Origin: Fulvivirga kasyanovii
GTDB taxonomy: Bacteria; Bacteroidota; Bacteroidia; Cytophagales; Cyclobacteriaceae
Assembly (NCBI RefSeq): GCF_009711405.1
Contig: NZ_SMLW01000652.1
Coordinates: 1 to 36,360, forward strand
Length of the DNA: 36,360 nucleotides
Direction of reading: 5' to 3'
Part shown: one piece after another, positions 1 to 36,360 of the stretch
How positions within the stretch are numbered: position 1 is the first letter of the stretch
Layout: every line of letters begins with the position of its first letter
Position numbers and translations under genes: made by a program
Notes under the pieces: model-generated
Databases searched by the model: none
What the model was told of the DNA's origin: nothing
Seen by the model: the letters and a program-made list of their open reading frames with translations, nothing else

Positions 1-2
1 GG

Positions 3-452
3 GATATTTATCCCGCCGAGCAAAATTGGTATAGGTCACACTTAAACAACCAAGAAACGGATTTAATCATAATAACAGAAACCCACCGAAGCCCGGAAGT
101 CACGGATTCGGAGATTCATATCGGGAAAATTAAAAATGACAGCTTTGAAGACCTGACCGATCAGTATTTTCCAGAAATAAGGGCTTCCCTTTTCTTTCCG
201 GGGGTTGATTCGGTGGCGTGGATGAAGAAAATGGTAGACTGGGAGTTTGCCTATGACCATAACTGCAAGAAAGTCATAGTAACCCCGGTGGAACGTTACT
301 ACATGACTTGCAATAATAAGCTAATGCCCGATGTAGCAAAGGATAATGGCATTACCCCGGAACAAATATGTGAAACCTGGAAGGCGTACAACGACACACC
401 CATTGACTTTATTTGGAATGGAAGTACGTTCTCACCGGAACAGCAACATTAA
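3..452 (+). CDS. Hypothetical protein, C-terminal part (5' end outside window)
   Basis: A frame that is open from the left edge and ends at TAA 450-452 gives about 149 residues without a stop. The true start lies outside the window; an internal GTG at 213 is unlikely to be the start because the upstream residues read as ordinary protein (for example ITETHRSPEVTDSE). The composition is mixed and soluble, with several Trp, Tyr and Cys residues, and no signal peptide or membrane segment is visible. I do not recognise the family. It lies 41 bases before a small lipoprotein gene on the same strand and is convergent with the mannoside operon, so it is probably unrelated to glycan use. Confidence 0.6.
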   Translation, partial: DIYPAEQNWYRSHLNNQETDLIIITETHRSPEVTDSEIHIGKIKNDSFEDLTDQYFPEIRASLFFPGVDSVAWMKKMVDWEFAYDHNCKKVIVTPVERYYMTCNNKLMPDVAKDNGITPEQICETWKAYNDTPIDFIWNGSTFSPEQQH

Positions 453-493
453 TAAAATATTACAAACAACAGGGGCAGAAGAACCGCTCATAT

Positions 494-1093
494 ATGAGAC
501 TTTGCACTAACAATCTAAATATCAAATTAACCTTTGCAATGTTAATTTTAGCTCTGGCTGGCTGTACAAACAAAAAATCAGAAAAAGGCAACCTAAACGA
601 TGAAACAGTTTTCAGAAAGCTAGAATTGATACAGCCCGGCACAAATGATGGGTTGCATTTGTGGCAAATAGATGAGTTCGTTGAGTTTGCAAAAGGTACA
701 GCAAGGGAAATGACGGAACAAAGTGTAAAAAGATTTTTGGACAGACCACAAGCAAACCTCAATTATTATCCTATGCTTGAATTAATATATGCAGATCAAG
801 GTATAAGCATTTTTTTTCTGCTTGCCGATGGCTCTGATAAAGGATTTTTCATGTCTGCTTTTAAAAATAACACAAAGATTTCAGAAGTTAATTTATGGAA
901 ACTTAGTGGGGTAAAAGAATTTAAGGAATTATCAGAAAAAATAATTCTTGACAAAAGGGTAAACCCCGACAAACCATACGATTTTCAGGTTTTCAGTAAT
1001 CATTATCCAAATGGATATTATGTCGTAAAGGTTTTGCTTAACGGAGAAATAGAAGTTGAAAAAATTGAAGTTGCAGAAGGTGATATTCCTTAA
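494..1093 (+). CDS. Small hypothetical lipoprotein
   Basis: This encodes 199 residues. The start at 494 is chosen because it gives a basic N-terminus, a hydrophobic stretch and a lipobox (LALAGC, Cys at about residue 24), which is a standard lipoprotein signal. The alternative start at 413 would overlap the upstream gene and bury the signal. The one at 539 would leave too short a signal. The mature part is charged and about 175 residues long, with no repeats or membrane segments. I do not recognise the family, so only a lipid-anchored envelope location can be proposed. It is convergent with the mannose-6-phosphate-isomerase-like gene. The 137 bases between them (1094-1230) hold no convincing hairpin terminator. 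Confidence 0.6.
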   Translation: MRLCTNNLNIKLTFAMLILALAGCTNKKSEKGNLNDETVFRKLELIQPGTNDGLHLWQIDEFVEFAKGTAREMTEQSVKRFLDRPQANLNYYPMLELIYADQGISIFFLLADGSDKGFFMSAFKNNTKISEVNLWKLSGVKEFKELSEKIILDKRVNPDKPYDFQVFSNHYPNGYYVVKVLLNGEIEVEKIEVAEGDIP

Positions 1094-1230
1094 CAACACC
1101 TAATATCATTATAGACCAAATCTTTCAACATCAAATTCCATTGCTAAATATATAGAAGGTTTTAGGTCAAGTAAGCCCGTATCACATGCTGATGGATACC
1201 TTTATTGTTGCAATTGTTAAACTAACACCC

Positions 1231-2925
1231 CTAAACAGAAATCCTCAACACCGCGCACCTCTTACCCTTGGCCGTTGGCGTTATCGTATACTCCGCTATG
1301 CCTGCAGGAATGATAAAGGACTCTGCAAAGTGTACGAAAAATGGCGCAAACTTATTTTGAGGACTTTCTATGACGGCTTCATCGCCTTCAACAAGATTAA
1401 GCACCTGTATGCCGCCGTTGGTTTGCAGGTGTAGTTTATCTTCAAACCATAGCCTTTTTATGCTCAGTTGATCACCTTCATGACTGAGGATATCCTCTTT
1501 GGTATCGCTGGCGGACTGGTGGTAAAAGCGGGTATTTATAGTTTCTTCCGGAGTAGGTGGAGAAATTAGCTTTTCCGTGGCTGCATCGGCAGAGGCCAGG
1601 TTTTTGTCCGGGATGTTGAGGATGTCGTCAGGCATCTTAAAGGTGAAAATATCCGGGGCGGAGCTGATCCGGAGTATCATGGTGTTGTTTCCATTGCTGT
1701 GTACTAACCCGGCCGGAATGTTGATATGGTCATGCTTCTTGACATTGACCGTATTCAGCCACTTGTCCAGGGCCGTTTTGCTGATGGAATTGTTCTTGTT
1801 CAGAAGTTCCGGCAGGTGGTCTTTATTCATCTCTTTTTTAAAGCCCAGCCTCAGCTTGGCGCCCGGCTTGGTATCCATGATGTAGAAAACTTCACTCTGG
1901 CTGTAAGAGAGACCGAAATTGTCTTTGAGGAAATCAATATCCGGGTAGATATGCAGGTTTTCCTGAGCGCTGTCGAGGTTGTCGATAAATACCATCCTGA
2001 TCGGCAACTCAGAGCCGAAGTGACTGTGGACTGCATTGCCGAGCAGCTTTTTAGGCTCCATGTAAATAACGTTGATGGATGGTACCTCGATCAGGAAGCC
2101 GTTGATCTTGAAAAGGATGTTGTTTTCTTCTGCCACACAGTTAAAGACCCAGGAGAACTCGTCTTCCTTTTGTTCCTGCATAGGTGTGTTGTTTTCCCAT
2201 AGCTCAGGGTCATAAAACGGGGCGGTGAAGAAAGGCTGGGTGGTGGATTGAGCCAGAGCTTCCCGAACGATATCGCCCGTGGCCAGTTTGGGCTTTTCCC
2301 AATTGTTGGTTTCCAGGAAGTAATCGCACTGGCCAAGGAGCTGCTTTTTCAGCTTATCACAGATTTTCCAGTCGATAAAGTAAGCCCAGCGATATTGCAG
2401 GTCAAAAGGGAGATTGTTATTGGAAACGCCCACGTTCGACACATCATTTCTCTTGAACCTTTGCAGGATCTCCCACCTCGACATATCCGCATAGATGAGT
2501 ATGTCAGGGGTACAGATCTTGCTGGCACCGACGCCAAAGATTAATATTACGCCCTCTTCAATGAAGTCAATGTTCTGTCGCAAGGCAGCCAGCTTGTTGG
2601 TATCAAAATACTCTTCGATATCATTGATTGAAGCTTTGGCAGAAAAAGGCAATCCTGACAATTCCTTTTCGGATAGTCTGTTGATCTCTTCTTCATTTTT
2701 GAACACGTCCCTGGAGGTGCATGTAGCATTTACAGGTATCCTCTTTTTCAATTCCCGCAGGTTGATATCTTCATAAGTGCCCTGGTAACACTCTACAGTA
2801 ATGATGATCTTCCGTGAGTGAAGGGATTTGATTTTGGCATTTAAAGTATCAGCAATTTTATTCCACCCTTCCCAACAGGATTTGGTGGAGGTTTGTACTT
2901 CGATGTAGGGGCTTTTGTTTTTCAT
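1231..2925 (-). CDS. Class I mannose-6-phosphate isomerase-like protein with long N-terminal extension
   Basis: The protein has 564 residues. The C-terminal half (about 260-564) matches the class I phosphomannose isomerase cupin fold, with SEVFYIMD (E345), the PGAKLRLGFK-like strand and IPAGLVHSNG (H409). That family interconverts mannose-6-phosphate and fructose-6-phosphate using a metal held by Gln, His, Glu and His. Here the usual QVHP stretch reads NLHIYPD, so Gln becomes H325 and His becomes Y327. The first 230 residues are not part of ordinary short isomerases (around 300-320 residues). They carry pieces faintly like a nucleoside-kinase fold (EGVILIFG, DILIYADMSRWEIL) but no intact P-loop. 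There is no signal peptide, so it is cytoplasmic. It is the last gene of the minus-strand operon, 18 bases after a GH92 gene. Role in mannose catabolism is inferred; activity is uncertain because of the substituted ligands. Confidence 0.75.
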   Translation of the reverse strand: MKNKSPYIEVQTSTKSCWEGWNKIADTLNAKIKSLHSRKIIITVECYQGTYEDINLRELKKRIPVNATCTSRDVFKNEEEINRLSEKELSGLPFSAKASINDIEEYFDTNKLAALRQNIDFIEEGVILIFGVGASKICTPDILIYADMSRWEILQRFKRNDVSNVGVSNNNLPFDLQYRWAYFIDWKICDKLKKQLLGQCDYFLETNNWEKPKLATGDIVREALAQSTTQPFFTAPFYDPELWENNTPMQEQKEDEFSWVFNCVAEENNILFKINGFLIEVPSINVIYMEPKKLLGNAVHSHFGSELPIRMVFIDNLDSAQENLHIYPDIDFLKDNFGLSYSQSEVFYIMDTKPGAKLRLGFKKEMNKDHLPELLNKNNSISKTALDKWLNTVNVKKHDHINIPAGLVHSNGNNTMILRISSAPDIFTFKMPDDILNIPDKNLASADAATEKLISPPTPEETINTRFYHQSASDTKEDILSHEGDQLSIKRLWFEDKLHLQTNGGIQVLNLVEGDEAVIESPQNKFAPFFVHFAESFIIPAGIAEYTITPTAKGKRCAVLRISV

Positions 2926-2943
2926 ATAAAAATCAAAGTAATA

Positions 2944-5172
2944 TTAATCTAAAGTATTTCTGGCCGGTTCTTCTGCCATTGAAAAAATCAGTTCGCCTCC
3001 CCTGGTTAATGTTTCATGGGAGATCGTATGCGTGTTAACTTCTTTTCCGTTGAACGTAACGTTGCTTACGTACCTGTTTTTGTCCGAGAATCCCTCAGCG
3101 CGGATCAAGAGTTTTTTATAGCCGGGTAGGGTCAGGCTCACTTCCTCAAAAAGAGGTGCGCCCAGCTCATATTCACCACTTGCAGGGTTGAGCGGGTAGA
3201 AGCCCAACGCTGAGAATATATACCAGGCCGACATTTGGCCGCAGTCTTCATTGCCACAAAGTCCGGCAGGCTCGGCCTTGTATAGTTGATCCATAATGGC
3301 CCTTACCTTTTCCCCGGTTTGCCAGGGCTGGTCGGTGTAGTTGTACAGGTATGGGATATGGTGGCAGGGTTCATTGCCATGGACATACTGGCCGATGTAG
3401 CCCGAGATCCATTCAGGAACCGGGCCGTCTGACTGAGGAGTATTGAATAAAGCATCTAATTTTTCCCTGAACTTCTCTTTTCCACCCATAAGTTCTGCCA
3501 GCTTCTCCGGCTGGTGTGGGACAAACCAGGTGTAATGCCACGCATTCGCTTCAATATAGTCTCCGCTATTGTACTGCGTCGGATTGAAATTGCTTTTCCA
3601 GTTGTCCAGGGAATCCTTTGCCCGCATAAACTTGGTTTCCGGGTCAAAGAGGTTCAAATAGTTTTCACTTCTTGATAGAAACCTTTCATGGTCATCAGCT
3701 TTATTAAGTGCCTTGGCCACCTGCGCTATGCACCAGTCGTCGTAAGCATATTCCAGGGTTAGGGATACAGATTCATTGTCATCCGATGTCGCTACATAGC
3801 CCAGCTTTTTGTAACTGTTGAGCCCGAAATGATCGGCTTCGGCACTTTTTTTCATGGCCTCATAAGCTTTTTCGATATCAAAACCCTTGAAACCTTTCAG
3901 GTAGGCATCTGCAATAACAGGTACCGCATGGTAGCCGATCATCATGTTGGTTTCATTGCCGACAAGGTCCCATACGGGCAGGTAGCCATACTCATCGTAG
4001 TGGGCAAGCATGGAATTGATGAAATCGTCGACCCTGGCTGGTTGGAGGATAGTCAGCAAGGGGTGTTCGGCACGGAAAGTGTCCCAAAGGGAAAAAGTAG
4101 TGTAGCGGTCATACCCCTGCGCCTGATGTATGTTGCCATCGGCGCCTTTGTATTGTCCGTTGATATCGGAAAACAGTGTGGGGGCCAGCATGCTTTGGTA
4201 AAGGGCTGTATAAAAAGAAGTGAGCCTTTGAGTATCTGCGGAGGTGACCTTTATTTTATTGAGCTCCTTGCCCCATGTGTCAGCGGCAAAGGTTTTTGCC
4301 TCGTCAAAAGAAAGTCTGGCAGATTCTGATGTCAGGTTAAATAAAGCATTTTCTGTACTTACAGAGGATATGCCTGTTTTTATGGTTATGTGTCCCTTCT
4401 CCAATGTTTTAAAGATAAAAACACCTTGCAGGTTTTTGCCGGTTGCCTGTGCGCTGTTAACAATAGAGTCACTGGTGTATAAGGCAACCTCTTCAAAAGG
4501 TTCGGAAAAAAAGGAAGCAAAATATACCCTTTGATCTGGCGCCCAGCCTGTGGATTTTCTGTAGCCGATAATGAGACTGTCGTTGATTACTTCAATGTGA
4601 GCATCGGTAGTACTGTCCCAGTTGCGGGTATAACCGAGGTTGAGAAATACCTGGAGGCTGTCTTTATCAGTGACGCTATATTTTTGGAGTCCTGTTCTTT
4701 TCGTTGCTGTTAGTTCTACATTGATGCCGTAATCTTCAAGAAAAACCTGATAATAGCCCGGACTGGCTTTTTCCTTATCATGGCTGAACAATGAATAATA
4801 AGGAGAACCAACTGCTTTGACTAATGAATCTGAACGTTCCTGGGGCAGGGGGTAGGAGACAGGCATAAAAGATATATCGTACAGGTCTCCTATGCCGGTG
4901 CCGCTCAGGTGCGTATGGCTAAAGCCTGCAATTACAGAATCCGGGTAGAAATAGCCCGATATCCAGTCCCAGCCGCTTCGGCCATTATCGGGACTCAACT
5001 GTACCATGCCAAAAGGAACAGTTGCCCCGGGATATGTTTTGCCTTTACCTCCTGTACCTATGAAGGGATCAACATAAGACAAAACATTACGCTCAGCAGT
5101 GACAACTTTCTCCGGCTGCTTTTGGCACGCCGCAATAATCATTAGCGGTATGATAAATCCGGTATATCTCAC
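2944..5172 (-). CDS. GH92 exo-alpha-mannosidase, lipoprotein
   Basis: The protein has 742 residues. It starts with a lipoprotein signal (lipobox IAAC) followed by the GH92 N-terminal beta-sandwich (VDPFIGTGGKGKTYPG, VPFGMVQLSPDNG, FSHTHLSGTGIGD) and the alpha/alpha-barrel catalytic domain. By alignment to BT3990 the general acid is E541 (IEANAW) and the base is D643 (GNEDCGQMSAW); N641 replaces the second Asp of BT3990. The tryptophan and the His-Glu pair that give alpha-1,2 specificity are absent, so another linkage such as alpha-1,3 or alpha-1,6 is likely. GH92 enzymes are calcium-dependent and inverting and act in the periplasm or on the cell surface. It is closest in this window to the GH92 at 20529-22871. 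It lies 12 bases after the preceding GH92 gene in the same operon. Confidence 0.95.
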   Translation of the reverse strand: MRYTGFIIPLMIIAACQKQPEKVVTAERNVLSYVDPFIGTGGKGKTYPGATVPFGMVQLSPDNGRSGWDWISGYFYPDSVIAGFSHTHLSGTGIGDLYDISFMPVSYPLPQERSDSLVKAVGSPYYSLFSHDKEKASPGYYQVFLEDYGINVELTATKRTGLQKYSVTDKDSLQVFLNLGYTRNWDSTTDAHIEVINDSLIIGYRKSTGWAPDQRVYFASFFSEPFEEVALYTSDSIVNSAQATGKNLQGVFIFKTLEKGHITIKTGISSVSTENALFNLTSESARLSFDEAKTFAADTWGKELNKIKVTSADTQRLTSFYTALYQSMLAPTLFSDINGQYKGADGNIHQAQGYDRYTTFSLWDTFRAEHPLLTILQPARVDDFINSMLAHYDEYGYLPVWDLVGNETNMMIGYHAVPVIADAYLKGFKGFDIEKAYEAMKKSAEADHFGLNSYKKLGYVATSDDNESVSLTLEYAYDDWCIAQVAKALNKADDHERFLSRSENYLNLFDPETKFMRAKDSLDNWKSNFNPTQYNSGDYIEANAWHYTWFVPHQPEKLAELMGGKEKFREKLDALFNTPQSDGPVPEWISGYIGQYVHGNEPCHHIPYLYNYTDQPWQTGEKVRAIMDQLYKAEPAGLCGNEDCGQMSAWYIFSALGFYPLNPASGEYELGAPLFEEVSLTLPGYKKLLIRAEGFSDKNRYVSNVTFNGKEVNTHTISHETLTRGGELIFSMAEEPARNTLD

Positions 5173-5184
5173 AATTCCTGTGTT

Positions 5185-7518
5185 CTACTGGTTCTTTTCA
5201 ATGATCACCGGTTCGCTCATAGATGGCGGACGGTTTTGTATGGAGGCCCCCCATTCCTTATTAGGCTTTTCGCTCATTCTGAATGTAAGCTCACCACCCT
5301 GCATGACCTCATCATGCTTGATCCATGGTCTTTCTAAGGGTGAGCCGTTCAATGAAGCTTTTTCAATAAAGGTATTCTCCGTGCTATTATTTGCAGCTTT
5401 GATGACAAATGAATTTCCGTTTTCAAGGCTTAAAGTGACTTCATCAAACAGCGGGCTACCGATCACATAAGAAGGATATCCGGGAGTGACGGGGTAAAAT
5501 CCCATGGCACTGAAAACATACCAGGCAGAAGTCTGGCCATTGTCTTCATCACCGCAGTAGCCGTCAGGTTGAGGGCTGTATAATTTATCCATCACATTTC
5601 TGACATGCTTTTGGGCTTTCCAGGGCGCTCCGGCATAGTTGTACAGGTAGATCATGTGCTGTATGGGCTGGTTGCCATGAGCATAGTTGCCCATATTGGC
5701 AATCTGCATTTCGCGGATTTCATGGATGGTGAAGCCATAGTAAGAGTTGTCGAAATCAGGTGGCATGGCGAATACGGTATCCAGCATGGAAATGAAATCC
5801 TTTCTGCCACCCATCAGGTCGATAAGTCCTTGTACATCCTGAAATACTGACCAACTGTAGTGCAGGCTGTTGCCTTCTGTAAAAGCATCGCCCCATTTGA
5901 GTGGGTTGAATGGCTTTTGAAACGACCCATCTTTATTCTTTCCGCGCATGAGGTTTGATTCCTTATCAAACACATTTCTGAAATTTTGCGATCTTTTGGC
6001 AAACAGACTAACCTCTTCTTCCGGTTTGTTCAGAGCCTTGGCCAACTGCCAGGTGCAGAAGTCAGCATAGGCATATTCCAGGGTTCTTGCAGTGTTTTCA
6101 TTGATGCCAACGTCATAGGGCACATACCCTAGTTGGTTGTAATACTCGGCGCCGCGCCTGCCTACAGAACTCAGGTCGGGGTGTCCCTGTTGGGAATTTT
6201 TGATGATGGCCTGGTACAATGTCTCTATGTCATAGTCCCGTATCCCCTTAATGTATGAATCGGCTATGAGAGAGGCCGAGTTTGAGCCGATCATGCAGTC
6301 TCTGTGACCCGGGCTGGCCCATTCGGGAAGCCAGCCGCTCTCGTTATAAGTGTTGACCAGGCCTTGCATAATTTGTTTGTTCAGCTCCGGGTACATCACC
6401 GTGAAAAACGGGAATACTGCGCGGAATGTATCCCAGAAGCCGTTGTCGGTAAACATGTATCCAGGAAGTACCAGTCCATTGTATGGGCTGTAATGTACGA
6501 TCTCATCACTTGCATTGATCTCGTAAAACTTCCTCGGAAACAGCAAGGTGCGGTATAAGCAGGAGTAGAAAGTTTTTTGCTGATCAGTAGTGCCACCTTT
6601 GACTTTTATCTTATTTAATTCGGCATTCCATACTTTGGCTCCTTCCGTTTTAACATCTTCAAAGCTCTTTTGCCCGATCTCTCTTTCCAGGTTTAGCCAG
6701 GCCTGCTCGTGACTGATGAAAGAGGAGGCTACTTTAGCATTGACCTTTTCGCCTCTTGCAGTTTTGAATCCTATAACGGCCCCTACATGATTGGCCTCTG
6801 AGGAAGTAGCATTCCGGTTGAGGGTAGAGTCTTTCCATGTGTGATAGACTTCAAAAGGTTTGTCGAACTGTACAACAAAATAATTTTTGAAGTTTTCCGG
6901 TACACCGCCGTGGTTGTTTTTACAATATCCGATGATCTTTTGCTCTTCCGGGATGATCTTTACCATACTTCCCATATCAAAAGCATCCAGCAGGATGTAA
7001 GCATTCTCTGTTTCAGGAAATGTAAACCGGAAGAAAGCGGCCCTTTCAGTGGGGGTGATTTCCGTGGTTACATCATAATCAGCCAGATAAACACTGTAAA
7101 AGTGAGGGCTGACTTCCTCTGCTTTGTGCGAAAACCATGAAGCCCGTTTATCTTCATTCACTTCCAGCTTACCTGTGAGAGGCATGAGCGAGAAAGCAGC
7201 ATAATCGTTGATCCACGGGCTGGGCTGATGTGTTTGCTTGAAGCCCCGGATCTTATAGGCATCATAGGCGTAAGTCCAGCCGTCGCCCATTTTTGCCGTT
7301 TGCGGGGTCCAGAAATTCATGCCCCAGGGGCGGGCAATGGCAGGATAGGTATTGCCATTGGAAAGTTTGAACTCAGAGTCGGTGCCCATCAGCGGGTTGA
7401 CCAGGCTCACAAGCTCTTTTGAAATGGGTGTGTGGCTGCTTTCCGGTTGAGAAGTCTGTAGTGTTTTATCACATCCCAAAAGCAAACCAATAACAACTAA
7501 AAATATGGGGTTTTTCAT
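5185..7518 (-). CDS. GH92 alpha-mannosidase, alpha-1,2 type (BT3990-like), lipoprotein
   Basis: The protein has 777 residues from the chosen start at 7518 (MKNPIFLVVIGLLLGC), which gives a clean lipoprotein signal. The longer frame starting at 7566 would overlap the upstream gene and is rejected. Catalytic residues map onto BT3990 with a constant offset of 15: general acid E548 (TEGNSLHY) for E533, D657 and D659 (GDEDNGQ) for D642 and D644, and H599-E600 (TIHEIREM) for H584-E585. W102 (SPWINDY) fits W88. That His-Glu pair plus Trp is the published alpha-1,2 specificity signature. The enzyme therefore likely trims the alpha-1,2 caps of high-mannose glycans before the other GH92 enzymes act. 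It lies 7 bases downstream of the GHL10-like gene. Confidence 0.95.
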   Translation of the reverse strand: MKNPIFLVVIGLLLGCDKTLQTSQPESSHTPISKELVSLVNPLMGTDSEFKLSNGNTYPAIARPWGMNFWTPQTAKMGDGWTYAYDAYKIRGFKQTHQPSPWINDYAAFSLMPLTGKLEVNEDKRASWFSHKAEEVSPHFYSVYLADYDVTTEITPTERAAFFRFTFPETENAYILLDAFDMGSMVKIIPEEQKIIGYCKNNHGGVPENFKNYFVVQFDKPFEVYHTWKDSTLNRNATSSEANHVGAVIGFKTARGEKVNAKVASSFISHEQAWLNLEREIGQKSFEDVKTEGAKVWNAELNKIKVKGGTTDQQKTFYSCLYRTLLFPRKFYEINASDEIVHYSPYNGLVLPGYMFTDNGFWDTFRAVFPFFTVMYPELNKQIMQGLVNTYNESGWLPEWASPGHRDCMIGSNSASLIADSYIKGIRDYDIETLYQAIIKNSQQGHPDLSSVGRRGAEYYNQLGYVPYDVGINENTARTLEYAYADFCTWQLAKALNKPEEEVSLFAKRSQNFRNVFDKESNLMRGKNKDGSFQKPFNPLKWGDAFTEGNSLHYSWSVFQDVQGLIDLMGGRKDFISMLDTVFAMPPDFDNSYYGFTIHEIREMQIANMGNYAHGNQPIQHMIYLYNYAGAPWKAQKHVRNVMDKLYSPQPDGYCGDEDNGQTSAWYVFSAMGFYPVTPGYPSYVIGSPLFDEVTLSLENGNSFVIKAANNSTENTFIEKASLNGSPLERPWIKHDEVMQGGELTFRMSEKPNKEWGASIQNRPPSMSEPVIIEKNQ

Positions 7519-7525
7519 AGTAATA

Positions 7526-8686
7526 TTAGCTTTTTGTAACTTCCGAAAGTGCTTTCCAGTGGGCATCGCTGACCTGGTCCATAGAGAAAATGGATATGCC
7601 GCCAGCTCCGCCTTCGAGAGCTGCTTTATAAGCTTCCTGAAGTTCTTTAGGTGTTAATGAAGGAATATAAAGGCCACTGTACAAAGGCTTTTTGTTCTGC
7701 ATGCGTGCTATGCCTTTGATCGTATGCTCTTTGACCCATTCGATGTCTTCATTGTAAAAATTGTGGTATAGCATCGGCAGGTAAGCATCGAGATTCCAGT
7801 TGCCCCATTGCTGCCTCACCATTTGCCAGTTCGGGAACACGGCAGCAGTGATCATTTTATTATATTTTCTTGCTTCCGGGGTAAGCTTTTTTGTTACCAG
7901 GTTGGTGATGGCATCATACCTGAATTGCCTCCATTCCTCATTGGCAGAAGGGTCTTTCAAATCTTTGAGCGGGTCTATGCCTGTTTGCTCTTTAAACTGA
8001 TTGCGGCAGTATTCGGAGTAGCAATAGTCATATTGCGGATACTCCCGGTCTTGTACTATATCGTACTTTGGCTGTAATGCCTCCGCCAGAATAACGTCAG
8101 GGAGCCTCACATAGTCGAGGTGTACGCCATCAATATCATCGATTTGCGCGAGGGATTCGACGTTCTTCCTTACAAATTCCTGGGCTTCAGGGTTGCAGGG
8201 GCACAAAAACTTGTAGTAGTCAACATACGCAGGGTGCGTGGCGGCAGATTGTCCCAGTCCATTGACAGCATACCAGTCCGGATGCTCTTTCACTATTTTT
8301 TCATTGTTACAGGGCATGGTCCACATCCAGGCATGGAACTCCATATCCAGCTCTTTGCAGATTGGTACCAGCTTTTCCAGCAGCTTTTCTTCTACAGGAA
8401 ACCGGTCGTTGTCGTAAAAAGTGTGGTTACCGTTATAAACTTCAAGCAGTATGGCATCGATCCCTGAACTCTTTACCATTGAAAGCTTCTTCTTCCAATC
8501 GTCAGTAGATAACCCCAGTTGCGGGGTTACCCAGGTCCAGTTTTTTGAATTGAGCGAAGCATCGATAACAGAACTTTTTGCTGCTTCACTGCTGGCCTGG
8601 TTTGCGCAGGCTTGCAATATGGTATTTGTACTTAAAATGGCCAGACTGCCCTTGCCTAAAGTTTTAAGGAATTCTCTTTTTTTCAT
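7526..8686 (-). CDS. GHL10/DUF187-like TIM-barrel glycoside hydrolase candidate, exported
   Basis: The protein has 386 residues from the start at 8686 (MKKREFLKTLGKGS), which overlaps the upstream stop by 4 bases (ATGA) and gives a Tat-like or lipoprotein-like leader ending near LQAC. The longer frame starting at 8740 adds only residues encoded within the upstream gene. The body is a barrel with an IDDIDGVHLDYVRLPD segment, the hallmark of family-10-like glycosyl hydrolases (GHL10, as in YngK), where the Asp of HLDY (D191) is a candidate catalytic residue. The C-terminal GGAGGISIFSMDQV fits the last barrel strand. Substrate is unknown. It sits between a CBM9-like gene and GH92 genes, so it probably acts on the same glycan. 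It could be the endo-acting or core-processing enzyme that the locus otherwise lacks, but that is a guess. Confidence 0.75.
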   Translation of the reverse strand: MKKREFLKTLGKGSLAILSTNTILQACANQASSEAAKSSVIDASLNSKNWTWVTPQLGLSTDDWKKKLSMVKSSGIDAILLEVYNGNHTFYDNDRFPVEEKLLEKLVPICKELDMEFHAWMWTMPCNNEKIVKEHPDWYAVNGLGQSAATHPAYVDYYKFLCPCNPEAQEFVRKNVESLAQIDDIDGVHLDYVRLPDVILAEALQPKYDIVQDREYPQYDYCYSEYCRNQFKEQTGIDPLKDLKDPSANEEWRQFRYDAITNLVTKKLTPEARKYNKMITAAVFPNWQMVRQQWGNWNLDAYLPMLYHNFYNEDIEWVKEHTIKGIARMQNKKPLYSGLYIPSLTPKELQEAYKAALEGGAGGISIFSMDQVSDAHWKALSEVTKS

Positions 8687-9795
8687 TTTGACAGTTGTTT
8701 TGGTGTTTTCCAGATTTCCCCGTCTGCCTTGATATGCCACTCCATTCCCTTCTCTATTGCCGGGTATTTTATCTCAAATAATGATTCGGTTGTTTCAATC
8801 TCAGGTTTTTGATCTATTTCCTGCCTGATATGTTCGGGCAGGTTGAGTTTTGTTAGTTCATCCGTGTAAGTGCCGTGCTGTTCATAATATTGCTTTTCAG
8901 CGTAGTAAAGGTTCCTTAGCAGCCATTTAATGTCTTCTTCCGGGTTTGGTTTAAATTTCACCTCACTCGTGCCCGCATGCTGTTTGCTGAACTGCACAAA
9001 GCCCCACATTTCAGGAAGGTGCATGTTGATAACCCCCTGTGGAGACCACACCCAGTTATATTCCGGGTAAGGTTTGTTTGTAGCCGGATCAATCTCTTTT
9101 CGGTATTGACCACCGTCATTGACAATCCGCCAGTTAACGCGTGAAAAATTGACGCGCCAGTGGTCACCATCCTGTGGTGTTTTGCCTTTCGAAGCCGCTT
9201 CTTCAAGTACTGCCCATGGAAAGGCCAGCTCCACGATCCAAAGCTTATCCTTGTCATTGGGGTTGTTCAGTGTTCCCTGGATTTGAATGGCACTTTTCAG
9301 TCCTCGGATGTCCCACGAGTCGATGGCCGGGCCTCCGTTGAGGTACGGTTTGATTAGCATTAAGTCCCAATACGTTCCCAGGGCGTTGATCTCAAACTCG
9401 TAATACTGGTGAGTATCGCCATCAGGATCGATAAAAACTTCAAAATCATTTTCATGGAATATGACCATGTCGCGCTGGTCATACGTGGCCCAGATGTCCG
9501 GTTCGATGATTTCAGCAGCAATGTAAAAATATTGGTCGTCCCATAGCATCTTGGCTCGAGTGCGGTGAAGTGGTTTGGGCTTTGCATCACCTTCAATGTC
9601 CACAAAATCCTCAGTCCAGGGAGCCTGCTTCCAGTCTTCTTCATTCAGTTTGCCATCAATAGTCAGGGGCTCCCGGGTGTGGTGGCATACATAATCTTTT
9701 GGGGCATACTCAAATCCGGTGTTTTGGGCACAAGCCGCCGGCACTTGAAGAAAAATATAGCAAATTATTGTATAGAAGGTAATTTTTAACTTCAT
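8683..9795 (-). CDS. CBM9-like carbohydrate-binding protein, secreted
   Basis: The protein has 370 residues. An N-terminal hydrophobic signal ends around ACAQ, giving a periplasmic or secreted protein. Residues of about 40-270 have the family 9-like carbohydrate-binding (DOMON-type beta-sandwich) pattern: LTIDGKLNEEDWKQAPWT, AKMLWDDQYFYIAAEI, ENDFEVFIDPDGD, YYEFEINALGTYWDL and WIVELAFPW. The rest is a charged tail (about 275-370) with no obvious catalytic motif. It starts 3 bases after the GH92 stop at 9799 and its stop overlaps the next start by ATGA, so it is translationally coupled to the GHL10-like gene and may be its partner. CBM9-like proteins usually bind glycan ends; the ligand here is not visible. 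Confidence 0.85.
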   Translation of the reverse strand: MKLKITFYTIICYIFLQVPAACAQNTGFEYAPKDYVCHHTREPLTIDGKLNEEDWKQAPWTEDFVDIEGDAKPKPLHRTRAKMLWDDQYFYIAAEIIEPDIWATYDQRDMVIFHENDFEVFIDPDGDTHQYYEFEINALGTYWDLMLIKPYLNGGPAIDSWDIRGLKSAIQIQGTLNNPNDKDKLWIVELAFPWAVLEEAASKGKTPQDGDHWRVNFSRVNWRIVNDGGQYRKEIDPATNKPYPEYNWVWSPQGVINMHLPEMWGFVQFSKQHAGTSEVKFKPNPEEDIKWLLRNLYYAEKQYYEQHGTYTDELTKLNLPEHIRQEIDQKPEIETTESLFEIKYPAIEKGMEWHIKADGEIWKTPKQLSK

Positions 9796-9798
9796 AAT

Positions 9799-12057
9799 CT
9801 ATTGATGGTTAGCCTTGAGCTTAAAAGTGAGGTTGGCGCCGTTAGTCAACTCCTGATGGGAGATAAAATATTTATTAAATGGCTTTCCGTTTAAGATCAT
9901 CTCATCTATGTAAAGAGCATCGGAACTGCTTTTTTCTGCCTTGATCATCAGGGTTTTGCCTTTGTAGTACTTGTCGTTCAGGTGAATGGTAACCAGATCA
10001 AAAACCGGACTGGTGAGGGCATAGGTCATGTCACCCGGACAGTGTGGATAAATGCCCATCATACTAAAGACCAGCCAGGCCGAAAGTGTGCCTGTATCAT
10101 CATTGCCAGGTATTCCTTCCGGGGCATTGGTATAATATTTTTGGATCAATTCCCTTACCTTTTGCTGAGTGCGCCACTCTTCGCCTTTTACATAGTTGAA
10201 AAGAAAAGGGTAGGTGATGTCGGGTTCATTCGCCATGTCGTAGTTGTTTTCATCAAAGCAGGTTTGGAGCGCCCGGGAGAATGGTCTGTCTCCGCCTACC
10301 AGCTTGATTATGCCGGGAATATCATGCGGTACATAGAACCGGTATTGCCAAGCATTACCTTCTACAAAACCAATGACAGGTTCGAAATTCGCACCCGCTT
10401 GAGGATCAAAAGGTGTGAGCCAGGAGCCGTCTTTCATTCTTGGACGAAGCATGCCTGTAGATTTGTCAAAGTAATTGCGGTAGCTCAGTGCCCGTTTGCT
10501 GAAATACTTGTAATCCTTGTCTTTATTCAGTGCTTTGGCCAGTTGCGCTATATTCCAGTCGGCAATGTTATATTCGAGCGAAGTAGATACCGTGCCCCAC
10601 AAGCCGTCGTAGGTATTTTCAGGAATGTAGCCAAGCTCAATATATTTTTCCAGGCCCGGGCGGAGCTTATTGCCATCTTTTTGGGGCATAGCAGACTTTT
10701 TAATTGCCTCATAGGCCAGGTTAATGTCGAAATCCCTGATTCCCCTTAAATAAGTATCGGCAATAACAGGAGTTGCCGGGTCGCCCACCATCACTTCTGT
10801 TTCCATGCCCATCAATTCCCATTTGGGTAGCCAGCCGCTCTCTTCGTACATACCCAGCATGCTATTCACGAGATCTGATTGAAGCTCCGGATAGGCTAAG
10901 GATAACAAGGGGTGAAGGTTTCTGTAGGTGTCCCACAGGGAGAAGACCGTATAGCGGTTGCCTTTGGTATTGCCTGTTCCATGTGTTCCCATAAGCGGGT
11001 AATCGCCGTTTACATCCTGAATGATGTTGGGGTGGATCAGAGTATGGTACAGTGCGGTATAGAAGATGGTTTTTTCTTCATGCGTACCACCTTGCACCTC
11101 TATTCTTTTTAGACGTTGTTCCCACGCAGTTTGTGCCTTATATGCAGTCTGGTCAAGGTTAAAGCCTGGCTGCTCTTTTTTTAGGTTTTCGCGTGCATTT
11201 TCAATACTTACATACGAGATGCCGATTTTCACTTCAATAGTTTCTCCTTTACGGGAGTCGTAGGTGAAGAAAGCGCCGATATTATCCCCGGCCATTTCGT
11301 TGCGGTATTGGTAGTAAGGTTTGTACTTGCCACTATATTTTGTCCATGTGGCTTCAGCGCTGTACTCAGGCATTTTTTTCCATGCTCCGTAGTTGCTGGC
11401 CGGTTTGCTGAATTTAGCCACAAAGTATACAGGCCTTACATCTTCCGGGTTATAGCAAAAGGTGCCGATCAGCTTATACCCCTCTATTTCTGTGTCAGAA
11501 ACTATTTTAAGCATGGCCCCGGTTTCGTTGGTAAGCCCCAGGCCTAAATTTAACAATATATGTGCCTCGCCTCCCGGAAAAGTATACCGGCTTATGCCGC
11601 TTCTCATTGTGGCGCTCACTTCGCTTTTGATGTTGTATTTGTTTAAATGATTGGAGTAATAGCCCGGATAAGCCTGCTCTTTGGAGTAGGTAGTGCCGTA
11701 TTTTTCGGGATCCAGCTCCAGTGCACCGGTGGTGGGCATCAGCAGGATGCTCCCCAGTTCAGGGCAGCCCACACCGCTCAGGTTTACATGGGAGAAGCCT
11801 GTCAGGAAATTGTTTTCGTGTACATACGATCGGGAATGCCACTCGCTGTCTTTTTCAAATACATTGCCCTGCCCTTTTTTATAAGCTACATTAAATGGTG
11901 TGACAGATGCCATGCCTGCCGGTAGTACTGCTCCGGGGTGTGTGGCGCCATAATTGGAAGTGCCGATAAAGGGATTGACATAATCCGTATAATCCTGCGC
12001 AATGGCCGGGGAGGCAAGTGCCAAAATAAATAAATATATGCTTAGTCCTTTCATCAT
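9799..12057 (-). CDS. GH92 exo-alpha-mannosidase, secreted, divergent subgroup
   Basis: The protein has 752 residues and a type I signal peptide ending at AIAQ, so unlike the other three GH92 proteins here it has no lipid anchor. N-terminal GH92 motifs (YVNPFIGTSNYGATHPGA, FSHVNLSGVGCPELG) are followed by the catalytic barrel with general acid E566 (VEGNAWQY) and base D654 (GNDDTGTLSAW). The region after the acid reads ANEPDITYPFLFNY, a different subgroup from the HGNEPxHH enzymes. The alpha-1,2 Trp/His-Glu signature is absent. It probably cuts another alpha-mannose linkage; the exact one cannot be read from the sequence. It is the first enzyme gene after the regulator, 5 bases downstream of it. 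The start may be 12057 or 12054 (ATGATG). Confidence 0.95.
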   Translation of the reverse strand: MMKGLSIYLFILALASPAIAQDYTDYVNPFIGTSNYGATHPGAVLPAGMASVTPFNVAYKKGQGNVFEKDSEWHSRSYVHENNFLTGFSHVNLSGVGCPELGSILLMPTTGALELDPEKYGTTYSKEQAYPGYYSNHLNKYNIKSEVSATMRSGISRYTFPGGEAHILLNLGLGLTNETGAMLKIVSDTEIEGYKLIGTFCYNPEDVRPVYFVAKFSKPASNYGAWKKMPEYSAEATWTKYSGKYKPYYQYRNEMAGDNIGAFFTYDSRKGETIEVKIGISYVSIENARENLKKEQPGFNLDQTAYKAQTAWEQRLKRIEVQGGTHEEKTIFYTALYHTLIHPNIIQDVNGDYPLMGTHGTGNTKGNRYTVFSLWDTYRNLHPLLSLAYPELQSDLVNSMLGMYEESGWLPKWELMGMETEVMVGDPATPVIADTYLRGIRDFDINLAYEAIKKSAMPQKDGNKLRPGLEKYIELGYIPENTYDGLWGTVSTSLEYNIADWNIAQLAKALNKDKDYKYFSKRALSYRNYFDKSTGMLRPRMKDGSWLTPFDPQAGANFEPVIGFVEGNAWQYRFYVPHDIPGIIKLVGGDRPFSRALQTCFDENNYDMANEPDITYPFLFNYVKGEEWRTQQKVRELIQKYYTNAPEGIPGNDDTGTLSAWLVFSMMGIYPHCPGDMTYALTSPVFDLVTIHLNDKYYKGKTLMIKAEKSSSDALYIDEMILNGKPFNKYFISHQELTNGANLTFKLKANHQ

Positions 12058-12062
12058 AAGTT

Positions 12063-12806
12063 TTATACCACTTTTATGCCCTTGTTAATAAAAATCTGTA
12101 GTGTGTCATTGGGTTGGTTGATCTCGGTAATCAGGGTCTGCACCTTGAGTATATCGTCAATTTTAAAGGGTTGTATCCGGCTGATGGCGCCTGACAGACA
12201 TAGTGCGATTACATTCCTGGAAGCATCAATAAAGGCCTTCTTGGTCAGGGCTATTTCCCTGTCGCCCCCGGTGATGCCTACATCAGGGTGTATGCTGGGT
12301 GCTTCTATAAGGCATAAATCGGCATGGATGTCTTTGAGGTAATTGATCACTTCCAGTCCGGCACTGACGAGTGATTTGTGTATGATCTTGCCTCCCAGGA
12401 AAATGACTTCAAGGTTCTGAAACTCGCAAAGCTTGGTGGCTATCACCAGTGAGTTGGTAAAGACCAACGCATTAAGGTCTCTGGGCAGGAGGTCTACCAG
12501 CACCAGGTTCACAGGGTTGCCATCGAGAATGATCACCTCATCATTTTTAATGAACTCTTTTGCCTTGTTGGCTATGATCAGCAACTCTTCATTTCGGGTA
12601 GGGTTGATCTGTGCGGAAGTAATGTGCGGGTTTGCCATGGCGCCCCCGTGAACTTTTTTTACAAAGCCATTTTCTGCGAGCTCTTTTAGGTCCCTTCTTA
12701 TAGTGTCCTCCGAAACATTGAGTTTTTTGCTCAGCGTATTGGAGTGTACCTTATTATATAGGCTGATAAGGTGTAATATATAGTTGTGCCGTTCTTCTTT
12801 TAACAT
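12063..12806 (-). CDS. DeoR/GlpR-family transcriptional regulator
   Basis: The protein has 247 residues. The N-terminal winged helix (about 1-57) carries the family pattern: VHSNTLSKKLNVSEDTIRRDL, then ENGFVKKVHGGA. The C-terminal domain (about 75-235) has the DeoR sensor fold (NALVFTNSLVIATKL, VIFLGGKII, GITGGDREIALTKKAFIDAS), which in relatives binds a phosphosugar. The usual DSSK-type ligand motif near the end is replaced by CLSGAIS, and the first ligand loop reads DGNPVN instead of DSGTT, so the effector may differ. As the first gene of the minus-strand operon, directly beside the divergent susC promoter region, it is the likely local regulator of both arms, probably a repressor. No ECF sigma factor, anti-sigma factor or hybrid two-component sensor is visible in the window. 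Confidence 0.9.
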   Translation of the reverse strand: MLKEERHNYILHLISLYNKVHSNTLSKKLNVSEDTIRRDLKELAENGFVKKVHGGAMANPHITSAQINPTRNEELLIIANKAKEFIKNDEVIILDGNPVNLVLVDLLPRDLNALVFTNSLVIATKLCEFQNLEVIFLGGKIIHKSLVSAGLEVINYLKDIHADLCLIEAPSIHPDVGITGGDREIALTKKAFIDASRNVIALCLSGAISRIQPFKIDDILKVQTLITEINQPNDTLQIFINKGIKVV

Positions 12807-12816
12807 TTATCAATTA

Positions 12817-12827
12817 TCAATGATTGA
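12817..12827. promoter_or_regulatory. Short inverted repeat in the regulator leader
   Basis: TCAATGATTGA is a perfect 5-1-5 inverted repeat lying 10 bases before the regulator start codon (12806). It is preceded by a partial extra copy (TCAATTA). Its place fits an autoregulatory operator, but the element is short and AT-rich, so chance is possible. Confidence 0.25.
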
Positions 12828-13057
12828 GGAGGATCCGATTTACAATCAAAAATACGAATTCCTAAATATAATGAATAAAAGCGCATAAACCTGCAATTAT
12901 TTGCCGGTTTTTATCTTAATGTGCTGAAGATTAGATGATAAATGCCTGATTTAGCAGAGGTAATGCGTTTTATAGCCGGCTTATGCTTTAAATATATCTT
13001 GTTTAAACACTGATTATGTAATTATGTGAAGTTTTTATATTCTTAAAACACATAAAT

Positions 13058-13087
13058 ATGCAGGAGTATGCATGAATATGCATGTTT
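13058..13087. repeat. Three tandem 10-base units ATGCANGNNT / ATGCATGNNT, candidate operator
   Basis: Three consecutive 10-base units start with ATGCA: ATGCAGGAGT, ATGCATGAAT and ATGCATGTTT. The spacing equals one helical turn. The second and third units also form an ATGCAT-N4-ATGCAT inverted repeat. A further TGCATGTT, identical to 13079-13086, lies at 13123-13130. The cluster sits 67-96 bases upstream of the susC start, just before a candidate promoter, which fits binding by a dimeric regulator such as the adjacent DeoR-type protein. Confidence 0.45.
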
Positions 13088-13090
13088 GTG

Positions 13091-13121
13091 TTGGAATTGT
13101 GTTTTTCTTTTTCTAGTATTA
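13091..13121 (+). promoter_or_regulatory. Weak candidate Bacteroidota promoter for susC
   Basis: TTGG at 13091-13094 is followed after 19 bases by TAGTATTA at 13114-13121. This resembles the Bacteroidota pattern of TTTG, 19-21 bases, TANNTTTG, with two mismatches in the second box. It would place the transcript start about 25 bases before susC. The match is imperfect and no other better pair was found by eye. Confidence 0.2.
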
Positions 13122-13153
13122 GTGCATGTTATCAAAACTAAACCCCATATACT

Positions 13154-16100
13154 ATGTTCAAAAAACTACTTTTTATAATGGTCATTGGGTTTTGCTTTAT
13201 TATACAGGCAAAAGCCCAGGTGGTCGTTTCTGGTAAAGTCATTGATGCCAGTGAAAACGAACCTTTGCCAGGAGTGACAGTTTTGGTGGAGGGTACATCC
13301 AATGGTACTATCACCGATTCTGATGGTAATTACAAAATTGAGGTAAAAGAAAACCAAAGCCTTTTCTTCTCATTTGTCGGTTATGAATCACAGACAATTG
13401 CCGTAGGCAATCAATCTGTTATTGATGTGGCGCTGATGCCTGATATTACTCAACTGACAGAGGTTGTGATTACGGCATTAGGTGTAGAAAGGGAAAAGAA
13501 AGCCTTAGGTTACTCGCTGACTGAAGTTGGCGGAGAAGAAGTTTCGACAGTTAAAGAGACCAACGTCATTAATTCATTGGCCGGTAAGGTTGCCGGTGTA
13601 GTTGTCTCGCCCAATACTTTTGGCCCAGGCAGTAGTACCCGGGTGATCATCAGAGGTAACAACTCGCTGACAGGTAACAACCAGCCGCTTTATGTTGTGG
13701 ATGGAGTTCCTATGGACAATGCGGGGTTTGGTTCATCAAACAGCAATGTGGGTGACGAATATTCAAGGTCTGATTATGGCAATGGTATAGCTGATATTAA
13801 CCCTGATGATATTGCATCTATCTCTGTACTTAAAGGACCTAACGCGGCAGCCTTATATGGATCAAGGGCTAGTAATGGTGTAATTCTTATCACAACTAAG
13901 AAAGGGGCAAACAGGAAAGGACTTGGAGTAAGCTTTTCATCTAGCGTAATGTTTGATAAGCCCTTGGTATTGCCAGAGCTTCAAAACGAATACGGCCAAG
14001 GATCACAAGGAAATCATGATTTAACTACGGGCAGTTCATGGGGAGCCCCTCTCGATGGAAGCTCTAAGCCATACTTTACAGGAGAAAATCGCCCCTATTC
14101 TGCACAATCAGATAATGTTAAGGATTTCTTTAGGACCGGCTCTAATATAATCAACACCTTGAGTTTAGCCGGGGGGAATGAAAATGCTAATGTGCGGTTT
14201 TCTTACACCAATGCGCAGGCTAACTCCATTTTGCCTAATTCGGATATCAGTAAACATAATTTTAACCTGAGAAGCTATGTAAAGCTTACAGATAAGTTAT
14301 CTTTTGACAGTAAGATTACCTATGCAAATATCGAAGGGCATAACCGGGCTACACTTGGTACTGAGGGAGTGGTTGCAAATATCTACGGCATTCCCAGGAA
14401 CATTGATATTAATGATTTGAAGGATTATCAGCAGGATGGAAGCTTTGCAGTAAGATCTTACAAATTGGAAGCCGATGGAGACCCTGCGACTGATACATCG
14501 AATCCTTATTGGGTCTTATACAATGATCGTAATGATGATGTCAGGGACAGGACTTTTGGCTTTTTTAAGGTAGACTATCAGTTTACAGATAACTTTTCTG
14601 CTTTTGCAAGAATAGGTGGTGACTTTACGAGTCAAAATATTGAAACAGTGAATAGCTATGGCCATTGGTTTTACGGTCAAGGCAGGTTTGATTACAGTAC
14701 AAATAAATCCAAAGAAATCAACGCAGACTTTCTATTGAGTTATAATAAGAATTTCGGAAGTGATTTTGCTCTTTCTGCTAATTTTGGAGGTAACCATAGG
14801 TATGAGGAGGATGAAAAATATTCATTTGCCGGGAATGAGTTTAAAATACCTACTCAGGCCACGGTGGCCAGTGCTAAAAAATTAAGACCCGGATATACAT
14901 TTAGAACCCCAAAGGAGGTAAATTCTCTCTATGGCTCAGCGCAGTTCGCCTATCGCGAAACCGTTTTTCTTGACGTAACTGCCAGAAATGACTGGTCGTC
15001 AGCACTTCCAGCCGATAACAGGTCATACTTTTATCCATCCGCCAGCTTATCAGTACTTATTAATGAGTTTATTGATAGCAACCAGCGTATCCTGAGTTTT
15101 ACTAAAGTACGAGCAAGTTGGGCACAAGTAGGTAATGATACAGATCCTTTTCAACTTGCTAATACCTATGTTTTAGATCCCGAAGGGTATCTTGACCAAA
15201 CGTCCTTATCAAGGGAGGAAACCCTGTATAATCCCGATATAAAGCCTGAGCAAGTTTCAACTATTGAGTTTGGCTTGGAGTGGAAAATGTTCAACAATAG
15301 GGTTTATGGAGATTTCACCTACTATGATATCCAGTCGGAAGACCTTATTTGGGGAGTCAGAATTTCAGAAAATTCAGGCTACAAATATTACAACACCAAC
15401 GTAGGCGAAATGACCAATAAAGGAGTTGAGTTACTCATTGGAGGTACACCTATTAAAACACCTGATTTCTCATGGGATATTTCTGTGAATATGTCTCATA
15501 ACAAGAATGAATTGGTTGAGCTCATAGAAGATGTTGATAATTATATCTTTAGCACAACCAACGGTGGAGCCGTAGTAGTGCAGGCAACTGCAGGTGGCGG
15601 TTTTGGCGATATATATGGATATGATTATATGCGTGCTCCAAATGGTAAGATCGTCGTGAATGACAGTGGTGTGCCGGTAAGGTCTTCTGAGTACACCCAT
15701 TTAGGTAATTATCAGCCGGATTGGTTAGGGGGTCTTTCAAATCGGTTTACTTACAAAAACCTTTCTTTTAACTTTTTAATTGATGCCAGGTTTGGGGGAG
15801 AGGTCTATTCAGGAGCTGATGCAGCCTTAGATGTTTCAGGTGTATCGGAAAGAACACTTCAATACAGGACCGACGGTGTTGTGCTTGACGCTATGGTGAA
15901 TACCGGCACGGCAGAGGAGCCTGTATATGAGCAAAATACGGCAAGTATTACATCTCAGCAGTATTTTGGGTCACTGCCTGCATCAGAATATGTTTATGAT
16001 CAAACCAATATACGAATGAGAGAAATGTCATTGGTTTACAGGTTGCCTGAAAGTGTGATTGGCAATACATTTATCAGGGGTGCATCAGTAGGTCTCATAG

Positions 16101-16246
16101 GACGGAATCTGTTCTTCCTGACAAAGAAGATAGACAACTTCGATCCGGAATCGAGCTACAGCACCACTTCATTTGGTCAGGGTGTGTTGTTCTACAACTT
16201 GCCTACTACCAGAAGCTATGGCTTCAGTGTAACAATTGATTTTTAA
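13154..16246 (+). CDS. susC: SusC-family TonB-dependent outer-membrane glycan transporter
   Basis: The protein has 1030 residues. A signal peptide ending at AKAQ is followed by a CarboxypepD_reg-like domain (VVSGKVIDASENEPLPGVTV, about 22-105), a plug domain (VIIRGNNSLTGNNQPLYVVDG, ISVLKGPNAAALYGSRASNG, about 110-250) and a large beta-barrel ending in the aromatic residue typical of porin-like barrels (GFSVTIDF). No STN signalling domain precedes the plug, so it is not an ECF-sigma-linked version. It forms the outer-membrane channel with the SusD protein encoded 17 bases downstream and imports oligosaccharide or glycopeptide using TonB energy. Its DNA is clearly more AT-rich than the enzyme genes downstream. 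Confidence 0.97.
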   Translation: MFKKLLFIMVIGFCFIIQAKAQVVVSGKVIDASENEPLPGVTVLVEGTSNGTITDSDGNYKIEVKENQSLFFSFVGYESQTIAVGNQSVIDVALMPDITQLTEVVITALGVEREKKALGYSLTEVGGEEVSTVKETNVINSLAGKVAGVVVSPNTFGPGSSTRVIIRGNNSLTGNNQPLYVVDGVPMDNAGFGSSNSNVGDEYSRSDYGNGIADINPDDIASISVLKGPNAAALYGSRASNGVILITTKKGANRKGLGVSFSSSVMFDKPLVLPELQNEYGQGSQGNHDLTTGSSWGAPLDGSSKPYFTGENRPYSAQSDNVKDFFRTGSNIINTLSLAGGNENANVRFSYTNAQANSILPNSDISKHNFNLRSYVKLTDKLSFDSKITYANIEGHNRATLGTEGVVANIYGIPRNIDINDLKDYQQDGSFAVRSYKLEADGDPATDTSNPYWVLYNDRNDDVRDRTFGFFKVDYQFTDNFSAFARIGGDFTSQNIETVNSYGHWFYGQGRFDYSTNKSKEINADFLLSYNKNFGSDFALSANFGGNHRYEEDEKYSFAGNEFKIPTQATVASAKKLRPGYTFRTPKEVNSLYGSAQFAYRETVFLDVTARNDWSSALPADNRSYFYPSASLSVLINEFIDSNQRILSFTKVRASWAQVGNDTDPFQLANTYVLDPEGYLDQTSLSREETLYNPDIKPEQVSTIEFGLEWKMFNNRVYGDFTYYDIQSEDLIWGVRISENSGYKYYNTNVGEMTNKGVELLIGGTPIKTPDFSWDISVNMSHNKNELVELIEDVDNYIFSTTNGGAVVVQATAGGGFGDIYGYDYMRAPNGKIVVNDSGVPVRSSEYTHLGNYQPDWLGGLSNRFTYKNLSFNFLIDARFGGEVYSGADAALDVSGVSERTLQYRTDGVVLDAMVNTGTAEEPVYEQNTASITSQQYFGSLPASEYVYDQTNIRMREMSLVYRLPESVIGNTFIRGASVGLIGRNLFFLTKKIDNFDPESSYSTTSFGQGVLFYNLPTTRSYGFSVTIDF

Positions 16247-16263
16247 TATTAAAGTAAATCGTA

Positions 16264-17946
16264 ATGAAAGCTATATATAACAAAGCAATAACATTGGGTT
16301 TGATAGTGCTGGCATCATGTACATCAGATTTTGATGATTTGAATAAAAAGCCTGGAGCGGTAACTGCAGACCAAGCCAGTGGCAGATATTTTTTAACAAA
16401 CCCACAATATAAGCTTTATGCACCAGGTCGGTTTCCATATTGGAGGGGTCCTCTTATACATGGGGATCGCTATGCAGGGCACTTCTGCTTCGGCTTCGAT
16501 GGTTCATGGTGGACCGATGAATTAGGATATTCCTATAGTGGAGCATATACAGATGCTACATGGGACTGGCTTGCAGGGTATCTTCGAGGAATTGATACTT
16601 ACCTTGACTTAACTGGAGTAGGAGGTGAATTTGAAAATGAAAGGATGCATGCTGTTGGACTTATACTTAAAGGGTTGTATTACCAGAAATTTACGGATAT
16701 TTTTGGGGAGGTGCCTTACTCTGAATCGGGAAATGCTGACATTCTCAATCCTAAGTTTGATACACAGAAAACCATCTACGAAGGCATAATAGCGGAACTT
16801 GACCAGGCCATGGCAACCATTGGCGATGCTACTTCTACAGGTGAAGCCTTGGAGGATTTAGCCGAAAATGATTTGTTTTATCAAGGAGATTTACAAAAGT
16901 GGAAGACGCTTGCCAACACCCTTAAACTGAGGCTGGCCATGCGTGCCCATGGAGCCAGTGGGGCTGATTTTGCCAACTCTGTAATTACAGAAGCCCTAAA
17001 CAGCCCTTTAATTGAAACCCTTGAGGAAAGTGCGCTGCTTGAAAAGGACAAGGTAATTGATCAGTTCAATAGCTCAGCATATGGCGATGTATGGCATAAC
17101 TTCGGGATAGGTTCAAACTGGACAGTGAGCAAGCATCTGATTGATTATTTGAGAAACAATAATGATCCCCGACTGGAAAAATATGCAACTCCTGCCGAGG
17201 GAGGTGATATTTTTGTGCCTAAACCAACTGATGCAGCAGAGCAGAAAGCACTTGACCTGATGCTTGCCAATCTTGATGATGCCGGTGTAGTTTACACTAC
17301 CAAGGATACTGTAATTGATGGTAGTAATAAGGTAAAAGTCTCAATGCCAGAGGATACTCATTATGTTGGGCAACCGTCAAGACTCAACCTTACCAGTTAT
17401 TACTTTGCAAACTATAATTTCTTTTCAAAGCCGGCTGAGATTATTATTCAGAAAAAAGGTAATGGGGATATATTTCCCGAACTTGTACTCACTTCTGCTG
17501 AAACATATTTCTTAAGGGCCGAAGCTGCACTCAAAGGTTTTGGTGGTGATGCCAATACGCTTTATCAGGAAGGTATAAGACAAGGAATGCTATTGTGGGA
17601 GGTAGAGGAAGATGATATTGATGATTTTCTTTCTGCAGCTCCGATTGCCACACTTACTGGCACTACCGAAGAAATGCTTGAGCAGGTCAGCGTTCAAAGA
17701 TGGATCGCAAGCTATACCGATGGCTTTGAGGCCTGGTCAGTGGTACGTAAGTCGGGTTATCCCACGGACGTAGCTGATGGTGTTGATGATCCGGATATCT
17801 ATGGCTTTGGAGAGATCAATGGTGTTTATCCTCAAAGAATGCGATACGGAAGCAATGAAAAGAACACCAATGGCGCTAACCTGCAGGATGCATTGACAAG
17901 GCAAGGTCCTGATCAGCAGGATATTGAGCTTTGGTGGGCAAAATAA
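16264..17946 (+). CDS. susD: SusD-like surface glycan-binding lipoprotein
   Basis: The protein has 560 residues. A lipoprotein signal (LASC) is followed by an acidic CTSDFDDLN stretch, typical of exported Bacteroidota surface lipoproteins. It belongs to the SusD/RagB superfamily, most like the SusD-like_2 branch (ADQASGRYFLTNPQY near the N-terminus, a TPR-like helical core, WIASYTDGFEAWSVVRKSGYP near the C-terminus). The aromatic-rich region about 55-105 (WRGPLIHGDRYAGHF, GSWWTDELGYSYSGAYTDATWDW) may contribute to the glycan-binding face. It caps the adjacent SusC channel. The 145 bases after it (17947-18091) hold no clear terminator, only a weak hairpin near 17968-17991, so read-through to the transporter and enzyme genes is plausible. 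Confidence 0.93.
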   Translation: MKAIYNKAITLGLIVLASCTSDFDDLNKKPGAVTADQASGRYFLTNPQYKLYAPGRFPYWRGPLIHGDRYAGHFCFGFDGSWWTDELGYSYSGAYTDATWDWLAGYLRGIDTYLDLTGVGGEFENERMHAVGLILKGLYYQKFTDIFGEVPYSESGNADILNPKFDTQKTIYEGIIAELDQAMATIGDATSTGEALEDLAENDLFYQGDLQKWKTLANTLKLRLAMRAHGASGADFANSVITEALNSPLIETLEESALLEKDKVIDQFNSSAYGDVWHNFGIGSNWTVSKHLIDYLRNNNDPRLEKYATPAEGGDIFVPKPTDAAEQKALDLMLANLDDAGVVYTTKDTVIDGSNKVKVSMPEDTHYVGQPSRLNLTSYYFANYNFFSKPAEIIIQKKGNGDIFPELVLTSAETYFLRAEAALKGFGGDANTLYQEGIRQGMLLWEVEEDDIDDFLSAAPIATLTGTTEEMLEQVSVQRWIASYTDGFEAWSVVRKSGYPTDVADGVDDPDIYGFGEINGVYPQRMRYGSNEKNTNGANLQDALTRQGPDQQDIELWWAK

Positions 17947-18091
17947 GGTTGATTCTGCATGGGCATTGGGTTGGCTTCTCAGAAGTAGCCCGATGTCCGT
18001 GTTGATGATTTTTAACATTTAAATGACAACAAATACCTACTTTTAGAAGAGAACAGCACTTTTCTGAATTTTCAAAACACTTCGACAAGGA

Positions 18092-19537
18092 ATGGATAAT
18101 GTATCGCAGAATGTCAGTGTAAAAACTGATATGGAGACAAAAAGCTATACCGGGCCTTTTGTTACAGTCACTTTTTTGTTTTTTATGTGGGGGTTCATTA
18201 CCGTAATGAACGATATACTCATCAATACCTTCAAAGGTATATTCGACCTCACCGCCCCGCAACGCGCACTGGTACAGTTCGCGTTCTTTGGGGCATTTTT
18301 TATTGTTTCACTCATTTATTTCATCATTTCCTCTTCAAAAGGCCGCGACCCCATCAACAGGATCGGTTATAAAAATGGTATGGCCATAAGCCTGCTGATC
18401 TGCGGAGTGGGATGTATTGCATTCTACCCTGCTGCTTTGCTTCATTCTTATACAGCCTTCCTCACCGCCCTTTTTGTGCTCGCTTCTGGTGTCACCTGTC
18501 TGCAAATATGTGCCAACCCGTATGCGACTATTTTGGGAAAACCTGAAAGCGCCTCAAGCAGGCTCAACCTGGCCCAGGGATTGAATTCCCTGGGAACTAC
18601 CGTAGGGCCGATTGTAGGTACTATTTTAATTTATCAGGTGTTTTCTTCCGGTGAGCTTACCGTGAATTCCGTGGCCAACACCTACCTGGTCTACGGGCTG
18701 GTGTTCATCGGCTTTAGTGTGCTCACCTTTATGAGTAAAATGCCTGCCTTCAAAAATGAAGATACCATAGAACCCGGACTGGGAGTATTGAAAAACAGGC
18801 ACCTGGCTTTGGGAATAATCGCCATTGCGTTTTACGTAGGCTCAGAGGTGGCCGTGGGTAGCTGGATTGTCGAGTTTTTAAAAGAAGATCATATCGGAGC
18901 GCTGGGCGAAGCTGATGCCAGCTATTTCCTGTCCTACTTTTGGGGCGGACTTATGCTTGGCCGCCTGATTGCCAGCACCTCACTCAATGCAGAAATATCG
19001 CGTTATCAGAAACTGATCAGAATGCTGGTTACTGCTTTTGGAGTGTTCTTCCTTATTTATGTGGTTACCGGCATCAAGTATGAAGGTGGAGGCTTTGTGT
19101 TTTTACCACTGGATTTCAGCTATATTTTACTTTATCTTGTATTAATAGCCATAAATTTTCTGGCTTTTACCATCACTTTTAACAATCCAGCAAAGGCATT
19201 GGTAGTGTTCAGTTCTATTAATGCACTGCTGCTACTCTTAGCCATAACCTCTTCCGGAAAAATCGCCTTCTGGAGCATCATCGGTACAGGATTGTTTTTC
19301 TCTATAGGCTGGTCAAACATATTTTCACTGGCCATTAAAGGACTTGGAAAATTTACCAGCCAGGGATCATCCTTGCTCATTATGGCTATTGTTGGAGGAG
19401 CCATCCTTCCGGGAGTACAAAGCTTTGTGATCCAGTCACATGGTGTACAGTTGTCATTCATCATACCATTGTTGGGTATGGTCTATTTAATTTTTTACGG
19501 AGCCAAAGGGCATCAGGTAACTAAAAAAGGATCATGA
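18092..19537 (+). CDS. MFS sugar permease of the FucP/GluP/NagP group
   Basis: The protein has 481 residues and about 12 predicted membrane helices. The first helix has FMWGFITVMNDILINTF with D41 at the place of Asp46 of E. coli FucP. The motif CLQICANPYATILG carries Q138 where E. coli FucP has Glu135 (CLETAANP). The Gln form is usual in hexose or GlcNAc members (GluP, NagP), so a fucose substrate is less likely than mannose, glucose or GlcNAc. It acts at the inner membrane as a proton-sugar symporter by family knowledge. It precedes the ROK kinase with a 4-base ATGA overlap, which suggests import followed at once by phosphorylation. An internal Met at 18131 is a possible later start. Confidence 0.9.
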   Translation: MDNVSQNVSVKTDMETKSYTGPFVTVTFLFFMWGFITVMNDILINTFKGIFDLTAPQRALVQFAFFGAFFIVSLIYFIISSSKGRDPINRIGYKNGMAISLLICGVGCIAFYPAALLHSYTAFLTALFVLASGVTCLQICANPYATILGKPESASSRLNLAQGLNSLGTTVGPIVGTILIYQVFSSGELTVNSVANTYLVYGLVFIGFSVLTFMSKMPAFKNEDTIEPGLGVLKNRHLALGIIAIAFYVGSEVAVGSWIVEFLKEDHIGALGEADASYFLSYFWGGLMLGRLIASTSLNAEISRYQKLIRMLVTAFGVFFLIYVVTGIKYEGGGFVFLPLDFSYILLYLVLIAINFLAFTITFNNPAKALVVFSSINALLLLLAITSSGKIAFWSIIGTGLFFSIGWSNIFSLAIKGLGKFTSQGSSLLIMAIVGGAILPGVQSFVIQSHGVQLSFIIPLLGMVYLIFYGAKGHQVTKKGS

Positions 19538-20535
19538 AAGAATTAGTAGCAGGAATAGATATAGGAGGTACAGGTACCAAGTTTGGCCTTACTGACCGGG
19601 AAGGTAATGTATTGAGTTCAAGCCAGATCAGCAGTACGAGCCAGGAGAGCTTTGAGGAGTACCTTGAAGAGCTGCATGCAGGCCTGGAAAGCTGTTTAGC
19701 AGAACTGAATGCAACGAACAATGGATATAAAATAGTTGGGATAGGAGTAGGAGCGCCCAATGGCAATTATTATAAAGGCACTATAGATGATGCGCCTAAC
19801 TTGCGCTGGCGAGGTGTTTTGACCTTTGTAGAAGCCTTTAAGCAATATTATGATGTTCCCATAATACTGACCAACGATGCCAATGCAGCAGCACTTGGAG
19901 AGATGCTCTTTGGAGGAGCAAAAGGGCTAAAAGATTTTGTCGTGATCACTTTGGGTACCGGCTTAGGCAGCGGGTTTGTGGTCAATGGTGAATTGCTATA
20001 TGGCTATGATGGCTTTGCCGGAGAAGTAGGTCATACCATTGTAGATGTCAATGGCCGTGAATGCGGATGTGGAAGACAGGGATGCCTGGAAACCTACGTT
20101 TCTGCTCCTGGTTTGGTACGTACGGTTCAGGAGCTGCTGGGGAGATCCGTGGCAAAGTCGGCCCTGAGAAAAGTAAGCTTTGAAGATATGACTTCAGCAC
20201 TGATAGCCCAAAAGGCACAGGTAGGTGATGCAATAGCTTTGCGGGCCTTTGATTATACAGCAGAAATACTCGGACTGAAACTGGCCGACCTCGTGGCACA
20301 CACCAGCCCGGAAACCATATTCCTTTTCGGCGGCCTTGCCAATGCTGGCGACATCCTCTTTGATCCTGTACGCCACTATACCGAAAAATTCATGTTAAAC
20401 CTGTATAAAGACAGGGTGAAGATCCTTCCGTCAGCCATAGGTGAACAAAATGCTGCCATACTTGGAGCCGCTGCACTCATATGGCACGACTTGAAAAATA
20501 TTGAATCCAAACATCAAAACCTTTCCATATGCTAA
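19534..20535 (+). CDS. ROK-family sugar kinase
   Basis: The protein has 333 residues. The phosphate-binding loop is DIGGTGTK (residues 9-16), the catalytic Asp is D115 (TNDANAAALGE), the sugar-contact motif is GEVGH (E164, H167), and the ROK zinc site is H167 with C177, C179 and C184 (CGCGRQGCLE). All key residues of an active ATP-dependent sugar kinase are present. The substrate could be mannose, GlcNAc or glucose; context favours mannose and/or GlcNAc released from N-glycans, and it is the only sugar kinase visible in the locus. It overlaps the permease gene by 4 bases and the following GH92 gene by 7. It is cytoplasmic. Confidence 0.92.
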   Translation: MKELVAGIDIGGTGTKFGLTDREGNVLSSSQISSTSQESFEEYLEELHAGLESCLAELNATNNGYKIVGIGVGAPNGNYYKGTIDDAPNLRWRGVLTFVEAFKQYYDVPIILTNDANAAALGEMLFGGAKGLKDFVVITLGTGLGSGFVVNGELLYGYDGFAGEVGHTIVDVNGRECGCGRQGCLETYVSAPGLVRTVQELLGRSVAKSALRKVSFEDMTSALIAQKAQVGDAIALRAFDYTAEILGLKLADLVAHTSPETIFLFGGLANAGDILFDPVRHYTEKFMLNLYKDRVKILPSAIGEQNAAILGAAALIWHDLKNIESKHQNLSIC

Positions 20536-22871
20536 ACAGCACATTGAAAATATTTAAAAGGAAAAGCAAATTATGGATATGGCTGCCCCTGGTCATACTT
20601 GTGGTAACCGCATGTAGTAAACCAGTAGAGCAGACGGCTGATGAGACAGTCGAAGAAATTCACTACACCCAATATGTAGACCCATTTATAGGTACCGCTG
20701 CACACGGCCATACTTACCCGGGAGCAACGGTACCCTTCGGAATGGTGCAGCTCAGCCCTGATAACGGTACTCACGGCTGGGATTGGGTTTCAGGATACAA
20801 CTATGCAGATAGCGTTATCGTGGGTTTTAGCCATACACACCTCAGTGGCACGGGCATTGGAGACCTGGCAGACGTGCTTTTCATGCCCGTACAGCGGGAA
20901 ATTCAGATCAACAAAATTGTAGCCACCAGAAAAGATTACGACTACAAATCAGCTTTTTCGCATACCAGGGAAATAGCGAAACCAGGATATTACGGCGTGT
21001 ATCTTGATGACAACCAGGTAAAGGTGGAGCTTACTGCCACCGAAAGGGTGGGCTTTCACCAGTATACTTTTGATGGCTCAGGCAAGCCGCAAATTGTTAT
21101 TGATCTGGGCTTTGCGATCAACTGGGACAAACCTGTGGATACACATTTGAAAATAGAGAATGATACCACGCTGGTCGGATATCGAAAGTCAAAAGGATGG
21201 GCTGATAATCAGCAACTATATTTTTCAGTTAAATTCTCAGAGCCGGTCACTTCGTACACCATTTATAAGGATGGAGACCCCACTGAAGGCCCGGAAGCGA
21301 CTTCGCCCAGGCTACTGGCCGTACTTGAATTTGGCGACGGGAGTAAGGTAGTCAGGGCCAAAGTCGGGCTGTCGAGTGCAGATATTACAGGTGCCACCAA
21401 AAGCCTTTCAGAAATTGATCACTGGGACTTTCAGCGTACGAGAAAAGAAGCTTCGGATAAATGGGAGGCAGAGTTAAGCAAAATAAAAGTGCAAAGTGAG
21501 GATAAAGATGCTCTCGAAACTTTTTACACAGCACTTTATCACACCAGTCTGGCCCCGGTACTTTACTCAGATCTGAAAGGGAAATACAAAGGCGCTGACG
21601 GTGAAGTACATCAGGTAGAAGATTATACCAAATACTCAATTTTTTCCCTGTGGGATACCTTCAGGGCGGCCCACCCGCTCTTCACGATCACCCAGCCGGA
21701 AAGGGTGAATGACTTTATCAATTCCATGCTGAGTCACTACGACGAGTATGGTCTGCTGCCGGTGTGGGAGCTGACCGGTAACGAGACCAATACCATGACA
21801 GGCTACCATGCCATTCCGGTGATTACCGATGCCTGGCTCAAAGGGTTTAGTGGCTTTGATAAAGCCAAGGCGTACGAAGCCATGAAAAAGAGTGCCATGC
21901 AGGACATTCGCGGGGTTAATTTTTACAAAGAGTATGGCTATATCCCGGCCAACCTTGAAAACGAATCCGTAACCAAAAACCTGGAGTATGCCTATGATGA
22001 CTGGTGTATAGCGCAGATCGCCAAACTGATGGACAAGCAGGAAGATTATGAATACTTCATGAAGCGGTCTCAGAGCTATAGACACCTGTATGATGCTACA
22101 ACCAAATTTATGAGAGGAAAACTGGCGGATGGAACCTGGAAGGAACCCTTTGACCCCAAATACTCCTCGCACCGGGTAGATGCGGAGTATACCGAAGGTA
22201 ACGCCTGGCAGCATAGCTGGTTTGTACCCCACGATGTGGAAGGGCTGATCAGTTTGATGGGCGGTGAGGAGCCGTTTGTGAAAATGCTCGATTCACTGTT
22301 TAGCGAAAGCTCAGAGATCCATGGAGACAATATCTCTGCTGATATTTCCGGTCTTATCGGGCAGTATGCACATGGTAATGAACCAAGCCATCACATTGCA
22401 TACCTCTACAATTTTGCAGGACAACCCTGGAAAACGCAGAAAACCGTACAAAGAATAACCGGAGAGCTATATAGCAATGATCCCGCTGGCCTTTGCGGTA
22501 ATGAAGACTGTGGCCAGATGTCGGCATGGTATGTTTTTTCAGCACTGGGCTTTTACCCCGTCAACCCTGCCAACAGCATGTATGTTATAGGAACGCCGAT
22601 GTTCGAAAATGTAGCCATCAATCTGCCAGACGACAAACAGTTTGAAATTATAGCAGAAGGTCTGGGAGGGAAAAACACCTACGTTCAAACCGTTGAACTC
22701 AACGGCCAGCCATTGGAAAGGTCATATATCAAACACGGTGAATTAATGGGTGGAGGTACCCTGAAATTTGTAATGGGTCCCGAAATTAACCGAAAATGGG
22801 CCGTAGAAAGTAAGAACTATCCTTATTCAGGACTTGAAAAAGATTTAAAAAATGACACAGAAAACCACTAA
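20529..22871 (+). CDS. GH92 exo-alpha-mannosidase, lipoprotein
   Basis: The protein has 780 residues. The N-terminus has a lipoprotein signal (VVTAC) followed by an acidic stretch (ETVEE). GH92 motifs run along the whole length: YVDPFIGTAAHGHTYPG, VPFGMVQLSPDNG, general acid E556 (YTEGNAWQH), HGNEPSHH (E618) and base D660 (GNEDCGQMSAW) with N658 in place of the second Asp. It is the clear paralogue of the enzyme at 2944-5172, with long identical stretches in the N-terminal domain, and lacks the alpha-1,2 signature. It is the only GH92 in the plus-strand arm. Its end overlaps the NagB/PIG-L start by 20 bases, so an exported enzyme and a cytoplasmic one are translated in close coupling. Confidence 0.95.
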   Translation: MLNSTLKIFKRKSKLWIWLPLVILVVTACSKPVEQTADETVEEIHYTQYVDPFIGTAAHGHTYPGATVPFGMVQLSPDNGTHGWDWVSGYNYADSVIVGFSHTHLSGTGIGDLADVLFMPVQREIQINKIVATRKDYDYKSAFSHTREIAKPGYYGVYLDDNQVKVELTATERVGFHQYTFDGSGKPQIVIDLGFAINWDKPVDTHLKIENDTTLVGYRKSKGWADNQQLYFSVKFSEPVTSYTIYKDGDPTEGPEATSPRLLAVLEFGDGSKVVRAKVGLSSADITGATKSLSEIDHWDFQRTRKEASDKWEAELSKIKVQSEDKDALETFYTALYHTSLAPVLYSDLKGKYKGADGEVHQVEDYTKYSIFSLWDTFRAAHPLFTITQPERVNDFINSMLSHYDEYGLLPVWELTGNETNTMTGYHAIPVITDAWLKGFSGFDKAKAYEAMKKSAMQDIRGVNFYKEYGYIPANLENESVTKNLEYAYDDWCIAQIAKLMDKQEDYEYFMKRSQSYRHLYDATTKFMRGKLADGTWKEPFDPKYSSHRVDAEYTEGNAWQHSWFVPHDVEGLISLMGGEEPFVKMLDSLFSESSEIHGDNISADISGLIGQYAHGNEPSHHIAYLYNFAGQPWKTQKTVQRITGELYSNDPAGLCGNEDCGQMSAWYVFSALGFYPVNPANSMYVIGTPMFENVAINLPDDKQFEIIAEGLGGKNTYVQTVELNGQPLERSYIKHGELMGGGTLKFVMGPEINRKWAVESKNYPYSGLEKDLKNDTENH

Positions 22872-24786
22872 TGCAAGTCAATTGTCAGGGGATAAAAATA
22901 TGTTTGAAAAGATCCCCGTCAAGGTTTATGACGACCCCATCGATGCCTCTGCAGCCGTAGCGCAGGAGATAGCCGGGTTGATCAGGGAAAATGATTCAAA
23001 GGGGGGTAAGTGCGTGCTGGGCCTGGCAACAGGCTCCACGCCTACCAAAGTTTATGCAGAGCTGGTCAGGCTACACCGTGAAGAAGGCCTCAGCTTTAAG
23101 AATGTAATTACCTTCAATCTGGATGAGTACTATCCGATAACCCCGGACTCGTTACAGAGCTATGTCAGGTTTATGAATGAGCACCTGTTTGACCACATCG
23201 ATATACCTGCTGCTAACATTCACATCCCTGACGGTACTCTGCCTGCTGAAGAGGTCGCTGCTTATTGTGTTGAATATGAAAATAAGATTGCTTCCTACGG
23301 AGGACTCGACCTGCAAATATTAGGAATAGGGCGAACAGGCCACATTGGGTTCAATGAGCCAGGCTCTACCATTACCAGCAAAACCCGGTTGATCACCCTT
23401 GACCATGTTACCAAAGTAGACGCTGCCAGCGACTTTTTCGGGGAAGAGAATGTTCCCCGGAAAGCTATCACTATGGGTGTAGGCACCATCATGGAAGCCA
23501 GGCGAATCATCCTCATGGCATGGGGGGAAGGCAAGGCCAGCATCATCAAACGGGCGGTAGAAGGAGAACCCAGCCATGAAGTACCGGCCACATTTCTTCA
23601 AAACCACCCTAACGTACTGGCCGTACTGGATACAGCAGCGGGTGATGAGCTCGTAAGGATCGGTCAGCCATGGATGGTGAGTGACTGCACCTGGACGGCT
23701 GAGCTGCAAAGAAAAGCTGTGATCAACCTGTGTGCTAAAGTGGATAAACCCATCCTAAAACTTACGGACCGTGACTACAATGACAATGGTCTCAGCGACC
23801 TTGTAGCCAACTTTGGGCCGGCCTATGACATCAACATCAGGATATTTAACGAACTGCAGCACACCATCACCGGTTGGCCCGGAGGCAAGCCACATGTAGA
23901 TGACAGCCACCGCCCTGAGCGCGCCGAACCTGCCAAAAAGCGGGTGCTGATCTTCAGTCCGCACCCGGATGACGATGTCATTTCCATGGGAGGTACCCTG
24001 ATCCGCCTCCATGATCAGGGGCATGAAGTACATGTAGCTTATCAGACATCAGGCAACATTGCCGTATTTGATGATGACGTGATCAGGTTTGCCGATTTTG
24101 TCAGCGACTACCACCAATCTTTTGGGTTTGTGAAAGAAAATGCTGACCGCATGTTTGAGCAGGTGGTTACCCAGATCAGGGACAAGGGGCCGGGAGAGAC
24201 TGACAGCAAAGAGGTACAAAATATCAAAGGACTGATCAGAAGAGGGGAGGCAAAAGCAGCCTGCCGCTATATCGGTCTGCCCGAGGAGCATATCCACTTT
24301 CTCGATATGCCTTTCTACGAAACCGGGTTGGTGAAAAAGAAGCCGCTGGGAGAGGAAGATGTAAACATCATTGTTGACCTGATCACAAAGATAAAACCAC
24401 ACCAGATCTATGCTGCGGGCGACCTTTCAGACCCGCACGGTACACACCGGGTATGCCTGGATGCCATTTTCAGGGCACTTAACATCCTTAAAAAAGAGTC
24501 GTGGATGAAAGACTGCTGGGTATGGCTGTACCGGGGCGCCTGGCAGGAGTGGGATATTCACCAGATAGAGATGGCCGTGCCTCTAAGCCCCGGAGAGCTA
24601 TTGAAGAAAAGAAGAGCTATTTTTAAGCACCAGTCCCAGAAAGACAGACCACTGTTCCCAGGTGCCGACAGCCGTGAGTTCTGGCAGCGTGCCGAGCAGC
24701 GGAACCGGGAAACCGCCCACGAATACGACAGGCTCGGCTTGCCGGAGTATGAAGCCATAGAGGCATTTAAGAGATATTTTTATTAG
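22852..24786 (+). CDS. Glucosamine-6-phosphate deaminase-like / PIG-L deacetylase fusion
   Basis: The protein has 644 residues; a later start at 22900 (MFEKIPVKVYDD) is also possible. Residues about 18-300 match NagB, which converts glucosamine-6-phosphate to fructose-6-phosphate and ammonia: FNLDEYY with D91 (Asp72 of E. coli) and LGIGRTGHIGFNEP with H164 and E169. The third triad residue, Asp141 in E. coli, is T162. Residues about 360-644 are a PIG-L/LmbE deacetylase domain with SPHPDDD (H371, D374) and DPHGTHR (H529, H532), a plausible zinc site. There is no signal peptide, so it is cytoplasmic. Homologous fusions exist in other Bacteroidota (the BT0258 type). As no nagA gene is visible, the PIG-L domain may deacetylate GlcNAc-6-phosphate for the NagB domain; this is inference. 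Confidence 0.88.
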   Translation: MTQKTTNASQLSGDKNMFEKIPVKVYDDPIDASAAVAQEIAGLIRENDSKGGKCVLGLATGSTPTKVYAELVRLHREEGLSFKNVITFNLDEYYPITPDSLQSYVRFMNEHLFDHIDIPAANIHIPDGTLPAEEVAAYCVEYENKIASYGGLDLQILGIGRTGHIGFNEPGSTITSKTRLITLDHVTKVDAASDFFGEENVPRKAITMGVGTIMEARRIILMAWGEGKASIIKRAVEGEPSHEVPATFLQNHPNVLAVLDTAAGDELVRIGQPWMVSDCTWTAELQRKAVINLCAKVDKPILKLTDRDYNDNGLSDLVANFGPAYDINIRIFNELQHTITGWPGGKPHVDDSHRPERAEPAKKRVLIFSPHPDDDVISMGGTLIRLHDQGHEVHVAYQTSGNIAVFDDDVIRFADFVSDYHQSFGFVKENADRMFEQVVTQIRDKGPGETDSKEVQNIKGLIRRGEAKAACRYIGLPEEHIHFLDMPFYETGLVKKKPLGEEDVNIIVDLITKIKPHQIYAAGDLSDPHGTHRVCLDAIFRALNILKKESWMKDCWVWLYRGAWQEWDIHQIEMAVPLSPGELLKKRRAIFKHQSQKDRPLFPGADSREFWQRAEQRNRETAHEYDRLGLPEYEAIEAFKRYFY

Positions 24787-24806
24787 AAGCCACAAAAACC
24801 ACACAC

Positions 24807-25778
24807 ATGAAAAGAAGAGACATCCTTAAAATAGCATCCCTTAGCCTGCCGGCATGGGGCATTTCCCAGAGCCTTTTCGGGAAGGTGCTTCCTGCTCCGC
24901 GAAAATCTGCCAAAGGCCCTGTTGTAATATCCACCTGGAACCACGGGCTGATGGCCAATGATGAGGCCTGGAAGGTGCTGGAAAAGAAAGGCAACGCCCT
25001 GGACGCGGCGGAAAAAGGTGTGATGATCGTAGAAAATGATCCTGAAAATCAAACCGTAGGCATTGGAGGTTTTCCTGACAGAGATGGCATAGTTACCCTT
25101 GATGCCTGCGTCATGAGTAAAGACGGATGTGGTGCCGTAGCCTTTTTACAGGATATCAAAAACCCGGTGGCCGTAGCGCGTAAAGTGATGGAAGAAACGC
25201 CACACGTCATGATCGTAGGAGAAGGCGCCAAACAGTTTGCCCTCGCCCAGGGATTTAAGCCGGAAAATTTATTGACGGAGAAAACAGCCAAAGACTATAA
25301 AGAATGGCTCAAAACCTCGGAATACAAACCTGTGATCAACATTGAAAACCACGATACCATCGGCTTGCTGGCCATGGATCATAATGGTGATATTTCCGGG
25401 GCCTGTACCACCAGCGGTGCAGCCTGGAAAATGCACGGCCGGGTGGGTGATTCACCAATTATAGGTGCAGGGCTTTTTGTAGACAACGAAATCGGCGGGG
25501 CATGCGCGACAGGCCTTGGCGAAACCGTGATCAGGTCAGCCGGAAGTGCTATGGTGGTTGAGCTGATGCGCCACGGTTATGAGCCGGCGGAGGCTTGCAA
25601 GGAAGTGCTGAAGCGTATTGTGAAAAACGAAAAGGATATCGCCAACATACAGGTCGGCTTTTTGGCACTGCGCAAAGACGGTACCTATGGAGCGTACAGC
25701 ATCCACAAAGGCTTCACTTATGCAGTCAAAACCCTCGAATTATCAAAATTATTAGACTCACCTGCTGTAAACAGTTAA
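24807..25778 (+). CDS. N4-(beta-N-acetylglucosaminyl)-L-asparaginase (glycosylasparaginase)
   Basis: The protein has 323 residues. The leader MKRRDILKIASLSLPAWG has the twin-Arg look of a Tat signal, so export to the periplasm is likely. It is an Ntn-hydrolase that in its family self-cleaves before the Thr of HDTIG (T184 here), which becomes the N-terminal nucleophile of the beta chain. Substrate-contact residues are in HGRVGDSP (R212, D215) and the SGAAWKMHGRVGDSPIIGAG region closely resembles the Flavobacterium enzyme. It cleaves the GlcNAc-Asn bond left after peptide and glycan are trimmed, yielding aspartate, ammonia and GlcNAc. This is the strongest single sign that the locus is for N-glycans. 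It lies 20 bases after the NagB/PIG-L gene. Confidence 0.95.
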   Translation: MKRRDILKIASLSLPAWGISQSLFGKVLPAPRKSAKGPVVISTWNHGLMANDEAWKVLEKKGNALDAAEKGVMIVENDPENQTVGIGGFPDRDGIVTLDACVMSKDGCGAVAFLQDIKNPVAVARKVMEETPHVMIVGEGAKQFALAQGFKPENLLTEKTAKDYKEWLKTSEYKPVINIENHDTIGLLAMDHNGDISGACTTSGAAWKMHGRVGDSPIIGAGLFVDNEIGGACATGLGETVIRSAGSAMVVELMRHGYEPAEACKEVLKRIVKNEKDIANIQVGFLALRKDGTYGAYSIHKGFTYAVKTLELSKLLDSPAVNS

Positions 25779-25813
25779 AAACGTGAGCATACACCTACTA
25801 AACAAATAACGAA

Positions 25814-28354
25814 GTGGCTTTAAAAGTAACGGATAAAAAGAGCGCAAGGGCAAACTTTCGTAATGTTTTAAGTATTAATGAAGGTTGGCAATTTAGAAAG
25901 GCTGGTACCACACAATGGTATGATACCACCGTGCCATCCACCAATTTCACCGACCTTCTGAAACATGGCCTGATAGATGACCCCTTTTACAGGGACAACG
26001 AAACCAAATTGCAATGGATAGAAAATGAAGATTGGGAATATCAGCTCAACTTTGAGATCAAACCCGAAGACCTGGAATACGATGTTGTTAACCTCGTGTT
26101 TGATGGACTGGATACCTACGCAGACGTTTATGTGAATGACATCCTGATATTCAAATCAGACAACATGTTTGTCAAGTGGCAGCATGACTGTAAACAATTA
26201 TTAAAAGCAGGTTCTAACGAATTAAAACTCTATTTTCATTCCCCAATCAAAGTAACCCGGCCACTCTATGAAAAAGCAGGTTTTACTTACCCTGCCGGGA
26301 ATGATAAATCTGATGACAAACTCAGTGTTTATTCCCGTAAGGCACCCTATCACTTCGGCTGGGACTGGGGACCGCGATTTGTAACTTCAGGCATTTGGCG
26401 CCCCGTGTACCTTGAAGCCTGGAATGATCTGGAGATAGCCGACCTTTATGTTGAGCAAAATGCACTGACAGAGAAAAGGGCAGTGATTACTGCCCATGTA
26501 GAGCTTAATGCAGTTGAAGCTCAAAACATTGATTTGCAGCTAACAGCTACATCACCGGAAGGTACAGGCGTTGATGTGAAGAAGGAGCATGTATCGTTGG
26601 AGCAAGGTAAAAACAACATTTCGCTCACCGCTACCATCAGTGATCCCCGGCGATGGTGGCCCAATGGCATGGGCGAGCCCGATCTTTACAAGATAAAAGT
26701 GAAGGCGCAAAAGTATGGTCAGACTGTCGCCGAAAAGCATTTGAAAGTCGGACTGAGAACGATAGAAGTTATAAACAAACCGGATAGTGATGGAGAAAGC
26801 TTCTTTGTTAAAGTCAACGATACCCCTGTTTTCATCAAAGGGGCCAATTACATTCCCTCGGATAGCTTTTTGGATAGGGTCACCTCAGAGAAATACAGGG
26901 AAGTTTTCGATAATGCCGTGGAGGCCAACATGAACATGCTTCGCGTGTGGGGAGGAGGCTTCTATGAAAACGATGAATTCTATGATCTGGCTGATGAACG
27001 TGGCATCATGATCTGGCAGGATTTCATGTTTGCCTGTAGCATGTATCCCGGAGACGACGCTTTTCTCAAAAATGTCGAAAAAGAGGCCGTTTATAACGTA
27101 AAGCGATTGAGAAATCACCCCTCGATAGCTTTGTGGTGTGGCAATAATGAAATTGCTATCGGCTGGGTCTCCTGGGGCTGGCAAAAGGAATTTGGTTATG
27201 ACAATGTCACGCAGATACTCCTGAAAAAGTATTACAATAACCTGTTCCATAAGCTGCTGCCCAATGTTGTCAAAGCGCTGGACCCTGAAAAATTTTACCT
27301 GCCATCTTCCCCGATCAGTGACTGGAAAAAACTGGATGATCTGAAAATCGGCAATAACCATTATTGGGGCGTGTGGCATGGAGAGCTGCCATTCAGCTCT
27401 TACAACACCTATGTCCCCAGGTTCATGAGTGAATATGGCTTTCAGTCATTCCCGGATATCGATTCGGTAAAAAAATATACCGAGCAGGAAGACTGGGATT
27501 TGATGAGCCCTGTAATGTTGCTACACCAAAAGCACCCCAGAGGCAATGCCCTGATCAAAAAATATATGGAGGAGCACTACAGCCAGCCCAAAAACTTCGA
27601 GGCCTTTTTATACCTGAGCCAGTTGCTACAGGCAGAAGGCATTAAAACCGCCATCCATGCCCATCGAAGGAACAAGCCATTCTGTATGGGCACACTTTAC
27701 TGGCAGCAAAATGACTGCTGGCCGGTGGCCTCATGGTCAAGCGTGGATTACTATGGCCGATGGAAAGCGCTCCAGTTTTTTGTTAAAACCGCCTATCAGG
27801 AAATCATAGCCTCTACCATTCAAGAGGATGATCATATTGAGGTCTTTGTCATTTCCGATTCACTTGTGCCTCAAAAAGTTGTTCTCGAAGTAGATGTACT
27901 CGACTTCTCAGGAAAGAAAGTTTACGAAGGCAGACACAACCTGAACATTGCCGAGAATAGTAGCAAAGCCGTGTGCAAGACCACGGTTAAGCAGCTAATT
28001 GAAGGTAAGGATAAGGCCAGCCACATGCTAACTGCGAGAATCGTGAGGGATGGTGAAGTTATTTATGAAGACAATCACTACTTTGTCGAACCTAAAGCCA
28101 TCAAATGGGAAAAGCCGGAAATAGAGGCAAAGTTCAGACAAGAGGCAGGAAGGACTGTAATAGAGCTTTCGGCAAATGTGTTGGCCAGGAATGTATGTTT
28201 AAAAGCATCTGGGTTTGAAAATAACTTTTCAGATAACTATTTTGACCTGGTTCCCGGCAGAAAGAAAACAGTAACAATAAATACAGACGACCACTCCGGG
28301 CTGGAAAAAGACCTGACCGTATATTCACTTTATGATGCCTGTATCGAAATATGA
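25814..28354 (+). CDS. GH2 beta-mannosidase, no signal peptide
   Basis: The protein has 846 residues from a GTG start at 25814. An in-frame TAA at 25799-25801 rules out any N-terminal extension. The sugar-binding domain (LSINEGWQFRKAG, DPFYRDNETKLQWIENEDWEY) and immunoglobulin-like domain precede the TIM barrel with acid/base E446 (WCGNNEIA) and nucleophile E540 (MSEYGFQSFP). The length and the LQWIENEDWEY pattern match beta-mannosidases such as BtMan2A. It would remove the single beta-1,4-mannose of the N-glycan core. No export signal is visible, unlike most Bacteroidota relatives, so it is predicted cytoplasmic. Its TGA overlaps the start of the SSS transporter gene (ATGA). Confidence 0.92.
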   Translation: MALKVTDKKSARANFRNVLSINEGWQFRKAGTTQWYDTTVPSTNFTDLLKHGLIDDPFYRDNETKLQWIENEDWEYQLNFEIKPEDLEYDVVNLVFDGLDTYADVYVNDILIFKSDNMFVKWQHDCKQLLKAGSNELKLYFHSPIKVTRPLYEKAGFTYPAGNDKSDDKLSVYSRKAPYHFGWDWGPRFVTSGIWRPVYLEAWNDLEIADLYVEQNALTEKRAVITAHVELNAVEAQNIDLQLTATSPEGTGVDVKKEHVSLEQGKNNISLTATISDPRRWWPNGMGEPDLYKIKVKAQKYGQTVAEKHLKVGLRTIEVINKPDSDGESFFVKVNDTPVFIKGANYIPSDSFLDRVTSEKYREVFDNAVEANMNMLRVWGGGFYENDEFYDLADERGIMIWQDFMFACSMYPGDDAFLKNVEKEAVYNVKRLRNHPSIALWCGNNEIAIGWVSWGWQKEFGYDNVTQILLKKYYNNLFHKLLPNVVKALDPEKFYLPSSPISDWKKLDDLKIGNNHYWGVWHGELPFSSYNTYVPRFMSEYGFQSFPDIDSVKKYTEQEDWDLMSPVMLLHQKHPRGNALIKKYMEEHYSQPKNFEAFLYLSQLLQAEGIKTAIHAHRRNKPFCMGTLYWQQNDCWPVASWSSVDYYGRWKALQFFVKTAYQEIIASTIQEDDHIEVFVISDSLVPQKVVLEVDVLDFSGKKVYEGRHNLNIAENSSKAVCKTTVKQLIEGKDKASHMLTARIVRDGEVIYEDNHYFVEPKAIKWEKPEIEAKFRQEAGRTVIELSANVLARNVCLKASGFENNFSDNYFDLVPGRKKTVTINTDDHSGLEKDLTVYSLYDACIEI

Positions 28355-30141
28355 AGCTTGAACTGATAGACGTAGTAATCATTGTTGGCTACCTGGTATT
28401 GACCATTGCCCTTGGGTTTTACTTTTCTAAAAAAGCTTCCAAAGACCTGCAAGCCTACTTTTTGGGAGGTAAAACCATTCCCTGGTGGATATTGGGCGTC
28501 TCAAATGCTTCCGGTATGTTTGACATCACCGGCACCATGTGGCTGGTGTCTATGTGCTTCGTCTATGGGCTTAAAAGTGCATGGTTGCCATGGATCTGGC
28601 CCACGTTCAATCAGATATTCCTGATGGTTTATTTATCCGTCTGGTTGCGCAGGTCCAATGTAATGACCGGTGCCGAATGGTTGGAAAAGCGCTTTGGCAA
28701 TGGCCGCGGAGCAGAACTTTCCCAATTGGTGGTGGTTATTTTTGCTTTGATCAGTGTAGTGGGGTTTATTGCCTATACCTTTAAAGGAATTGGCAAGTTT
28801 TCCCAAACCTTCCTGCCATGGGATCTGGAACCCGATACTTATGCACTTATTCTGATTGGTTTTACCTCGCTCTATGTCATCAAAGGCGGAATGTATAGTG
28901 TGGTCATCACCGAGCTTATCCAGTTTGTGATCATGACCATTGCCTCCGTGGCCGTAGGAATTATTGCTATGGACCTCGTGAGTCCCGAAATGCTGGCAGA
29001 GCATATCCCGGAAGGCTGGAAAAATGTATTCTTCGGGTCGCACCTTGAACTGGACTGGACGGGCATCATCAATTCTGTCAACACCAAAATCAGTGAAGAC
29101 GGTTTTACATGGTTCTCATTCTTTGTAATGATGATGCTCTTCAAAGGCGTACTGGTAAGTATGGCAGGCCCCGTGCCTAACTATGATATGCAGAGGATCC
29201 TGGCAACCAAAACCGCAAAAGATGCAGCCAAAATGAGCGGCCTGGTGTCGCTGGTGATGTATTTCCCGCGCTACATGCTCGTTACAGGCCTTACCATTCT
29301 GGCCATAGTATTTCTCGGTCCAAAGATCAGTACGGAATCAGGCTTTGATTTTGAAATGATCCTGCCTTATTCCATCAATAATTTCATTCCTGTCGGTTTT
29401 ACAGGGCTGCTGCTGGCAGGGTTAATTGCTGCATTTATGTCAACTTATGCCGCTACCGTCAATGCAGCCCCTGTATATTTTGTTAATGATATCTACAAAA
29501 AATACATCAAACCGGATGGAAGCAGAAAACTGTACGTAAGGGCAAGTTACATTGCTTCCTTCGTGATCATCGTGTTGGGTATTTCTTTTGGTTTCATTAT
29601 TGAATCCATCAATTCCGTAACTCAATGGATATTCGGAGCCCTTTTCGGTGGCTACACCGCAGCCAATCTGCTGAAGTGGTACTGGTGGAGGTTCAACGGC
29701 TTTGGCTATTTCTGGGGCATGATGGCCGGTTTGGCAGCTTCACTGATATTGCCTTTTCTGTTTCCTGAGGTTCAGCCGCTTTACGCCTTCCCGTTTATTC
29801 TCCTGGTCTCCTTGGTTGGGTCAATAGGAGGTTCCCTGCTCACCAGGCCCGATAATGAAGAAACCCTGATCGACTTCTACAAAAGCGTAAGGCCCTGGGG
29901 CTGGTGGGGGCCCGTTAAAAAGATGACCATCGAAAGATACCCTGACTTTCAGCCAAATAAGAATGCAGGCAGGGATGCTTTTAATATCGTGATTGGAATG
30001 ATCTGGCAGTTTACCCTTGTCGTTATGCCGATCTACCTGGTTATAAGAGAATTGTGGTCGATGCTGATCGCATTTTTGATTTTCGCTGTAGCATCTGTGA
30101 TCCTAAAGAAAAACTGGCTCGACAAGCTGGAAAATGATTAA
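28351..30141 (+). CDS. Sodium:solute symporter (SSS family)
   Basis: The protein has 596 residues and about 13-15 hydrophobic helices. N-terminal LVLTIALGFYFSKKASKDLQAYFLGGKTIPWW and the helix AAFMSTYAATVNA are typical of the SSS family; S364 and T365 in the latter fit the conserved sodium-site pair of vSGLT. It is an inner-membrane sodium-coupled importer. The start overlaps the GH2 stop by 4 bases and the next gene begins 3 bases after its stop, so it belongs to the operon core. Because the coupled beta-mannosidase is cytoplasmic, a beta-mannosyl disaccharide or free mannose is the likely cargo (inference). Some GH29-linked SSS proteins carry fucose, so fucose is an alternative. Confidence 0.9.
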   Translation: MKLELIDVVIIVGYLVLTIALGFYFSKKASKDLQAYFLGGKTIPWWILGVSNASGMFDITGTMWLVSMCFVYGLKSAWLPWIWPTFNQIFLMVYLSVWLRRSNVMTGAEWLEKRFGNGRGAELSQLVVVIFALISVVGFIAYTFKGIGKFSQTFLPWDLEPDTYALILIGFTSLYVIKGGMYSVVITELIQFVIMTIASVAVGIIAMDLVSPEMLAEHIPEGWKNVFFGSHLELDWTGIINSVNTKISEDGFTWFSFFVMMMLFKGVLVSMAGPVPNYDMQRILATKTAKDAAKMSGLVSLVMYFPRYMLVTGLTILAIVFLGPKISTESGFDFEMILPYSINNFIPVGFTGLLLAGLIAAFMSTYAATVNAAPVYFVNDIYKKYIKPDGSRKLYVRASYIASFVIIVLGISFGFIIESINSVTQWIFGALFGGYTAANLLKWYWWRFNGFGYFWGMMAGLAASLILPFLFPEVQPLYAFPFILLVSLVGSIGGSLLTRPDNEETLIDFYKSVRPWGWWGPVKKMTIERYPDFQPNKNAGRDAFNIVIGMIWQFTLVVMPIYLVIRELWSMLIAFLIFAVASVILKKNWLDKLEND

Positions 30142-30144
30142 TGA

Positions 30145-31923
30145 ATGAATAAAGACATTCCCCGATATATCAGAAGATCCATAATTGCCCTGGCCTTCGT
30201 GTTGTGCATACTTCCATACCCTAACCAGGCGCAGCAGAAATATACCGATGATTGGCAAACCCTGCGCGAACGCCCATACCCCGAGTGGTTCAAAGAGGCC
30301 AAACTTGGCATTTTCATACATTGGGGACTGTATTCTGTGCCTGCGTACTCTGCAAAGAACAGCTACAGCGAATGGTTTTTGAAAGGGTTGCAAAGCGGAG
30401 ACTCCACACGGACTACATTCATGAAGAAAGCCTATGGTGATAACTTCATTTACAACGACTTTGCACCACTGTTCAAAGCAGAACTGTTTGATGCGGCGCA
30501 GTGGGCTGAGCTGTTTAAAGCTTCCGGTGCTCGTTACGTGGTGATGGTTTCCAAACATCACGATGGTTATTGTCTCTGGCCCAGCAAATATGCCAGGAAT
30601 TGGAACAGTGTAGAAGTAGGCCCAAAGCGTGATATAGTGGGTGAGCTTACCCATGCAGTAAAGTCAGAAGGACTGAAAATGGGGCTTTATTACTCCCTTC
30701 CCGAATGGAACCACCCGCTGCACCGCTGGGATACAGACCCTCACCGGAACATCGGGAATTATGTGGAGCAGCATATGATCCCACAGTTTAAAGAGCTGGT
30801 CTCTACCTACAAGCCATCACTGATATTTGCTGACGGAGAGTGGTTCAATACCGCGGAAGAATGGCATTCCGCAGAGCTGATCTCCTGGTATTACAATTTG
30901 CTGGGAGAGGAGGCCGTGGTGAACAACCGCTGGGGCTCGGGCAGCGACATAGGCTTTTTGACGCCGGAATATAGCGCAGGCCTTGAAGCCATGGAAAGAC
31001 CATGGGCAGAAGTCAGAAGCCTGAGCAGGTCATTCGGCCTGAACCGGAATGAGGGCCTCAACGACTACATGTCTCCCCGTGAACTCATCCACTTTTTTGC
31101 AACTACCGTGGCTAATGGCGGTGGCCTCATCCTCAACGTTGGCCCCGGTGCAGACGGTATGATCCCTTTGCTTCAACAGGAGCGCCTCCTGCAACTGGGC
31201 GAATGGCTCAAAATAAACGGTGAAGCCATCTACGGAGCAGAAATGAACAGCAAGACCAGCGAAAAGTATGAAGCAAAACTATCCAGGGTTGAGGCTAATA
31301 TCAGCTTTGACCTCGTCAGGGATACTCCCGGCCATCCTGTTAAAGAAGACAATTTTACTGCCGTCTGGCAGGGCTACATCGAGCCGGAATATTCCGAAAC
31401 CTACAGCTTTAGCGCAGAGGCGGATGATGCCATCAAGGTCTGGGTTGATGGAAAGTTGGTCGTGGATACCGAGGCTGATAATGCTTACCCTATAAAGTTG
31501 AAAGCCGGAAAAAGATATGCCTTTAAAGCACAATATCATGAAAGTACCCACGATGCCAGCGCGAGGTTGTTCTGGGCCTCTAAGAGTCAGGGAAAAGAGG
31601 TGATTCCATCTGATCGTTTTTACCAAAGTGATCAGGGGGATGAGCATGGATTGGCGGCTACCTATTCCTCGGAAAGAGAACGGTTGCTCTATACGCGTAA
31701 CCATAATAACCTCTACGCCATAGCCCTGGGGTGGCCTGAAAGTGAACTTGCCCTGAAGTTGCCTGAGCCTAAGCCTAATACAAAAATATCCCTCTTAGGA
31801 AGGGAAGGGTACCTGCCCTGGCAATATGACCAGGAAACTTTAACAATAGATGTTAGTGAGGTAGGCTATAATGACATACCCGGAAAATACGCATGGACAT
31901 TTAAAATAGAAGATTATCAATGA
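30145..31923 (+). CDS. GH29 alpha-L-fucosidase with internal PA14 domain
   Basis: The protein has 592 residues. A signal peptide ends near NQAQ. The GH29 barrel (about 30-370) shows WFKEAKLGIFIHWGLYSVPAY, SKHHDGYCLWPSKY and SLIFADGEWF, with D230 the likely nucleophile. After the barrel, residues about 395-493 form a PA14-type domain (FTAVWQGYIEPEYSETYSF, DDAIKVWVDGKLVVD, RLFWAS), then the usual C-terminal beta-sandwich resumes (RLLYTRNHNNLYAIAL). The PA14 domain is thus placed between barrel and sandwich and may add sugar binding. In context it would take core or antennary fucose from N-glycans, which glycosylasparaginases often need. It overlaps the GH20 start by ATGA. Confidence 0.92.
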   Translation: MNKDIPRYIRRSIIALAFVLCILPYPNQAQQKYTDDWQTLRERPYPEWFKEAKLGIFIHWGLYSVPAYSAKNSYSEWFLKGLQSGDSTRTTFMKKAYGDNFIYNDFAPLFKAELFDAAQWAELFKASGARYVVMVSKHHDGYCLWPSKYARNWNSVEVGPKRDIVGELTHAVKSEGLKMGLYYSLPEWNHPLHRWDTDPHRNIGNYVEQHMIPQFKELVSTYKPSLIFADGEWFNTAEEWHSAELISWYYNLLGEEAVVNNRWGSGSDIGFLTPEYSAGLEAMERPWAEVRSLSRSFGLNRNEGLNDYMSPRELIHFFATTVANGGGLILNVGPGADGMIPLLQQERLLQLGEWLKINGEAIYGAEMNSKTSEKYEAKLSRVEANISFDLVRDTPGHPVKEDNFTAVWQGYIEPEYSETYSFSAEADDAIKVWVDGKLVVDTEADNAYPIKLKAGKRYAFKAQYHESTHDASARLFWASKSQGKEVIPSDRFYQSDQGDEHGLAATYSSERERLLYTRNHNNLYAIALGWPESELALKLPEPKPNTKISLLGREGYLPWQYDQETLTIDVSEVGYNDIPGKYAWTFKIEDYQ

Positions 31924-34250
31924 AGACACTGACCTACCTTGCTTTGCTAAATATGATCGGCTTTTTAGCATGTAGCCCCATGCAGCAAGATGCTGTCCAA
32001 CCTCAGCCGCCCGCTATTATTCCTCAGCCTGTTCAGATGGAGGTGATGGACAGGGCCTTTGAATTGTCAGCCAATACAGCAATTGCCTACAGTGAACAGG
32101 ATGAAAATGCCAAAGTTATAGCCGAAATGCTGAATAACATGCTCCATCCGGTACTGGGACAAAAACTTCAATACGGTGATGATCAGAAGAATGCGATCCG
32201 GTTTGTGAAGGACTCATCCATTGAAAACGCTGAAGGCTACAGGTTGAAGGTAGATCAAAAAGGCATTACCCTTTCAGCAAGATCAGGAGCAGGCTATTTT
32301 TATGGAGTACAAACCTTACGACAACTATGGGGAAATAGTGACATCAGGCCATCCAACCAAGTAATGATACCGTGGCTGAAAATAAATGACCATCCGCGCT
32401 TTGAGTGGAGAGGGATGATGCTGGATGTATCACGCCACTTCTTCCCTAAAGACTTCATTAAAAAGTTCATCGACTACCTGGCTATGAATAAGCTGAACAC
32501 ATTTCACTGGCACCTGGTAGACGATCAGGGATGGAGGATTGAAATAAAAAAGTACCCGCTGCTCACGGAAAAAGGAGCGTGGAGAGTGAACAAGGAGAAC
32601 CTGCACTGGAACTCCCGGCCCACGCCAGAAGAGGGTGAAGTAGCAGATTTTGGTGGTTTTTATACCCAGGAAGATATCCGGGAAATTGTGAAGTATGCAG
32701 CGGAAAGACATGTGACCATTGTGCCTGAGATAGAAATGCCGGCACATGTAAGTGCAGCGATATCTGCCTATCCATGGCTTTCATGCAAACAAGAGCCTAT
32801 TCCAGTTCCATCCGGAGGCGTCTGGCCGATCACCGATATCTATTGCGCAGGTAACGACAGCACCTTTATGTTTCTGGAAGACGTGCTGACGGAGGTTATG
32901 GATTTATTCCCTTCTCAGTACATTCACGTGGGCGGAGATGAAGCCACCAAAACAGCTTGGGAACAGTGCCCTAAATGTCAGCGAAGGATCAAAACCGAAG
33001 GGTTGTCAGATGTCCATGAACTGCAGAGCTATTTCATCAGCAGAGTAGAGCAATTCCTTAACGCCAATGGCCGCCGCCTGATCGGTTGGGATGAAATATT
33101 GGAAGGAGGGCTGGCCCCAAATGCCACTGTAATGTCATGGAGAGGTATGAATGGAGGGATAGAGGCCGCCAAGAAAGGCCATAAAGCCGTCATGAGTCCG
33201 GGTACACATTTGTATTTTGATCACTACCAGGGACAGCAGCAGTTGGAACCACCGGCTTTCGGAGGTTATTCACCCATCAGCCACGTCTATACGTTCGATC
33301 CCGCCCCTGATTCCCTCGGAGAAGCTGCCAGCTACATCTTAGGAGGTCAGGCTAACCTGTGGACAGAATATGTACCATCCCCCGAGCATGCAGAATACAT
33401 GATCTTCCCCCGCATCTATGCACTGGCCGAAGTTTTGTGGACGCCAAAAGAAAAGAAGGATTGGGACAATTTCATTGACCGGGTCAACAGGCACCTTCCC
33501 ACACTCGACAAGATGGGTGTGAACTATGCCAAAAGCATGAATAACGTAGACATTGTGCCTGTGTTTAACGAAACAGAAAAGACCATCTCCATGAAGATGG
33601 AAGCTGAAAACCCTAAAGGTGACATCTATTATACGACCGATGGTTCAGAACCGGATGCTGAAAGTGAAAAGTACGCTTCCCCATTATATCCAGGGCGTAC
33701 TATGCAAATCAAGGCGGGCTTGTTTCAGGGCGATCAATTGTCCGGAAAAATCTCAACTACCGAAATCTTTATTCATCACGCCTTTGGTATGAGGCCACAG
33801 CAGGCTAACCCACCAGCAGAAAAATATTCCGGCAACAACGAATTTGTGCTAACAGATGGCATTCGGGCAAATCTGAACTTTGGAAGCGGCCAATGGCAGG
33901 GCTTCAACGGGAAAGACATGGAAGCCATTTTTAGCTTTGATAATCCGGTTACCATTAAAAAAGTCAGAGTTGGTACCCTTCATGATTACGGAAGCTGGAT
34001 TTTCAGACCCGATCAGGTTACCGTTTATGGCTCTAAAGAAGGCAACATCTATGAGCTACTGGGGAAAACGCAAGCTACACTTCCCGTAACAACAGCAGAA
34101 AAGCAAATAGTTGACTTCGATATCCAACTTTCCGGGCAGCAGTTCTCCAAAATAAAAATAGTCGTAGATAACATAGGAACCTGCCCCGAAGGCCACAGCG
34201 GCGAAGGGAGTTCTGCCTGGTTATTTTTGGATGAAATTATTATAGAGTGA
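31920..34250 (+). CDS. GH20 beta-N-acetylhexosaminidase with C-terminal F5/8-type domain, lipoprotein
   Basis: The protein has 776 residues. It has a lipoprotein signal (FLAC), a GH20b N-terminal domain (about 30-150), a catalytic barrel (about 155-500) with FHWHLVDDQGWRIEIKKYP and the catalytic pair D340-E341 (HVGGDEATKTAWEQC), a chitobiase-type small domain (YTTDGSEPD, about 553-620) and an F5/8-type C (CBM32-like) domain (about 635-776). It uses substrate-assisted catalysis to release terminal beta-GlcNAc, here probably the chitobiose GlcNAc or antennary GlcNAc. It is the last gene of the plus-strand arm; a 26-base near-palindrome follows its stop at 34248-34250. Confidence 0.95.
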   Translation: MKTLTYLALLNMIGFLACSPMQQDAVQPQPPAIIPQPVQMEVMDRAFELSANTAIAYSEQDENAKVIAEMLNNMLHPVLGQKLQYGDDQKNAIRFVKDSSIENAEGYRLKVDQKGITLSARSGAGYFYGVQTLRQLWGNSDIRPSNQVMIPWLKINDHPRFEWRGMMLDVSRHFFPKDFIKKFIDYLAMNKLNTFHWHLVDDQGWRIEIKKYPLLTEKGAWRVNKENLHWNSRPTPEEGEVADFGGFYTQEDIREIVKYAAERHVTIVPEIEMPAHVSAAISAYPWLSCKQEPIPVPSGGVWPITDIYCAGNDSTFMFLEDVLTEVMDLFPSQYIHVGGDEATKTAWEQCPKCQRRIKTEGLSDVHELQSYFISRVEQFLNANGRRLIGWDEILEGGLAPNATVMSWRGMNGGIEAAKKGHKAVMSPGTHLYFDHYQGQQQLEPPAFGGYSPISHVYTFDPAPDSLGEAASYILGGQANLWTEYVPSPEHAEYMIFPRIYALAEVLWTPKEKKDWDNFIDRVNRHLPTLDKMGVNYAKSMNNVDIVPVFNETEKTISMKMEAENPKGDIYYTTDGSEPDAESEKYASPLYPGRTMQIKAGLFQGDQLSGKISTTEIFIHHAFGMRPQQANPPAEKYSGNNEFVLTDGIRANLNFGSGQWQGFNGKDMEAIFSFDNPVTIKKVRVGTLHDYGSWIFRPDQVTVYGSKEGNIYELLGKTQATLPVTTAEKQIVDFDIQLSGQQFSKIKIVVDNIGTCPEGHSGEGSSAWLFLDEIIIE

Positions 34251-34284
34251 GTAAGTTGTTTGCTGGGAAAAAGAAATAAACAGT

Positions 34285-34310
34285 GAATATGTGTAACGTT
34301 GCATATATTC
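34285..34310. repeat. 26-base near-palindrome after the glycan operon
   Basis: The element runs from GAATAT to ATATTC with the self-complementary AACGTT at its centre and only two imperfect positions per arm. It lies 34 bases past the GH20 stop and 26 before the rhomboid start. There is no T-run after it, so it is not a standard rho-independent terminator; it could be a transcript-end hairpin or an operator for the rhomboid gene. Confidence 0.4.
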
Positions 34311-34336
34311 AAATGTTGGCTTCCATGGTCCTCTAA

Positions 34337-35851
34337 ATGAAACATTACTCAAAGAAATTTAAACATGTAGCCCCAACCTTCATTGTTGTGACTTTTGGAA
34401 CGACAATGGCTACGTTACTTTTTAGGTGGGTATTCACGATCAATTCGGAGATTTTATCAATAAAAGAAGATGTCTTTAACATCTGGCTCCCTTTAATTAT
34501 TCCATGGATTCCGATAACAATTTGGCTTAGACCTAAACTACGAATCTTAAAATTTAAAAATGACAATGGATCGTTTCTGTTTCAGATGATGGCCTGGGCA
34601 GCTATGGTCGGGATGATGATTGCAGCAAATGGTTATTTGAAAACAGCAACAGGGAAATTATCAGCGGTTCGAACCATTGATATGTTAGAAGAAGATGCAA
34701 GGTATCTAACGCTCGAGGAAATTAAACTGAACCGAGATTTTGGAAGTGCTCATACCGAATTTCGTACGAGTGGTAAATACAACGAATATTTGAATTTCGA
34801 CTCTTATTTCGTTTATCCCTTCCACACATCAAACCAAGAATTTAAGTATTGGTATGGCATAAAATTTCACAAACAGATCGGCAATAAGCTTTCTCCAGAA
34901 AAGAAGGAGAGTCTTTATCAGCAGTTCTTCGAACAATCCATTAAAGATTTTGAATCTTATAAATTTTCCAAACCAACTTATTTCGAAATCCTTCCTCATT
35001 CAGATGATCGAGAAGGTTTCGAAAGGGCAATTGAGAGATTACAAATTAAAACGCCAGATAAAATAATTGTAATTGAGCCCAGAGAAGGAAGTTATGCCGA
35101 CCGGAATGGAAACAAACTTGAATGGATTTTTGGATCCTTCGGGATTGGCTTTTGTGTTTTTTTATTCGCACTAATATTTCCGAAATATCATCATGCGGAA
35201 CACAAACGACAGTTAAAAGGAATAAAACCAAAATCAGATGAACTGATTGACATGCTAAAATTCTTGATCCCAAAAGGTGATCATTATGCAACATCAATCT
35301 TGCTTAATTTAAACATTTTGATCTTCCTTCTGATGATATTTTCTGGTGTTCATATTGTTTCACCGAATGGTTTAGAACTTCTTGACTGGGGAGCGAACCG
35401 AAGAGCAGAGACTATAGGTGGCGAATGGTGGAGACTTGTGTCTAGCATGTTTTTACATGGAGGAATAATGCATCTATTATTGAATATTTATGGACTCGTC
35501 ATCGCTGCTCTGTTTGTTGAGCCAATCTTCGGACGAGTCAAATATTCCATCCTTTATTTTGGTTCAGGTATTTGTGGAAGTCTGTCAAGTATTTATTGGT
35601 ATGAGAATACCATCAGTGTTGGCGCATCAGGAGCTATTTTTGGTCTCTATGGGGCTATTTTGGGACTTTTGCTAACCAGTGCTTTTCCGAAAGATGCCAA
35701 GAAAGGAATACTAATGTTCATTGGTCCATATGTTGTCTTAAACTTGCTATTCGGACTAACTGGAGGGATTGACAATGCAGCTCATATCGGAGGCTTTATA
35801 TCAGGCGCCGTTTTCGGGATATTATTATATTTAATGATAAAAAAGGCGTAA
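34337..35851 (+). CDS. Rhomboid-family intramembrane serine protease with large N-terminal extension
   Basis: The protein has 504 residues. The C-terminal 200 residues are a rhomboid core: EWWRLVSSMFLHGGIMHLLLN, GASGAIFGLYGA with nucleophile S431, and NAAHIGGFISG with H483. Before it come about three membrane helices (residues roughly 12-100), a soluble region of about 155 residues rich in charged and aromatic residues, and a further helix near 262-285. That N-terminal part is not in ordinary rhomboids and I do not recognise it. The gene is clearly AT-richer than the glycan enzymes and is preceded by an 86-base spacer with a palindrome, so it is probably a separate unit not related to glycan use. 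Confidence 0.88.
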   Translation: MKHYSKKFKHVAPTFIVVTFGTTMATLLFRWVFTINSEILSIKEDVFNIWLPLIIPWIPITIWLRPKLRILKFKNDNGSFLFQMMAWAAMVGMMIAANGYLKTATGKLSAVRTIDMLEEDARYLTLEEIKLNRDFGSAHTEFRTSGKYNEYLNFDSYFVYPFHTSNQEFKYWYGIKFHKQIGNKLSPEKKESLYQQFFEQSIKDFESYKFSKPTYFEILPHSDDREGFERAIERLQIKTPDKIIVIEPREGSYADRNGNKLEWIFGSFGIGFCVFLFALIFPKYHHAEHKRQLKGIKPKSDELIDMLKFLIPKGDHYATSILLNLNILIFLLMIFSGVHIVSPNGLELLDWGANRRAETIGGEWWRLVSSMFLHGGIMHLLLNIYGLVIAALFVEPIFGRVKYSILYFGSGICGSLSSIYWYENTISVGASGAIFGLYGAILGLLLTSAFPKDAKKGILMFIGPYVVLNLLFGLTGGIDNAAHIGGFISGAVFGILLYLMIKKA

Positions 35852-35979
35852 GCTACAAACACTAAATGAATATGCGAACAGAGCAATGTGAAAAAACAAC
35901 TTCGGTACCCTTGGCAACTGAGGCCACTCATTTTAGTTGCAAGTTACTAGGTGTTAAAAAGAAAAATTGATGCGACAAT

Positions 35980-36360
35980 ATGAATAGACTATTAGTTGTT
36001 CTGTTAATCATTTCAAAGGCAAATATTTTAAGTGCACAAGCTGACACAACATATTTCTATGAACAAGGATTAAAAGCAATTGGTCAATTTGATATCAAGG
36101 GCAAAGAACATGGACTGTGGACAAACTTTTATTTAACTGATACAATTCAGTCTAAAGGAAAATATAACCATGGAATACCAACAGGATTTTGGGCAAATTA
36201 TGATAGCCTGGGTAGAAAAATTAATGAAGGCTCATATGAAGATGGACTTAAAACAGGTGTATGGAAAGAATGGGATTATTTTCGAAAGGAATATCGTGAA
36301 AGCGGCTTTAAAAGGGATACAATTCATGGAAAAACGGCGTGGATTCACTTTGATGGATAT
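35980..36360 (+). CDS. YwqK/MORN-repeat-like exported protein, 3' end outside window
   Basis: An open frame of 127 codons starts at ATG 35980 and runs off the right edge. A signal peptide (MNRLLVVLLIISKANILSAQA) is followed by repeats of the MORN-variant type seen in YwqK-family proteins: KGKEHGLWTNFYLTDT, KGKYNHGIPTGFWANYDSLG and EGSYEDGLKTGVWKEWDYF, each about 22-25 residues with a G-W-aromatic core. Proteins of this kind are common in Bacteroidota envelopes, often annotated as YwqK antitoxin-like, but their role is mostly unknown. The 128 bases before it hold no other convincing gene. DNA is AT-rich like the rhomboid gene. Confidence 0.7.
   Translation, partial: MNRLLVVLLIISKANILSAQADTTYFYEQGLKAIGQFDIKGKEHGLWTNFYLTDTIQSKGKYNHGIPTGFWANYDSLGRKINEGSYEDGLKTGVWKEWDYFRKEYRESGFKRDTIHGKTAWIHFDGY

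Follow-up and report, generated by a model that had tools for sequence, protein, structure and literature searches.

A NagB/PIG-L fusion protein of Fulvivirga kasyanovii as a probable bifunctional GlcNAc-6-phosphate deacetylase/glucosamine-6-phosphate deaminase

Introduction

The GlcNAc of chitin, N-glycans, and peptidoglycan is a major source of both carbon and nitrogen, and in the textbook pathway its use passes through NagA, an enzyme with the amidohydrolase fold. Proteins in which a NagB-type half is joined to a PIG-L/LmbE half already form a known family, NF002557/PRK02122 ("glucosamine-6-phosphate deaminase-like protein"), of which BT_0258 of B. theta is presumably a member. The family name gives the C-terminal half no function, and here we propose one for a member from Fulvivirga kasyanovii that matches the family over its full length. 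In the open-licence literature we found no paper that joins PIG-L with NagB or glucosamine-6-phosphate deaminase and no published proposal of such a function.

Three described systems are close to this protein. NagB of E. coli (1dea) and B. subtilis (2bkv) shares with the fusion its fold and the counterparts of Asp72, His143, and Glu148, but the fusion has Thr in place of E. coli Asp141 (Asn in B. subtilis) and carries the attached PIG-L domain. Archaeal Dac and BshB share with the PIG-L half their fold (Z about 22-23) and the HXDD...H metal site, and they N-deacetylate GlcNAc-containing substrates, the type of reaction that we propose for this half. The PIG-L half differs from them in its identity of only about 20-25%, its longer C-terminal part, its fusion to NagB, and its probably phosphorylated substrate. 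With NagA (TIGR00221) the PIG-L half would have the pathway step in common, whereas fold and motif are unrelated; the fusion could be a functional stand-in for NagA, not a member of the NagA family.

We also liken the fusion to Fjoh_4557, a NagB gene in the chitin utilisation locus of F. johnsoniae. In the study of that locus, Fjoh_4557 is presented as a plain NagB whose expression failed, NagA is assigned elsewhere, deletion of the chitin-locus nagB left chitin use unaffected, and three further nagB-like genes are mentioned (PMC5127042). F. johnsoniae strain CI04 carries the fusion at two loci or more, among them L231 and L250.

Results

The window, the whole 36,360-nucleotide stretch of F. 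kasyanovii DNA that we analysed, holds the fusion gene within a predicted N-glycan utilisation cluster, whose content is read directly from the DNA:

13154..16246, + strand, SusC-type TonB-dependent receptor, which opens the same-strand cluster
16264..17946, + strand, SusD-type lipoprotein
18092..19537, + strand, MFS sugar transporter, over the GluP cut-off, with FucP and NagP matches below theirs
19534..20535, + strand, ROK-family sugar kinase, candidate GlcNAc kinase
20529..22871, + strand, GH92 alpha-mannosidase, overlapping the annotated start of the fusion
22852..24786, + strand, NagB/PIG-L fusion gene, 644 aa, true start possibly ATG 22900
24807..25778, + strand, glycosylasparaginase (GlcNAc-Asn cleavage), 1.1e-117 to 3ljq, a solved N4-(beta-N-acetylglucosaminyl)-L-asparaginase
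25814..28354, + strand, GH2-type beta-mannosidase
28351..30141, + strand, sodium:solute symporter
30145..31923, + strand, alpha-L-fucosidase with a PA14 domain
31920..34250, + strand, GH20 beta-N-acetylhexosaminidase

The open reading frame of the fusion is free of internal stops, and its product matches NF002557 with 1098.6 bits (cut-off 384), residues 7-642 aligning with positions 15-650 of the 653-position profile. Together with the Pfam matches, this confirms the initial annotation, which had described a NagB-type half fused to a PIG-L half. Translation may instead begin at ATG 22900, in the same frame: ATG 22852 lies within the end of the GH92 gene, and the matches of many relatives begin only at about residue 18. 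The protein is widespread among bacteria; no relatives were found in viral contigs. The features of the gene are as follows:

22936..23604, + strand, NagB-type half, Glucosamine_iso, residues 29-251 (Pfam 2.8e-25)
23122..23124, + strand, D91, counterpart of E. coli Asp72, D in 127/132 fusions
23335..23337, + strand, T162, at the position of E. coli Asp141, where T, N, or S is normal
23341..23343, + strand, H164, counterpart of E. coli His143, H in 130/132 fusions
23356..23358, + strand, E169, counterpart of E. coli Glu148, E in 132/132 fusions
23947..24477, + strand, PIG-L/LmbE half, Pfam-matched residues 366-542 (3.3e-20)
23962..23976, + strand, HPDDD, residues 371-375, with metal ligands H371 and D374 and proposed general base D373
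24436..24447, + strand, HGTH, residues 529-532, with third metal ligand H532

The NagB half scores 257 bits with the NagB equivalog TIGR00502 (cut-off 236.9), and the full model matches NagB structures best, those of B. burgdorferi, E. coli, and B. subtilis. When the fusion is aligned to E. coli NagB (1cd5), D91, T162, H164, and E169 pair with Asp72, Asp141, His143, and Glu148, residues with roles in the deaminase, in agreement with the earlier description of these positions. That description had also called T162 an altered triad residue that might change ring opening or the substrate, and this we reject, since T, N, and S are the usual residues at the position, in fusions and stand-alone NagBs alike. 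Among 132 aligned fusions from 99 of the 100 fusion genomes (partial matches in G246, G099, and G030 were left out) the residue is T in 80, N in 25, S in 25, V in 2, and never D. N is also the residue in the characterised NagB of B. subtilis and in eight of nine stand-alone NagBs from the phylum, the ninth having T; Asp at this position, which the fusion does not have, is not a feature of the whole NagB family. The nine remained after 3 of 12 matches had been set aside, namely, the PIG-L protein of genome G219 and two weak NagB-like proteins (L100 and L121). The latter two have N at this position as well.

LmbE/PIG-L enzymes have a metal site of the form HXD1D2 plus H, in which D1 is the base (PMC4101496). 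The fusion has H371-P-D373-D374 and H532, so that the intact HPDDD and HGTH motifs noted earlier hold up. Conserved columns extend past the Pfam match up to residue 637, and in the 132 fusions the site is kept as H371 in 132, D373 in 128, D374 in 132, H529 in 129, and H532 in 130. Modelled with AlphaFold2 (mean pLDDT 81.5), residues 337-644 match BshB (Z 22.9), Dac (Z 22.6), and MshB (Z 19.6). Matches of the model with a Z of 9.1 or less, UDP-GlcNAc 2-epimerase among them, were discounted as reflecting a common arrangement. At E 0.001, neither TIGR00221 nor Amidohydro_1 appears among the listed family matches of the fusion.

By sequence, the closest solved relatives of the PIG-L half are the Pyrococcus diacetylchitobiose deacetylases, which are also in the best group by fold. 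This raises the alternative that the PIG-L half acts, like archaeal Dac, on a substrate without phosphate, GlcNAc or diacetylchitobiose, and that the GlcN-6-P used by the NagB half comes from a subsequent kinase step. Such kinases occur near some fusions (see below), and a ROK homologue of B. theta reportedly phosphorylates both GlcN and GlcNAc (PMC11300592). We nevertheless consider this unlikely: BshB equals Dac in fold nearness, NagB, the fusion partner, takes a 6-phosphate, and in two relatives the fusion is in a row with murQ, whose product makes GlcNAc-6-P and not free GlcNAc.

The absence of nagA from the window, noted earlier, extends to the whole 7.17-Mb genome: with all 16 candidates scored, the best single TIGR00221 match reached 32.2 bits and the best whole protein 54.3 bits (cut-off 225.65). 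Of the ten proteins of this genome that match Amidohydro_1, five were identified as urease, a Xaa-Pro dipeptidase homologue, adenine deaminase, HutI, and HutF. The remaining five lie far below every cut-off among the matches listed, and among those of the ten with TIGR00221 listed the score is never above 54.3 bits.

We sampled 247 genomes from the phylum, that of F. kasyanovii included, and found the fusion in 100; 76 of these 100 have no NagA match above 38.5 bits, 24 also have NagA, and 39 of the 56 fusion genera are without NagA in the sample. The line for NagA was drawn after seeing the scores, the best match being at least 168.5 bits in 42 genomes and at most 38.5 in the rest; 34 of the 247 pass the curated cut-off. 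NagA was found in 24 of 100 fusion genomes versus 14 of 23 genomes with a stand-alone NagB (fusion-free, E 1e-60 or better; p = 0.001) and in 17 of 56 versus 13 of 21 genera (p = 0.018), but both comparisons are confounded by lineage, because the two groups belong to different families. Deacetylation of GlcNAc-6-P does not appear to be needed everywhere, since 9 of the 23 stand-alone-NagB genomes also lack NagA and 61 of the 247 genomes have MurQ (counted at E 1e-30 in 178 genomes, 172 over the cut-off) and neither NagA nor fusion.

At most four fusion/NagB and seven NagA candidates were scored per genome in this sample, so fusion copy numbers are lower bounds and a low-ranked NagA may have been missed. 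For F. kasyanovii and 36 further fusion genomes all or nearly all candidates were scored. Sixteen of these 36 have NagA, and the two that were also in the first sample (G038 and G158) agree between samples. One genome (G068) has nagA directly adjoining a fusion. In a second phylum, where 46 of 50 genomes with a match were tested (four whose NagB match was weaker than E 1e-60 were omitted), NagA over the cut-off was found in 0 of 18 fusion genomes versus 11 of 28 others, and at 130 bits or more in 13 of 18 versus 19 of 28, which is no difference. Co-occurrence there depends on the score threshold and is no firm replication.

Gene order in relatives points to GlcNAc-6-P. In two NagA-less genomes of the F. 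kasyanovii family (G049 and G186), the same strand carries consecutively the genes for a BadF-like kinase, MurQ, an unknown protein of about 200 aa, and the fusion; GlcNAc-6-P is the product of MurQ. The BadF-like kinase of both genomes scores under that Pfam cut-off. In five other cases, all NagA-less genomes and from two families, D91 of the fusion is replaced by Y, N, A, or S, and two of the fusions also have H164N; all five keep HPDDD and HGTH intact, and a separate NagB over the cut-off is encoded elsewhere in each genome. The separate NagB of one of the five, G215, has one in-frame TAG inside the match. In NagA-less G219, the NagB and PIG-L halves lie in two reading frames on the same strand, the PIG-L part having 37% identity to the fusion's half and intact motifs. 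No ATG precedes its PIG-L motif, and the pair could be a frame-changed fusion and not two genes. The second fusion of F. kasyanovii itself has a GH20 enzyme, a ROK kinase, SusC, SusD, and a DUF5009 protein as neighbours. Across 131 fusion loci, a ROK kinase is near 13, a BadF-like kinase near 6, AnmK near 10, and GHL10 near 10, as found with single-sequence probes at E 1e-12, with flanks under 7 kb at 14 loci and without a random-locus control.

The AnmK and GHL10 neighbours, the 24 fusion genomes that retain NagA, the 61 genomes with MurQ but without NagA or fusion, and the two to four fusion copies in at least 22 of the 99 genomes would suit a PIG-L half acting on another amino sugar phosphate or a precursor, such as GalNAc-6-P, ManNAc-6-P, or an anhydro or muramic sugar, with GlcNAc-6-P going to NagA where present and otherwise to cell-wall synthesis. 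We regard this as quite improbable, as the NagB half retains the GlcN-6-P deaminase residues and its equivalog score, and AgaS, the isomerase of the GalNAc pathway, occurs in only 4 of the 24 fusion genomes with NagA, each time under the curated cut-off. In those four, the amidohydrolase may itself be a GalNAc-6-P enzyme; given so few and such weak AgaS matches, this identity explains at most a few of the NagA cases.

Discussion

We think that the fusion is probably a bifunctional GlcNAc-6-P deacetylase/GlcN-6-P deaminase. From its sequence context we infer both activities, the substrate, the order of steps, and a probably cytoplasmic location. GH92, GH2, GH20, the fucosidase, and the glycosylasparaginase would free mannose, fucose, GlcNAc, and Asp from N-glycans; the MFS or SSF carrier would import GlcNAc, and the ROK kinase would phosphorylate it. 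The C-terminal PIG-L/LmbE half, a one-metal deacetylase, would strip acetate from GlcNAc-6-P, and the N-terminal NagB half would convert the resulting glucosamine-6-phosphate to fructose-6-phosphate and ammonia, as the last step of the cluster. Because the NagB half would act on the product of the PIG-L half, the fusion would do the work of NagA and NagB, an unrelated fold replacing NagA. Such a two-in-one enzyme would explain how many of the bacteria that carry it, F. kasyanovii included, manage without nagA.

What points to GlcNAc-6-P deacetylation by the fusion is genome content and gene order. The NagA-less genome of F. kasyanovii, the survey, the conserved PIG-L site and its fold, the murQ rows, the D91-changed fusions, and the neighbours of the second fusion argue for this bifunctional reading, as do, more weakly, the split halves of G219. 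Against it count NagA in 24 of 100 fusion genomes and in 16 of the 36 further ones, the confounding by lineage, the NagA-less genomes that have a stand-alone NagB or MurQ and no fusion, the second phylum, the copies with H529N or D373A, the lack of clearly faster evolution in dead halves, and the silent deletion of the F. johnsoniae chitin-locus nagB (PMC5127042). Replacement of NagA by the PIG-L half, as the initial annotation had suggested, is the part of that interpretation that gains support, by inference from the 76 NagA-less genomes, the kept site, and the murQ rows, and the T162 effect is the part that falls. It is possible, although we hold this only tentatively, that NagA-less Bacteroidota and some Planctomycetota have in the PIG-L half their principal GlcNAc-6-P deacetylase, serving glycan scavenging and MurQ-based cell-wall recycling, with GlcN-6-P handed directly between the sites; this half would then be an unrecognised non-orthologous replacement of NagA.

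If the bifunctional reading is true, a different deacetylase operates in many genomes of a large glycan-degrading phylum, pathway predictors that rely on NagA only wrongly call the GlcNAc pathway incomplete in such genomes, and the substrates of the LmbE/PIG-L superfamily gain a sugar phosphate.

Some fusions have lost residues of the PIG-L site. L097, the sole fusion of NagA-less G146, has H529N, and D373A occurs in four second copies, accompanied in two by H532Y. Loss of the general base, and in two cases also of a metal ligand, would fit a PIG-L half that is inactive, or regulatory or structural, in a protein that is only a GlcN-6-P deaminase. That the half is inactive in general seems most improbable to us, with the catalytic and metal residues kept in 128-132 of 132 sequences and the PIG-L site retained in the five fusions whose NagB site is lost. 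Loss would be expected in NagA-bearing genomes if the PIG-L half were redundant there, but it was not seen, D373 being kept in 36 of 38 fusions versus 92 of 94 in NagA-less genomes. In the copies with a dead PIG-L half, PIG-L divergence is in excess by 11.0-13.9 points, which places them at ranks 108-118 of 132, and those with a dead NagB half rank 14-98 of 132, so catalytically dead halves are not clearly faster evolving.

Results

The gene at 22852-24786 (plus strand) of the window encodes a single protein of 644 amino acids in which, as the initial annotation had described, a NagB-type domain is fused to a PIG-L domain with intact HPDDD and HGTH motifs. The NF002557/PRK02122 profile covers the protein over its full length, and the domain matches and motifs lie as follows.

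Residues 29-251: Glucosamine_iso domain
Residues 366-542: PIG-L domain
From residue 371: HPDDD motif
From residue 529: HGTH motif

Judged from sequence, the protein is by membership a NagB-family/PIG-L-family fusion of NF002557 and no NagA. In our best reading it would be a bifunctional enzyme, with GlcNAc-6-P deacetylase and GlcN-6-P deaminase activity, and would do the combined work of NagA and NagB. Translation may in fact begin at the ATG at 22900, because the first ATG overlaps the upstream GH92 gene and in many relatives the match begins only at 22900. H371, D374, and H532 are putative metal ligands and D373 a putative general base, which fits the metal site of LmbE enzymes, described in a review (PMC4101496) as HXD1D2 plus H. 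Modelled in full with AlphaFold2 (mean pLDDT, 85.2), the protein matched, in order, solved NagBs, 6-phosphogluconolactonases, and diacetylchitobiose deacetylases, the last of these from rank 48. Modelled separately, residues 337-644 (pLDDT, 81.5) were similar to BshB (Z, 22.9; 203 residues at 2.4 A) and to the archaeal diacetylchitobiose deacetylase Dac (Z, 22.6; 218 residues at 2.7 A).

E. coli NagB residues Asp72, Asp141, His143, and Glu148 align with D91, T162, H164, and E169 of the fusion, respectively, and T162 had been taken as a sign of an altered triad. This was not borne out by an alignment of 132 full-length fusions (the window's and those of 131 fetched loci; 99 genomes in total), where position 162 is T in 80, N in 25, S in 25, and V in 2. 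H371, D374, and E169 are invariant in this alignment, and D373 is kept in 128 sequences, H532 and H164 in 130 each, H529 in 129, and D91 in 127. Conservation of the PIG-L residues did not differ between genomes with NagA (38 sequences) and NagA-less genomes, i.e., those without a match above the low-score group (94 sequences).

D91 is lost in five fusions, being replaced by Y in L072 and L088 (together with H164N and T162V), N in L180, A in L181, and S in L182; overall, the NagB half of these five is not strongly diverged despite the lost Asp72 counterpart. All five retain HPDDD and HGTH and come from NagA-less genomes, each of which encodes, at another locus, a separate NagB that passes the cut-off (in G215 the matched stretch contains a single in-frame TAG). 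A NagB half with lost sites may retain a structural or binding role. In the other half, D373A occurs in four second copies of one genus (L161, L163, L164, and L166), two of which also carry H532Y, and in each of these genomes the PIG-L half of a further copy is intact. The fact that the sites of the two halves can be lost singly argues that each half would have its own task. Two results fit our reading less well: L097, the sole fusion of the NagA-less genome G146, carries H529N, and dead halves showed no clearly faster evolution among the fusions.

The absence of nagA, first noted for the window, holds for the entire genome (7,174,754 bases; stated completeness, 100): all 16 TIGR00221 (NagA) candidates were scored, and the best single match reached 32.2 bits. 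The top whole-protein score among the matches listed was 54.3 bits, versus a cut-off of 225.65. Amidohydro_1 matches were found at ten places. Five of these proteins are, by NCBIfam, a urease, a Xaa-Pro dipeptidase homologue (below its family cut-off), an adenine deaminase, an imidazolonepropionase, and a formimidoylglutamate deiminase; the remaining five lie far under every NCBIfam cut-off among the matches listed.

On the strand of the fusion, with small gaps or overlaps, genes for SusC, SusD, an MFS sugar carrier, a ROK kinase, and GH92 precede it, and genes for a glycosylasparaginase (matching 3ljq at 1.1e-117), a GH2 beta-mannosidase, a sodium symporter, an alpha-L-fucosidase, and GH20 follow 3'. 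Upstream, on the opposite strand, lie three further GH92 genes and genes for a GHL10 protein, a CBM9 protein, and a DeoR-type regulator.

1231-2925, minus strand: manA-like, weak match
2944-5172, minus strand: GH92
5185-7566, minus strand: GH92
9799-12057, minus strand: GH92
12063-12806, minus strand: DeoR-type regulator
20529-22871, plus strand: GH92

By its predicted functions, the cluster is a gene set for dismantling N-glycans down to GlcNAc-Asn. For the route from GlcNAc to fructose-6-P it supplies candidates for the carriers and the kinase as well as the deaminase, the sole gap being NagA. The N-glycan utilisation region as a whole (1231-34250) is nearly complete, with four GH92, GH2, GH20, fucosidase, glycosylasparaginase, and SusC/D genes. 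A rhomboid-domain protein of 504 amino acids (34337-35851, plus strand) follows the GH20 gene at the cluster end.

In a sample of 247 genomes of the phylum (Bacteroidota, judging from named relatives; requested completeness, at least 90; own genome included), the fusion was over its cut-off in 100. Up to 7 NagA candidates were scored in each genome, and the best scores were bimodal, at least 168.5 bits in 42 genomes and at most 38.5 bits in all others. Fusion and NagA occurred together in 24 genomes, the fusion without NagA in 76, NagA without the fusion in 18, and neither in 129. NagA was present in 14 of the 23 fusion-free genomes that have a stand-alone NagB, versus 24 of 100 fusion genomes (Fisher P = 0.001), and at the genus level in 13 of 21 versus 17 of 56 (P = 0.018), a contrast that is not independent of lineage, since no family contains both kinds. 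Seventeen of the 23 fusion families lacked NagA in the sample. Among 36 further fusion genomes obtained via named records (34 outside the first sample), 16 had NagA (over the cut-off in 13), including F. johnsoniae CI04, and 20 lacked it, including Cytophaga aurantiaca and F. pectinovorum. A second phylum, Planctomycetota, was sampled via a Mariniblastus record, and 18 of its 148 genomes had the fusion. There, NagA was over the cut-off in 0 of 18 fusion genomes versus 11 of 28 stand-alone-NagB genomes, but at a loose 130-bit line the counts were 13 of 18 versus 19 of 28, so that this is no firm replication.

Discussion

MurQ, the MurNAc-6-P etherase, releases GlcNAc-6-P, whose catabolism next requires a GlcNAc-6-P deacetylase and NagB. 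In two genomes of the window's own family, G049 and G186, both without NagA, genes for a BadF-like kinase (24.0 bits, short of the 31.5 that Pfam requires), MurQ (TIGR00274, 331.7 bits), a protein of roughly 200 amino acids, and the fusion are consecutive on one strand. The small protein (L075:10513-11106 and L078:10558-11160, minus strands) has no Pfam match. MurQ also lies near five other fusions, on the opposite strand. It is present in 99 of the 100 fusion genomes and in 79 of the 147 genomes without the fusion. Of these 79, 61 lack NagA as well, so having MurQ does not in itself call for deacetylation. The PIG-L half may instead deacetylate free GlcNAc or chitobiose, and its closeness to Dac speaks for this, but the MurQ gene order and the NagB partner favour GlcNAc-6-P as the substrate. 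The earlier proposal that the PIG-L half may replace NagA stands as the best reading for GlcNAc-6-P, although not as a universal rule, because 24 genomes hold both enzymes, including G068, where the fusion adjoins nagA. Such genomes could reflect redundancy, or a difference in regulation or in substrates.

In G219, another genome without NagA, the two parts lie in separate open frames of the same strand.

L193:7678-8595: PIG-L protein
L193:8562-9356: NagB

This PIG-L protein is 37% identical to the half in the fusion and retains HPDDD and HGTH. Its frame has no ATG 5' of the PIG-L motif, only TTG codons, and the pair may therefore be two coupled genes or a frame-changed fusion.

The curated name of NF002557 gives no function for the second half, and in the open-licence literature searched we found neither a paper joining "PIG-L" and "NagB" nor a proposal that the PIG-L half replaces NagA. 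The F. johnsoniae chitin locus gene is treated as plain NagB in PMC5127042. For these reasons, the folds and the pathway being known, what would be new is a probable replacement of one step, unrecognised so far and widespread in the phylum.

Within about 8.5 kb around the 131 fusion loci, at least one gene of a glycan and amino-sugar probe list was found near 65 (54 genomes); these and the following are raw counts. GH20 was found near 24 loci, ROK near 13, GH92 near 12, AnmK and GHL10 near 10 each, GH18 and fucosidase near 8 each, MurQ near 7, BadF-like kinase near 6, glycosylasparaginase near 1, and NagA near 2 (G068 and G245). The window's own genome carries a second fusion (L054, C154:7463-9391), with GH20, a ROK kinase, SusC, SusD, a symporter, and a DUF5009 protein as neighbours.

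L054:3634-4767, minus strand: DUF5009 protein

We take this protein to be possibly a NagX-like acetylase. Section 7 of PMC9007349 gives the proposed NagX route as conversion of GlcN to GlcNAc, then phosphorylation, then deacetylation. In that mutant-fitness study, four of the five bacteria required NagA among the genes taking part in the use of glucosamine (Fig 3A-3D), and Echinicola vietnamensis is assigned by its text to Fig 3E. DUF5009 relatives lie near 11 of the 131 fusion loci, and 5 of these 11 belong to NagA-less genomes.
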